A DNA stretch of 64,000 nt, taken from assembly GCA_003024785.1 (NCBI GenBank), contig PUQB01000143.1, forward strand, positions 62,001 through 126,000. Reading direction: 5' to 3'. The notes under the pieces were generated by a model. The model saw only the letters and a list, made by a program, of their open reading frames with translations, did no database searches and had not been told where the DNA came from. The stretch is from Selaginella tamariscina. Taxonomy: Eukaryota > Streptophyta > Lycopodiopsida > Selaginellales > Selaginellaceae. The translations under genes were made by a program, and so were the position numbers. Positions 1-64,000 of this stretch are shown in pieces. Each line of letters starts with the position of its first letter. Within the stretch, counting starts at the first letter, position 1.

Positions 1-148
1 AGGTTGGGGGACCCGCTGCACCATTAGTTTATTTTCTTGCTACAAGATTCCATTCCAACGCAAAATATATGTACACAAACCAGCGAGATATATGGTGCAG
101 ATCACATGAGCCGTCAGGGTCAGCAGGAAACAGCTAAGCCAGTCAGAG

Positions 149-2119
149 TCAGAGCTTGGCTGTATAGACTTTGACAGAGTCTCCAAGAGAATATCCCCTC
201 GCATCTCCTCCACAACACCTCGTATAAATATTATTATTGTTGGGTTTTCGCATGAGCTCGCACACTAAAGCGAATACTGCAGTATCTTGTCCGTCCAGCT
301 CGACAATGCGCTCTGCAGCACGGGCACCTCGGTCGCTATCGCAGTGGTTCCTACACGCTCCCAGCAAGCTCCTCCAAGAGACTGCGTCTGGAGCCACCGG
401 CATGCAGTTTATGACATCTTCGGCGGCCGCTAGCTGCCCGCTTCTCCCCAGCATGTCCACAATACAGTTGTAGTGACCTCTCACCGGCTCCAACTCCTTG
501 TACTCGCTCATCAACCGGAAGTAGCTGCGTGCCTCGGACACCACGCCAATGTGGTTGCATGCCGCAAGTATGCACGTGAAGCTCATCTCATCTGGAACCA
601 CACCTTCCACGTTCATGGTATGAAAAAGCTCCAGTGCCGTCTTGCTGCTGAATGCATTCCGGGCATGGGCCTCCAATACAACGTTCCAAGACACAAGATT
701 CTTGTCAGGCATCACTCTAAACAGCTCCATTGCCTCGCCCAGATTCCCGTTATGAGAACACGCTGCCACCATTGCAGTCCAGGACACAATGCTCCTCCAT
801 GGCATCAGCATGAACATCTTCTTGGCATCGTCCAGCAGCCGGTTCTGCGCGTAGACGGTGAACAGGCATGTCCACGACACCACGTCCCGTTCAGGCATCT
901 CCCGGAACATGCATATCGCCTCATCCAGCTGCTTTGCCTCAGCATATGCCTGCAACATCACATTACAAGATGCAACACTCCACGTTGGGCTCCTCTCGAA
1001 AGTTGCCTTCCCGAGCTCCATATACCCATTCTGGACGTACGCTGCAATCACTGCATTCCAAGAGACAACGTTCCTCTCCAGCATCTGCTCAAAGACTGAC
1101 TTCATTTCCTCCATATGCCCTTTCTGAGCATATGCCGTAAGCATAGCTGTCCACGTCACAACATCCTTGTGGCCGATGCCATCGAACGTGCTCTTGGCCT
1201 CTTCAACATGCCCATTAACGGCATATACATGGAACATAGCGATTGCAAGTGAGTTCTCCCGCTGGACACCTTGAAAAATCCTCTCCGCCCTCCTCACGTC
1301 CCCGTGAAAACCATAAGCCTGGATCATAACCAACCATGACCTACAATCCCGCTCTGCCATTCTGTAAGCTACAGACATTGCTTGCTCAAAGTGGCCATTC
1401 ACCGAGTAGCCATGCAGCAAAGCATTCCATGTCACGATATTCCTTTGTGGCATTACATCGAACATGGCTTTGGCTTCCAGCCGATTTTCTTCCGCATATG
1501 CTGCAAGCAAAGAAGTCCATGACACCACGTCCCACAATGGCGCCTTGTGGAATGCATCACTAGCTTTCTGAAGGTGTCCGAATTGGGCATATCCGTGAAC
1601 AATTACATTCCAGGACATGATATTCCTTTGCGGCATCCTCTGGAAGAGGTTGGCAGTTGTTTCAACTTGGCCAATGTTAGCGTGTGCGGAGATGAGGCAA
1701 TTCCAGGCTCCGACGTCCCATTGAGGCATTTTATCAAACACCTCCTTGCCACGAGCCAAATGCCCGTTTTGGGCAAGCGCGGTAACAATGGTATTCCAGG
1801 AGATTACGTCCCTCTCCGGCATTCTGTGGAAGCTCCTCAATGCCTCGTGAAGATGCCCATTCTGTGCAAAGACATGTAACATGGTGTTCCAGGCACATTG
1901 GTTCCGGTCCAGTATGGTATCGAACAGCCGCCTGGCATCCTCAATGCTGCCGCACTTGCCGTACATGTGAAGCAACAAGTTCGACAGCTGCTTGTCCCGT
2001 GAGAACTGACTGTCAAGAATGTGAGCGTGGATCTTTCTACCCTCTGCCAAATCTTTGGTCCTCGTACACCATCTGACCGAACTGACTAAATAATTCCAGT
2101 GTTTTCTTGCCAACAACAT
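149..2119 (-). CDS. PPR protein (PLS/SS-type, E-like C-terminus), 656 aa
   Basis: This is a single intronless open frame of 656 codons. It is built of pentatricopeptide repeats of about 31-35 residues, with recurring cores such as RDVISWNTIVTA, RNIVTWNALLHGY and KDVVTWTAMLTAYAQ. PPR proteins bind organellar RNA one base per repeat and act in editing, splicing or stability in plastids or mitochondria. An N-terminal 'KIHAHILDSQ...LLLHMYGKCG' block and a C-terminal 'VPDEMSFTCILAACNH...HYNCIVDMLGRSG...SWRSLLGACR' block mark the PLS class with an E1-like motif. The tail after about residue 620 is not a recognisable E2 or DYW domain, so any editing role would need a DYW partner. No clear transit peptide is seen. 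It lies 117 bp downstream of a second PPR gene on the same strand. Its RNA target cannot be assigned by eye. Confidence 0.93.
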   Translation of the reverse strand: MLLARKHWNYLVSSVRWCTRTKDLAEGRKIHAHILDSQFSRDKQLSNLLLHMYGKCGSIEDARRLFDTILDRNQCAWNTMLHVFAQNGHLHEALRSFHRMPERDVISWNTIVTALAQNGHLARGKEVFDKMPQWDVGAWNCLISAHANIGQVETTANLFQRMPQRNIMSWNVIVHGYAQFGHLQKASDAFHKAPLWDVVSWTSLLAAYAEENRLEAKAMFDVMPQRNIVTWNALLHGYSVNGHFEQAMSVAYRMAERDCRSWLVMIQAYGFHGDVRRAERIFQGVQRENSLAIAMFHVYAVNGHVEEAKSTFDGIGHKDVVTWTAMLTAYAQKGHMEEMKSVFEQMLERNVVSWNAVIAAYVQNGYMELGKATFERSPTWSVASCNVMLQAYAEAKQLDEAICMFREMPERDVVSWTCLFTVYAQNRLLDDAKKMFMLMPWRSIVSWTAMVAACSHNGNLGEAMELFRVMPDKNLVSWNVVLEAHARNAFSSKTALELFHTMNVEGVVPDEMSFTCILAACNHIGVVSEARSYFRLMSEYKELEPVRGHYNCIVDMLGRSGQLAAAEDVINCMPVAPDAVSWRSLLGACRNHCDSDRGARAAERIVELDGQDTAVFALVCELMRKPNNNNIYTRCCGGDARGYSLGDSVKVYTAKL

Positions 2120-2236
2120 CTATCAACGTTCTTTCTCATGAACACACAACCGGAACACCAAATGCACCTGCACTTGTACTCACAATTGCAACCCCAGCCC
2201 ATTACTTATTTTGAACTGGATGGTTTGTCCACGATG

Positions 2237-4555
2237 TCAACCGTTGGAGAAGATACTAGTAGACAGCAGTAAGTAGTTGGAAGGATTATCGTAGTCCAGC
2301 TCCATGGCCTCGTCTGCAGCAAATCTGGCACACTGCTCATCCCGATGAAGTCTGCATGCACCAAGCAATGCACCCCATGCTCCAGTTGTTGGCAAGTAAG
2401 GCATATGTCTAACCAGTTCCTCAGCAGCTTCTACTTTGCCTGCTCGGCCGAGAATGTCAATCATACAAGAGTAATGCTCCTTGCCTGGAGCCACTCCAAA
2501 GCTGTCTGCCATGTAGACAAAGTAGTCTCTTGCGAGATTTAGCAGGCCAGCATGACTGCACGCTGACAAAACCGTCATAAACGTTATTTCGTCAGGTCGG
2601 GCACCTTCCAGGTTCATATTCCCAAACAAATGCAAGGCTTCCTCGCAAGCGCCATATGCCTTGATTATAGCATTCCACGAGACTACGTTTTGGACTGGCA
2701 TCTCATGAAACAGCACACTAGCTTCCTCCATATACCCCTTTTGGGCATACATTGCCACAATTGCAGTCCACGAAACAACGCTCTTCTCTGGCATACTGTC
2801 AAAAATAGCCCTGGCATCTCTTACATGTCCATGCTGAGCATAACCTACAAAGATGACCGTCCATGTTGTAACAGTCCACTGGGGCATCCTTTGAAAGCTT
2901 TGAGTTGCTTCCTGCAGGTCGCCATTTTGCGAGAATGCTGCAACTAACGCACCCCAAGAGACCTCGTCCCGCTCTGGAACCCTGTCAAAGAGCTCCTTGG
3001 CCTTGACTGGACAGGCAAAGTGGCCATAGGCGGATATCATTGTGTTCCACGATACCAGCTGGTATTGAGGTACAAGCTTGAAAATCATATTTGTCATTGT
3101 GGTTTGTTCAGATTGAGCATAAGCCTGCAGCATGCAACTCCAGTGAATGCTCACTCTTGCTGGCATTGTGTCAAAGAGCTCCTTGGCTCCACGCACGTCC
3201 TCCCGCTCCATGAGTTGATGGAACAGTGCATTCCAGGTGACCAGCCTGCGTTGTGGCATCCTCTCGAAAATGAACTTGGCCTCGTCTAGGCTGTCAGCTT
3301 CCGCATAAGCTTGCATCATGCACGTCCATGACACAACGTCTCTGTGTGGCATTCCCTCGAAAACTCTCTTGGTTTCATCGGTTCTACCACCTTTAGCATT
3401 TGCTGCAAGCATGGCGTTCCAAGCTACAATGTTCAGCTGCGGCATCTTATCGAAAACGATTCTTGCTTCTTTTAGCATGCCACATTCAACATAAGATTGC
3501 ATCATAGCAGTGTAAGAGATCACGTCCCGGTTTCTCATTTTGTCAAACAGGCTCTCTGCCTCAGCCACAAAACCATTCTGTCCATACGCCGTGATCATGC
3601 CATTCCAAGAGACTAGGTCCCTCACGGGTGCCTCATGGAACAGGCCTGCTGCTTCCTCAATGCGCTTATTCTGTGCGTATGCCTGGATTATGGCGTTCCA
3701 GGAAACCACGTCCCTACAAGGTACTCTATGGAAGTATTCGCTAGCCGTTTCAACTAATCCATTTTGAGTGTGCGCAGCGATCATAGTGCTCCAAGACACC
3801 TCGGTCCGACAAGGCATCCTGTCGAATGTGAGCTTGGCCTCCTCTAGATCTCTTTTGTGAGCATAAGAGGAGAGCAGAACGTTCCATGATACAACACATT
3901 GATCAGGCATCATATCAAATAGTTGCTTGACGCAGTTGAACTGCTCTTCACGGATGTAGGCCGTCATCATTGTTGCGCATGAAATGAGAGTCCAGGCAGG
4001 AATCTTTTGAAACACCACGTAAGCATCGTGCAGATGTCCGTTTTGGGCATACGCCTGAATCATGCTGTTCCAGGAGATAAGATTTCGTGCGGAAATGCCA
4101 TCAAAAATGATTTTGCTAGTTTGCAAGCACCCACTGGCCGCATAGGCAGCCATCATGGTGTTGCACGTAACTGCATTCCACTGAGGCATGATCGAGTAGA
4201 TAGTCTTGGTCTCCTCCATATGCCCAATCTGGGCATATGCGGCAACCATCACGTTCCACGATACCACGTCCCTGGTGGGCATCCGATTGAAGCTCCTTAG
4301 TGCACTCTGCAGTTTTCCATTGCTAATATAACCTTGAAGCATGATATTCCAAGAGAAGACATTAGGCTCGTGGATGGCAGCAAAGGCCCTCTCGGCATCT
4401 GCATTGCTCCCGCACTTGACGTACATGTCTATCAGGAGGTTGCCCAGGTAGGTGTCGTGTATACAGTGGGGACTAATTCGAGAATGAACCCGTTTTGCCT
4501 CGCTTAAATCTCTGGAAATGCCACACTGCTTGATCACACTTGCGCATCTGTGCAT
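2237..4555 (-). CDS. PPR protein (PLS/SS-type, E-like C-terminus), 772 aa
   Basis: This is a second intronless PPR gene, 772 codons, starting at the ATG complementary to 4553-4555. It opens 'MHRCASVIKQCG...AKRVHSRISPHC', typical of lycophyte PLS-PPR proteins, and then runs through about twenty short repeats (RDVVSWNVMVAAYAQIGHMEET and similar). It ends with the usual 'ARPDEITFMTVLSACSHAG...HYSCMIDILGRAG...AWGALLGACRLH...NYLLLS' E1-type block and has no DYW domain. Organellar RNA binding is the known family role. The neighbouring PPR gene has the same repeat style, so the two are probably paralogues, though not a recent duplicate. Only 25 bp separate this ATG from the stop codon of the upstream PI4K gene, so its promoter must overlap the PI4K 3' end. 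Confidence 0.94.
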   Translation of the reverse strand: MHRCASVIKQCGISRDLSEAKRVHSRISPHCIHDTYLGNLLIDMYVKCGSNADAERAFAAIHEPNVFSWNIMLQGYISNGKLQSALRSFNRMPTRDVVSWNVMVAAYAQIGHMEETKTIYSIMPQWNAVTCNTMMAAYAASGCLQTSKIIFDGISARNLISWNSMIQAYAQNGHLHDAYVVFQKIPAWTLISCATMMTAYIREEQFNCVKQLFDMMPDQCVVSWNVLLSSYAHKRDLEEAKLTFDRMPCRTEVSWSTMIAAHTQNGLVETASEYFHRVPCRDVVSWNAIIQAYAQNKRIEEAAGLFHEAPVRDLVSWNGMITAYGQNGFVAEAESLFDKMRNRDVISYTAMMQSYVECGMLKEARIVFDKMPQLNIVAWNAMLAANAKGGRTDETKRVFEGMPHRDVVSWTCMMQAYAEADSLDEAKFIFERMPQRRLVTWNALFHQLMEREDVRGAKELFDTMPARVSIHWSCMLQAYAQSEQTTMTNMIFKLVPQYQLVSWNTMISAYGHFACPVKAKELFDRVPERDEVSWGALVAAFSQNGDLQEATQSFQRMPQWTVTTWTVIFVGYAQHGHVRDARAIFDSMPEKSVVSWTAIVAMYAQKGYMEEASVLFHEMPVQNVVSWNAIIKAYGACEEALHLFGNMNLEGARPDEITFMTVLSACSHAGLLNLARDYFVYMADSFGVAPGKEHYSCMIDILGRAGKVEAAEELVRHMPYLPTTGAWGALLGACRLHRDEQCARFAADEAMELDYDNPSNYLLLSTSIFSNG

Positions 4556-4580
4556 CTATTTAATTATCAAAGCTTCTACA

Positions 4581-6311
4581 TCAGAACTGACAAGAAGTCC
4601 CTAGCCGTTGTTGCATCCGCATCATGGAGCTCCTCGTTATATCCACCTTATATTTCTCGAATGCCTCTCCACAGGCTGATCGGAAGCATTTCAGGAATTT
4701 ACTCCACTCCTTATCACACATGCCCTTTGGTTGCCCACCAGTTTTCTTCTGCCTTGCAGCCTTTGGCGTCTTCTCTCCGCCTCCGCAGCTACAACAGCAG
4801 TCTTGCCCTTCTTCCTGAACCTCTTGAATCGGCTTCATTTCCCCTAGACCAGACACTGACTTGAACGAGTGCTTTGCAATAGAATGACAACCTTCCTCAT
4901 CCTCATCCGAAACTGATTTGAACAGTTGTTTCGCCACTGGAGACTTACGCGGACGCCTTGCATATGAACTGTTAACCATTCCCATTTCCATCTCAAATAT
5001 GTCCTGCTCTTCACCATTGTCATCAAATGTAGTGGGAGTTTGCTCCTGCTCGGCTAGGTCCTTCGCAACTGCACACAGTTTCTCCATCTCACTGCTACAT
5101 GCGTCTAGTTCTTTAGTCATCATTGTTCCAATGTCCACAAGGTGAAGCCCTGCTTCCACAGCTAGCTGAAGGAAGGTGGTGGATAGCACCATTGTCCGAA
5201 TACAGGCCTCCTTGAGCATGGGCAGCTGTTTCCGTAGCATGTCGGCATCCTTTGCTGGATCCAAGCCACGGACATAGTCAACCTCCTCTTCTGAGAATGG
5301 AAATGAAGCCTGCGGCCAATGTAGCCACTCAAAGTAGGGGTCCTCAATGCTCTCTGGGAGGCAGAGCCCATGATCAATCGGGATGAGTTCCACCCAGAAG
5401 CCTTGATGGCCTCCTTCTCGTTGGTGTCGCACTAGAATATTACCAGCATGTCGATCTGTGTTGAAGAGCCGGATGTCCAGAATCCCAATGCGATGAACTG
5501 CTGATGCAGGAAACCTTGAGCAGCCACATTCGCTTGCCTGGTAGTCATGCTCCACAAATTCCTGGAACGAGCCTATCTTGGTAGCACCCATTCTGACGCG
5601 CGAATTGACGTGAAAGATGGGATGAACAGCCTTAACAAGGACGGTGGCAGGAACCCGAGCAAAGTGGGCATGATCTAGCAGATAGGCAGCCACTTCCCGA
5701 ACACCGGTCTCCCCAACACATATCCACCTGCTCAGGCCAGCTTGGCCAAGCCTGCAGCCGACAAATCCTCTTGGATTATTGGGCGCCAGCGGCTCCTCGT
5801 CTGCAGGTTTGACAATAGCGATCTTCTTCCCCTCTGCATTGCGAAAATAGTAGGCGCCACCCAGCCCGCCTTGAGCAGGGATCGGATCGACACCGTGCTC
5901 AATCCCTTGGCAGCATTCACGGATTAGGTGTTTGATCCGCAAGCAACAGCTGCTCCACCCACCTACGATCTCAAATATTGTTGCCAGTTCGTCAACAATA
6001 TTAATGCATGCATTGTTCACCTCCAGGCAAGGCGAGGAAGAGCTCCTGTGAAGCTCTGTTCTTGTCAGTAGCACAGGGGAATCACATCGTAACTCACTGA
6101 CATCGTCTTCAAGAACATGATCACCAAAAGAAAGTTCAGTCTGCTCTGTGGGAATTCGGAGAGCCGCCTGCACCTTCTTCTTTATTGATTGCACCTTATC
6201 GTTCCTGTGTACCTCCATGCCCAACACACTTCCATTGTCCGTCTGTACAAAGATCCGCCTCCTCCAGCTCTTTTTGGACATCCGGTTTCCAAGGCTTGAG
6301 GCATTCCCCAA
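4581..6311 (-). CDS. Type II/gamma phosphatidylinositol 4-kinase with N-terminal ubiquitin-like domain, 576 aa
   Basis: This is an intronless gene of 576 codons. Residues 18-85 form a ubiquitin-like domain (RRIFVQTDNGSVLGMEV...LRIPTEQTELSFGD). Residues 145-400 are a PI3/PI4-kinase catalytic domain with a G-loop-like segment (GGLGGAYYF, about 148-156), an ATP-site lysine in IAIVKPADEEP (about K168), the catalytic segment RLFNTDRHAGNIL (about 281-293) and the metal-binding PIDHGLCLPE (about 311-320). Plant PI4K-gamma proteins carry one or two UBL domains, and several members act as protein kinases rather than lipid kinases. The N-terminus MGNASS fits an N-myristoylation site, which suggests membrane attachment (inference). 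The gene is head-to-head with the plastid-protein gene at 6466, with 154 bp between the start codons. Confidence 0.93.
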   Translation of the reverse strand: MGNASSLGNRMSKKSWRRRIFVQTDNGSVLGMEVHRNDKVQSIKKKVQAALRIPTEQTELSFGDHVLEDDVSELRCDSPVLLTRTELHRSSSSPCLEVNNACINIVDELATIFEIVGGWSSCCLRIKHLIRECCQGIEHGVDPIPAQGGLGGAYYFRNAEGKKIAIVKPADEEPLAPNNPRGFVGCRLGQAGLSRWICVGETGVREVAAYLLDHAHFARVPATVLVKAVHPIFHVNSRVRMGATKIGSFQEFVEHDYQASECGCSRFPASAVHRIGILDIRLFNTDRHAGNILVRHQREGGHQGFWVELIPIDHGLCLPESIEDPYFEWLHWPQASFPFSEEEVDYVRGLDPAKDADMLRKQLPMLKEACIRTMVLSTTFLQLAVEAGLHLVDIGTMMTKELDACSSEMEKLCAVAKDLAEQEQTPTTFDDNGEEQDIFEMEMGMVNSSYARRPRKSPVAKQLFKSVSDEDEEGCHSIAKHSFKSVSGLGEMKPIQEVQEEGQDCCCSCGGGEKTPKAARQKKTGGQPKGMCDKEWSKFLKCFRSACGEAFEKYKVDITRSSMMRMQQRLGTSCQF

Positions 6312-6465
6312 CTTGTTGGAGAGGCTTCTTTCTTGATCCAGCTTGCTAAAAACCGGCTAGTTCGCTATCTTTCCAAACTACCTGCCTGGATAAGATCCGC
6401 CCCACGTCGCTTTCATGGTGACACAACGTGTCTGTCTGTAAGAGAATTAGGTGTTGCGGACGGCT
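6312..6465. promoter_or_regulatory. Putative shared bidirectional promoter
   Basis: Only 154 bp separate the divergent start codons of the PI4K gene (minus, 6311) and the plastid membrane-protein gene (plus, 6466). Both promoters must therefore lie in this interval or in the flanking coding sequence. No clear TATA box is visible. Confidence 0.5.
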
Positions 6466-7645
6466 ATGGCGACCGCAGCAGCCCTGGTTGCTCTTCCTCA
6501 TCGACCACCCCATCTGCATACGACTAGATTATTGCATGTCTACTCAGTTCCAAATGTATCCAGGACAACAACAAGGACAAGCGTCCACGCCCACTTGCTG
6601 TCCACAACAAGAACAAGGACCAAAGGTAGTTCCACGGATAAAGAAAGTAGTGCTGAGGAAGACAGTTCTGTTGGAAACGGGAGCACCAACTGGATTTCAA
6701 ATGCACCTGTTTTCCTTCTTTGGGCTGGCTTGATTGGTTATGCCTTCTCCTCGTTTTCTCCTAATCAGACGCCAGTACGTATTCTTCTTCGATTTATCCA
6801 CTTATCCAAGCTTTGATTTCTTTCGGTTTCAGTACAGGGACCAGCTGTTCATTGAGAAGTTGCTCTTTCTAAGAGGGGACGAAGGGTTTTCGCTTAACCC
6901 AGTGTTGGTTGTTGTTTTTACAGCATGGGGCTGCTACCCCTCATCTACACAATGTTACTCGTTCCCACCGGAAGAAGGTTAGCACGCATGCATTTCCTGC
7001 TCGGTTAGGCAGCTTATGACACGGGCTTTTCTTCAGCGACAAGGGCGGCGTTCCCGTGTGGCCGTTTTCAGTTGTGTCTTATTTTGTTGGAGTTTTCGCA
7101 TTGCTACCCTACTTTGGACTGTGGAATCCACCGCCACCAAAGGTGACTAGGCAACAACTCTCTGAGTGGCCTCTTGCGGTCTTGGAATCCAAACTCTTGT
7201 CTCTGGTAAGCAATGTATTTGCATTTTATGGTACTCACATATACGATGCAGTTTGCCATTGCTTCAGCAGTGGGGTTAGTTACCACAGCTGCGCTTTGCA
7301 ATAGTGAAGCATGGACACAATATTTTCGCTTCTTCCGAGAGAGCAGATTCGTAAGGAGCCCTTGGCATGCCTCTGACTTTCTTTCTTAAGTGCTCTTTTG
7401 CAGATTCATGTTATGACTATTGACTTTGTCCTGCTCAACTTGCTAGTGGTCTTCTGGGTCTTCAACGATATCACATTTCGAAAGTGGTAATCCAGTATCA
7501 ACTTACTTATATACTCGCTGTCTAAAACTGTCTTCTCAGGTCCAAGGGCTCATGGTTCACTGCCATCTCCATAATCCCACTTGTTGGCCCTGCACTATAT
7601 CTGCTGTTCAGACCAGGCTTACCCAAGGGGATGATCGAAGATTGA
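6466..7645 (+). CDS. Conserved plastid multi-spanning membrane protein, multi-exon, one apparent frameshift
   Basis: I read exons at 6466-6774, 6833-6977, 7037-7205, 7252-7350, 7404-7486 and 7540-7645, with GT-AG introns of about 46-59 bp and matching phases. The protein starts MATAAALVALPHRPPHL and has a Ser/Thr/Arg-rich leader of about 70 residues that fits a chloroplast transit peptide. It then has hydrophobic segments (NAPVFLLWAGLIGYAF, NPVLVVVF, MGLLPLIYTMLLVP, VWPFSVVSYFVGVFALLPYFGLW, FAIASAVGLVTTAALC, IDFVLLNLLVVFW, WFTAISIIPLVGPALYLLF). This resembles a plant and cyanobacterial family of thylakoid or envelope proteins of unknown function. In exon 2 the frame breaks near 6919-6924: a single missing base would join NPVLVVVF to MGLLPL. 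That is either an assembly error or a real lesion. Confidence 0.75.
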
Positions 7646-8537
7646 AACGAAGTTTATTAAACTTGGATGCTTTTGAAAAGTAAAGGAAATGCCAAATGCT
7701 CAGTTTCACATGGGCTTCTGCGTAGTCCTTGAAAAATGCATCCTGGTCCTGGGCATATAATTCCATATATCTGAAGTTCATATTAGAATAATTTATCTCA
7801 AACTTCTAACCCACCTTAAAACCAGGGTCTTCAAATAAAACTGCATCAGTAGGCAGAACCAGGCTCTCCTTGATTTCCTGCATCATATTCTATTGAGAGA
7901 GAGATTTTGCGTGGCTTAATAAATAAATGTATTAACCTTAAAATACGAATTATCAAACTTCAACCACTGCACTGTCCACGACTGTCCTCCGGGATTCCCT
8001 GGGCCATGTATCTGCATTTTTCACAATGGATAAATGCTTATAAGGTGTAACAAGTAAACGTTGCCACCGTATACTTAGTCTCTGGTTTTCCAAACCCGCT
8101 TCTGTCAGGTCTAGATCTTCCTAGCGTATGAGCACCGGACATTAGATACATCAATGTAACTAATATCCTACCTTATCATCAAAACCCATTCTGTGGAACA
8201 CATTGACAGAGGTGCTCTGCAGGATTTGGTGGTGCAGCACCTGCATGCAACGTTGTGAGTGTAATAATTGACTACTTGCTAAACTGATTTGGAAGGTTGC
8301 CTTCCTTGGGACATTCTGGCCTTTGGTATCAACTCTTTCATATCTCATTCTGATTTTTGATCCTCCTGCCACCTAGATAGAAGATCTCACTAGTTCTATA
8401 TTATATATATGCATTTCAGATTTCCCACCTCAACAGCCGTGGCACTGGCAAGCTGGAAAAGATCTGCATAACTTACTTCCTTGTACTTGTGCTTCACAGG
8501 CTCCAAGAGCTTTAAAGCATCCTGAAGTCCTGATGAA
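7613..8537 (-). pseudogene. Ascorbate peroxidase (chloroplast type), 3' part of a gene split by a Copia element
   Basis: Reading the minus strand gives successive exons of a class I haem peroxidase of the stromal/thylakoid APX type. They include [56 protein letters not shown]...[47 protein letters not shown] (7938-8010 area), LVLPTDAVLFEDPGFK (7815-7877) and AQDQDAFFKDYAEAHVKLS (to 7770). APX reduces hydrogen peroxide with ascorbate in the plastid. One-base shifts break the frame near 8325 (before ECPKEGN) and near 8210 (after AEHL), and the usual stop after KLS is lost, so translation would run to about 7613. The 5' exons lie more than 21 kb away at 30410-30760, because the Copia element at 8543-30404 interrupts an exon or intron edge here. 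Confidence 0.85.
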
Positions 8538-8542
8538 CAAAT

Positions 8543-8658
8543 TGTTAGAAAAAACGGATCTCATTCCTGGGATGAGCAGCTAAAATCCCTACAAACTATT
8601 TTTTTTTATTTTCTGTATATACTATATACAATTTTTCCTAAGTCCTGGTTTCTCAACA
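8543..8658 (-). repeat. Copia 3' LTR
   Basis: This 116-bp LTR starts TGTTAG and ends CTCAACA on the plus strand. It matches 30280-30404 apart from small indels and substitutions. The adjoining minus-strand sequence GGCTGAGTGGGAG is a plausible polypurine tract. Confidence 0.9.
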
Positions 8659-8663
8659 CTCCC

Positions 8664-9142
8664 ACTCAGCCGTGAGAGTCTTGAACCTTCATCTTCTCAC
8701 GATGCAGCTGAAACTTGTCCCTGGTTAAAGGCTTGGTCATGATATTAGTAGTCATCTCCTATGTGGGAAGATACTTGAGCCAAATCTTGTTCGCTAGAAC
8801 TTGCTCCCTGATGAAGTGAACCTTGATCTCGAAATGCTTGGTTCTCTCGTGGAACTTCGGGTTCTTTGACAATTCAATTGCACTCCTGTTATCACAGTAT
8901 ATAATTAGTGGCTTGTTGATTTTGAACTTCATCTCCTTCAACAACTCCTAAAGCCAGACTGCCTCCTGAGTTGCTATTGTGGCTGAAATATACTCAGCCT
9001 CTGTGGATGACAAAGCAACAATGCTTTGTCTCTTGCTACTCCAACTAATCAAGCCTCTATCTAGAAAAAACAAATAACCTGAGGTTGATCGTCTCGAGTC
9101 TTTGTCTCCAGCCCAATTAGAGTAGGTGAATCCAAACAGCTC
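8664..9142 (-). pseudogene. Copia RNase H domain, C-terminal part of pol
   Basis: The minus strand encodes the typical Copia RNase H: FTYSNWAGDKDSRRSTSGYL, ALSSTEAEYISATIATQEAVWL, then IYCDNRSAIELSKNPKFHERTKHFEI and MTTNIMTKPLTRDKF. Two in-frame stops (near 8948 and 8759) show that it is inactive. Its upstream half lies beyond the hAT insertion, at 11584 and above, so removing the hAT element restores continuity. Confidence 0.88.
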
Positions 9143-11583
9143 CATAGTTACCGCGAACTTTTCCGACCTACAAACCCGACCTAGCCGACCTAGGTTGCGA
9201 CAGTTTAAAAAAATTCCCGACCTAGGTTGGAGGTTTCAAAAGATAAAAGATAAAGAAATGTAAAAGAAAATAAATTAACATAATTCCAAATACAAAAAAA
9301 AATTAACTTACATCATAAAAAAATAAAAAACTAATAATCTAACTCGGGCTCAGCCACTTCTTCTTCCATGGTTTCTTCATCATCCTCCTCTTCATGTTCT
9401 TCTCCTTATATTGGAGCTTGAGGAGTAGTCACTACTTCAGGATTCATTTCTATATTTTCAAAATAATCTTGTAAATCAACAAGTCTCTGCCACTGAGGTT
9501 CAAGTTCAAGTGCTTTTAAATCAATCTCAGTATATGTGCAACCATCTCGTTCAACACGTTCTAACAAACGTGTGTTTGCATGAATAAAAACCAACATTTT
9601 TAAGTTGGATGGTAGCAATCGATTACGTCGTTTTGTTTGTATCAAGTTCCAACTACTCCAATTTCTTTCACAAGGAGAAGCACACACTCCTTGGCTCAAT
9701 AAACGAAAAACACACTTTTGTAGCTCTGGCATAGCATTCCCATATCTTTCCCACCAGCTCACACCTGTTCTCATCATCTTTGAACGCCTAACAGCTTCAT
9801 CACTCATACTAACATTCTCACGTCTTCGAAATTTCCCCCATTGGTTATCAATTTTGTCATAAAGTTCCATATCCCCTTGACAATATCTACGTAAGTATTG
9901 AAGCCAATTTTCAGATGCCATCCCATTCAATGGTGTGATATCCATATATGCAGGATGCACTGCATAAGCTGCTCCATGCAAAATAGAATGCATCATATCC
10001 CAACGTGCAGGTCGTCCACCATGACGTTCCTTCATAATGGCCTTGATGCTTACTATTTTGTTAACACACAGTATATGTTCATTAGCAACATTATCTAATC
10101 CTTCCATCATACGTTCCATCGCCTCATAAATTAAGCCACTAGTAGCACCCTCTCGATAGCAAGCCTCAACACCTTCAATTAAAACAAGAATCTCTTGACA
10201 ACTATCAAGAAATGCATCATTTAAAATTCGTCGTCGGATGCGCAATCCAGTAGCTGTTTTTGACCATTGTGAAGAGTTCCACTCATCACTAACAACCATC
10301 TTCCGTAAACCATTCAAAATCTCTGGGTGCATCAGTTGTGAAATCACTATAAACATATATGCAAATCGTGTTTCTGCATGTTTCAAAAGCTCCCTTAAGC
10401 TGAATTTCCGGAATAAGGCAAGCAACCGTGGCTTTTTTGTAATGTACGAAACAATCTCTGTACAACTTTCTATGATCGGAGTTGCTCAATCCAATCTTCC
10501 AATATCCTCCAATGCCAAATCCAACACATGGCATACACATCGGCCATGTAAGATATGAGGGAATTCTTGTTGCATTAAATTCCCCATAGCCACACAATTT
10601 GATGCATTATCCGTCACAATTTGCACCACATTTTCCACACCAACTTCCATGATCACTTCTCTCATTTGTTCCCAAAGCCAAGCTCCTGTTTTTTCGACAC
10701 CACCACTATCAATAGCTTTCCAAAATACGCTATCTTGAATAGATGTCACCATGAAGTTGATTATAGCACGCCTCCGAATATCAGACCATCCATCTGTGAC
10801 AATGGTGCAACCATACTTTGTCCATCCCTCTCGAAATTGACCAAGTTTACGATGAACTTCTTCATATTCTTCCTTAAGATGTCTTGTTCTTAAGGATTCG
10901 TAACCAAGTACTCGTGCAGAAGCTCCTGGGTCAGCTTCAGAAATTGCTTGCACCATTTTATTCATGCTTCTACTCTTAATGACATTGAATGGAATTGCAT
11001 TGGCATAAAAGAACCTCCGAATTGCATTATTCATCAATTTATACTTTTGATCGTTGAGCATACTAGGGACAGTTCCCTCCCCAAAGCTTCTTTTTCTAGA
11101 TCCAGAAGGGTTGCTTGTTGTTGAAGGCCCAACTCTATCAGATCCCATGCTTGATGCAGATGCCTCTTGCATATGCCCACTCTGGGCATCTGCTGTTAAC
11201 TGTGGAAAAGTAGATCTTGCTGCATTCTTCACATTTTCTGGCACATTTGGTGAATGACAACAATCAATACTATAGCCAGGAACTCCTCCAAGGTGCGCTT
11301 TGATCCTTTGTGGCCCTCCTCCATACTCATTTCCACAAAAATTACATGTCCATCTAGATACACCTTTACCTTTGGCAAATTGCCTTAACTTTTTTTACAT
11401 ATTCCCATGCCCAATCATCCTTCATGATGGTTTGAATGCACAAAAGTCCCTAAATCCTGCTCAAATTGCTATCTGTTGATTTCTTTAGGGCTTTTTTTTA
11501 GGGCATTTTTTAATTTCCAAACAATTCCGACCTAGGTCGGAAAAGTTTTAAAAAACCACCGACCTAGGTCGGTGGTAACTATG
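9143..11583 (-). mobile_element. hAT-superfamily DNA transposon
   Basis: The ends are CATAGTTACCGCG (9143) and its imperfect inverted partner CACCGAC...GGTGGTAACTATG (to 11583). The 8-bp target duplications are AACAGCTC (9135-9142) and AACAACTC (11584-11591), differing at one base, as expected for hAT. Subterminal copies of CCGACCTAGGTCGG sit at both ends (about 9163-9230 and 11527-11573). The only gene is the transposase below. The element sits inside Copia RNase H. Confidence 0.93.
9406..11425 (-). pseudogene. hAT transposase with BED zinc finger, DUF659 and dimerisation domain, frameshifted
   Basis: The likely start is MKDDWAWEYVKKV at 11425. After a one-base shift in a T run near 11390 comes a BED-type zinc finger (WTCNFCGNEYGGGPQRIKAHLGG). 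A frame of 252 codons (11244-10486) follows with a DUF659 catalytic region (TIVTDGWSDIRRRAIINFMV, IVTDNASNCVAMG, CVCHVLDLALEDIG). The frame then shifts between about 10490 and 10430, and the remaining 339 codons (10425-9406) contain LLKHAETRFAYMFIVISQL and the hAT dimerisation signature CASPCERNWSSWNLI...RNRL. The protein would excise and reinsert the element. At least two frameshifts make this copy non-autonomous, unless they are sequence errors. Confidence 0.88.
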
Positions 11584-12773
11584 AACAACTCCATCTCTCG
11601 GGTCAAACTCAATTGACCATGGTTGACTCTTCCATACGTGAGACTGAAGCTTGTTGTACCTCACAAGTACCTCATGATCCGCTTCACTGCAGACTAGTGA
11701 GCTGCTCCTGGATTCTCTAGAAACCTGGAGACTACTCCCACTGCAAATGCCAAGTCTGGCCTCGTGGAAATGGCAAGATAAATCAAACACCCGACTGCTT
11801 GTCGATAGGGCATTTGGGCCATCTCCAACCTCTCCTCCTCAGACTGCAGTTGTTGCAAATGATTGAGCTGAACGTTGGTTTCCATGGGAGTACTAACTGG
11901 CTTGCAATCATGCATGGAAAACTTGTGAAGAACCTCCTCCACGTAGTGCTTCTAAGAGAGTTGAATGATCCCCGTTGCACGAGCTCGGATGATCTGAATC
12001 CCCAAGCAAAAGGACAGTGCTCCAGCTGCTGAGATTTCAAATCGTGAGTGGAAAGCTTGCTCAATATACTGAACCAAACCAATCTCACTAGCAGCCATTA
12101 TGTTGTCATCCACATATAAGGGTAGAAGCACAAATGCCGAGCAGTGATGGAAAACATATATGTTCCCATCAGCAAAGGTTTTCCTGAAACCAATAGAGAT
12201 GAGAAAGCTATCCACGTGCTTGTACCATGCTCTCGGGGACTGTTTGAGCCCGTACAAGGCTCGCCGAAGACGACAAACTTTGTCTTCCTGTCCTGGCTGA
12301 ACAAAACCTTCAGGTTGAGAGGTGTACACCTCCTCTCGAAGCTTCCCATACAGGAAAGCGGTCTTCACATCAAGCTGGTGGAGTTCCAAGTCGTGGCTGG
12401 CTGCAAGCCGAAGAAGGAGACGAATTGAAGTCATCTTTACCACTAGTGAAAACGTCTCCGAGAAATCTACACTTGCAAGCTGGGAAAATCCTCTAGCCAC
12501 AAACCTGGCTTTGTAACTGAGAATCTCGCCTTGAGCATCCAGCTTGCGTTTGAACAACCACCGAGTACTCACCAGCTTGCGACCTGCTGGAAGTATAACC
12601 AAATCGCAAACTCGGTTCTTCTGAAGCGACTGGAACTCCTCCTTCATTGCAACCTTCCACTGAGCTGCTTCATTCAAGTTGGAGAGCTTCACACACTGTT
12701 TGAGGCTCTTGAGGCAACTTGCTGGCATTGCCAACTGCAGTGAAAAACATGTAGGAAGACTCCTCTGCTTCAC
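11584..12773 (-). pseudogene. Copia reverse transcriptase region of pol
   Basis: On the minus strand I see LVSTRWLFKRKLDAQGEI, QLDVKTAFLYGKLREEVYTSQ, CRLRRALYGLKQSPRAWYK and the catalytic PLYVDDNIMAASE, which are the diagnostic Ty1/Copia RT blocks. Next comes the linker to RNase H (VGCLIYLAISTRPDLAFAVGVVSRF). A frame break near 11950 separates the RT block from the linker. The hAT insertion truncates the 3' side. Confidence 0.92.
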
Positions 12774-14290
12774 GAGCTTGCTGGGATTTGTAACTCACTC
12801 TCCCACTTTGCGTGATTGTGTTGATGGGACGAGTTTCTGGTGTTGGAGCCACCACTGGTGCTCCCTGCACCTCTGCTGGAGCTGGAGTATCCACTGGAGC
12901 TCCATGCACCAGCTCTGGAGCATAATCCAGCTCCAAAGTTGGAATCTGCTCCTCCTCCTGTGGAGCATCAATGAAGAGGTTGAGAAGTGAGCCCTCTTCA
13001 AAGGGATTTGTTGAGTCCTCAATGAAGGAAGATCCTAGAGTTCGAAAGGCCGGTTGATTTTGCTCAGAATTTTTAAAAACTTGAGAATCTTCTTGTAGAT
13101 CTGGGGTTTGTGGTTCCTGATGTGGTACAACCAGTGGAGCCTGAGGGTCTTGCGAAGCTTGAGCTGGTGGAGCCCGTACCTGGGCAACCTGAGAGTCATC
13201 GCTCTCCTCCTCCTCGAGAAGAACATATTCCACCAGATTAACTGCAACCCTAAACTGATCCTTGTAAAACCAATTCTCATTAAATTGTACATCTCGACTA
13301 ACAATAAGTGTGTTCTTCTTCTCTGGATTAATCAACCTATGCGCCTTGCTCTCATGACAATATCCTGCCATGATGCAGCATATACTCTTGGGCTCCAACT
13401 TCCTGTGAAGAGCATCCGGAACATGAGCAAAAGCCATGCACCCGAAAACTTGGAGATGCTTCAAACTTGGTCGATGCCCAATCCAGTGTGTGAAGGGAGC
13501 CTCTCCACTTAAACTCGACGAAGGAAGAAGGTTTCTTATATAACCTGTGGTGTTCAAAGCCTCCCCCAGTAGCTGAGAGGTGCTCCTGCATGTATTAGCA
13601 TGCAACGTGTGCTCTCCATCAAGGTGCGATTCATACGTTCTGCTACACCGTTTTGTTGAGTGGAGTAAGGAGCTGTGTACTGTTGCTAAATCCCAACCTC
13701 ATTGCACAACTGCACAAATTCTCGAGATCGATATTCTCCTCCTCGGTCGCTCCTGAGAACCTAAATCCTCAGCCCACTCCACACATTCTCTGCTGCATTC
13801 TTGAAAGTCTTAAAACTTTCAAGAACCTCTGACTTCAAATGCAGTAACTTGAGGACTATGTAACGTGTATAATCATCTATAAACGTCACAAAATACCTCT
13901 TCTTGCTTAGAGACTGAACATGCATGGGCCCGCAGACATCAGAATGCACCAACTCCAGTGGTCGAGTCATTTTATTGTAGATGCCCGAACTGGGGAATGG
14001 CTGTCGATGCTGACGACCAAATGAACAAGCCTCACATAACTGGAGACTCTCTCCCACAACGTGTAGCTCCTCAAGATGAGCCTGATCTTGAGCTACTGCC
14101 TTGATCGCAGCTTCATGAGCATGTCCAAGTCGCATGTGCCAGAGTTGAATGCTGCCTCGTTTGGCTAAGAAAGCTTGTTCTTGCTGAACTACGAGCTCGG
14201 CATCAAGCTTATACAAGCTAGCATATCTAAGGCCTCTAGCCAAATGAACTCCTTGCTTGTCTGTGTATGTAATGCCTGTTTCATCCACAA
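12670..14290 (-). pseudogene. Copia GAG-pre-integrase and integrase region
   Basis: The minus strand contains a GAG-pre-integrase/HHCC zinc region (LWHMRLGHAHEAAIKAVAQ, LCEACSFGRQHRQPFPSS). The integrase core follows (LVHSDVCGPMHVQSLSKKRY, FVTFIDDYTRYIVLKLL), then its C-terminal part (LLGEALNTTGYIRNLLPSS, FGCMAFAHVPDALHRKLEPKS, AHRLINPEKKNTLIVSRDVQF) and a Glu/Pro-rich linker. A frame break at about 13610-13760 removes the stretch between the two core aspartates and the catalytic glutamate. The solo LTR at 14302 separates this segment from the protease. Confidence 0.9.
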
Positions 14291-14301
14291 CTCCTCACAG
14301 A

Positions 14302-15186
14302 TGTCAAGCCACGATCCAGGAACCAGGAAGTGAGCAGGATTTCGAGAACATGAAGGCTTGACTCAGGAACCGGATAAGGAGTAGGATAGGAACTTGGAAC
14401 TCAGGAACAGAACAAGGAGTAGGACAAGGAACAAGATAGGAACTGGAGCAGGATAGCAGGACAAGGAGCTGGATAGGAACCGGAGCAGGATAGCAGGACA
14501 AGGAGCAGGATAACAAGACAAGGAGCTAGATAGGAACAGGAGCAGGATAGGAACCAGAGCAGGATAGGAACTAGGAACTTAGGAGTAAGACATGGAGCAG
14601 GATAGGAACTGGAGCAGGATAGCAGGACAAGGAGCAGGATAGGAACTGAAACAGGATAGCAAGACAAGGAACTGGATAGGAACTAGAGCAGGATAGCAGA
14701 ATAGGAACTGGGAACTCAGGAATCAGGAGCATGACATGATTCAGGAGCGAGACAAGAACATGACAGGATCCAGGAGCAAGACAGGAACAGGATAGGATCC
14801 GGGAGCAGAATAAGATTCGAGAGCAAAACAAGAGCAGGAGGCAAAGAGCGAGACAAGAATGAGACAAGAACAAGAAACAAGAATGATCGTAGAATGACTG
14901 GTGTTGATTGTAACTGATTGTATAACAATTAGGTCGGAGCTTTTATGCTCACAACTCCAAGCTAATCTAGTCATGAGTCTAATCTAGTCATGAGCTAAGA
15001 ATAGTGTCCCTTATCCTCTAGGCATATCCTGTAGCATATCCTATAGGCATATCCTATAGGAATATCCTATAGGTATATCCTGTAGGAATATCCTGCAGGC
15101 ATATCCTGTAACCCGTATCCTGTATCCGAAATCCTGCATCCTGTATTCTGTATCCGGAATCCTGTATCCTATATCGGGTTGTGACA
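14302..15186 (-). repeat. Solo LTR of a Gypsy element
   Basis: The 885-bp segment begins TGTCAAGCCACGATCCAGG and ends GGGTTGTGACA. It is flanked by ACAGA (14297-14301) and GCAGA (15187-15191), a 5-bp target duplication with one change. Removing the LTR and one TCTGC copy restores an open Copia frame (VDAGL-RG-VVDETGITYTDK on the minus strand). Its near twin at 61030-61608 is the 3' LTR of the Gypsy element at the window end, which identifies the family. Internally it holds degenerate tandem repeats of GGAGCAGGATAGGAACT (about 14330-14880) and of ATATCCTGTAGGC/GTATCCTGTATCC (15010-15175). Confidence 0.9.
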
Positions 15187-15436
15187 GCAGACCGGCATCT
15201 ACAATCTTGCCCATTGAGAACAGAGTATGGCTCAGGAGAGGAACGTAGAACATGTTCTGGACCTTAACCACCTCACCACTAGCCAGGCGAATTTCCACTG
15301 TGCCGACTCCAGCAATCTCCATTGGTGAACTTCGGCTGTCTCTAGAAATCACACCATCTTGCTTAGAGAGAGCTCGAAAAGTTTTGAACGCGGAGAGAAC
15401 TGGTGTGTAGTGGCTGGTTGCGCATCTATCATGCAA
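15187..15436 (-). pseudogene. Copia protease region
   Basis: The minus strand reads ATSHYTPVLSAFKTFRALSK, then a central block (GVISRDSRSSPMEIAGVGTV) and VQNMFYVPLLSHTLFSMGKI, the Copia aspartic-protease region between gag and integrase. The residues before ATSH are damaged (DRCATSH instead of a D-S/T-G-ATSH site). The 13.8-kb element is inserted exactly at this active site. Confidence 0.88.
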
Positions 15437-15457
15437 GTTGTAACTAAAATGGGCATG
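15437..15457 (+). repeat. Left terminal inverted repeat of the 13.8-kb element
   Basis: GTTGTAACTAAA followed by ATGGGCATG. It pairs with 29172-29192 with one mismatch (A/G at position 13). Confidence 0.85.
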
Positions 15458-15917
15458 GCTATAGTCCCATTTCCTAATAATTAGCAATTTTAGCTATTTA
15501 ATTAGCATTTTCTAATATTAAAGGAATATTCTTTAGAATATATGTTTGAAAACAAATATTCTTTAGAATATTCTATTTTGTATTCGACCCTTTAATAAAT
15601 TATAGCATTCATTGAACAAAAATTAATAACATTATAAAAGTAGAAGGTATTAAATTATATAATATATTGCCTAATATAACAATTAAGGAAGAGCATAAGA
15701 GGTACATTATATAAATATTGATGTTGTTATTAAAATATTAATATTTAAATATAACATTATTAATTAAAAATTTGTAGTAGTAATATATATATAATATAAA
15801 ATCCTATAATAATATAGTCAATCTTCCATATCTTTTTTAAATTTATATAGTTAAGTAAACAATTTGGTACTATTATTAAAGAGTTTATAATAATTATGAA
15901 TATTAAATATATGATTT

Positions 15918-18900
15918 TTATAATTTTGTAATTGCTTTAAGCTTCAGAAAACATACATTCCCTTGCAGTTTTGTTAATGTGACTTTATCAACGCTTCTTG
16001 ACATCCACCCATATCGAATGGATTTAACATTTATAAAACATGCTGGGTCTTTTTGATTGGGAGACCATGTTTTCTCTAGGCATCCATTATATCTTTCGCT
16101 CTCCTTCTCGTGTCGCCTTTTTTGTGGTTTGAACCATGCAACCTTAACAATACTATTTTTTGTGATTACTTCAGGTGTGTCGATAATTTGACCCATCCAA
16201 ATAGGCTGATTATATGACGCATCTGGAGTAATGAGAACCATCATTAGTTTTTGAAGATCCTGGCAGCAATCAAAGTATGCTTTAGGTTTTTGGTTCCTTT
16301 GTCCAACAAAGTGTGGGGTTTGCACTTCCACATCACTACTGGCTTCTATGTCGTCTGTGCTCAGTGATGTCATTTCAATCTCCTCTCGCCACCTTGTTTT
16401 AGGCCAAAAAGGGTGTTGCAATTCTGTACTTGTGACAGTAGGCCCTTCCAACTCTCGAACAACAGTTCCCAATAGTAACCACATGCTTATATAGTTCTGA
16501 GTAACCAGTTGCCTTATCAGAATTCTTTGGCATCGATTTTTGAACCCATGCCACATATTTTTTGATGCCATCAATAATAACCTCTTGTTCCTTGAGCTGG
16601 GCACTCAATGGAATAGGGTCTGGTTGTCCTTCTGGAGAAGTGGCTTTCCATTCTCTCCACTTTTGAAGAGCATTAACCCCTCTTTGGTAACCACTCATGC
16701 TCTGATGGCCGTAACTTGTACTGCATAATAGGTATACCATCTCGTATAGAGAAAAAGAATTGTAGCGGCACAAGGTGACCAACTAAAGAATCACTCCCCT
16801 CTTTTATATACTCCTTGAGAAATTTTTTGAAGTCTGGCACCTCAGTCACAAGCAAAGCACAACTTTTTTTGGAGATGCAGTTTTCAAAAAGATTCATCAT
16901 ATGCGGTAAGGTAAGTGCACTTGTCCTTTTTGTAGAGTTGGAGACCTTGCTGAAGAACGCATCAATATCTTCATGAGTGTGACCAACCATAAGAAAACTG
17001 AGCGTGATTGTTTCAAACACACCTTTGGCAACAAGCATTGACAAGTATGCTAGCACATATCTAGAAAATAAAAGTAAGTATGAGCTTGAGAAACCCTTAA
17101 GTAAAATGATTTACCTATTTTGTTCTCGCCTGCACAATTATCCATTGTAAAAGCAAATGACGAGGAAGCTTATTTGATGTTGAGGACACATGTACACTAT
17201 TTGAGCTAGATCCCTCCACTGAACCTGAACTCTCAACAGGGCCATCTGTTTTTTGTGCAGGTTGCTGACAATGCCTCTCATATTCCCAAGTAGCCTCAAG
17301 TGCAGACGTGTTCATGAGAGCATTATGTAAAGGTTGAAGGTGTTGTTTCTTACTTTGAGATCACTGATAGGACTTGTCTGTGAGTGGGCTTCAAGGTTTC
17401 TGAAACACATGGCCAACGACCCAATAGTGAAATTGGAGTCGCTAGACCAATGTGGAAGTGAAAAGTGTCCATATGACTCACAACCGTGTCCATGTGTTAG
17501 CACACCTGTCAATGAAATCGGAAGTTTCATGACATTTCCAAGGCACTTTGGTGTTGCAACGAGCTTTGGAATGCTGGTCTTTGAATGATCCATCTTGTCA
17601 TGGATCAAGCACAGGTACTCTGATGGGCGTGACACAGAAAGCATGCGGTGTGCATAGTACTGAGACCGGCAAGTTTGTTGTGCAATCATGTGGGCCTCCA
17701 TCTTCTTTTGAATGGCAGTGATCTCCACCAAGGTTTTTGCACAAGCCTCTGCAGCCTTCAATGATGTACAAGTGTCACACTTGGAAAAGCTAGAGTGTTT
17801 TGCAATCTCCACATCCTTAAAATGAGTATTCCATATGTTGTTGAAGGTACCAGTGCAGATTGCTTGCAGCCCCATCAACTGAGGCACTTGTTCACATGTT
17901 CACACAGCTTCAATTGAGTGTAGATGAAGGCAAAACCTTGAGATTTTCCCTGACCCCTGCATTTGTGGTTCGGCATTTGTGAGGCATCCTGTCTGCATTT
18001 GCTTCCACAAAAGCCTTGAGTATCTCTATGGCTGCCATAATGTGAGAGCGGGTTTTGACCAACCGAGTGTTCCCATGTACTGAGGTTCGCGCTCCATCTA
18101 GCCACTCATCCCTCCGACGGTAGAACGTGGTCTTTGGGATCCCGTATATACTGTACCAAGCTTTGAAGCAGATGGCCACCTTATTAAATACCATGGATGT
18201 ACTCTGATAACCTGTGTCCGAGCCATTCCATCAATACACCCAGTTAGTGCAGCATATACAAACTCATGCCTTTGCTTTTGGGTGAGCGTACGAAAGACAT
18301 GTCTACATTGGGTAATTTCATTCCGGTCTGCCATCTGACAACACTTCTTCTTGCAGCAGTCAATCGTGGAAATGCTCGTAACACTTTCGGAAGATGTAGG
18401 ATCCATCTTACCCTCTTGCTGAAACTTGCAGGGGAAGATCTGCAACCCATGAATCGCCTTTTTCTTACAATAGGACCAATGCAAGGAACCTCTTCAAATA
18501 TGAGTTGTTCTTCCGGGTTGTTATTATTGAAATCCAACCCAGAATATGTTGAACCATCTTGCCGTCTTAATTCAGATGTTCGCCACCTCACGAGGGATCC
18601 AGGATGCAAAGTGCCATTAGGTGAAACCTCTGTCACAACTACACCCACGAAGTCGGACCCTAGTTTCTCTTCTGACACTGCTTCCATTGGATTTATAGCT
18701 GTGATGATGCCTCTCCCAACCTCAATCTCATGAAGAAAGAGAATCACCTCATCCATCACAGCAGGCAAGCCATCATCTGGAAAACTCGTGCTACTGTTTG
18801 TTTGTGACTCTGTATATTCTGTGTCAGCCTTGACTTCATCCAAATTCCACAATACAGGAGAACCCTCCTCAAATTCCATTCCGGAACCTCAACATGCTTG

Positions 18901-19055
18901 AAAATGGTGTTCACCCATACGTACACACAAGATCCTTGGGCAATATTGTGACATGATGCATTATCATCTCGAACTTCCACAGTTCCAGTGCCAACTATCT
19001 CGTTGTTCCGAAGAAGACATATTTTATCTCCAGTATTATACATATTGTCCTGCAC
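15918..19055 (-). pseudogene. Candidate DDE-type transposase (DUF7869-like), broken frame
   Basis: Conserved blocks fall in several minus-strand frames, in order. They are: GDKICLLRNNEIVGTGTVEV (about 19020); a second N-terminal block (18879-18490); a CCKKKCCQMADRNEITQCRH block with FVYAALTGC (about 18350-18240); an HTH-like segment IYGIPKTTFYRRRDEWLDGA with VHGN (about 18150-18080); a Cys cluster FSKCDTCTSLKAAEAC (about 17780); YLCLIHDKMDHSKTSIPKL (about 17600); DNCAGENK (about 17130); and FLMVGHTHEDIDAFFSKVS (about 16950). An intron at about 17061-17114 fits. The DKMDHSKT, DNCAGENK and HTHEDID blocks resemble the DUF7869-like proteins seen in mosses, lycophytes and oomycetes. I infer that the three acidic motifs are an RNase-H-fold D-D-E/D site. 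Several frameshifts are present. The function is inference; the family resemblance is from memory. Confidence 0.65.
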
Positions 19056-19195
19056 ATAAATAATTGTGTTATTTATGATATCTGTTTATGCATATTTTTA
19101 AGAAATCATAACTGCGGTTGCTTAATAATATGCATGTGCAATAATACATAATTATGTATAAAGATAATATCTCATGCTTTATTAATACAACTGAT

Positions 19196-19950
19196 GGGCG
19201 GGATTAATCCGCCACGACTCCTCGACGGATGGCGGATTAATCCCGCCGCGACTCTACCCCTTCGGAGTGAGTCGGGGATTAATCCCGCGACTCTACCCTT
19301 CGGAGGAGAGCGGGATTAATCCCCCGACTCCCATCGAAGGAGCGGGATTAATCCCGCCGCGATCCCTCGCGAGGAATCGGCGGGATTAATCCGCGCGGAC
19401 TTCCTCGTCGGAGAGAGCGGCGGGATTAATCCCGCGCAAATCCTCGACGAGGAAGAGGGGGCGGGATTAATCCCGCCACAACACTCGAAGGAGAATAGGC
19501 GGCGGGATTAATCCCGCCCACAACTCTGACGACGGGGAATAAGCGGCGGGATTAATCCCGCCCACAACTCTCTCCGAAACTATGATTTTAAAGAGATTCG
19601 GGATGAATCTTACCCACAAATATTTAAAACAGGAAGTGGTGGCGAGATTAATCCCGCCACCCCTTCTCTGCCTCCTAAAATGGTTGGCTAAATTAATCCC
19701 GTAGATAACTCTTTTCAATAAATTTAAATAACTCTCTATCAGTTGAGAGAGTTATCGGCGGGATTAATCCCGCCGCTCTTTTTAAGAGGAAAGCATTGCC
19801 CGACTAATTCTCATAGCTATCAAAGAGATGGTGGCGGGATTAATCCCGCCACTTCTTCAAAGAGGGAAAAAAAATGGCCGGATTAATCCCGCCGCCCGGC
19901 TAACCGAGAATATTAAGTTAGAAGTATATTTAAACGGGATAAATCCCTAA
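19196..19950. repeat. Palindrome array A (GGCGGGATTAATCCCGCC)
   Basis: About 15 good and 3 weak copies of the 18-bp perfect palindrome GGCGGGATTAATCCCGCC occur at intervals of about 35-70 bp. Spacers are unlike each other except for repeated CGACTC/CTCCGAAGG motifs in the first 350 bp. The array starts 140 bp upstream of the candidate transposase gene. Copies decay toward the right end (for example ACGGGATAAATCCCT at about 19935). Confidence 0.93.
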
Positions 19951-20498
19951 CAAATATATTGTAATCCTAATGCATTCCTAAATCCCTAAATTCTAAAATT
20001 TAAGAGAGAATGTAAGAGAGTGAATCTTTATAAATATATTTATAATTACTTATAAATAGCACTGAAGGCGCCGTGCTTTCCTATAAACAATAATGCACCC
20101 AATTTAATGTCGCTCCTGAGCTGATCACTAAAAGAAAAAAGAAAATCTGAAGAGTGAAAATAAAGAAATGAAGAAATCCTTGCTGGAGAAAGAACCAGAT
20201 CTGAATTTGAGTGGGAAATTAAATGCATTTTCAAATTTACATGTCAAACTAAAAATACTTATGTCGGAAATTTGAAATTTTTTAAATAATAGAAAAGAAA
20301 ATTTAAGATGAGTTGAAACAAATAACCGACAGTCTGACATATATACTCTCCAATTCCAATAAGTGTTTTAAAATTGCATTTAATGTCATTCAAGTGCTTC
20401 AAGCTGTTTAATATTACGAAATTTTTGTAATTATTTTATATTCTTAATATTCAAGTATATATTATTAATTATATTATATATATATATATATTATATAT

Positions 20499-20542
<44 letters not shown>

Positions 20543-20559
20543 TAATACAATAAATAATT
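19951..20559. other. AT-rich spacer of the 13.8-kb element
   Basis: No gene was seen. The stretch is AT-rich and ends in a (TA)n microsatellite at about 20470-20540. Confidence 0.7.
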
Positions 20560-21290
20560 GATATATTATTATGTATCATTTAAAATATATTCATAGTCTG
20601 TTTATTATTATTATTTTCTTAATTACTCGAGTAATTAATTTACATTTCCTACTATTAATGGGATATTCTTTATTATTTTCTTAATATTCAAAGAATATTC
20701 CAATATTAAACCTGATTATCATAATTAAATTAGTCTTATTCTTAAATATTTCTGTAATTATTCCACATTTGTATATATTAATGGGATTTTCTCAATTAAT
20801 TTGTTATTATTTCAAGAATATTCCTATGTTAAACCTTATTATCAATATTAAATTAATATATATTATTAAAACTATATATGACTATATATTAGATAAAATG
20901 ATGTATTATTATGTATAATTTAAAATATGTTCATAGTGTGTATATTAATATCATTTCTTAAATACTTGAGTAATTAATCTTCTTTATATTAATGGGATAT
21001 TCTTTATTTTCTTATTATTCCAAAATATTCCAATATTAAACATGATTATCATAATTAATTTAGTTAATTATTTTAGTACTTGATCTACATTTGTATATAT
21101 TAATGGGATTTTCTCAATTAAATTCTTATTATTTCAAGAATATTCCAATGTTAAACCTTATTATCAATATTAAATTTATATATTATTAAAACTATGTATG
21201 GCTATATATTAAATAAAATCATATATTATTATGTAAATATGTTTATAGTGTGTTTATTAATATTATTTTCTTAATTATTCGATGTTTGTT
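20560..21290. repeat. AT-rich tandem duplication, period about 360 bp
   Basis: Two full units and a partial third share blocks in the same order: TATTATTATGTATCATTT, then ACTCGAGTAATTAAT, then ATTAATGGGATATTCTTTA, then ATTCCAATATTAAACCTGA. Unit 1 starts near 20560, unit 2 near 20915, and a remnant lies at about 21225-21285. A shorter internal repeat of the TTAATGGGATTTTCTCAATT block lies at about 20790 and 21100. Confidence 0.8.
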
Positions 21291-22530
21291 TGCACACATA
21301 TATAAACACAATCATAAATTTATATATACACGTGCACACGCATTAGAAGCACTTACAGAGACACATATGCACACACATGCACATTGCCTTAAACCAAACT
21401 TGAGAAATATATGTGGCTTCTTTATTAAGAAACATCATGTTTAACGCATGTATGATCTATATGTACTCAGTCTGTGTGTATGTAACACATTGAATTTACA
21501 CATGTAATATATATGTATATCTGTGTGTATACACGTGTGTATGTATATATGTGTACTAATATATGCAATGTGTACGATTTTCATTTGTTAACACTCTATC
21601 TCTTCTCTTATACATACACAGTATAACCATGCATAATCCCTTCTCTCATACATACACACCATGCATGATCATGATCCATAATATGTAGCTTGTCTCTTCT
21701 CTCATACATACAACCATGCATGATCCATAATATGTACTGATGTTACAATATTATGTATTATGTATAATGTATATCTGTGTATAACACTCACTCCTCTTAT
21801 ACATAAACACCATACATGATCCATCCTAACCCTAAACCCTATGTAACACATTGAATTTACACATGTAATATGTATGTATGTCTGTGTGTATACACGTGTG
21901 TGTGTATATGTGTGTACTAATATATGTAATGTGTATGAATTTAATTTGTTAACACTCTCTCTCTTCTCTCATACATATATACACATCATGCATGATCATG
22001 TACTCTATCTCTCTAATATTAATATGTACTAATATGTATGTATGTCTATGTGTATAATACTATGTGTGTATATATGTATCGCTGCACGTGAAACTTTAAA
22101 CTCTCATGGACACACACATGTTAAACCCCTGCATGATTTTTATTCTTGGGGTGTATGTGATACCCACGCACATGCACACGCTGATAATATAATGAAAGAA
22201 TATTCGTTTAGGGCGAATCTATAGTTTATTCTTTTTAGGGTTTAAGTATATTCTTAAAAAGAATATTCGATTAGGGTTAATATATATTCTATTTCTTTTA
22301 GGGTTTAGGTATATTCTTAGGGTTTTAAGAAGTAAGGCGGCGAAGGCGGTAGCTGTGAAATCTCCTTCTCTCTCACACACACATGTGAGATCTCTCTCTC
22401 TCTCTCACACGCACACTCCTGAGTTTATTTTTTTTTATTCACATATATATTTATATGTGTGTGTATCTTAATAATATAATTTAGATCTCTATCTCTCGCA
22501 CACACACACACACTCGTATACATATACACA

Positions 22531-22566
<36 letters not shown>

Positions 22567-22592
22567 TATATATATATATATAATATATATAT

Positions 22593-22626
<34 letters not shown>

Positions 22627-22934
22627 CTGTGTGACACACACACACACACATATATATCTGTGTGTGTTTGTGTTTGTGTATCTGTATAATTTTATTAATT
22701 TATTAATTTTATCTCTTGCACACGCACACACACTCCTGTTTATCTGTATGATTTTATTTGTTTTGCTCACACACGCAATTACTCACAATATACACACACA
22801 CACACACACACAACACACACACACACACAACTATATATATACTAATATACATATAATATACATACATATATTATGTGTACCAGTATCTGTATAATTCTAT
22901 TTATTTATCTATTTCTCGCACACACACGCACACT

Positions 22935-22974
<40 letters not shown>

Positions 22975-23345
22975 TATACATATATATATGTGTGTGTTTG
23001 TTTATCTATATGATTTTATTTGTTTCACACATGCATACACACGATATACATATACACACACATATATATATATACCTGTGTACATATATACATACATATA
23101 TTATGTGTACCAGTATCTGTTAATTTATTTTATTTATTTATCTCTCGCACACACACGCACACTCCTGTATATACATATACATATACATAAATATACTATA
23201 CATATATGTGTATGTGTGTGTATCTGTATAATTTAATTTATTTAGCACACACATACGATATACATATACATATACATATGTGTGTGTATGAGTATAATTT
23301 TATCTGATTTGTCTATCTCTGGCACACACACACACACACATGCAT
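21291..23345. repeat. Low-complexity core rich in TG/CA and TA microsatellites
   Basis: There are long (TA)n runs at about 22530-22630 and 22935-22990, (CA)n at about 22790-22830, and many ACACAC/TGTGTG tracts. A block starting ACACATTGAATTTACACATG occurs twice, at about 21487 and 21845 (period about 360 bp). Short open frames here are repeat translations, not genes. A Copia- or Gypsy-unrelated 80-bp block at 22081-22162 recurs at 51476-51560. Confidence 0.85.
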
Positions 23346-23360
23346 ATATATGTGTGTAGC

Positions 23361-24098
23361 GGCGGGATTAATCCCGCCGCCCTTCAAGTAGGCTATTCAG
23401 TTAGCCTCATTGCGGCGGGATTAATCCCGCTGCATACGCATGCCTTGTGCAGAATCGGGGGGATTTATCCCACTGCCAAAGGCCTGCCTGAAGGGCTTAG
23501 GCGGCGGGATTAATCCTGCCCGATTCCGTGCAGGGCATTGGCGTCCGGCGGGATTAATCCCGCTGCCCTGCGCGGAATCGGGGGGATTAATTCCGTCGCG
23601 AAAGGCCTGACTGAAGGGCCTAGGCAGCGGGATTAATCCCACCTGATTCCGCACAGGGCATTGGCATCCGGGGGATTAATCCCGCTGCCTAGGGACCGAG
23701 TGAAGGGCTTGGGCGGCGGGATTAATCCCACTGAGCCTTCAATGCCTGTTGGAGGGATGAATCCCGCCACCCTTCCCTTTTTTCTTCATTGGTGAGTCGG
23801 ACCAATCCCAAACGTTTCTGTCTGGAACATAGAAGGTTTACAACATACCAATGGAGGGGACTGGGAAGGGTGGCGAGATTCATTTCACCATCCCTTACAT
23901 GGTGGGCGAGATTAATCCCGCCCCTTTCTAAAGTCACTGAAGGGGTGTGCCAAATAAATTCTGCCAAGTTCTCTCTGAGACCGAGAAGGGTGGCAGGATT
24001 AATTTCGCACTCCCGTTCAAGGCCTCCAGAAAGGTGGCGAGATTAATCCCGCCCACTCTTTCAGGAGGCATTGAAGGGGTGGTGAGATTAATCCCGCC
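23361..24098. repeat. Palindrome array B (GGCGGGATTAATCCCGCC)
   Basis: About 16 copies occur, the first perfect and most with one to three changes (GGCGAGATTAATCCCGCC is common near the right end). Within the array a unit of about 120 bp is duplicated (about 23455-23570 and 23575-23690), with shared spacer text GGCCTGACTGAAGGGC and CAGGGCATTGGC. The array ends 335 bp before the first codon of the plus-strand gene, so each array sits upstream of one of the two divergent gene groups. Confidence 0.93.
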
Positions 24099-24210
24099 GC
24101 CCTTCCATGTGAATATATATGTGTATTAGTATATATAAGTTGCATATCTCACTTTATTTACTTTTTCATCTTATCATAATATTTCTAGTAAAAACTAGGA
24201 ATCTATGTAA

Positions 24211-24298
24211 AACTGTCCAGAGCTCACATTTTGTGGTGGTTCTAAAACAAAATGTTATCTTTTTTTTGCACTAGCACAAATGTGAGCTTTGGACAGTT
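24211..24298 (+). repeat. Hairpin-forming inverted repeat
   Basis: The arms AACTGTCCAGAGCTCACATT and AATGTGAGCTTTGGACAGTT pair over about 25 bp with one or two mismatches around a loop of roughly 40 bases. It lies in the presumed 5' leader or promoter of the ParB/methyltransferase-like gene. It could be a small MITE, a small-RNA precursor or a regulatory stem-loop. Confidence 0.75.
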
Positions 24299-24431
24299 AA
24301 TTCCGTCCACTTCTCTCTATGTATTATTTTTGTATATTCGGGTTTATACAAGTGTGTGTGCGTTTTTATATGATTTGTATTCATAATATATTATTTTGCA
24401 GAAGGACGATTTAATTAAACAAGGAGTTAAT

Positions 24432-27400
24432 ATGAAGTCGTCGTCAAATTCTGGGTAAGAATTAAAATAAAATCTGTTATACTCGGATATGTGCTTGAAT
24501 TAATCATTTTTGTATTCAGATGTGGAATTGAGGTGACATTGAAGACGAGAGCATGAGAAGAGATGGGCAGGGGATTCTAGAATCAACTTGGCCATATTTT
24601 AAACTAAACGGGAAGCGCATTGGAACAACCATAGTTGCTGTCAAACTAACCTCTGTCACATCGCATGGCCAAGCAAAACAATGGAAAGTGGGTGTGATAG
24701 TCAAGCATCCGAAAGCATGCTATGAACCTAGATTGAACGATGCTTGACACATAGCCTTGTTCCATCCAATGTCACGTTCTCGGATCCAGAGGTCGCCAGT
24801 TACAACATTAATTTCGGGTGGTTTTCGACTTGTGGATAATGACGTTCACGTGTTCACTAATGATGTTGACGTGGAGTTCTTCTTCAACTCAACGAAAGCC
24901 CATCTATGGAGGGGATCCAACTGGATGTCTACTTCGAAGATCTTCAGACTCATCGAGTAGGTGTATTCTCAGGAGATATTGCTTCACAATACAGAAAATC
25001 ACAAGTGGAGCAATCGTCCCTCTTCACATTGAAGAAGAACACAGCGACATCATAAAGGAGATTGAGAGGGTGGCTTGGTCTCAGGTTCTTTACAGATCAC
25101 GTTCAATTTGCTTAGAAATTTGGGAGCTGGAAGAGTGTGAGAACATTAGAACAGCATCAATCGGGGATCACACATGTTGATTCGGATCGTAGAAGAAAAT
25201 CCTTGATCGTTTTGTCAGCTGCACCTGTGGCATCCCATGCTGCAATAAGCCACAAGGAAATGATGTTGGATGATAGGATTTACGAGTGTAGGGTTAAGTA
25301 TTGCAGCGTCAACCCAAACTTCAATTACAGGCCACTCAACCAGGAACGTGTAGCTGAGCTCATGGAGAAGATGAAGGACGACAATTCTTACACCGTTCCA
25401 CATAATGCTGTCCATACTACGAGAGAAACAAAGGCGGACAAAGCACACCGGAACAAATGAGGAAGGTTCAGACGGAGAATAGAAAATTATAAGTACTACA
25501 TCATTAGTGGCCAGCACACAATACGGCAGCCCAACGACTTCTCGACAACACAACAAAGGAACGATGGCAACAAAACTTTCGAGCATACCCGTGAGAAGCT
25601 GACAAAAAGATCGGCGTTTTTAGTGAAGCCGAATCTCACAATCGAGCAGTACCATAAGTTATCGGCGAATGGGACGCTGCAGACACCAACCACTACAACA
25701 GCAAAAATGGGAGAAGTTCAAACACACGCGAGCCGTGTGGGAATCTCTTCAGCGACCACAAAGAGCTACCGCAGGAAATACACAATCTGCGGACTACCGG
25801 GTAAGCAAATTGTTTGGGCGGGATTTATCTCGCCGGTATATTAATCTGTCTTTTTTTTCAGAGAGTTGAAGAAATTGTAGCAGTTGATTTTGCCCAGGTG
25901 GGCGGGAAGGAAACATCCTTTTTGATGATGTTGATTTCTTGTCCCGAGGATAGGATCTTTGCCAAATGGTTGGGGATTATGGAATCCTTTGCAAAAGGAA
26001 CACTGAAGAAGAAGCAGACAAGTGAAGAGGAGCCCTCAGAGAAGTCTGCAAAGAAACCCAGTAAGACGCCGAAGTCTAAGTCTGTTCAATCTATAAAGGA
26101 TGTAGACAACGATTTCAAGCTCACATGGTTGAAGCCTTTAAATGGAACAACGATGGAGGAGATGGAAGTCTTGGCTGATTTGGTGATTGATGGCAAATTA
26201 CAGATTAACAACAGCAGCCCACCTCTCCTTTTCATCTCAAGGCAATGGAGTTGAAGACGGTCAGGCACTTCAAGGAGTGGTTGGGAATACACTGCCACAA
26301 ACTGGGTTGGACCTCGGCTTCAACATACGAAGAGGTCAGGAAATATTTGCATGTGACAAACGATGATATGCTTGTCGAATGGGTGAATCAATCGGAAGAT
26401 CTGGGCAAGAATCTATTGCACGCCAACGCCAAAAAGGAGAACATTGCGATGACGCCTTCTCTTATGGCAGTCCTTCAGCAGCGGAGAACCGAGTTGAACC
26501 TTATAAAGGAGGATGCTACGAATCACGACAAGCCCTACAGATGTTTGTTGTTGGATTCGGAGACTTTATGGGGTACCATCACTGCTTGTAGGAAACCGTT
26601 TCAATTGTTCGTGATGGATCGGCGGGTGTCAAAAAATCCTTCGACAGACAGGACATAGAGGATTTGGTGGAGAAACTTAGCCGTGCAAGCATGTACAAAG
26701 AAGGTATTTATTATTGAATTCATACTTGCACTCTTGACTGATATCTACGTTTTCAGGTATTTATTTCTTGATTCTTGCTCATGTCACCGATACCTTTGCC
26801 TTCGCCTTTGCCAAGAGGAATAAACATCGTTGGACAGGATTTTATATGAATGATGCTGATCCGAAGTGCATTGATTCGGTTGTTCACTTGGTTGTTAGGA
26901 ATGCGCCAAACAATTTCAAACTTCCAAATGACTGGAGGCATCTGTTTGCACTCCAACGGCCCTGAACCTCCATCCGATACACCGATAGCTGAGAGTGACG
27001 TATTCGGCAATGTACGTTATCCAAACATTACAAGTCAAGCGGCACGGAGCATCGTCAACTTGATCAGGGGTCCTCACAGTGATGCGTGGGTTTTTGACTA
27101 CTGCACTAGGGGGTCCGTCTTGAAGGAGTGTTACCTTCGGGATACATGTGTGTTTGCCGTTGAAAAGGATAAGACCATGGTTGAGGACCTGAACAAGTGG
27201 ATAGAGAGGTTCTCAACTGATACCCCAACGAAACCATAAGGAGTATTTGAGAAAGTTCCCTCCGATAAGTGCGATAGCTCTGAAGACGAATCTGGTTCAA
27301 TGTCGGAGTCTGAGGACGAACTTCAATCAGATATTAGACCGGAAGTTATCTCGAGGAGTACAGAAATTCACACTCCATTACCCATGGAAACATCAATAGA

Positions 27401-27510
27401 AGATAGAAGATCTTGAACCATCTCACAAGCGGCTTAGACCTTCTTCGCCTCACTCAGAAGGTAATAGCGAAGAAGAATTGTTAATGAAGAGTGACGAATA
27501 GTTGTAAATG
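24432..27510 (+). pseudogene. ParB-like plus amino-methyltransferase-like protein, frame-broken
   Basis: The first exon starts MKSSSNS (24432), with a GT-AG intron before CGIEVTLKTR. Later blocks shift among frames. A ParB-like segment at 25280-25560 reads VNPNFNYRPLNQERVAELME...KYYIISGQHTIRQP, matching the ParB/Srx-type layout 'N-x-R-x-L...RV..L' and 'YxIIxGQH'. The 25814-26260 block contains AVDFAQVGGKETSFLMMLIS and a Lys/Ser-rich linker. The 26245-26700 block has HFKEWLGIHCHKLGWTSAST and DRQDIEDLVEKLSRASMYKE, then an intron (about 26705-26757) and IYFLILAHVTDTFAFAFAKR, which resembles the region after motif IV of beta-class N4C/N6A methyltransferases. WVFDYCTRGSVLKECYLRD...FAVEKD (27085-27165) resembles motif I (D-x-F/C-x-G-x-G ... 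E-x-D). The expected DPPY is seen only as LLLDSETLWG. The tail LEPSHKRLRPSSPHSEGN ends at 27501. The function is inferred. Confidence 0.6.
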
Positions 27511-28009
27511 AGTGTAACATAAGGCATTTTTGTATATTTCGTTTATATTTGTACAGAAAATAAATTCTCAAGGATTAATGAAGCTTTTAGTTCAAACATG
27601 GGTCACACATTAACAAGGTAAATAATATACCTTGATAATTTTAAGGTCAGCTAATTATCATTTTGCAGATGTAATGAAACAATTGAGAACATGGATTTTC
27701 AGCATTGCATGAGGTAAGAGAGGGGTTTGGCGACAATTTCTTGTGCCACATGTCAGAATGACAGAGTTCATGCAGGAAATGGATAATAATGCAGCTCAAA
27801 ACATCGTTACCATGGGGGCCACTTCAGTTTTTCATCATCATTTTATTGGCTTCAGTTCCGAAATCAATTTCTTCAGCGCATGCAATATCTGAATCTTGTA
27901 AGGATGATGTACAATTAAATGATAAGGGATAGGCAACGAGATAGTGTCAACGGATAAATGTGAAAGGGAGCAAACAAGTGATTTGCAAAGTATTCAAGAG
28001 GCAACGCTA
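27511..28009 (+). other. Spacer between the two plus-strand genes of the 13.8-kb element
   Basis: The first 150 bp look like a 3' UTR (AT-rich, TGTA motifs). No confident coding block is visible before the HAD segment, though its first exon probably lies within 27930-28009. Confidence 0.5.
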
Positions 28010-28636
28010 TCCATGTTACTCATGGCCATATTGTGTTGTTGGATGTCAATGGTGTTCTGCTTCATCGACAAAGGCCCGAGGATAGGAAAAAAAAATCAAA
28101 CAAGGAGATTTCATTCCTTGTCATGGTAAATTTCGATATGATATTATTTTTCGTCCAGGGTTGGATCGTCTCTTTCAAAAGCTTAAGGAGATGGGTGCGC
28201 TTGTGGGGATTTGGTCATGCATGCAGATTCATAACTTAACACCGCTGTTGAATTTGCTTAAGAAACATTGTAGTGTTGCAGAAGAGGTGATTCGTAAAGA
28301 TTGGATTTTTGACCAGCGAATGTGTTATAAACCTCTCGAATTTCACAATATAAGAAAGGAAAGCAAGCCATACTTCTTCAAGAATGAAAGAATAATTGGG
28401 TCATGGGGAGATCAGTCGCTTAAGGATAATGAAGAATGCACATATCTTAGTGGTAGACGACTCTCCTCAGAAGGCTATGCTCAACCAAAACATTGCTTGT
28501 ATTCATCCAATCACTTTCGATCCATATTCTGATACCGATATCATGGATGAGCTAGTGAACTACTTGGATACGTGCCTCAGAAAGAAGAATCTCGAAAATT
28601 TTGTGAGCAGTATCCACCGTATCAACATTTCCTGAA
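28010..28636 (+). pseudogene. FCP1/NIF-type HAD phosphatase-like protein, frame-broken
   Basis: Blocks in order are: GHIVLLDVNGVLLHRQRPED (about 28023), matching the DxDG/N-type motif 1 of plant NIF/TIM50-like HAD proteins, where DVNG is usual; FRPGLDRLFQKLKEMGALVG (about 28154); IWSCMQIHNLTPLL; WIFDQRMCYKPLEF; KPYFFKNERIIGSWGDQ; and ILVVDDSPQKAMLNQNIACI (about 28445), with the DD of motif 4, then ITFDPYSDTDIMDELVNYLD. The family dephosphorylates the RNA polymerase II C-terminal domain or related proteins. Frame changes at about 28130-28155 and 28440 could be one short intron and one frameshift. Its place inside a transposable element suggests capture of a host gene. Confidence 0.68.
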
Positions 28637-28773
28637 GCTTTTCTTTCTCGTGATTTTGAATTTTATAAAATGAAGGATAGCAACCGGGCTTTATAATATT
28701 ATTCTTAAGGAACGTCATTTTTAGATGAGCCTTTATGCAGACCTGGTCTTATTACATCTTATGTATTAACAAG

Positions 28774-28896
28774 GATGGCAACTCCCAATTGCATTCGTGA
28801 GAGTGTTAAGGGTGGCAACAACATCAAGATATTGACCAAAATGATTAATCCGGAGAGTGATGATTTAGACAAAATGATTTCTCTGTATGGTTAGGA
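28774..28896 (+). other. Short open frame near the right end of the 13.8-kb element
   Basis: A 40-codon frame, MATPNCIRESVKGGNNIKIL...DDLDKMISLYG, ends in a stop at 28894-28896 and is preceded by open sequence from about 28740. It may be a last exon of the HAD gene or chance. No family is recognised. Confidence 0.3.
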
Positions 28897-29171
28897 AGAA
28901 AGTATTTATAAATAAATTAACATGTTGATAAGAAATGATTTCATTTGTAATTATGTTTGATAGTATTTCTTATTATTGTAAACTATTTTTAGAATAATAT
29001 GAATATTCTAAGATATTTTAGGAATATTCCTTACTAAGTAAGGTTATTGAAGGATTAATTAATTAATTAATTAATATTTAAGGCTTAATTACATATTAAT
29101 TAAATGATTAATTAATAATTAAAACTTAAGTATTAATTAGTAATTTATTTTATATTCCCATTTTCACGTAT
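28897..29171. other. AT-rich subterminal region of the 13.8-kb element
   Basis: Very AT-rich, with a run of TTAATTAATTAATTAATTAA at about 29055. No gene is seen. The left subterminal region (15458-15917) is similarly AT-rich and empty. Confidence 0.7.
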
Positions 29172-29192
29172 CATGCCCACTTTAGTTACAAC
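29172..29192 (-). repeat. Right terminal inverted repeat of the 13.8-kb element
   Basis: CATGCCCACTTTAGTTACAA plus a final C. It is the reverse complement of the left end (15437-15457) with one mismatch. Confidence 0.85.
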
Positions 29193-30274
29193 GTGCATTA
29201 CTAGCCACAAGACAAGCTGAGCTTGAGGCAAAAATTGCTTGCAGGAACGAGTCCCAGCACAACCTTGGAGCATTCTTCCTCTCACTTGCACGTGGTTTTC
29301 CTGCAGCCATGTCTTGGCAATTCTTCTTCAAATGCCCCATCTCCTTGCACCAGTTACAAGGCCCGATCTTGCTTGGAGGAAAACTCTTGCTACTGGCCTT
29401 TGATGTCCCGAACCAAAGCACTACTCCCGCCACTCTTCCCAAATTGGGGAGTGGAACTGGACTTCTTTTTCGCCTGCTTACCCACCATGTAAAGAGCATG
29501 AGGTGCATCCAAACTGGACGATCCTCTACTACCATTGGCATGCTCCTCACCTGGAGTTTCAGGATCATGATTGATCACAGTTGATTGCAGTGTTGCAAAC
29601 GTCAAGTTTGCTGTGTTCTTCAACGTGGTTTAGCTGCTCAGATCTGGGCAAACCAATGTTCCAAGCAACACTGTAATCTTGTTTACATCTAAAACCTTCT
29701 CTCCAAGAGCTGAAAGCTGAGTGATCAACGACTTCATTCTCCCCAAGAACTGAGAGGCCGACTCTGAAGGTTCCAAACTTTGAAAAATCGTCTTCAATGA
29801 AACGACTGAGCTATTCCCACGCGCTTGATTGCTGAAAATAGTTTGCAACTTTGTCCAATTCTTTGCAGCCATTTTCGTCAAATCAATGATGATGATGCAA
29901 ACGTCCAAGGCTAATGCCCATCCTGACAAGGCCTTGTCATTTTGCAGTTCCCAATCTTGGGGATCCACTACAGGTTTCTTTTCCGAGCTATTAGCAACTC
30001 GAAGACTATTGTCTCTCGTCATCACAAAAGAGATCTCACGCACCCAATTTTCAAAGTCACACCACCAAAGATTGAGATTGGAAGAGCCTTATTAGTAAAC
30101 ATTGCGTCCAGAATCACAAACCAGCCATGTTTGGAAAAAAAAAAGGCACTCAGCCCGCAGCTGCTCATGATGGTTACGTTCTTGAACTCGAGAAGCAACC
30201 CGAAGAAAGACGTCACTTGGATGTTGCTTTGGCCATGCTCGCTGTTGCCCCACATGGATCTTCTTCGGCTCTGA
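29193..30274 (-). pseudogene. Copia gag with zinc knuckle
   Basis: From right to left the minus strand reads: MVSEPKKIHVGQQRAWPKQH just after the primer site; SWALALDVCIIIIDLTKMA; SVVSLKTIFQSLEPSESASQ; FLGRMKSLITQLSALGEKV (the UBN2/gag helical region); and the CCHC knuckle CNWCKEMGHLKKNC, followed by basic residues. Several frame changes are present (about 30045 and 29625). The segment ends where the 13.8-kb element enters. Confidence 0.88.
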
Positions 30275-30279
30275 TACCA
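30268..30279 (-). promoter_or_regulatory. Copia primer-binding site
   Basis: The minus strand reads TGGTATCAGAGC immediately inside the right LTR, a perfect complement to the 3' end of plant initiator tRNA-Met. It fixes the minus orientation of the Copia element. Confidence 0.92.
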
Positions 30280-30404
30280 TGTTAGAAAAAAACGGATCTC
30301 ATTCTTGGGATGCAACTCAAATCCTACAAACTATTTTTTTTTTTTCTGTAATACTGTATACAATTTTCCTGAGTCCAACTAGACTCAAGGCTGGTTTCTC
30401 AACA
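30280..30404 (-). repeat. Copia 5' LTR
   Basis: A 125-bp LTR matching 8543-8658 but with about 15 extra bases (CAACTAGACTCAAGG area). It is followed by the CAAAT duplication at 30405-30409. Confidence 0.9.
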
Positions 30405-30409
30405 CAAAT

Positions 30410-30760
30410 GTTATACGGTAATTCCCACGCCAGTTACTTACCAGCATTTGCTCCATGTGCCATCTCACCAGAAAACCGTGAACTCATGGCACCACCGCAG
30501 CTCGGCCATTCTTTCCCATTCTTGTCATGAGTTCGTGCCATCCCAATCGTATCTGCATGTACAAGTCTGGATGTCATATACATACACAACCCTTATCAAT
30601 GAGTATTTTGATGACTTCCTTGCTCTTCTCTTGCACTTTTGAGCTGTTCTACTTGAGAACTCGCACACGACTGAGTAACAGCGCTGCCATGCATCACGGA
30701 TGTTGTGATCTTCCTAAGAGAGACCTGTGCATTTCGGATTCATTGGAACAAATGTATTGT
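30410..30760 (-). pseudogene. Ascorbate peroxidase, 5' part of the split gene
   Basis: The minus strand gives SVEQLKSAREE-like and EVIKILIDKGC blocks, an intron of about 60 bp, IRLGWHE, then DKNGKEWPSCGGAMSSRFSG and EMAHGANAG before a GT donor. These match the N-terminal part of chloroplast APX (QLKSAREDIK, MVRLGWHDAGTYDKN, EWPKCGGANGSLRF, HAANAG). The distal catalytic arginine/histidine region (RLGWH) is visible. One-base shifts break the frame at least twice. Together with 7613-8537 it makes one gene of about 1.3 kb before insertion. Its start is about 60 bp from the divergent PLP-transferase start. Confidence 0.82.
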
Positions 30761-30815
30761 GTTGCATCCTATAGAAGAATGATACATCCATTGCGGCGGT
30801 TTAACTGTTGTTCTT

Positions 30816-32847
30816 ATGGGTAAGAAGCGAGGTAAGAAAGTTCTCAACTGCGGAGTGAAAACAACAACTTTGCTGATGGAAGCGCATTGTGGAGAGAAAG
30901 CGCTGTGTTGCAGCCCATCATCTTCGCCATCGCCATTGACTAAAAGCAAAAGACTTTTCCGAAATACAGTGTTGTTTTCCAAAACGTATGAACTGGCGCA
31001 AGGTGGGCCACATTTGTGGTCCATTTACGACTATGCAGCTCACTTTGCAAATGGAAGCAGGATAAGTGTCAATCCCGATTGCCCGTCGACCAAATATCAA
31101 TTTCACAACAGCATCCGAGCACAAAAAGAGGTTCATTCATCAGTTTCGCAGGCTGGGCTCCAAGCTGTTGAATCCAGTATCAAACAAGGTAAGATAGAAA
31201 AAATGGATTTTAGAAAAATGGATTTAATTTTGCTCATTTATAGAAAAGAAGCAGCTGACTCGTGCTTCTGGAAATAAGAACACATCTGCTGCTGCTGTGG
31301 AAGCTTGGGTGGACATAGAGAGATGAAGCTTAGACTCTTACAGCGCCGCCCATGCTGTGAGTTTGTTTCCTGTGGATGCTGATCCTCAATTAGACTATGC
31401 GTCCACTTCGTCCTGGGGCTCCACTGCTTCCAAGTCATACTCAGAAAACAATGATCAGAAAAGCTGGCCGACATCTTCATCCGAAATTAACATTGGCCCT
31501 CGTTTCTCATGGACTACGAAGAGGCTGAGGAGGCATTCCTGGACGAATACCATTCATACTTCGAGAACCTGTCTGTGGACAATATTAGGAGGGAGCAGTA
31601 CCCCAGTCTCGATCTTCAGCGTGTCGTGCACCTTGACTATGCCACCCGTCCAATTTTCTCGCGCACCCAGGTAGAAATTTTTTAAGTTCTTTGTTTCTTT
31701 TCTCTTTTTCCTTTGTGCCAATCCGATAGTGCAGGTGGAAGACCATATGCAATTGCTGCTTGAAGGTAGCTCCAATTCCATCCGAAGCTCAGAAATTCTA
31801 GACAGGATACTTGGGGGCCTGTTCAAAACTAACAGGAACGAATATTTGGTGGTGCTGACCATGGACTGTCCTCAAGCTACAGGTTGGTGGCAGAAGTAAG
31901 CCGGGTTACAGGAACACACAACTTGTGATATGCGGAGATGTGCATGAGTCAGCCCGCAACATAGTGAGGTCGGGTGCCCGGCAAGAATTGTTGGACTGCG
32001 TGACACGGACCTCTGCATTCGGGAGGGTGAACTGAAGAGATTGATGTACAGAGCCAGCGGCAAAGGCCTTGTAGTTGCACCTGCACAGTCGTCTCTTTCT
32101 GGTAGCCAAACATCCATTTGAGGAGTGGATTGAAGAATGTCACGCCCACAGAGGATGGCATTTGTCCTCGAGGTAACCACCGTGTTGCCTGCTTGTGGAG
32201 CACTTGATCTGTCATCTGCATCTCCAGATTTTGTGGTCGGCTCGTTAACCATGTCTTAGGCTACCCGCAGGGTGTTGTTTCCTGCTGGTGAAAAAGAGTT
32301 TCCAAAGGCAGCTGCATAAGTATAACTTGGTGGATGTGGACGGAACTCATGTAGTGTGCGATGACAATGGGACAGTTGACCGGACCACTTTGGAGGTAGT
32401 GCACTAGGGCTAGAACACTTACAGGACGTTGTGGGCCTGGAGAGAATCAATAAGCGTGTGACTTGTCTTGTATCTTGGCTTCGCACTGCCATGAACAAGA
32501 TGAGACACGATGAGAAGCGGGCATGATCAATTATATGGGAAAAACCAAGGGAGCGTATTGGTGTTCAATCTGATAGATTCCACGGGAATGTATTCCCTGC
32601 CGACATTGTCCAGAAGTTGGCAATGAGGCAGAATATGAGGGTAGGTATGTGTGAGCTCTGCAAGAATCATCTGCTGCTTCAATCATCATCGAAGACGCTA
32701 GCGGCGTTCAAGGCAGTGACCGTGTCCCTGGGATGCATGTCCACTTTCCAAGATGTCTACAGATTTGCCCATTTCTTGCTGCGGTTCAGAGACGAGGAGT
32801 ACATGTCTGCCGAGGCCATGGGTTACATTGAAGAATCATTAACCTAG
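30816..32847 (+). pseudogene. PLP-dependent transferase (MoCo-sulfurase/NifS-like family), decayed
   Basis: The start is MGKKRGKKVLNCGVKTTTLL (30816). After a 52-bp intron (about 31189-31240), blocks include MDYEEAEEAFLDEYHSYFEN, LSVDNIRREQYPSLDLQRVV, HLDYATRPIFSRTQ, an intron (31675-31734), DHMQLLLEGSSNSIRSSEIL and NEYLVVLTMDCPQATG. Later remnants are GKGLVVAPAQSSLSG, SPDFVVGSLTMSLGYPQGVV and VTCLVSWLRTAMNKMRHDEK. It ends AVTVSLGCMSTFQDVYRFAH (to TAG at 32845-32847). These match plant PLP-transferase-superfamily proteins with a molybdenum-cofactor-sulfurase-like N-terminal domain. The lysine-bearing region near 'VVGSLTMSLG' lacks the expected FYK. Several stops and shifts (for example 31345, 31500, 32118) indicate a pseudogene. 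Confidence 0.75.
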
Positions 32848-33936
32848 AGAATTCTGCAGTCCCTGAAGACTTTGCTGCTGTGATGGACCTCCTTTCTCCT
32901 GTTTGATGGGCTGTTGTAGATTTGTGCGGTCTGCTGCTGCTGCTGCTGGTGCTGAGCCAGCCTGCTATTGAAGACACCTGCACCACTTGTGTGCGTGAGA
33001 AATCCAATTTCTTTTCTTCAAAGTTGTACACGTACCTGTGACGGGAGGAGAGTCGTGATGCTTTTGCAAGATCATTTCGGCCAGATATTCAAACACTGCA
33101 TGAATGTGTGCGTGAGTACCGTCTGGGGAAGTGTGAATGCAATCTTACCATCGGATACATAGAGGTTCTGCTTGACGCAGATACGGTAGAATCGCAGTCC
33201 TAGTTGCTCTGCCAAGCCCTCCGCTTCTTGTCTACAACAGAGAGTTGTTCTAGCGGTGGATACAATGTGATGGATTGCTACCTGGACACAACAGCTTGAT
33301 CTAGAAGGTCAACTTTGTTCTGCACAAGTGCCATGGGGATCTTGCCACATTCTTCTTCAACCTTGGAATAATGATACTTTGAGTCACGTTGAAAAAATCA
33401 GAGTGAGTCGTACCTTCTTCTTCCAAGATTTCAGGGACTCGAATGACGCCCTGTTTTCCGTTGAGAAGCAAAGCACGGCAGCCTTGGCGCCTGTGATAGA
33501 CTAGAATGAACTGAGAAACTGTGAAAAGAGTTTGATCCGTAAACCAAACCTCATTCTGGGGTGTCGGACCTCTGTAGTAAGCTCGAGTCATAGAGTCGAA
33601 GACTTCCTGCCCTGTGTCCCAGAGCATGAGTTTCACTTGTTCTTGCAAGCCCTTGATGTACCTTAAAACAAACAAAAATGTATTCATTCGCACATGAACA
33701 AATGCCAACTTACTGGTTCTTTTCCAAGAAATCCACCCCGATGGTTTTCTTGTACTCAATTGGGTAGTGACCTTTACAAAACTGATGAATCAGGCTTGTT
33801 TTTCCCACCCCACCGTTTCCAACCACGACCACCTTCACCTCTCCTGTACGTATGTGCAAACAAGTGGATGAGAGAGAGAGCGTGCTTATAAGATAGGACA
33901 CTCACTCTCCAAGTCTTCCTCCTGCATCGATAACAT
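32844..33936 (-). CDS. RAB23-like small GTPase, 8 exons
   Basis: Exons on the minus strand: 33936-33906, 33843-33714, 33661-33570, 33490-33414, 33361-33282, 33231-33149, 33095-33036, and a last exon to 32844. All have GT-AG introns of about 45-80 bp and consistent phase. The protein reads MLSMQEEDLEREVKVVVVGN, then the P-loop GNGGVGKTSL (G1), KKTIGVDF (switch I), LMLWDTGQEVFDSMTRAYYRG (switch II), VQNKVDLLDQ (G4, NKxD) and RFYRICVKQNLYVSDVFEYL, and ends with a QQQQQQ tract. The family is closest to RAB23, a Rab linked to cilia and absent from flowering plants. One codon is missing in switch II: the usual WDTAGQE is WDTGQE, so nucleotide hydrolysis may be impaired. The last-exon acceptor could alternatively be a few bases upstream. 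Confidence 0.85.
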
Positions 33937-34039
33937 CCTAACAGTTTCGATGGGTCGGTTAGCCTAGCTGGCTTATCGGATGACGTGTGCTTAGGGTTCT
34001 TCTTCTTGCGGTGTTCCATCGCAAGGAATAGAGAAGGAA
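33937..34039. promoter_or_regulatory. Putative bidirectional promoter of RAB23-like and CCDC40 genes
   Basis: 103 bp separate the divergent start codons. The interval contains GATGACGTGTGC (a bZIP/ACGT-core type site) and TTAGGGTTC, but no TATA box. Shared control of two ciliary genes is an inference from position. Confidence 0.5.
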
Positions 34040-37000
34040 ATGGCACCACCACCCAATGCGGACATGGAAGGGATGTTTTCCCCTGCTAGCAATGAGAACG
34101 AGGAGAAGAACAAGGGGTTGGCAGAGCTGCTCAAGCACCACCCTGCTCTGTGGGGTGCACAACAGGCCCTTAAGGCGGAGCTGTGGCAGAAAAAGGAGGA
34201 TTTGATCGAGAGAGTACGGGAAAAGCAGGAGGTGCTGAGCAATGCAAGCAAGAAGCGGGAAGAAGTGGGCGTGCAGCTGTACGGCTTACAGAAGACCTTG
34301 CAAGCATCCATATTGCCGTGACCATGGCAGACGATGTACTTGCTGCTCGTGTTGAAGAACACCAAAAGGTAGGAGTCATTTTGTTCAGTTTGTGAGTTGC
34401 TCATGTTCACGGTGCAATGCAGGCCAAAAGATCTGTTTGATGCACAAGTCATTTATAAGGACAGATGGAGCGAGATGAACGCTATGCAAGAGAAGCTTGA
34501 GGGCTGTCACGTGGACTTGGACAATCTCTCCAACACACTCAAGCAGGTAGAGAGCTACAATGAGAAAATCAAGAGCGAGATTGCGGTCAACAGGCGTGCC
34601 ACTTACGCGCTGGAGGAACTCATCTCCAAATCCGAGAAGAATAAAAAGGATCAAGATTTCTACATTGCCATCCAGCAGGAGCGACTCCGACGTTTACTAC
34701 CAGAGACAAGCCCTGTGCAGGACGCAGCTTGAAGGTGCCTATGCTCACGCCCTGTTTCTTCTGCTCCTTAATCATTAACGCCTTAACAGCTCAACAAAGA
34801 GAGACCAAGATGGCATTTGCTGCACTCTCTGAGTTTGGCATTGAGATGGAGAGTATCAATACGGAAAAGAAGCAACTTACTGATCAATGGAAGTCAGCTC
34901 TTATTGTCCTAGGACGGTTGACGAAGCCTTGCAGGTATGCCCAGCCCGGGATAAGCTGTCTCACTTAAGCTCTCTCTTAGGCTTTAATGGATGCGTCCAG
35001 TAAACAAAGAGAGCAAGAGCTTTCCATTCAAGGAGAGAAGCACCGTACAGAAAGGAAATCAGGCTGGAACGTGACAAGGGAGACACTAAGCTGGCACTAC
35101 TGAAGAAGTACGGGACGCAAATAAAGCAGCTAAACAAGCGTATCACCAAAGTACATGCCAAGCGGAATGCACTGCTTCAAAAGTTTGCCAGCATGATGCT
35201 CACTTTGGAGGAAGCGGAGAGGACGGAGCACAAAATCAAGGAGGAAAGGGAGGTTCTGGAACAGGACTATAAGGGATTGAGTAGAGTGGGTACAACAATC
35301 CGTGGATTACTTACTGCTTCCCATGTCAGATTATCGAGAAAACTTACCTCAAGCAGTGTCAAACTATTAACGACCTTGAGAGAAAATGCTTGTCGGGCTC
35401 AGCGAGCAGATAACCCTGGAGAGGTCCGCTCAACAGGTTGTCCAAGGTACTCTCCAGCTACGGCAGCAAATACGTCACGAGCACATGATGGCAACGGAAA
35501 TTGAGTACGAGCTTGCCCGCATTCGAGTGGACACACTGACGGTTCAGAGCTACAACCAAACCATTGGGGATGCTCTGGCTGCTCTGGATGAAGAAGTTCA
35601 GCAGAAGATGTCACTCATCTCCAAAATGCAAGCGGAAACCCGGCAAAGGCACAGCGAGATTGACGTCAAGACCAAGGAGATTGACAAGCTCAACAAGCAG
35701 TACGACAAGCTGACTGCCAACTTGGGACAAGAGTGCCACTCCGTTTGAGAACATAGTTGCAAATATCCGCTACGAGATTTCTGTAAAGATACGGATTTCG
35801 TCCGAGCTGCAGAAGCAATGGCTGGGGATCCAGACTGAGCTAGTCAGCATCACAACTGAGAACCATGCTCTGGCTTCGAAGGGCCGGAAAGTGGAGAAGG
35901 ACAGAATCACACTAGAACAGCGCAAGATAAGGCTGGAAAGGGACTTACGAACCCTCACAAAGTACATCGGGGGCGTGGACAAGAATGTACAGACCAAGCA
36001 TGGAATCGTCACAAAGTAAGCAATCCTCCTCATGCGTTGATGATGTTCACCGGTTGGCTGCTAGGCTCAACGAGCTGATAGCCAAGAATACCAACATGAA
36101 GGAGGTCCTGACTAAGGAAAACCGTCTGCTGAAGAGCAGCAATGATTTGGCCATCAAGGAGCTGGAAGAAGAGTCGATGAGGATCGAGTTCCTGAGGGAG
36201 GACTGCAGCCTCGAGAAGTCGGACGTCAGTCGAGAGGTTGCACAGTTGCAGAATCATATCGTGCTATGGAAGAGGAAGATCAACTTTGAGAAGGAAACAC
36301 AGGTAAGAAGAAGATCCCCTGTTAGAAGACTCTAACAAGAGTGAGGGTCCTGTTGACAGGCTGCCCTGCTTCATGCAATCATGTCGCCATCGGCCATACT
36401 TGGAGCCATGAAGAAGGAATATGAGCGTTTGAAGTGGCAACTCAACAACCTCAATATACAAAAGGAGAAGCTTATAGCAGAAGTCCAGACTAGAGTGCTC
36501 AACCGCAAAGCAATCGGTGTCAAAGTCCAGGTAAAAGAGCAATATATCTGAGGGGTGCCCCAAGTGTGTATCGTGTTTGGATTGTGCAGGCCAGCAACAG
36601 CAGAAAGGAGACCGTGAGTGAAATGGACGCACCCGAGGCACTTCTAACCAAGTCGTGCATGGAGCTCAAGAGAACAATAAGAGAAGTCAATGCCCATGCC
36701 AACACCAGCGACGACAGGATGAAACAGCTCGGGGATCAAATACAGGCCAACTCCAACAAGCACGCAGAGGTTGATAGTGTCATATCAATGACACACCGGG
36801 AGCAGGAACAACTCAGGTTGAGCACAATAGACTCATCTATGTACAACACATTAGTGTGTTTGTTTGCATGCAGGTCAAGACTAGTCGCTGCCAGGCCTGT
36901 CAAATCCTCGAAAGTGTTGGCTACAGCTATACATCACCGCATGGTTAAGCGGCATCAAGACCTTCAAGCTAACAAGTGGAAGGTCGTAATTAAAGTGGAC

Positions 37001-37141
37001 CTGGAAACAGACTGGTCAGATGCTCGGAGAAGAGCTCAAGTCTTGTCCGAGCTGCTGGAGAGGTTTCAGCTTGAGCTGCCAATGCTCTACTCCAAGTTCG
37101 ATACCATGCTTGTACAGTTGCGCCTGGCTCTACAAATATAG
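34040..37141 (+). CDS. CCDC40: CCDC40/FAP172 homologue (axonemal ruler coiled-coil protein), frame interrupted by one-base shifts
   Basis: Coiled-coil text in order: LAELLKHHPALWGAQQALKA; EEVGVQLYGLQ; QVESYNEKIKSEIAVNRRAT (about 34545); QQRETKMAFAALSEFGIEME; DEALQALMDASSKQREQEL; MMLTLEEAERTEHKIKEERE; QTINDLERKMLVGLSEQITL; ARIRVDTLTVQSYNQTIGDA; LAARLNELIAKNTNMKEVLT; IVLWKRKINFEKETQ (about 36290); and LLERFQLELPMLYSKFDTML at the end. This is the CCDC40/FAP172 pattern. With CCDC39 the protein sets the 96-nm axonemal repeat for inner dynein arms and radial spokes. Short introns are clear at 34369-34422, 34735-34789, 34935-34980, 36303-36359 and elsewhere. At least six single-base frame changes occur (for example about 34285, 34440, 34690, 34915) while splice sites and residues stay conserved, so this is a recent pseudogene or sequence error. 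Confidence 0.78.
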
Positions 37142-37193
37142 ACGTGCATAAAATATAATTAAAAGAAAAAAAAACACAAAAACATACTACATA

Positions 37194-39960
37194 TCACGCT
37201 TCCTCTTCCTCCTTGACTTCACGTACGCTCATCACTTCCTCAACCTCAACTTCTTCGTCTTGATACTCCTCGTCATCGTCGCTAGCCTCCCCATCACGAA
37301 GCTCCTGCCTGCCAGCCTTCTCAGCTTCCCGGATGCGCTTCCACTCCGCCATCCACATCTGCCACTGCTCCTGCAGCTTCTTCTTCTGCTCCGATTCCTC
37401 CGAGGTAAACTCTTGCTTGTCTCGCTGGTCTTGCTCGTCGTACCTCTTCGAATACGGCTTCAGGTTCTTGGCGATGAACTCTTCCCTCTCAGGGCTCAGG
37501 AGAGAGGGTGGCCTCGGCCGCCACAGAAACTGCAAAAAGGTAGCATACATTCATTTCCCTCAGACAAACAAACCAAAACAAGAACAAACCTGGAAGAACC
37601 TCTCCTTCGGGACTTTATACAGAAGCTTTCCATGGAACGACCAAACGATGAATCCGTTCTCCATTTGATGAACCGATGTCACGGAAGTCGCCACATGCCT
37701 GCAAAAGTTAATACATTCTTAAATGTATCGCGCACGCACACAAGCACGAACCATGTTGTACATACCTTCCAGCAGGATCCCAATCTACATCAGTGGCCAT
37801 GAAATGTTCGGCAGTGGCCATAGTTTCAAGTTCGTCAACGTTGTAAAACTCGAGCTGCCCATTGTAAGTCTTCATTCCGGCTAGCACAATGAATCGACCT
37901 GCTGGCGACCAATATAACGCGTTTGCTTGCTTGCCCTTCAAAGTGGTCAGCTTTGTTACGCGCCCAACGTTGTTCGGGCTCCTCATGGAGTAAAACGAAA
38001 CATCTGGACGAGGGCCGTCTCCATGAATAATGGCAAACCTGTGTACGTAGATGATACATAACATTAGCATGTGTACAGCATACACACACACACACACACA
38101 TACCTGTGTCCCTTTGGCTCCCATGCAAATGCAATGATCTTGTCATTCTTGTTCTCCAGCTCAAGAACTTCAATTGGAATATCACGCTCTTTGATTCGGA
38201 AAAGCTCAAAACCAGTGTATGTACTTTTCTTTGTCTTCGTATACCTGTCCACTTTCACAGCCAAGTAATCTCCATTGCTTTGCCAGTACATCTTGCATTC
38301 ACTGACACTGAAGAGATTCTTCTGCCTCAGTTCTTGCCTGCTCGGAATCTGCACCAGGCTCACCTGTACTTACAGACAACAAACTAGTAAGCCGCTGTAT
38401 GCATGAATGTTTGCATTTATGTAAATCATACCCTCGCAGGCTGATTTCCCCCGTTGCCCTCGGGAACAAAGAGTGCAAGAATAGAGTCCGTCGGAGACCA
38501 GCTAAAATCCGTCACGTTGTCCGCTTTCAAAGATCTTTTATCCAACAATCCCATCGTTTCTGTTTCGTAAATACTTATGCAGTTCTTTCCAATACGTGCA
38601 AAGTACCTATCTTCTCGTCCTCCAGACCACCTAAACGCAACAAAGCCAATCAGAAGAAAGAGCTATATAGTTGTAAAGTTAAACAGACACCTGAACACCG
38701 GCCAAGAAACGCCAGCTACGCCCCCAGTGCCACCAGTAGCGAACTCGTCTGCAGTTCCCTTGAACTCCCGAAGCGATTTACCACTTCGTACATCAAAGAC
38801 GTTTAGGACAACTTTCTGCAAATTCATACCAACGTTCAATGACATAGAGAGATGAGAAAGAGAAAGGGAGAGAGAGAGATGAAGCTTACCTGAGTTTCCC
38901 GAGGATTACTCGGTTCATGGCTACTGTAAGTCACAAGAAATCGCTCACCAGGAGAGAAATCAATCAAGCGAACCTGCATAAAACAGCTGGGGTTTATGAT
39001 CAAACAAAAAGGGCATTACCTGCTGGTGAATGAATCGAGTAATGCGATAGAACTTAGTGCAGCCGCCCCAGATGACAGCACCCTGACGATGAATTGTGGC
39101 AAGATAGGTTCCCAGTGGAGACCATTGAACAAAACTCTCTGTCCAAAACTGCAAAGCTCCAATTAGAAAAAGAGTAAATCATCCATCCCTCACTTACCGA
39201 TCGACTAAATGCTAGCTCTGCCCTACATTTGCGGCCATCGTCCCAACAGACCTCCGTCTCAGAGCCGTATCGTATCACGAACTGATCCCGTCCGTGTTCG
39301 TCCAGCAACCACGCAAGATGGTTCTCCTATTAAAATGTGAATTAGCAGGGGACAGAAACAGCCATTATTTGGCATACCCCGGGAACGTACTCCTCGGTCT
39401 GGGGAGGAACCCACTGCGGCTGAACTTGCATGTACTTATCGAAATCGTCAAACATCGTGACGGTGAAAATGTGCGATTTGTCAAGCTTGTAACCATTAGT
39501 TTGCTCCCTCGCAATTTGTGCCTCCTATCAATACAGTTATAGTTGATCTCCTAGTTTATACTAAGATACCTCCGAGGTTGTGTACTCGATGAATGCGTAG
39601 CCCAAAGTCTTATCAGTCGCTTGGTCCTTGGGCATGTATAGCGTCCTGATAGTGCCCATCTGTCCGAATATTTTCCGGAGCACTCCTTCAAGCTTTTCAT
39701 ACTTGACAGGCTCGACAACCGGCAGGTTATCAACCACAAGGATGCTGCCAAATCCAGACTCTGCCTCCACTGCATCTTCTTCCTCCTGTTCATTGTCGCT
39801 GCCCAGAGAAATGCAAGATGAACAAAGAAATGGTGGATTAGAAATACCTTTTGATGTCAAAATCTTCATCCGTTGGCAGCTGAATGGCATCAAGATTCAC
39901 TTCAGACCAATCGATATTCGCACTCATCTTACGAGGGGATTGCTCTTCCGCTTCCGGCAT
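37194..39960 (-). CDS. EIF3B: Eukaryotic translation initiation factor 3 subunit B, 12 exons, about 710 aa
   Basis: Exons: 39960-39848, 39798-39570, 39524-39378, 39326-39198, 39148-39020, 38973-38890, 38815-38691, 38630-38432, 38363-38104, 38038-37766, 37698-37590 and 37529-37194. They sum to 2133 nt with every phase consistent. The N-terminus is [20 protein letters not shown]. An RRM follows ([30 protein letters not shown]; about residues 60-130). Then comes a WD/beta-propeller domain ([96 protein letters not shown]). The C-terminus is acidic ([13 protein letters not shown]). The protein scaffolds eIF3 on the 40S subunit. The gene is intact, in contrast with its convergent neighbour CCDC40, whose stop lies 52 bp away. 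Confidence 0.97.
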
Positions 39961-39982
39961 GACACCCTAGCCGTCACAAAAC

Positions 39983-40000
39983 AACCCTAAAACAACCCTA
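39983..40000 (-). promoter_or_regulatory. Telo-box-like elements upstream of eIF3b
   Basis: The minus strand reads TAGGGTTGTTTTAGGGTT just upstream of the eIF3b start codon. Telo-boxes (AAACCCTAA type) are common in 5' regions of plant translation-apparatus genes, so a regulatory role is plausible. Confidence 0.45.
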
Positions 40001-43000
40001 TCGTGGACAGGACATTGCCATTTCACATATTTCATATATTACTTAGTATATATTTGGCTTCTTCAAACTTTCAAAATTAATAACTTATCATTTAACCGGT
40101 AAAACTAAAAGAAAAAAACTACGGATTAGTTTAACTTAAGTTTTAAAAAATTATAGAACCAAACATAAATGTTTTTAATTATTTTATGTTTAACCTATAT
40201 TTGATGGTTCAGCTTCGTTAACTTCATATTTTAATACATTACTTTCTAATAAATTTGTATGCCAATGCTTTGTATGACAATGCTACATATATACCTTCAT
40301 CGAGAATGTTAATAGTAAAACACTAAAATATAATTCTTCCATATACATTTTTACTTATTAACATATTATTTATATTATTATTTTTCCAAGGCCAATCTGA
40401 TTTTCTTTTTGAAGGAACCATATCTTAAAAACCTAATGTCCATGTGCAAAATGATCCAACATTTCAAAACCCTAATTTTATTTTTTATTTTTTAAAATTT
40501 AATTTAATTTAGGTTAGGGTTTGGTTGACCTAATAATCCAGATTTGATAACTATTTTACACACCAAGGTCGCTTATACATATTTAAAAATCTTATAAGAT
40601 GATTTTTTCTTTTTGAATAAATTCTCACATAAAATGTCTATTAAATATTAGAAAAATATACAATGTTATGTATTACTTTAATAAAAATCTTGATATGTCC
40701 ATGTTATCCTCATTTTAAATTTAAATCTTAGTTGATGCAAATAAGTTACTAAGCTGGCTCATTACAAATGTTAGAGAATGCAATTTGTTTGAATCCGACA
40801 GAAACAAATACTACTTGATTAGCATATTTATACGAAAAACCTCAGAATTCAATCATATTTCACATGATGTGAATTGTTACCTTAATACTATTAAAACAAG
40901 TGCCTTGTGATGTTTCACATTTTTATTCAAATATCACTTTAAGTAAGTTTATCCATTTTGTAAATTTTCGAGATACATGTAATTAATATATATAAATATA
41001 TTATGTTTTAATATTTAATTTCAGTGTTACATTTTCAACATGAAGCGTTTATGAGAAGCTTGGCATTTGCAAATGCCAAGGACAACTTAGCCTTTTGCAA
41101 GGTTTTTTTCTTCTGGCTCCAATATACACACTACATTCGTCTATAGGGTTCTTTGTAGCATGTTTCCAATCCTGGTGCATTTAAGCCATTCGGAAGGACT
41201 CAAACAATCCCCATGGCAAGGTATTTGTAAATGTTTTATGTTCTAATTTTATTTATTTATTTATTAAGCTTCAATTTATAGAACGAGAGCGACCGATGTG
41301 CACGAGGCTCCGTATGTGCTGTGTGCACATGATTGCATGATTGGATGAATGAAATATTTAAAGAACATTCTTTTACAAATTCTAGGCAACGAGGATTTTC
41401 CTAACTTAGTAAAATAACTTTATAAATACAATGCATGGTAAAACAAGATGTAAAATGAAGTTTTATAAGGAGCGGGATTCTCTATTTATATGGTGTCTAA
41501 TTCTTTTGTTAAACACCCACCAAAACCACTTCCATATGCACTAAGTTAAATATCTATACCCCTTTCCAAAGATGTTCTAACGACGAGGGAGGATAAACAA
41601 ATTATAATAAGTAAAAAATCTCAAACAATGGGAACAAGAATGTTGGGTATGAAAATTTGATAAATGGTAAACTTACTAGTCATGAAGAAAAGGAACTGTT
41701 GGAACATGTATTTCATTTGTATCTGAAACATGTAGTGTCACAAACCTTGCGTATTGTAATAATTATGTAAAGGCACTCTAATCTCCTTTAATGTGAAATT
41801 TGTACCTTTTGTGAAAGGCAAATCCTTAGGAATTTTATCTACATGTTTTATAAACTAGTACATACATATGATACTACTTGCAAAAGAAACAAACATGCTT
41901 ATATTGAACTAGTGAGTGTTGTCCTTGGCACTAAGGATTGTCCAAAATTAGTATGCAGAAAGACCAAGGAATATTTGTTAAAAATTGAAAACCTTTGGCA
42001 TCGAGGTCATAAACTTTTTCGCAACCCAAAACCAATATAATTAATGCAATGCACTAGGTATCCTCAACACCAAGGATTCATTTTTTAAATCAACTAAAAA
42101 TATGAATAATTGATTTGATTTAATAAACTTGGGTGCTGAGGATGTGCATTGTTGACATAAAAGTTGGGTTATTAAAAATACCTGGGCATGTCTACACAAG
42201 TTGGGTACTCTTGTTATGTTTGTCGTATTTAACAACTCTTACAAACCCTGGAGTAGAAACACCTTGTAAATTGATAGGACAAATTGGTGCTTCACATATT
42301 GAGTTGAACATAGAACTAATACCCTGACATTCGGCTTTACTTATATAACGTTTTATCATTCAATCTTTGTTGTTCACAACTTGCTACTACCATTGTTTTG
42401 CTACTTTGGAAATGGTCAAAACTTTGTTTTGGTATAAAATTAATTTTTCTTTGTCTCTTTGGCTAGCTTAGGTACTGTTGTGTACTCGTATTTCGACATG
42501 GAGAGTCATTATGCTTCATTGGGTTGGACAACTTCTTTTATGGCATCTATTTTTCTTTTCAATAACCTGGCTATTAAGTGGGATACTTATTCTCGAAGAT
42601 ATGTCCTTGATTAGGTCAGACATTGCCAACTTGTTATTACTTTGTGTCAAGTATCTTCCAATTAAATCATACTTTGACAGTCTCATCTTACTGTGGTGTC
42701 CAACGAAAGATGTGTGGCCCCTTAGACATTGTAAAAATGCATTAACACGATCTAAATGAGTGGCCTCATCAATGTCCACCTTCCTATCCCCCACCGGCAT
42801 TATGTTTCAAGCTAGAATGACCATGTTCAACAAAATTCGTTATTGGTACCTAAGTTTTTTGTTCTTTCGAACCTTATAATTATATAGTATAGTCATAACA
42901 GAGAAACATAAGTGCTTACCTATAAAATATGTTCGCTCCAATAATTTTTCCGTTTCATCCATCAAGCAAGCCAAGTATTTAACTTCTTAAGGTTTGTCTT

Positions 43001-44247
43001 TGCTGCATTTCCAGTTGCATAAAATATACAGACCATATTAAATATCTTTAACTAGTTCTCAAAACTTTTCGCTTCAACGAGCATTTTACATAACTTCATA
43101 TGTTCATGACATGAAGAAGAATATATGTACTTCTTTGTGTGTTGTTGAAGGTTCAAAGGAAATAACACTCACATTCACAGATTACATTATTTCCAAAGAT
43201 GTTTCTCATAACAATCCAATTAGTTGCACCTCATGCCATCAATGGTTTGTGTTTCTACAAGTGATAAGAGGGGCAGTTCAAACACAATGTACCATTGTAT
43301 ATAGTAGGGATTTCTTTGCATAAACGTCTCTAGCAAATTTTGAGTAGTTGTTGGTTCTTTTCAAATATTTGTTCGTACAGGGATTGGTTAATTCTTGTTG
43401 AAATACATGTGGAAGGACACTAATTAAAACATAAATGAATTGAAGTTGATTATGTAGTACTCACCTTAGGCATCTTGGACTTTTGTAGGTTCTAGTAATT
43501 CTCTTGATGTAGTCTCCACAATGCACGTTGATGATTGGTATCTCTTTGTTTCAAGCAATAAAGAACTCATGTTTAAGGAACATGTCAAGAATGTAGATAT
43601 CAAAATAAGGAGAAATAACCATCGCAAAATCAGCATTAGCATGCAATTTCTAATGATTAAGAATGTTGAAATCTGCATGTAAGATAGAGTTAAAAAATGA
43701 AGAATTGACTTTGTCAAAATCATATTGCCAGGAACAATTCTTAGTAAAATATTGATTTGGGACATAACATATGAAGATAGTTAATGATAAGTAAACACAA
43801 GAAGTAGAGAAAGGAAGGGCAAACTCTAAAAGAATAGACTTATAAGGCGAGAGAAATCATTTAAGGTAGATATTTTGATATAAAAGATTTCCATACATGA
43901 TACTCAACAATTTGATGGAACATGATTGAGCAATGACTTCTTGTTTGAGTCTTTAACAAATATATGTTAATGTATGGACATGTTGACAAGCATTACATCA
44001 CCAAGAATATGTGTTGGTCATACAATTGAAACATGTCTAATGATCTAAAAGTTAAAAATCATCTAGAATTTTATATCCCTCAGCGCTAAGGTAGAGGCTC
44101 TAAATCCTCTGTGTTGAGGCTAGGGCTCAAACTCCTTGGCACCAAAGTTTGAATGATCAAAACTCGGTGCTAAGGGTTTACACCAATATTTTTTTAACCA
44201 ATTGTTTATGGAAGAATGATGAGAAGATTGCCACACAAAAATCCACC
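40001..44247. other. AT-rich intergenic region without a supported gene
   Basis: Open frames here are short and I recognise none. The repeated phrase type CTTGGCAC(T/C)A(A/G) near 41928, 42060-42070 and 44140 suggests degraded repeats. No terminal repeats, tRNA-like sequence or splice-consistent coding chain was found. Confidence 0.6.
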
Positions 44248-44251
44248 ATTA

Positions 44252-45991
44252 TGTCATAGTTTTTACTATGACTCCTCTTTTACTTTGGACGTAGACTGTT
44301 GTTACCTACTGGATTATGTGACGAACCCTAGATGTAGAAGAAACAGGCCCGCATAGTGCACTTGGGTATCTAGTGATGGTCCGGCCGGGTGTCGTTAGGT
44401 ATTTTGCAAGAAACTCTAGGCGAAGCTAGCACTTCCATTTAGAAAACTCTCCCCCGTTTTGACGTTCCATGTTAGGGGTTTTCACAAAGTATAGCTTGTC
44501 AAAATAAGGGTTAGGGACACCCTAGGGTTGACCTAACCCAGGGTTGCCCTAACCCCACGTCCTAAACCCCCCCCCTAGGGGTTAGGTTTAGGATTAGGTT
44601 TGGACAACTCATTTTCTCTAAGGCTAGCATTTCAGTGCCAGCCCACTTACTCATATAGGAAAACAGGGGGGGGGGGGCTCCGTCACATAAATAAGGTAGA
44701 GTATATGTAGGAGAGCTCCTGGGTTCATGAATGAGTTCGTTGCTCTTTTGCCGGTGCAAGCTTCAGCTTGTGTCGTTAAGGTACAACCCTCTGTTGTGCC
44801 GCCCTAACTTCCAGATGCCAGGGGTACGTCCCACCTTCGGGGTAGCTTACCCTTAACGTTGGCGAATCCATGCCTGGGAGGTCTTGTTGGAATGCACGTT
44901 CCAAGAGGCAGAGGTTGAGGCTTGTCTCTAGCCTCCTCCTCCACGTCAAGCTAGGTGTAGCACTCACAGCCAAGCAAGACACATCCGTGTCCTTGTCCAA
45001 CTGTGAGCGTGGGATCTTGTTTGACAGGTTCATGTTACTTGGTTCCTGAGGGTTCATTGAGGGGTTCTAGAGTCGGCATTTAGGAGCCACGTTTGTGGCA
45101 CTTGTGCAACTCTTGAATCTAAGGGCTATGGCATGATAGCCCACATTGGGGAAGGCAGTGTCACATGGAGATGTGACACTGGCTAAACGTCACATGGTAC
45201 AACGCCTGAGGCACACCCTTTGGGGTTATGTCATGGGCTTGTCGCCAAGGGGTTGGATACTTTAGCAAATAGACATGCTTGTGCTTGCACTAGGGTGCTA
45301 AGCCTTGGGCATCTGCTCAAGGGAGGTTAGGTCTCATAACTAGGTGTGCTTAGGCACACTTGGCTAGGGGAGAGTTCTCCTTGGATTTCTAGGGTTGAAC
45401 AACCTAAACATGTTAGCAGGAGCCCTTTTGTGAGGCACTCGCAAGGTCATGTGCTTAGGGTTATCCCAAACCTAGCCTTAGGGAGTTTGCTTAGCAGAAC
45501 ACTCGTGTCCGCCTACGGCACACACTCGTGTCCTCACTAAGTACTAACCCTAGGTCTAGGGTATAACTTGGCCACTCAAACCCTTAGGGGTTAGTCGTGG
45601 TTCAGGGTACCCTTGTCGCCCTAAAGGGGTTGTACTCCCGGATTAGGGTGATTCCTCAAGGGGTAAGTGACAATGCCTTAGCTCTGTCCAGGGGTGTGTG
45701 TGGAACACACGTCTCCTTGATGGGGGTTAGGGCATGAGCCTGTCTAGGACTTCTAGGGCTAAACCCTAAGTCAACTAGGGTTATCCCTCAAGGGTTCTGG
45801 GGGCAGACACTCTAGGGAGACTTAGGCTAAACCCTAAGTCTCCTGTCCACTTGGGCATTAGAGTCTAACCCTAGGGGTCGTTGGGGTTGTTCTGAGAAAC
45901 TTAGCGTTGCTCACACAGGGTGATGACGCCAAATGGCCACCGTGTTGCCACGTGTTGCCACGTGTTGGCCCTTTGGGTTAAAACTCTGACA
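44252..45991 (+). repeat. LARD left LTR
   Basis: 1740 bp, dense in CCCTAGGG/TTAGGGTT-type motifs. It differs from the right LTR by few substitutions and by one extra 12-bp unit (CCACGTGTTG repeated near 45950-45970). A 93-codon minus-strand frame inside it occurs in both LTRs and is not a recognised gene. Confidence 0.92.
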
Positions 45992-46006
45992 ATTAGTATC
46001 GGAGCC
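45992..46006 (+). promoter_or_regulatory. LARD primer-binding site
   Basis: ATTAGTATCGGAGCC directly follows the left LTR. It resembles TGGTATCAGAGC (initiator tRNA-Met complement) with two changes. Confidence 0.7.
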
Positions 46007-49000
46007 ATTCTCTACGGTCAATAGGATTGCCTAAAGTGTGGGGTGTTTTAGGGTTTAGTTAGTTCTAAATTCTTGAAGTGCTCTATCACTTTCGGCTAAC
46101 GTCTGAATTCTGCGTGGAGAGTTGGTCCTGAGATCTATAACTCTTCAGAGTACACCTACTTCTGAAGTGGGTGTGGTTATGGACTCCAATGTTGAAGGTA
46201 CCACTTGGAAGGCAACTTCCAAGTTGTATGCCAGGTTACTTTACCTCATGGATGTTCAGGTTACTTTACCATATACTCCCACAAGACATGGCGTGTTAGT
46301 TTGTTTTGGCTTACAAACTAAGTCTTGTGAAGTAGATCATGTGATATGCTAAGTTTACACATTATTGAAAAATTTTCTTTTTCTTTAAAGTGTTTGAATT
46401 TGGGATAACACATGATTTGAAAACAGATAGTGTCCATTGAGTTTTGGCTTAGATCAAGATTCAATATCGGATCCAACAATAGTGTTCAAACGGGGAAAGA
46501 CTTATGTTCAGAAGTCTTTGACTTCGGGAGAAGGGGCATATTCAAACATAAGAGTGAACACTACATTCTGACAGAAGTTGTAAAATAAGCTCTCATTATA
46601 GTGCATGTTTTCCAGAGTGTAACTCTAGAAGCAGACTATGGTGATGAACTTATAATACAACGGAATGTCGGATATTGACATATGATAAATATGTTAAGCA
46701 ATGGGTTTGAAGATCCAATGTAGTCAAAGCATTGTCCAATGTTCGCAGTATTTGATGACGCTAGCTACAAGTAACATTAGGTGAAATAGTTTACTAAGTT
46801 CAAGTTACCTAATTTGAACAAAGTACAACTTGAAACCTTAGTTGGTTGTAAGCGCGCACTTTGTATTCAAGTTAGCTAGCTCGGCCAACTTGATTATGAA
46901 GTTATCTCATGTGGGATCATAAGAATGAAAAAAAAAAAATAGAACTATTCTTGACTCAAGGTTTGATGGTGTTCCTTGGGTTCATTGCAGGTTCTATCTC
47001 AAGGTCTGATGGTGTTCCTTGAGTTTAGATTAACATTCGTAAAAGTACGATATCGAGTTTTGTGATTAACTCAAGAAGTTGGTATTTCTTCTTGATGATT
47101 ATAGTTCATGGTTCCTAGCGTATGGTCCAATATCCGGTCCGAGAATATGAGGTTTCCTATCGCCTCATCTGTTGAGATATTTATATTCTAGACTTTGGCA
47201 AAATTTGTAACAATCTTTTCAAGATTGGTTATAAATGACTTGTCAAAAGTATGGTATGATATCTCCTCAATATTGAGTTTGGAGCGCTCAATATCGGAAC
47301 TTGGTTATGATCACATGAGGTGGCCATAATCATATAATATAAAAACTCAAGCGGACTTGAGTTCCACACTTTGGTAAGGCACTCCCTTAGTGTTATAACT
47401 TGAAACATGTTTTCAAGTTAGTTGAGAAATGAAGCATTTCTCAATACATTGCTTGAGGGTAATGTGATACTTTATGGATGGCTAGGTGTCTACAATGAAT
47501 AGTGTATCTTAGTTCGATATACTAAACTAGATATCTTATTCATGTTTGGGGAGATCTGCTGAAGTATAAGATATAATTAAAACATGAAGTTGTTGTGGCA
47601 CTTTAGTGTCATGATAACATTAATGTGGAAAATAATATCTTACTAAATCAGTTAGATGAACCAGACACTAGTTCATGATTCCTCTTAGTCTCTGAACGAT
47701 TCTGCAGAATACTATCATAACATTATCATTTCCGTCTCAAAACTGAAGTTCGATTCATGTAAACTAAGACCATGTTTATAATGTAGTTGTAGCATTTCGA
47801 TAAATTGATATGATTGTAAGGTTATATCCGCTAGTATAATAACTAGTTGATAAACTTAGGATTTGAATGTTAAAAACAATCATTATCCATTCAAGAGTAT
47901 CAATATCGAAATTACAATTGTTTATGGAATAAGGGTTAGTTTAAAAAGATGTTTATCAAAACACTAATTGCTCGAATTAGTGAAAATGCTATACTTCAGT
48001 ATAGTGTTGAGAAACATTTACATAATCAATTTCAGAGTTGGAAATCAATATAATGTTATGGAGGCGTGCAGTATTATGAGTTCAGGGAGACTCTTATCGT
48101 GGAAACTAAGTCTTAAAATTTGGTATTTTGAACTTAGTGCGATAGGGAGTTAGGAATTATTGAACGGCATCTAGTATGTTGTGCTCTTTAGGGAATGAGT
48201 ACAATGAGTGTGACAATTAAGAGATGTATTATCTAAAAGTTGTCGATTGAGACACTAGAGATGGGTTGAATTTCCTGGTTTCCACATTGGTTTGTAAGAA
48301 AGGTATGTTAGCTTATCTGGTCCCTGAACTGGTCGGTGTTATGAAAGAGTACAAAGCTGGTTGCGAAAGACGAATGATAGTGCTATCACTTGGTCGCAAA
48401 TTTGACTGAATTTGATTCCTATTGGGAATAAATTTATGTTAATAACACACCAAGTGGATAGCAGTTGACAGGTTGGCAAGACCTTGTTGTATACATGTGT
48501 ACAGCCATGCGCCTCTGTGATCGCCTCTGGCCAGATTGACATGTCTACAAGGAATAAGGTTTTACGAATAGTACTCTTGTATCGGAAAAGAGCTTGATTC
48601 CGATAAAAATCTCATACTTAGTCTGGCGTAACTATATACTAACGAGGGATAGGTATAGTAGCAGACCCTTATGTAAAGGGGTAATGAGAAACACCGAGGG
48701 ATGCAAAAATGTGAAGCTATAATACCGTAACATGTGGAGATGTGGGACCATTGGAAAATTCAAAAAAATACAAAGGTGTTGGATTAAGCAATTGAGATGA
48801 ACTCAACGTGCTTGTTGTGCGCTAAGACGACAAGGTCGTCAACAGCGTTTGATATTAAGGAATAAAGCAAGCCTTTATTTCTTATTAACCAAGGGGCCGG
48901 CAACAACACTAACTAGAGGCCTCCAATATAAATTCTAGTTAAGTAAAGAAATTAACCATTGTGTTGTGTGCGTCGGGTGACAGACTTTGCAGACGTGCAA

Positions 49001-49227
49001 AAGGTCTCCAGGTGACTTCATGTCGCAGGTGGTGCCTCCGGCAGCTCGGTTTACGACTCAATGAACGACGGTTTTGAAGTACTTGGTTTCGCGTAATGCA
49101 AGGGGGGTAATAAAAATTATGTGAACTTTTGGCTGACTCCGCATAGAGTGATATGTTAGTTTTGGTTAGTTTTCTCTAACATTATCTAGTCTTGGAGTTG
49201 GACGTCAACGAGGACGTTGATATTTTC
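46007..49227. other. LARD internal region, non-coding
   Basis: No open frame over 80 codons and no retroviral motif. The first 100 bp match the leader of the Gypsy element at 52420-52560 (TCTATCACTTTCGG then GAATTCTGC), which links the two elements. Confidence 0.8.
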
Positions 49228-49241
49228 AAAGGCGGGGAGTG
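49228..49241 (+). promoter_or_regulatory. LARD polypurine tract
   Basis: AAAGGCGGGGAGTG abuts the right LTR, as expected for the plus-strand primer. Confidence 0.7.
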
Positions 49242-50970
49242 TGTCATAGTTTTTACTATGACTCCTCTTTTACTTTGGACGTAGACTGTTGTTACCTACT
49301 GGATTATGTGACGAACCCTAGATGTAGAAGAAACAGGCCCGCATAGTGCACTTGGGTATCTAGTGATGGTCCGGCCGGGTGTCGTTAGGTATTTGCAAGA
49401 AACTCTAGGCGAAGCTAGCACTTCCATTTAGAAAACTCTCCCCCGTTTTGACGTTCCAAGTTAGGGGTTTTCACAAAGTATAGCTTGTCAAAATAAGGGT
49501 TAGGGACACCCCTAGGGTTGACCTAACCCTAGGGTTGCCCTAACCCCACGTCCTAAACCCCCCCCTAGGGGTTAGGTTTAGGATTAGGTTTGGACAACTC
49601 ATTTTCTCTAAGGGTTAGCATTTCAGTGCCAGCCCACTTACTCATATAGGAAAACAGGGGGGGGGGCTCCATCACATAAATAAGGTAGAGTATATGTAGG
49701 AGAGCTCCTGGGTTCATGAATGAGTTCGTTGCTCTTTTGCCGGTGCAAGCTTCAGCTTGTGTCGTTAAGGTACAACCCTCTGTTGTGCCGCCCTAACTTC
49801 CAGATGCCAAGGGTACGTCCCACCTTCGGGGTAGCTTACCCTTAACGTTGGCGAATCCATGCCTGGGAGGTCTTGTCGGAATGCACGTTCCAAGAGGTAG
49901 AGGTTGAGGCTTGTCTCTAGCCTCCTCCTCCACGTCAAGCTAGGTGTAGCACTCACAGCCAAGCAAGACACATCCGTGTCCTTGTCCAATTGTGAGCGTG
50001 GGATCTTGTTTGACAGGTTCATGTTACTTGGTTCCTGAGGGTTCATTGAGGGGTTCTAGAGTCGGCATTTAGGAGCCACGTTTGTGGCACTTGGTGCAAC
50101 TCTTGAATCTAAGGGCTATGGCATGATAGCCCACATTGGGGAAGGCAGTGTCACATGGAGATGTGACACTGGCTAAACGTCACATGGTACAACGCCTGAG
50201 GCACACCCTTTGGGGTTATGTCATGGGCTTGTCGCCAAGGGGTTGGATACTTTAGCAAATAGACATGCTTGTGCTTGCACTAGGGTGCTAAGCCTTGGGC
50301 ATCTGCTCAAGGGAGGTTAGGTCTCATAACTAGGTGTGCTTAGGCACACTTGGCTAGGGGAGTTCTCCTTGGATTTCTAGGGTTGAACAACCTAAACATG
50401 TTAGCAGGAGCCCTTTTGTGAGGCACTCGCAAGGTCATGTGCTTAGGGTTATCCCAAACCTAGCCTTAGGGAGTTTGCTTAGCAGAACACTCGTGTCCGC
50501 CTACGGCACACACTCGTGTCCTCACTAAGTACTAACCCTAGGTCTAGGGTATAACTTGGCCACTCAAACCCTTAGGGGTTAGTCGTGGTTCAGGGTACCC
50601 CTTGTCGCCCTAAAGGGGTTGTACTCCCGGATTAGGGTGATTCCTCAAGGGGTAAGTGACGATGCCTTAGCTCTGTCCAGGGGTGTGTGTGGAACACACG
50701 TCTCCTTGATGGGGGTTAGGGCATGAGCCTGTCTAGGACTTCTAGGGCTAAACCCTAAGTCAACTAGGGTTATCCCTCAAGGGTTCTGGGGGCAGACACT
50801 CTAGGGAGACTTAGGCTAAACCCTAAGTCTCCTGTCCACTTGGGCATTAGAGTCTAACCCTAGGGGTCGTTGGGGTTGTTCTGAGAAACTTAGCGTTGCT
50901 CACACAGGGTGATGACGCCAAATGGCCACCGTGTTGCCACGTGTTGGCCCTTTGGGTTAAAACTCTGACA
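49242..50970 (+). repeat. LARD right LTR
   Basis: 1729-bp direct repeat of 44252-45991. Confidence 0.92.
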
Positions 50971-51199
50971 ATTACCTCATGGCAACAAAGCTCCAAGACA
51001 TGAGCAGGTTCATTTGTTGGTAGATTTTGCCATTAAAGGATTTGCTTTGATGGCTTGGAGAGAAAAGGCAGTGAAAACTTGTCACGAATTTTGCTTATTT
51101 TATTGAGGAGAATGAATGTTAAGCTAAAATTTCCTATGTCTATAAACATAGTTGTTTCGCCACCATTAACCCATGATAAGGAATAAATGGAATAATGAG

Positions 51200-52419
51200 T
51201 GTCATAGTTTTTATTATGACTCGACCCTTTACTTTGGGGTTTGACTGTTGTTACCTACTGACTTGTGTGATGAACCCTAGATGTAGTAGGAAACATGCTC
51301 GCTTAATGTCTAGTGATGGTCTGGCCGAGTGTCATTAGATATTTGTAGGAAACTCTAAGCAAAGCTAGAACTTATCTTTTAAAAAACTCTTCCCTAGTTT
51401 GACATTAGGTTTTTCCAGTATAGCTTGTCAAGAAAGGGTTAGGGACACCCCAAGCAATAAGACGACCATCTGCGAGCTGCACGTGAAAATTTAACACTCT
51501 CATAAACACACATATGTTAAACCCCTGCATGATTTATATTTTTGGGGTGTATGTGATACATGTACTCCCTGATGAGGGTGATTCCTCAAGGGATAAGTCA
51601 CAAACAATGAGGGTGATTCCTCAAGGGATAAGTCACAAACAATGCCTCTGTCTTAGGGATATGTGCTAAGCATGTCTCGATTGATCACGAGTCTATTTAG
51701 GTCTTTTGTGGCAAGGATCGTAAAGTCTACTAGGAATATCCTTTAATTTAAGGTAGGGTTGCCCTAACCCCACGCCCTAATACCCCCCTAGGAGTTAGGT
51801 TTAGGGTTAGGCATTTCATTTCATTAAGGGCTGGCATTTCTGTGCCAACCCACTTACTCACTTAGGAAAATAGGGGAGGGGGTCTGTCACATAAAAAGGT
51901 AGAGTATGTGTAGTGAGGCTTCCTGGGTTCAAATAAGAGCTCGTTAATCTCTTATTGGTGCAAGCTAAGCTTGTGTCGTCAAGGTGCAACCCTCTGTTGT
52001 GCCACCCAAACTTCCACACAATAGGGGTATGTCCCACCTTTGGGTTAGATTATCCTTATCATTGGCAAGATCTCGCCTATGTGACAGGGGTATGTCACTT
52101 CCAAGGAGTTAGTCAAATTTCTTGGGCCGAAAACCTGCTCGCAAGCTCAAAGGCATTGCTCGAGTTCACATTTTGCAGAACTAATGGTTGAGGCCTTGCT
52201 CTGGCCGCCTCAATCACACTAAGCTAGGAACGACACCTATAGCTCGGTTAGTCTGAGTATTCTGATTCACAAGGTGAGCCTCGTTCGTGGACTTGGTCAG
52301 CTAGGGTTTAAGCTCCTAAGGATTGAGTTCCTAATACGGGTTACTTTACCAGATTTCGTGGGGTTCTAGGGTTGGCATCTGGCAAGCCGCCTTTGTGGCA
52401 CCAAGTAAAAACTCTGGCA
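51200..52419 (+). repeat. Diverged LTR of the LARD/Gypsy family
   Basis: It begins TGTCATAGTTTTTATTATGA and ends AAACTCTGGCA, like the LARD LTR but with large deletions. About 110 bp at 51450-51560 are foreign to the LARD LTR and match 22081-22162. A 38-bp direct duplication (GAGGGTGATTCCTCAAGGGA block) lies at about 51573-51645. Confidence 0.82.
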
Positions 52420-52741
52420 CACTTTAACAATTCTATGCGGTCAGTAGGATTGCCTTAAGTCATAGGGTGTTTCAGTGTTTAGATAACTCTAAGTTCTTGA
52501 TCTACTCTATCACTTTCGGTTGACATGTCTGTATTCTGCATAGAGAGTTTGATCATGTGAGTCATCAACCTTCAAAGAACACTTGCTTAGTGAGTCAGCG
52601 TGGGATTCTAGGTATGTCCGAAAGTCTTATGCTGGTTCAAACTGATGTGTGTGGGTGTACAACCTATGTAGGGTGTTTCCAACTTCATATTGGGAATATT
52701 CCAAGCATATTCTCTGAGTGTTGAAACTAGGGTTCAATACG

Positions 52742-54067
52742 ATGAGCAAAAGAAAGCAACCAGAGCTTGAGGCAAAGAGGGCTACTACAGAGGCTCAAAA
52801 TGAGGAGATGGATGAAGCTGATCCAGGTCGACTCCCTAGAGTTAGGTAGCGGTCTGGTTGGTAGGAAATAATGATGGATGCCCTAAATGAACTTCGAGGG
52901 GATATTTTAGGGTTGAGCAATCAAATTGGTAATGTTGTTGATTGAATTTTAGTGGTTACCACATTACTAAATGTTCCACAACCAGACACACGAAGAAAGA
53001 AGAAGAAGCATGATCCAGAGCCAGGTTCCTCTGAATCAAATTCTTTGGTAGATGAAGTTGGTAGGGGTCCTAGTAAATTCAAGCCAGTCAAGCTTTGGAA
53101 TTTTTAGGTTCAAAGGACTATAAAATTCTGGACGACTAGTTATATAATATGAAAAGTTATTTTGAGGTTGCTTTCGTGAGAAAGACGGAAAAGGTTACTT
53201 GTGCCAAGTAGTTTCTCAAAGGAGAAGCTAAGACTTGATGGCGGATAATTGAAGGTGAACCTGAATATTGAAACAACTGGAAACACATGAAAAGGGAGAT
53301 CAAAAAGCAATATATGCCGAATGACCTTGGGTTGCAATTGTGTGCTGATTTGGCAGCTTGTAAACAAGGAGTTTGGGGAAACCCGGTGGACCATGTTTAT
53401 CGATTTGAAAGTATACGACGTTTGGTCCCAAACATGAGCGATGATGAAGCTCGAAGTTGCTTCATGGCCAACTTGAATGAGAAGACACGGAAGGAGATCA
53501 TAAGGTACAAGCCAACAAGCCATCGGGAATGTCAGGAGGCAACTCAAAAGGTTGCTAATGGCATGTCGTTGGAAGACTTGTACAGTAAGGGAGAGGAAGC
53601 AAAACCTAAACCGAGGAGTTTTCCCTCAAAAGTCTGGGTTTAGAAGGTTTGATCAGTGACCAAATCAATCACCATCAATTCGAAGTGCAAGTCCCTTTGT
53701 CAACAATTCCAAGTTTTCGGATACATCAAAAACCATCGGATCTCGAAAACCATTAGCATTATCACCACCTCAGTAGACCAAGGGCTCGGCTCTAAAGTCT
53801 GCTCCCTTGCAATCCACAAGTGGGGTTCCAGCATGTTATAATTGTAACAAGTATGGTCATGCCGCTAGACAATGTCGGGCATTCTCACAACAATCAGGTC
53901 ATTTCAAAATAATGATAGAAGAAGAAGTTGCTAAACCAGAAATGCTTGAAGATCAGGAAGATGAGTCAAAAGAAATAATGTTGTGCCAGATACAACCTGC
54001 CTTATTCGTTATTCAAGACAAAACTGACCTTTTACTATATTTGATAGGAAGGATACGAAAGGATTGA
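52742..54067 (+). pseudogene. Gypsy gag with CCHC knuckle
   Basis: It starts MSKRKQPELEAKRATTEAQN. The retrotransposon gag domain reads WKHMKREIKKQYMPNDLGLQ, YRFESIRRLVPNMSDDEARS and FMANLNEKTRKEIIRYKPTS (53287-53643). The knuckle is CYNCNKYGHAARQC (about 53827). Many stops before 53280 break the N-terminal half. Confidence 0.85.
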
Positions 54068-56274
54068 GTTCGAATGATGATCAATATTGGAGCAACATAC
54101 AACTTCATATCGACTAGTTTAGCTCATCAATTGAATTTGGATGTAATAAAATGTGTGAAATAAAAATCAATTTTGACAAAGATTCTCAAAATACTAATAA
54201 TATAGTAAGGGCAGTTCTTGTCCAAATCAAAGATGGAAGGCTAAACTAGACTTAGTTGTCTGACGGGTTTTGATTTTGTTTTGGGTATGGAATGGTTCCA
54301 TAAATATGTAATTAAAATGAGGGGTTCTGAAGATAATTGAATCATGCTTGTAACAGACAAAGAGGACACTAGAAAAACAATGCTCAAGATGGAAATGCTA
54401 ACTAATAAGGATTGGAATCCTATGTTTCTTACATGAACTCAGTTGCGTAAGGTAGTTAGACATCGAGTGAAAACTAGTGAAGTCAAAATAGGAAATGGTC
54501 AAGAATCTGTTCCTAAACCTATTTTGGAAGTCTTGAACATGTTTAAGGACGTGTTGCCAGAAGACTTGCCACCTGAGTTACCTCCACGTCAAGGTGTGGA
54601 TCATAGGATAGAGATTTTACTAGGTTAGTCTCCACTAGCAAGAGCCTCATATTGGTTGAATCCTCAAGAGTTAATAGAATTAAAGAGATAACTGATAAAT
54701 TGGTTGGTATTTAACCTAGTTGATCATTGTATGGTGCATTGATCTTGTTTGTAATGAAAAAGGATGGTACGATGCAAAGTGTGTGGACTATCGAGCGTTG
54801 AACGCGATAACTATTAAAAATATATATCCTCTTCCACGAGTAGATGACTTATTTGATAGGTTATTAAAAGCAAAGTATTTTTCAAGAATAACTTGAGATT
54901 TGGGTACTATTAGATTCAGGTAATAGAGAATGACATTCAAAAAACCGCTTTTTAACACATTATGGATCATTGGAGTTTCTAGTCTTGCCATTTGGGTTGT
55001 GCAATGCTTCAGCAACTTTTTGCATAATGATGGATGATTTGTTTAGAGACTATCTAGACAGTTCGTAGTGGTGTATATTGATGACATTTTGGTTTTCAGT
55101 TCGACAATTGAGGAACATGTGGAACACTTAGAAAAGAGTGTTTCAGAAGTTGAGAGAAACCAATTGTATGCTAAAGAAAGCAAGTGCGCATTTGGTCAAA
55201 CCAAAATAGATTTCTTGACACTTGATCTCAGGTGGGGAGGTTGCCATGGATCCAAAGAAAATTCAAGCTATTACTGAGTGGATGACTTTAAAGATGTGCA
55301 TGAAGTTAGATCATTTCTTGGTCTAACAGGGTATTACCGAAGATTCATAAAGGGTTACTCGGAGATAGCGGCCCCATTGACAGATCTTACGAAGAACATT
55401 CCATGGCATTGGACTCCAGAGTGCCAACGTGCATTCGTCAAACTCAAAGAGCTATCTCTTCTGAGCCAGTTTTGCAGTTGCCCATCTTTGAAGATCCCTT
55501 TGAAGTAGAATGTGACGCTTCCGACTTTGCAATTGGTGGGTATTGCAATAGAAAGGACATCCAGTGTCCTTTTTCTCAAAGAAGTTGATGCCACAAATCA
55601 TGGCCTACTCAGAAAAGAGATGTATGCTATTGTTGCTTCCTTAGAGTATTGGTGTCATTATTTCCAACTCATGGCATTATGCAACTCTAAGGTATTTGAA
55701 ACGCAGCCGAAGCTATCACCAAAGTATGCCAGATGGCATCATAAGTTAGCTTGATTTCAGCCTGAAATCAGACATAAAGTTGGAAAGACAATGTGATAGC
55801 GGATGCACTTAGTAGGAAGGGTTAACGTCATATTATGTTAGCACCAGTGTCAACTTTGGTGGATGAATTTGTGACGGCTTATCCTCAAGACAAGTTTGCT
55901 AAGGAGGCTTTGAACCTGGTGGCAAAGAGGAAACATGTTCATCAATTACAAAAGATGGTAATATTCCAGCAGGAATAGAAAGTCAAATGGATACACTTAA
56001 AGGAGCGCATTTTGCGATATGAGATGGAGTTCTTTATTATAAAGAAAGGAGACTCTATGTTCCAGAAGGGACATGTAGGGAGAGATTATTAAGAGAGCAT
56101 CATAACGTTCCTTTGGCAGAACATGGTGGAAGGTATAAGACGTTGGCTTTGTTGAAACAGGGATTCTATTGGTCGGGTATGATAAACGATGTTGCTAAGT
56201 ATGTTAAGACATGCCCCACATGTCAACAAGTGAAAAGTTGATCACAAAAATGAGCTGAGAAGTTGCAGTTGGTT
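54068..56274 (+). pseudogene. Gypsy pol (protease, RT, RNase H, integrase), decayed
   Basis: Blocks in order: a protease remnant IGATYNFISTSLAHQLNL (about 54091); the RT linker LEVLNMFKDVLPEDLPPELP; the RT catalytic VVYIDDILVFSSTIEEHVEH (about 55066); RNase H entry [20 protein letters not shown] and [12 protein letters not shown]; and an integrase zinc region LREHHNVPLAEHGGRYKTLA...CPTCQQVK (about 56090-56240). Stops in every domain make it inactive. Confidence 0.88.
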
Positions 56275-57840
56275 GACAGTGGTTAGACATCGTCAAATGG
56301 CCAGGTGATGCTGACGAGCAACGGGACGAAGCGCTGGATAAGGAAGGTACCTCAAGTACAAACTAATGGCGACCGATGTCAGGCGGCGGCGTAACCAAGC
56401 ATAAATCCGATCGTCCAGACCAACTACCCAGGGTACATAGGACAACACGCATGAGGGAGACGCATAAATGTGACAGACAGGACTCTGTCACAAGGCGGCA
56501 AACTAGTAAAAAGGCGCCACATGTACCTAGGGTCTAGCGCTAGGTAACCCACTATATAAGCAGGAAGGCGGGTAGTGGGTCGGAGTTTTTTGGAGTCAAG
56601 TCTGCGTCTTATATCTTGCTCCTCTGTCGGAGATAGTTTATACTCGGACAGGCAATATAATATATCCATATTCCTTCTATTCACTTTACAAGTGGGTGTT
56701 CGCCACTTGTCCCACTCCTGGGCTGGGCAATGCTTTTTTGCCAAACCACCATAGTAGAACTCCCCTACCTGTACATGGACCCTCGCGACGTCCAAGTAGA
56801 GGCCATCCAACACCTTCCACCACTTTTGAGGTAAGGCTGGCTTGCCAGTTTGGACCTGTGGAGTTGGATGCTCTCCACAACGTCCTAACGACCACTGAAG
56901 TTTCTTGAGAAGCACCACATCTGGCCTACGGAGTCCCCAACGACCATTTGTGGTGATCACGAAGGGATAAATAGTACACACGGATGGAGTTCACTATAGT
57001 AAGCAGAGTTGCAGCCCGAAGGAGAGTCGAGATTAACTTGTTCGAACAAATAGAGATTGATGAGCAGCAGCTTACCAGGAGGATGTGACGGGCCGCCAAA
57101 GGAGGTTGATGGAAGGCGGCGAGGCACCTCGGTTGCCACAATTGGCCCCTGCCTCACCTACCCGAGGGAACGACGTAAATGCCGCATGGCCAAATCTTTG
57201 AGTAGCGGTAGACTCGGCACACCAGCGGCAGAGGCGGTAGCACGCTGCCGACAATGAAGAAGAATATGAAGGAACCACAGCACGTCCAGACATCAATCTA
57301 GGTACGGCAGCATGTGGTATGAACAACACCTGGACGGGCGACTTCGCCTGACAATAACCTACAATGCAGAATGGGATAGATGGTAGGACGATGAAAGCCC
57401 TCTGCCTCTCAACGTAGGCAAAAGTGATGGCCACGATGACCCCCAACACCAAAGAGCAGAACCTGTGTTTGACGAGTACCCCCGAAGGAGGAAACCTAGC
57501 ACAGGGCAACCCTAGGAAAGGGCAGGCCTACGACGGAGGCAGGAATCTCGAGGGGGCAAAAGCAACATAAATAGCGATGGGGAACGTGAGCTAGAAGTCC
57601 AACGTGGCCAGTGCCACAACGGACGTAAGATAGGAAACCCAGGGCCGTCGTCACCCACCAGGGTGACGCAGGGGGCTTGTGGCTGCCTGAAAAGAGGGAG
57701 GAAGAGCCTCATCCGGAAGGCCCCCATAGGGAGGAGCATTGATTGCTAACAAGGCAACCTCTGCAGCAGGAGTTCAACTGATCGGATGACGTAGTAAGCC
57801 AAGGTGGTTACCAGGATGAGAACCCAAGGCTTCGGAAGGC
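56275..57840 (+). other. LTR and leader of the second Gypsy element
   Basis: A TATA-like CTATATAAG at about 56551 and a perfect 8-bp hairpin ACAAGTGG/CCACTTGT at 56688-56710 are visible. Minus-strand open frames here match no family I know and are probably antisense shadows. The first gag codons may lie in the last 300 bp. Confidence 0.5.
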
Positions 57841-57850
57841 TGGGGTACAC

Positions 57851-59030
57851 ATGGGACGACCACCTACGCGAAGGCGACTGGACATCGACGAGTTGGCAGA
57901 CTGGGAGGAGGTATCAGAAAGAGGGGCCTTACAGTGGCCACTCTGGATAAGGGACGAGAGGAATTCGTCCAAGGGCAGGAGAGATTTGCCCGAGCGACTA
58001 GTATCGCACCGGCCCTGTGAGGGAAATCCGCCAAGGCACACGGCAGAGCCGCAACCATCACCAGATGAGTGGATACCATCTCAGGGCAAGGAGGAATCGC
58101 CCCATCGATCACGACCGTCTAGACGTCGTGAGGAGATTCCGTGCACAGTCCTATAAAACCACTTGTTGGAAGAGGGAATACCGTCCAGCCGTGGTAAGCC
58201 ACGCCACCAACTGTTAGGTTGGTCCCACGGAGGGCCCCCGAGGGACAGCCAGGAGGAGCCCCACCCTCAACTAGAAGGAGAAAGGTACCAGCATAATACT
58301 TGGACGTGGACTACACCACGTTCGAAGCGGAGGGTCTGCGTTCTGTGGAGCGAAGGGGAAAGACACAGACCAACACGTACACAAGTTCGAACAGGTGTGC
58401 AAACTTCGGAGTGTAATCAACAATCATAAGAAGCTGAGTGCCTTCGCATGCACTCTGGACAAGAAGGCACACGCTTGGTGGATGCGATTCCACGAGGCCT
58501 ACGAAGGAGCTCGCTGGGAAACCGCATGAAGGGTGTTTCTGGATACTTTCCAGGAGGAAAAGAGTGAAGAGGAGGTGATCCACAAGCTAATGAGCTTAAA
58601 ACAGAAAGTAGAAGAGTCGGTCAATGAATACACAGTTTGCATGCTGGGGTACATCACCCAGCTAAGAGACGCCCCAGTTGACGTGACCAAGAAAATGTGG
58701 TACCAAAAGGGACTGCGTCGGAGATCCGCAAGTGGATAGGTTTAGATGACGACCAAACATTCAACAAACTACTTCGGTACGCCAAGAAGGCTGAGAAGTG
58801 GGAAGCCAAAAGACGACAGGAGAGGGAAGCACAGGACAAATCAGACGCCGGGGGGCCAACGACACCACCACGGACGAGGAGGACCTCCCGGACGTTCCCA
58901 ATCCGACCCGGAAGGAGAGACGGAGGGGGGCCAGGGAGCACGAGCAATCCTAATGAAGGAAGACCTACATAGCGGTCGCAAGGTAGGAGGACTTAGCGAC
59001 GACTCTTGCTCAGTTAGGATACACAGCACA
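57851..59030 (+). pseudogene. Gag of the second Gypsy element
   Basis: Blocks: MGRPPTRRRLDIDELADWEE; FCGAKGKDTDQHVHKFEQVC (about 58337); SAFACTLDKKAHAWWMRFHE; VFLDTFQEEKSEEEVIHKLM; SLKQKVEESVNEYTVCMLGY; and LDDDQTFNKLLRYAKKAEKW. This is a retrotrans_gag domain. A stop at 58528 and frame changes near 58410 and 58735 break it. Confidence 0.8.
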
Positions 59031-59099
59031 TAGGGATAGATATTGCAAAGTATGTAATGTCCATGGATCCCACAACACAAATGATTGTTACTAGCTAAC

Positions 59100-60570
59100 C
59101 AAGTTCCTAAGCAGCACGCCACCCCAAATCGACACCTGGGTCGTTGAGAGGCGGATCACCTAGGGGACCAATGGTATGGTGGCTGCGGTGGTGGCCAACC
59201 CCGCCACAGATAGCGGTCAGGAGACCGCAACCAGAGGTTGCACTCCTGGGAGCGACAACAAAACCGACTGAGGTATGACGACAGAAACAGACGGCCGAAA
59301 CGCCGGAAGTTGATATGCACGATGTGCAGTGAACACCATCCACTGTACCGATGCCCCTGGATCGCAATGCTCAAACCCATACTGGAAACACATGTACCAA
59401 AGGCCACAGGGGTGCCTGACGGACCAGCCCCGGCCACAACAACACTAGGTCCCACACCACATGCCCACCATGTAGAGATGTCACCCCCCAAGATGCAATG
59501 CGGGGCAATCACGAGGTCACAAGCCCAACAAACGAAACGACCAGTTGACTTGGAGGAGGAAGACAATGGGGAATCTAGCGAGGAGGAAGTGGCAGCCAAA
59601 CTGGGGAGACCAAGTCAGTTGGAGCAAAGACACGCTGAGGTGGAAGCGGCAGCAGAACAGGTGAGGTTGGCACAGGGCACAGAGGCCAGGGGCATGACGG
59701 GGATGCACGAGGCCCTCGCTGGGAAGGTGCGAGAAACCCAGGTGTCGGTAACCTTAGGAGAACTACTACGGTTATCCTCAGGGCTTTATGAAGTCCTCAC
59801 CAGAGAACTACACGGGCCCACAGTCGTGGCCCCAAGGGTCGCAACAACAGTGGTAGACTTTGTGGACGATGTACTAGCCATACCCGTCCAAATGGCAGGC
59901 CGCACAGTCCACAACGTGATCATAGATGGGGATCAAGCGTAAATATTATGTCCACATAACTCCATCAAGAAATGGGGATGCCGCCCTCGAAGCCCTCACC
60001 CTTCCTCATACACATGGTGAACCAAGCCAAGGTGGCCCCTAAGGGCATCATGAGGGAGGTAAGCATCAGGATCCAGAGCATCAAGTTCCTGATAAACGTG
60101 GTTGTCCTTGACATGCACGCAAAAGGAGGGTTCGACTTACTCTTGCGGCCGCCGTGGCTCCGGGGCACAGGGTAAACACAATTGGGAGAAGCAGTAGATT
60201 CAGTTTCCCGTTAAGGAGGTGGTCATATCCGTTACTGCGAAACAAGTCCTGACGCCACCATCGAAATCCTGACCCTAGGAATACCATCTCCTAAACTAAG
60301 GAGAGGGACTGGATGATGAGGAAGAAGCGGCCATCCTAGCATGTTTGCCAAAGCTCTTTGTCATAGAAGAGGTGGATCCTCGACAGGAAGTACGAGAGTT
60401 GGCTGCCACGTACTTAATGACTCGGCTAGAAACCGGAGCAGACACTCTAGAAGCTCAAATCCCGAGGTGGCCTGTCCTATGGAAAGAAATGCGGAGTGTA
60501 TCCCCATCAGCCCAGGAAGAGTACCGTAGCAAGCCGATGTATGGGTAGAACATGACTCCCGAAGCAACGG
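59100..60570 (+). pseudogene. Zinc-binding and protease region of the second Gypsy element
   Basis: A knuckle-like CTMCSEHHPLYRC lies at about 59321. The aspartic-protease region AIPVQMAGRTVHNVIIDGDQ (to 59942) has DGD in place of DSG/DGG, and the following frame continues PKPSPFLIHMVNQAKVAPKG and FDLLLRPPWLRGTG (to 60175). After it, LPKLFVIEEVDPRQEVRELA leads to 60548. A frame break occurs near 59943. Confidence 0.75.
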
Positions 60571-60670
60571 TCAAGCAGGTCAACATAGGCACTGACGAAG
60601 GCCCCGACTAGTAAATGTTAATGCTCACATCGGAGCAAAGCTAGGAGAGTAGATTACTGACTGTCTCCAT

Positions 60671-60790
60671 AGATACAGGGATTAAAAAAGAATAATAATG
60701 ATTATTTTATCACTATATAATTATGTTATAATAACATATTATCATCATTATTATATTATTATTTTTGGTATTAAAGTTAAGCTTTTTTCT
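60671..60790. other. AT-rich patch in the second Gypsy element
   Basis: About 110 bp of almost pure A/T (TAATAATGATTATT ... ATCATCATTATTATATT), with partly inverted halves, lie in otherwise GC-rich coding-like DNA. It may be a small inserted MITE or hairpin element. Confidence 0.5.
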
Positions 60791-60794
60791 ACCA

Positions 60795-61029
60795 CGACCT
60801 AAGGGGAGTACCGCCGGAGTTATGCCAGCACCGAATTAAACTAAAACCCAACACTCGACCCCGCTGATAACAACGCTACCGCATCAACCCAAACTACGCC
60901 CGAAAAGCTAAATAGGAGATTGACAAGTGGCTCAAAGCGAACTTCGTCTACCCCATCGAGAACCCAAAATGGTTGTCACCAATTGTGATCGTACCAAAGA
61001 AGGACGGCCGGCTAAGGATCTGCATAGAT
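60795..61029 (+). pseudogene. Reverse transcriptase start of the second Gypsy element
   Basis: Blocks LRGVPPELCQHRIKLKPNTR, then INPNYARKAK, EIDKWLKANFVYPIENPKWL and SPIVIVPKKDGRLRICID are the N-terminal RT text of Ty3/Gypsy elements. The frame has two stops near 60865 and one at 60911. The domain is cut at 61030 by the next element. Confidence 0.87.
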
Positions 61030-61608
61030 TGTCAAGCCACGATCCAGGAACCAGGAAGCGAGTAGGATTCCGGGAACGGGAAGGCTTGACTCAGGAACAT
61101 GACCAAGAGCAGGACAGGAACTAGAAACAGGAACAAGACGGATCCAGGAGCAGGACAGGATCAGGATAGGATCCGGGAGCAAGACAGGAAAGCGCAGGAC
61201 AGGATCCAGGAACAAGATAGGAACTAGACAGGGTCTAAGAGCAAGACAGAAGTAGGAGGCAAAGAGTAAGACAAGAACAAGACAACAAGGAACAAGAATA
61301 ATCGTAGAATGACTGGTGTTGATAGTAACTGATTGTACAACAATTAGGTCGGAGCTTTTATGCTCACAACTCCAAGCTAATCTAGTCATGAGTCTAATCT
61401 AGTCATGAGCTAAGAATAGTGGCCCTTATCCTTTAGGCATATCCTGTAGCATATCCTATAGGCATATTCTATAGGAATATCCTGTAGGTATATCCTATAG
61501 GAATATCCTGCAGGCATATCCTGTAACCCGTATCCTGTATCCTGCATCCTGTATCCTATATCCGGAAACCTATATCCTGCATCCTGTATCATGTATCGGG
61601 TTGTGATA
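61030..61608 (-). repeat. 3' LTR of the chromodomain Gypsy element
   Basis: 579 bp, beginning TGTCAAGCCACGATCCAGG and ending GGGTTGTGATA. It is about 300 bp shorter than the solo LTR at 14302 because it has fewer GGAGCAGGATAGGAACT units. The minus-strand tract TTAGGGAGGATG beside it is the likely polypurine primer. Confidence 0.9.
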
Positions 61609-61616
61609 GCACATCC

Positions 61617-64000
61617 TCCCTAAGGACGAGTTCCACGAGTCTTAGGGCCTGGTTTAGCAGGATAATGCCGATGGAAGGCAGCAACTTTGGAAGAAGCATG
61701 GAGTAAGTTGGATGCAGGTTCCCAAGTGCGATCGGTAGGCAAATAACCTTTCCAATCCACCAAGTATTGAAGTTGGCGGCGATGAAGACGAGAATCAAGG
61801 ATGGCTGCAACTTCGTACTCAGGTTCACCAGCAATGACCACAGGAGGGGGAGGAGAAGAAGCACGACCAGGAAGAGAAGAAGGATGATACGGCTCCAACA
61901 AGGAGGTGTGAAACACAGGATGAAGTTTCACCGTGGATGGTAACTCGAGTCGGAAAGCTACAGGATTTACCTCCGCCACGATCCTGTAAGGGCCCAATCG
62001 TTGAAAATTCAACTTAGAAGAAGGCCTGTTGGTGCGAATGTGTCGACGAAGAAGCCACACGAGATCACCAATCTTGTATGCAGGTGCCGGCTGATGGTGA
62101 GCATCAGCATGATGCTTGTACCGTTCTTGTGCCTGCTGAAGGTGAACCTGGAGATCATCCTGTACCTGCCGAAGATGCTGAAGACGATCCTGTACTGCAG
62201 GAGCGGAAGAAGGAGAAGCGGGAAGAGCGAAGTCAAAACGTGGATGGTGGCCTGTAAGAGCAAAGAAAGGTGTCTGTCCTGTAGATGCGTGAACGGAGTT
62301 GTTGTAGGCAAACTCCGCCATTGGAAGAAAGTCCAACCAGTTGTCCTGCTAGTAACTGATGAAGCAACAAAGATACTATTCTAAGGTCTGAATTGTGCGT
62401 TCGGACTGCCATCGGTTTGTGGGTGATATCCTGAAGAAAGATCCGCTTTAACCTGTAGACTCCGAAGAAGCTCTCGCCAAAACTTGGACATGAATTGTGG
62501 ACCTCGATCAGAAACAATGCTCTCAGGAAGACCATGGTGTCAGAACACTTCGCGGATCACCAACTCAGCAGTTGTCTGGCCTGTAGCAGTCTTGTTACAT
62601 GGTAGGAAATGAGCCTGTTTGGTGAAACGGTCAACCACCACAAGAACTGCATCAAATCTGCGAGAAGGAGGAAGATCTGTGAGGAAATCCATAGAAATGG
62701 ATCTCCAAGGAGCAGAAGGAACAGGAAGAGGACGAAGAAGACCAGAAGGTGTATGACGAGGCATCTTCGACCTGTTGCAGGTGTCACAACTCCGTACAAA
62801 CCTTTCCACAAAACCTCGCAACCCAGGCCACCAATAGTTGCGAGTCACCAACTCAACTGTCTTGGCCACACCGAAATGTCCTGTAGCCGGGGTATCATGA
62901 CAATCCTGTACCACACGAGTCCTGTAAACACCAACAGGAACGTACAGGAGACCTTCCCAGTACAGGAGTCCGTCCTGTATGGCAAACAGCATGTAGTTTG
63001 AACGGGCTGGAGGAAGAGGAGCTTGCAATGTCAGGACTAATGTGTGAGAACACATTCCTTGTCAAGTCATCTGTAGCCAACTGCGAACGGATGTCCTATA
63101 GGAGTGTTGAATCTGTTGGAGCCTGATGAACCTGTAGTGCCGCAAGCCGGAATCGATCAGGACCCAACAGCACTTGTCTTTGACAGTCATATGCAGGATC
63201 GCATGGGACTGGTGCAAGGTAAGAGCGCCTAGACAATGCGTCCGCCTTGCCATTCCAAAAACCGGGCCTGTAGACAATGACGAAATCAAAACGTGATAGG
63301 AACTCCGCCACCTAGCCTGTCGTCGACTGAGAACTCGAGCCGTTTGAAAGTACTCCAAGTTCTTGTGATCCGTAAGAACTTGTACAGGATGCGCAGCACC
63401 TTCCAGGAAATGCCGCCACTCCTCGAACGAATCCACAATGGCCTTGAGTTCCTTGTCATGAATTTCGTAATTGATTTCCGTCGAAAGGAACTTACGAGAG
63501 TGAAAAGCTACAGGATGAAGCAACTTGTCTTCTCCAACTTGTGATAGGACGGATCCTACTGCAAAATCCGAGGCGTCTGCTTCAACGAAGAAAGGACGAG
63601 AAGGATCAGGATGTGCTAAAATCGGAGCTATCGTGAAGGTGTCCTTGAGTGTTGTGAATGCATGTTCTGCCTTGTCGGACCAAGAGAAAACCTCTGTGCG
63701 CTTGGTGAGTTCCATGAGTGGAAGTACACGCTTGGAGAAGTCCTGTATGAACCGCCTGTAGAAGTTTGCAAAGCCAAGGAAACATTGTACATCTCCTACC
63801 GACTTGGGCCTCTCCCACTCCACGATGGTTTTCACCTTGTGCATGTCCATGGAAACGCCAGCAGGAGAGACGATGTAGCCCAAGAACTCCACAGAATCCC
63901 TATCGAAAAAACACTTCTCCAACTTCGCATACAGGCCATGCTCGCGAAGCCGCTGTAGAACCAATCGTACATGCTTGTCATGTGCCGCCAGGTCCTTGGA
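61617..64000 (-). pseudogene. Gypsy pol: RT end, RNase H, integrase, chromodomain (partial, with stops)
   Basis: From 64000 leftwards: LREHGLYAKLEKCFFDRDSV and EFLGYIVSPAG (end of RT); FFVEADASDFAVGSVLSQVG and HDKELKAIVDSFEEWRHFLE (RNase H); a zinc-binding H2C2 region with ATGHFGVAKTVELVTRNYWW and SCDTCNRSK; integrase core ISMDFLTDLPPSRRFDAVLV and [40 protein letters not shown]; and a C-terminal chromodomain (EYEVAAILDSRLHRRQLQYL, VDWKGYLPTDRTWEP; about 61700-61810). Stops at about 62540 (after REVF) and 62350 (before QDNWLDFL), and a shift near 63060, make this copy defective. The chromodomain would steer integration to modified chromatin. Confidence 0.9.

Follow-up and report, generated by a model that had tools for sequence, protein, structure and literature searches.

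The locus examined here raises the question of what kind of element places a DUF7869-like gene, two further genes and arrays of palindromes between inverted ends inside an interrupted Copia reading frame, and by which protein it is moved. It lies in a 64,000-nucleotide stretch of Selaginella tamariscina DNA (contig PUQB01000143.1, hereafter referred to as the window), in which an initial annotation had described a large DNA element with terminal inverted repeats (TIRs) and an unusual set of genes. That description holds; of its particulars, the ParB/methyltransferase label of one gene finds no support, and the proposed target duplication is wrong.

The inverted pairing of the ends was recovered as two 21-nt matches, 15437-15457 (+) and 29172-29192 (-), which differ from each other at one position; none were expected from 100 shuffles, and even with up to 3 mismatches allowed the window contained no third match. 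The inverted repeat is 27 bp long rather than 21, because the imperfect ATGCAC/TTGCAT pair, previously read as the target duplication, is part of the ends, and ATGCAA (left) and GTGCAT (right) are element sequence. End comparison and genome counts place the left TIR (A-type end, ATGCAAGTTGTAACTAAAATGGGCATG) at 15431..15457 on the plus strand and the right TIR (G-type end, ATGCACGTTGTAACTAAAGTGGGCATG) at 29172..29198 on the minus strand. Together with the 4-bp duplications bordering other copies, empty sites and a rejoined Pol_BBD frame, these TIRs correct the limits of the whole element to 15431-29198 (13,768 bp). In the 300.7-Mb host assembly the exact 27-mer end occurs 1350 times on the plus and 1292 times on the minus strand (2642 in all), compared to 0/0 for the reversed control, and the exact 12-nt end 2020/1975 times, compared to 45/52. 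Other copies with these ends, on which the initial proposal depended, are thus plentiful, and TIRs in many dispersed copies are what characterizes class II elements. Among them is a 245-bp internally deleted derivative (L043), which has the same ends and a target site duplication (TSD) of TTAA.

Elements were sampled as end pairs facing each other, mostly 7-22 kb apart, chosen by hand from the listed 12-nt and 27-nt end sites. An exact 4-bp TSD lies directly outside the 27-bp TIR in 14 of 30 elements sampled in this way, while 2000 deranged pairings gave a mean of 0.47 and a maximum of 4; the other 16, including the window copy (outer 4-mers TATC/TACT), have no exact TSD. The 4-bp TSDs vary in sequence between copies. 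The comparison of empty sites suggested by the initial annotation agrees with this length: two are located in the window at about 47.51 kb (TSD AAGA) and 61.30 kb (TSD GTAG), and a third target site is another copy of the element (TSD ATTA), so that a target duplication of fixed length, the other class II feature, is seen at three target sites. TGCA was also considered as a 4-bp target duplication, since the 4-mer at that offset is the same in 18 of 22 elements, yet it was rejected because two empty sites lack TGCA; the true duplication is found beyond it. As originally claimed, the element interrupts a Copia protease frame, which continues when the flanks are joined at the corrected junction 15430/29199. 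The Pol_BBD score of 48.2 bits for the downstream part alone rises to 55.9 with the flanks joined there, aligned from profile position 1, and falls to 50.3 if 4 bp are removed at the junction; since the joined flanks score best without this removal, the window copy shows no net target duplication.

We therefore consider it very likely that the window copy belongs to a class II (TIR) transposon family of high copy number, with the DUF7869 protein as the most probable transposase. The gene for this protein occupies approximately 15918..19051 on the minus strand, according to three-frame reading, Pfam and the frames in another copy (L067), and has at least one intron, placed by eye at about 17060-17110. 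Its first part (17315..17899, minus strand; PF25273 E 6.2e-6) carries an HDKMD motif with the first acidic position, and its second part (16676..17110, minus strand; PF25273 E 1.2e-27) a GHTHEDID motif with the third. The frame of the window copy is broken several times, with 6 and 5 frame-breaking indels and no stops in its two parts, and L067 has frames of 585 and 392 aa. Relatives among the 100 matches listed come from liverworts (Riccia sorocarpa and Calypogeia fissa), bivalves and many ENA/JGI contigs; of the matches listed, the best (P0001) is 44% identical over 95% of the query, and P0040 is 65% identical over 33%. Across 43 relatives the acidic positions are conserved: D88 in 38/39, D91 in 39/40, D255 in 41/42, and E or D294, D295 and D297 each in 43/43. 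D255 and E294 are separated by 38 residues, which is a spacing of the DDE/D kind; acidic columns 158 and 260 are likewise at least 90% conserved, so that the catalytic triad is not uniquely singled out. The earlier designation as a candidate transposase is supported, and from its conserved D, D and E/D residues the protein is predicted to be an RNase-H-like D-D-E/D transposase. Its profile had no match at E<=1 among PDB sequences, our literature search found no mention of DUF7869, and the scanned frames contained no other transposase domain above its Pfam cut-off.

The internal genes travel with the ends, in agreement with the initial proposal, which a lack of co-inheritance would have contradicted: between their ends, the sampled elements agree in their gene groups. 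DUF7869-gene sequence is found in all 20 left halves examined (L081 lacks the second domain part), the orphan gene described below (gene 2) in 20 of 22 right halves, with two losses or partial losses, and a NIF phosphatase gene in 22 of 22. By codon position, variants shared between copies number 20/7/36 for DUF7869 (p 9e-5) and 42/44/92 for gene 2 (p 3e-7). This excess at the third position indicates that both were under selection during the spread of the family, before insertion; singletons are flat (80/74/69 and 71/68/65, respectively), and for NIF selection was not significant (11/10/15, p 0.19). Left out of this test were L087 (DUF7869), L073 (gene 2 in full) and L078 (first part of gene 2). 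A Mantel test on all variants, run first, gave no significant correlation between element halves (r 0.04, 1717/5000). Repeated after this null on shared variants, it correlated DUF_a with gene 2 (r 0.61, 0/5000) and gene 2 with NIF (r 0.71, 0/5000), and DUF_b with NIF not significantly (r 0.12, 794/5000). The Mantel tests comprised 19 elements and additionally left out L087/L077, the C42 element and the C1:796448 element, in the last two cases because the data contain only the right half. At least one element mixes subfamilies.

These results bear on whether the elements are instead non-autonomous, with DUF7869, gene 2 and NIF all passengers and the ends moved by a transposase encoded elsewhere. 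The 245-bp copy demonstrates that mobility of the ends does not require a gene in cis, and the link of DUF7869 to the ends comes from sequence rather than biochemistry. Passengers would drift, however, and the purifying selection on DUF7869 before insertion, its presence in all 20 left halves and the lack of a competing transposase domain above its cut-off in the scanned frames make such an arrangement unlikely.

Beside the candidate transposase gene, the element carries a second large gene (gene 2; 24433..27510, plus strand), which was read by eye as about 1000 codons in 4 exons, with open frames in L053, L065 and L068. It had been described as ParB/methyltransferase-like, and on this view it could be a fusion, captured from bacteria or phage, of a ParB-fold protein with a DNA amino-methyltransferase that has been inactivated. 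By eye, a GQHT-x-TAAQ stretch follows a hydrophobic strand, and a late stretch has the layout of the terminal part of N4/N6 methyltransferases, with DRRV in place of DPPY. Profile searches do not bear this out, as no ParB/Srx or N4/N6 methyltransferase match was found in Pfam, NCBIfam, PHROGs or PDB, and in the first three nothing reached E 0.001. The longer copy frames gave at best a stray Pfam match (E 0.098), none in NCBIfam and, as the best PHROG, one at E 0.17, and the window fragments a stray RDR6 Pfam model (E 0.0011, below its cut-off) and NCBIfam strays from 0.029. Against PDB, the best match of the first part was at E 0.86, and that of the second (E 0.014) was a designed repeat protein, none of whose matching stretches passed by itself. 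A word-based search of 5.8 billion proteins, limited to similar lengths, yielded 7369 candidates without a homolog at E<=1 and 6163 without one at 0.01. The fusion is therefore unlikely, and gene 2 is best described as a selected gene with no relative found, inside an abundant transposon.

The HAD phosphatase assignment fared better. The gene (approximately 27990..28650, plus strand) includes an ORF at 28086-28529 (+) that matches PF03031 at E 1.9e-5, and the longer frame in L064 matches it at E 8.2e-13 (48.8 bits, above the cut-off of 21.8), which supports a NIF-type HAD phosphatase-like protein. An NCBIfam dullard-like domain was matched below its cut-off (E 0.0043), and PDB gave no match at E<=0.01. 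The protein reads DVNGV, with the second Asp replaced by Asn, at what we take to be the usual DxDx[T/V] catalytic site.

The palindrome arrays between the two gene groups were also confirmed, with 20 exact copies of GGATTAATCC between 19201 and 23719; at up to one mismatch the element has 29 and the remainder of the window 1. The first array (GGCGGGATTAATCCCGCC, period about 44-45 bp) lies upstream of the DUF7869 gene at 19195..19950, and its single-strand fold at 19335-19575 has a z of -12.3; the second lies upstream of gene 2 at 23360..24110. Between them, an AT-rich middle with tandem repeats (20250..23250) varies between copies. We propose that the DUF7869 transposase would bind the TIRs, cut the element out and join it to a 4-bp staggered target, with gene 2 and the NIF-like phosphatase as probable accessory genes. 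The two arrays, each upstream of one divergent gene group, are putative binding sites for an element-encoded protein, which could there control expression or assembly.

The family is best read as an apparently undescribed lineage of DNA transposons that uses DUF7869 as its transposase. More tentatively, the family may be the founding member of an undescribed superfamily whose DUF7869 transposase extends from liverworts to bivalves, represented here by a ~14-kb element that makes up perhaps 4% of the assembly; it would keep under selection a relative-less protein acting on its own GGGATTAATCCC arrays, as a partition- or replication-like system or in self-regulation, and a host-type phosphatase tuning host transcription. 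With defined ends, a 4-bp TSD and many hundreds of copies, the element makes the transposase role of this widespread domain directly testable.

Its size of 14 kb, several genes and TIRs might also suggest an integrated virus or a Polinton-like element. Polintons have 6-bp TSDs, and no capsid, polymerase (PolB) or packaging family was found in the frames scanned with Pfam and PHROGs; of 142 DUF7869 pattern matches in IMG/VR, none was confirmed, and such an origin is extremely unlikely. Among transposons, Chapaev, Sola and Ginger share a 4-bp TSD. In Pfam, the DUF7869 proteins matched none of the described transposase families above its cut-off.

A deviant member of KDZ (Kyakuja-Dileera-Zisupton) or CACTA/EnSpm would fit a large multi-gene element, and sub-threshold Transposase_23 (TNP1/EN/SPM) matches (E 0.10-0.26) occur in the N-terminal part. 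The profile comparison with KDZ that had been suggested earlier covered frames from two element copies and four relatives; Pfam gave no KDZ match at E<=1 there, nor did any transposase family exceed its cut-off. According to PMC12730594, Zisupton has 8-bp TSDs, Kyakuja 7-bp TSDs with CA..TG and no TIR, and EnSpm families 3-bp TSDs with CAC..GTG termini, all of which differ from the 4-bp TSD and 27-bp TIR found here. Nor are the C(2)C and H(3-4)H motifs of CACTA/EnSpm present between the second D and E, where the 43 DUF7869 relatives have 38 residues and no conserved cysteine, and membership in either group is very unlikely. In the MuDR/hAT/P/Kolobok/Dada group, according to PMC3706591, the second D is followed by a common C/DxxH motif, and Dada has TSDs of 6-7 bp. 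Our element would have the DDE-type logic in common with this group, but no more than 38 residues separate its second D from E, and its TSDs are 4 bp long. These vary in sequence, whereas Dada targets small RNA genes, and Rfam gave 0 families at gathering score in the window. KDZ and other TET/JBP-carrying fungal transposons are eukaryotic DNA transposons with an extra enzyme gene (PMC12730594); the element resembles them in this respect and differs in TSD, TIR, transposase and cargo. The DUF7869 (PF25273) proteins of liverworts, bivalves and other contigs have the same domain and conserved acidic residues in a comparison of protein sequences, and wherever this domain occurs our findings would add a TIR lineage to repeat annotation.

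The ends of the element, GTTGTAACTAAA[A/G]TGGGCATG at 15437-15457 (+) and 29172-29192 (-), form a genuine inverted repeat, as the initial annotation had proposed, with none expected by chance. In the host assembly (300.7 Mb, 1391 contigs), a 12-nt end occurs 2020 and 1975 times on the plus and minus strands respectively, vs. 45 and 52 for its reversed control. The search for other copies with the same ends, also suggested there, retrieved the 27-nt end ATGCANGTTGTAACTAAANTGGGCATG 1350 and 1292 times, vs. 0 and 0 for its reversed control. Among the listed 12-nt matches (contigs C1 to C45), 42 of 100 places make up 21 hand-picked facing pairs, which are 10.2-22.3 kb long (median 14.4 kb); if that share holds, extrapolation from the places listed gives ~840 such pairs, or roughly 12 Mb (4% of the assembly). 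The transposon family is real and abundant, and has probably been active recently, because at least two copies (loci L067 and L084) show no difference across the compared DUF7869 frames.

In nearly all sampled elements, ATGCA followed by C, T, or A adjoins GTTG on both sides. Our sample of ends comprised 30 elements (the 21 hand-picked pairs, 8 pairs from the 27-nt-end search, and the window copy), and directly outside this hexamer an identical 4-mer is present in 14 of them, compared to a mean of 0.47 and a maximum of 4 in 2000 derangements. For the first 22 elements the count was 10 (736 derangements, mean 0.47, maximum 3), and the palindromic TGCA inside the hexamer was the sole other strong signal in the offset comparison. 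A comparison of empty sites, likewise proposed at the outset, gave two cases. The element L015/L016 has an empty site near 47.51 kb of the window, with the target site duplication (TSD) AAGA. In the case of L044/L045, the right flank aligns from GTAG onward to a related sequence near 61.30 kb; the local alignment of the left flank ends earlier, in repetitive sequence, with the last bases ATCGTAG matched by eye, indicating the TSD GTAG. TGCA is absent at both empty sites. The 4-mer excess and the empty sites therefore define a terminal inverted repeat (TIR) of 27 bp, a TSD of 4 bp, and a window element spanning 15431-29198. The hexamers ATGCAC/TTGCAT, initially read as an imperfect target duplication, fall within the TIR, and the duplication, whose length had been left to derive, is the 4 bp outside. 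Another element, L009/L010, sits inside a further copy of the same family with the TSD ATTA. L043 is a 245-bp element with one A-type and one G-type end (A or G at the variable position) and the TSD TTAA, so mobility of the ends does not need the genes in cis.

The window copy and 15 others of the 30 elements have no exact TSD, and candidate explanations were assigned only to L035/L036, which looks nested or recombined (its right flank lies in gene 2 of another copy, its left flank does not), and to L001/L002, where by eye a 1-base indel may be responsible. Three further arrangements of ends were observed. L099/L100 (host assembly G000, C84:1363-8034) pairs two A-type ends 6.7 kb apart, each with ATGCAT, and lacks a TSD; it may represent a second non-autonomous type or the ends of two separate elements. 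L105 and L097 (C80:563731 and 563980) are two G-type ends in the same direction, 249 bp apart; an element's end here carries an insertion or duplication. L008 and L046 (C1:912548 and C1:931156) are A-type ends 18.6 kb apart with an identical 20-bp flank, which suggests that the region was duplicated locally or misassembled.

For the window copy, the outer 4-mers are TATC and TACT, and are thus not identical. Next to it, Pfam profiles place a hAT-like element (Dimer_Tnp_hAT 4e-9, DUF659 2e-40) and the interrupted Copia element (RVT_2 2e-60, gag_pre-integrs 2e-11, Pol_BBD 1e-12) on the minus strand at 9406-11394, 11952-14294, and 15044-15430. When the flanks are joined directly, the Copia reading scores 55.9 bits against Pol_BBD, aligning from profile position 1, compared to 48.2 bits for the downstream part alone and 50.3 bits with four bases removed at the join. 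The Copia frame is thus interrupted exactly, as initially described, and since direct joining scores best, the window copy shows no net duplication: one TSD copy may have been lost, or none may ever have been made. Elsewhere in the window, ~500 bp with TATCCTG-type tandem arrays are common to 14711-15189, in the interrupted Copia element, and 61117-61611, where the sequence by eye continues into one resembling retroelements (85% identity between the two places). Coiled-coil ORFs at 35004-36335 (+) resemble flagellar CCDC39/40 proteins by eye, a likeness that would indicate motile cells in the host; their Pfam matches are unconvincing, the best being McrBC (5.9e-6, barely above the cut-off).

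Between the ends, the minus strand carries a DUF7869 gene (Pfam 1.2e-27 and 6.2e-6 for two exons). The plus strand carries gene 2, which is long and of unassigned family, and a gene resembling NIF-type HAD phosphatases (Pfam 1.9e-5 in the window and 8.2e-13 in another copy). Two arrays of the palindrome GGGATTAATCCC border a 3-kb AT-rich middle. The HAD phosphatase and the palindrome arrays between the gene groups had both been recognized in the initial annotation, and the lack of co-inheritance with the ends that would have refuted it was not observed. Ten elements, each retrieved as two halves, all contain both gene groups, and their main gene blocks are 92-98.5% identical to the window (one 88% block extends into an array). 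In the enlarged set of 22 right and 20 left halves including the window, DUF7869-gene sequence is present in 20/20 left halves (in L081 the second domain part is mostly missing, and L087 has undergone rearrangement), NIF in 22/22 right halves, and gene 2 in 20/22, among which L061 and L074 miss ~70-130 bp; of the other two, the shortened L073 has no gene 2, and L078 retains half of it.

DUF7869 has at least 100 relatives at E ≤ 0.001, the named ones including liverworts (Riccia, Calypogeia) and bivalves. Among 43 aligned relatives, D88, D91, D255, E/D294, D295, and D297 are invariant or almost so, with 38 residues separating D255 from E294, a layout that would suit a D-D-E/D RNase-H-like transposase. 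Positions 158 and 260 are also acidic in at least 90% of these relatives, so the catalytic triad is our choice. No PDB sequence matched at E ≤ 1, and the open-licence literature searched does not mention DUF7869.

Gene 2 (about 1000 codons, introns read by eye) was initially labeled ParB/methyltransferase-like; the likeness to ParB and amino-methyltransferases is one seen by eye. This label found no support: there is no Pfam, NCBIfam, or PHROGs family at E 0.001 or better, the best stray match being the RDR6 RNA-binding model on a fragment (0.0011, below its cut-off). PDB matches carry no weight (0.86, and 0.014, the latter to a designed repeat protein). Among 5.8 billion proteins, a word-based search limited to lengths of about 350-1120 residues found no homolog at E ≤ 1, and an earlier search that used the broken frames of the window copy likewise yielded none at 0.01. 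On this sequence evidence, gene 2 appears to be an orphan companion gene of the transposon. The exact palindrome GGATTAATCC occurs 20 times in the window copy and 7 to 35 times per element in ten other retrieved elements, whose halves each have one or more; it is absent from loci L001-L008 (24 kb). The palindromes are most often spaced 45, 44, or 46 bp apart (116/249), and the predicted single-strand folding of a piece of one array is much stronger than that of its shuffles (z -12.3). Because an array lies upstream of each of the two gene groups, the palindromes may bind a regulator.

In codon-position alignments (19 copies for DUF7869, 20-21 for gene 2, and 22 for NIF), single-copy variants are spread evenly across positions 1/2/3 (80/74/69, 71/68/65, and 25/21/31 respectively), while variants common to at least two copies are in excess at position 3 in DUF7869 (20/7/36, p 9e-5) and gene 2 (42/44/92, p 3e-7); the excess in NIF is not significant (11/10/15, p 0.19). 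Such a contrast is what a spread of functional genes followed by decay of the copies would produce. Mantel tests on shared variants show that the element halves are linked (with DUF_a and DUF_b as the two DUF7869 parts: DUF_a vs. gene 2, r 0.61, 0/5000; DUF_b vs. gene 2, r 0.41, 2/5000; DUF_a vs. NIF, r 0.35, 9/5000), except DUF_b vs. NIF (r 0.12, 794/5000); gene 2 and NIF are linked as well (r 0.71, 0/5000). At least one element, L086/L076, mixes subfamilies. A first test between halves with all variants was not significant (r 0.04, 1717/5000), probably owing to singletons. Most copies (L049-L088) have several frame-breaking indels and few stops; in the window copy, the two DUF7869 parts have 6 and 5 indels and no stops, the three gene 2 parts have 15, 2, and 5 indels and 2 stops in total, and NIF has 6 indels. 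This pattern looks like the indel error of an unpolished long-read assembly, in which such errors are probably many, as much as decay, and pseudogene status thus cannot be inferred from frameshifts alone.

We therefore regard this as a real DNA transposon family. Its probable transposase belongs to an unclassified type and is accompanied by two genes, of which gene 2 is an orphan. Movement would be by cut-and-paste with DUF7869 catalysis, and gene 2, NIF, and the palindrome arrays may each have a role in the transposon. In the open-licence literature, the titles and abstract openings listed revealed no fitting TGCA/TSD element, liverwort or bryophyte TIR element, or ParB-, methyltransferase-, or NIF-carrying transposon, and the portions consulted of PMC12730594, PMC3706591 (Dada), PMC6431247 (giant transposons), and PMC8226300 do not describe the present combination of features. 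According to the portions consulted of PMC12730594, Zisupton, Kyakuja, and EnSpm have TSDs of 8, 7, and 3 bp respectively, whereas the TSD here is 4 bp.
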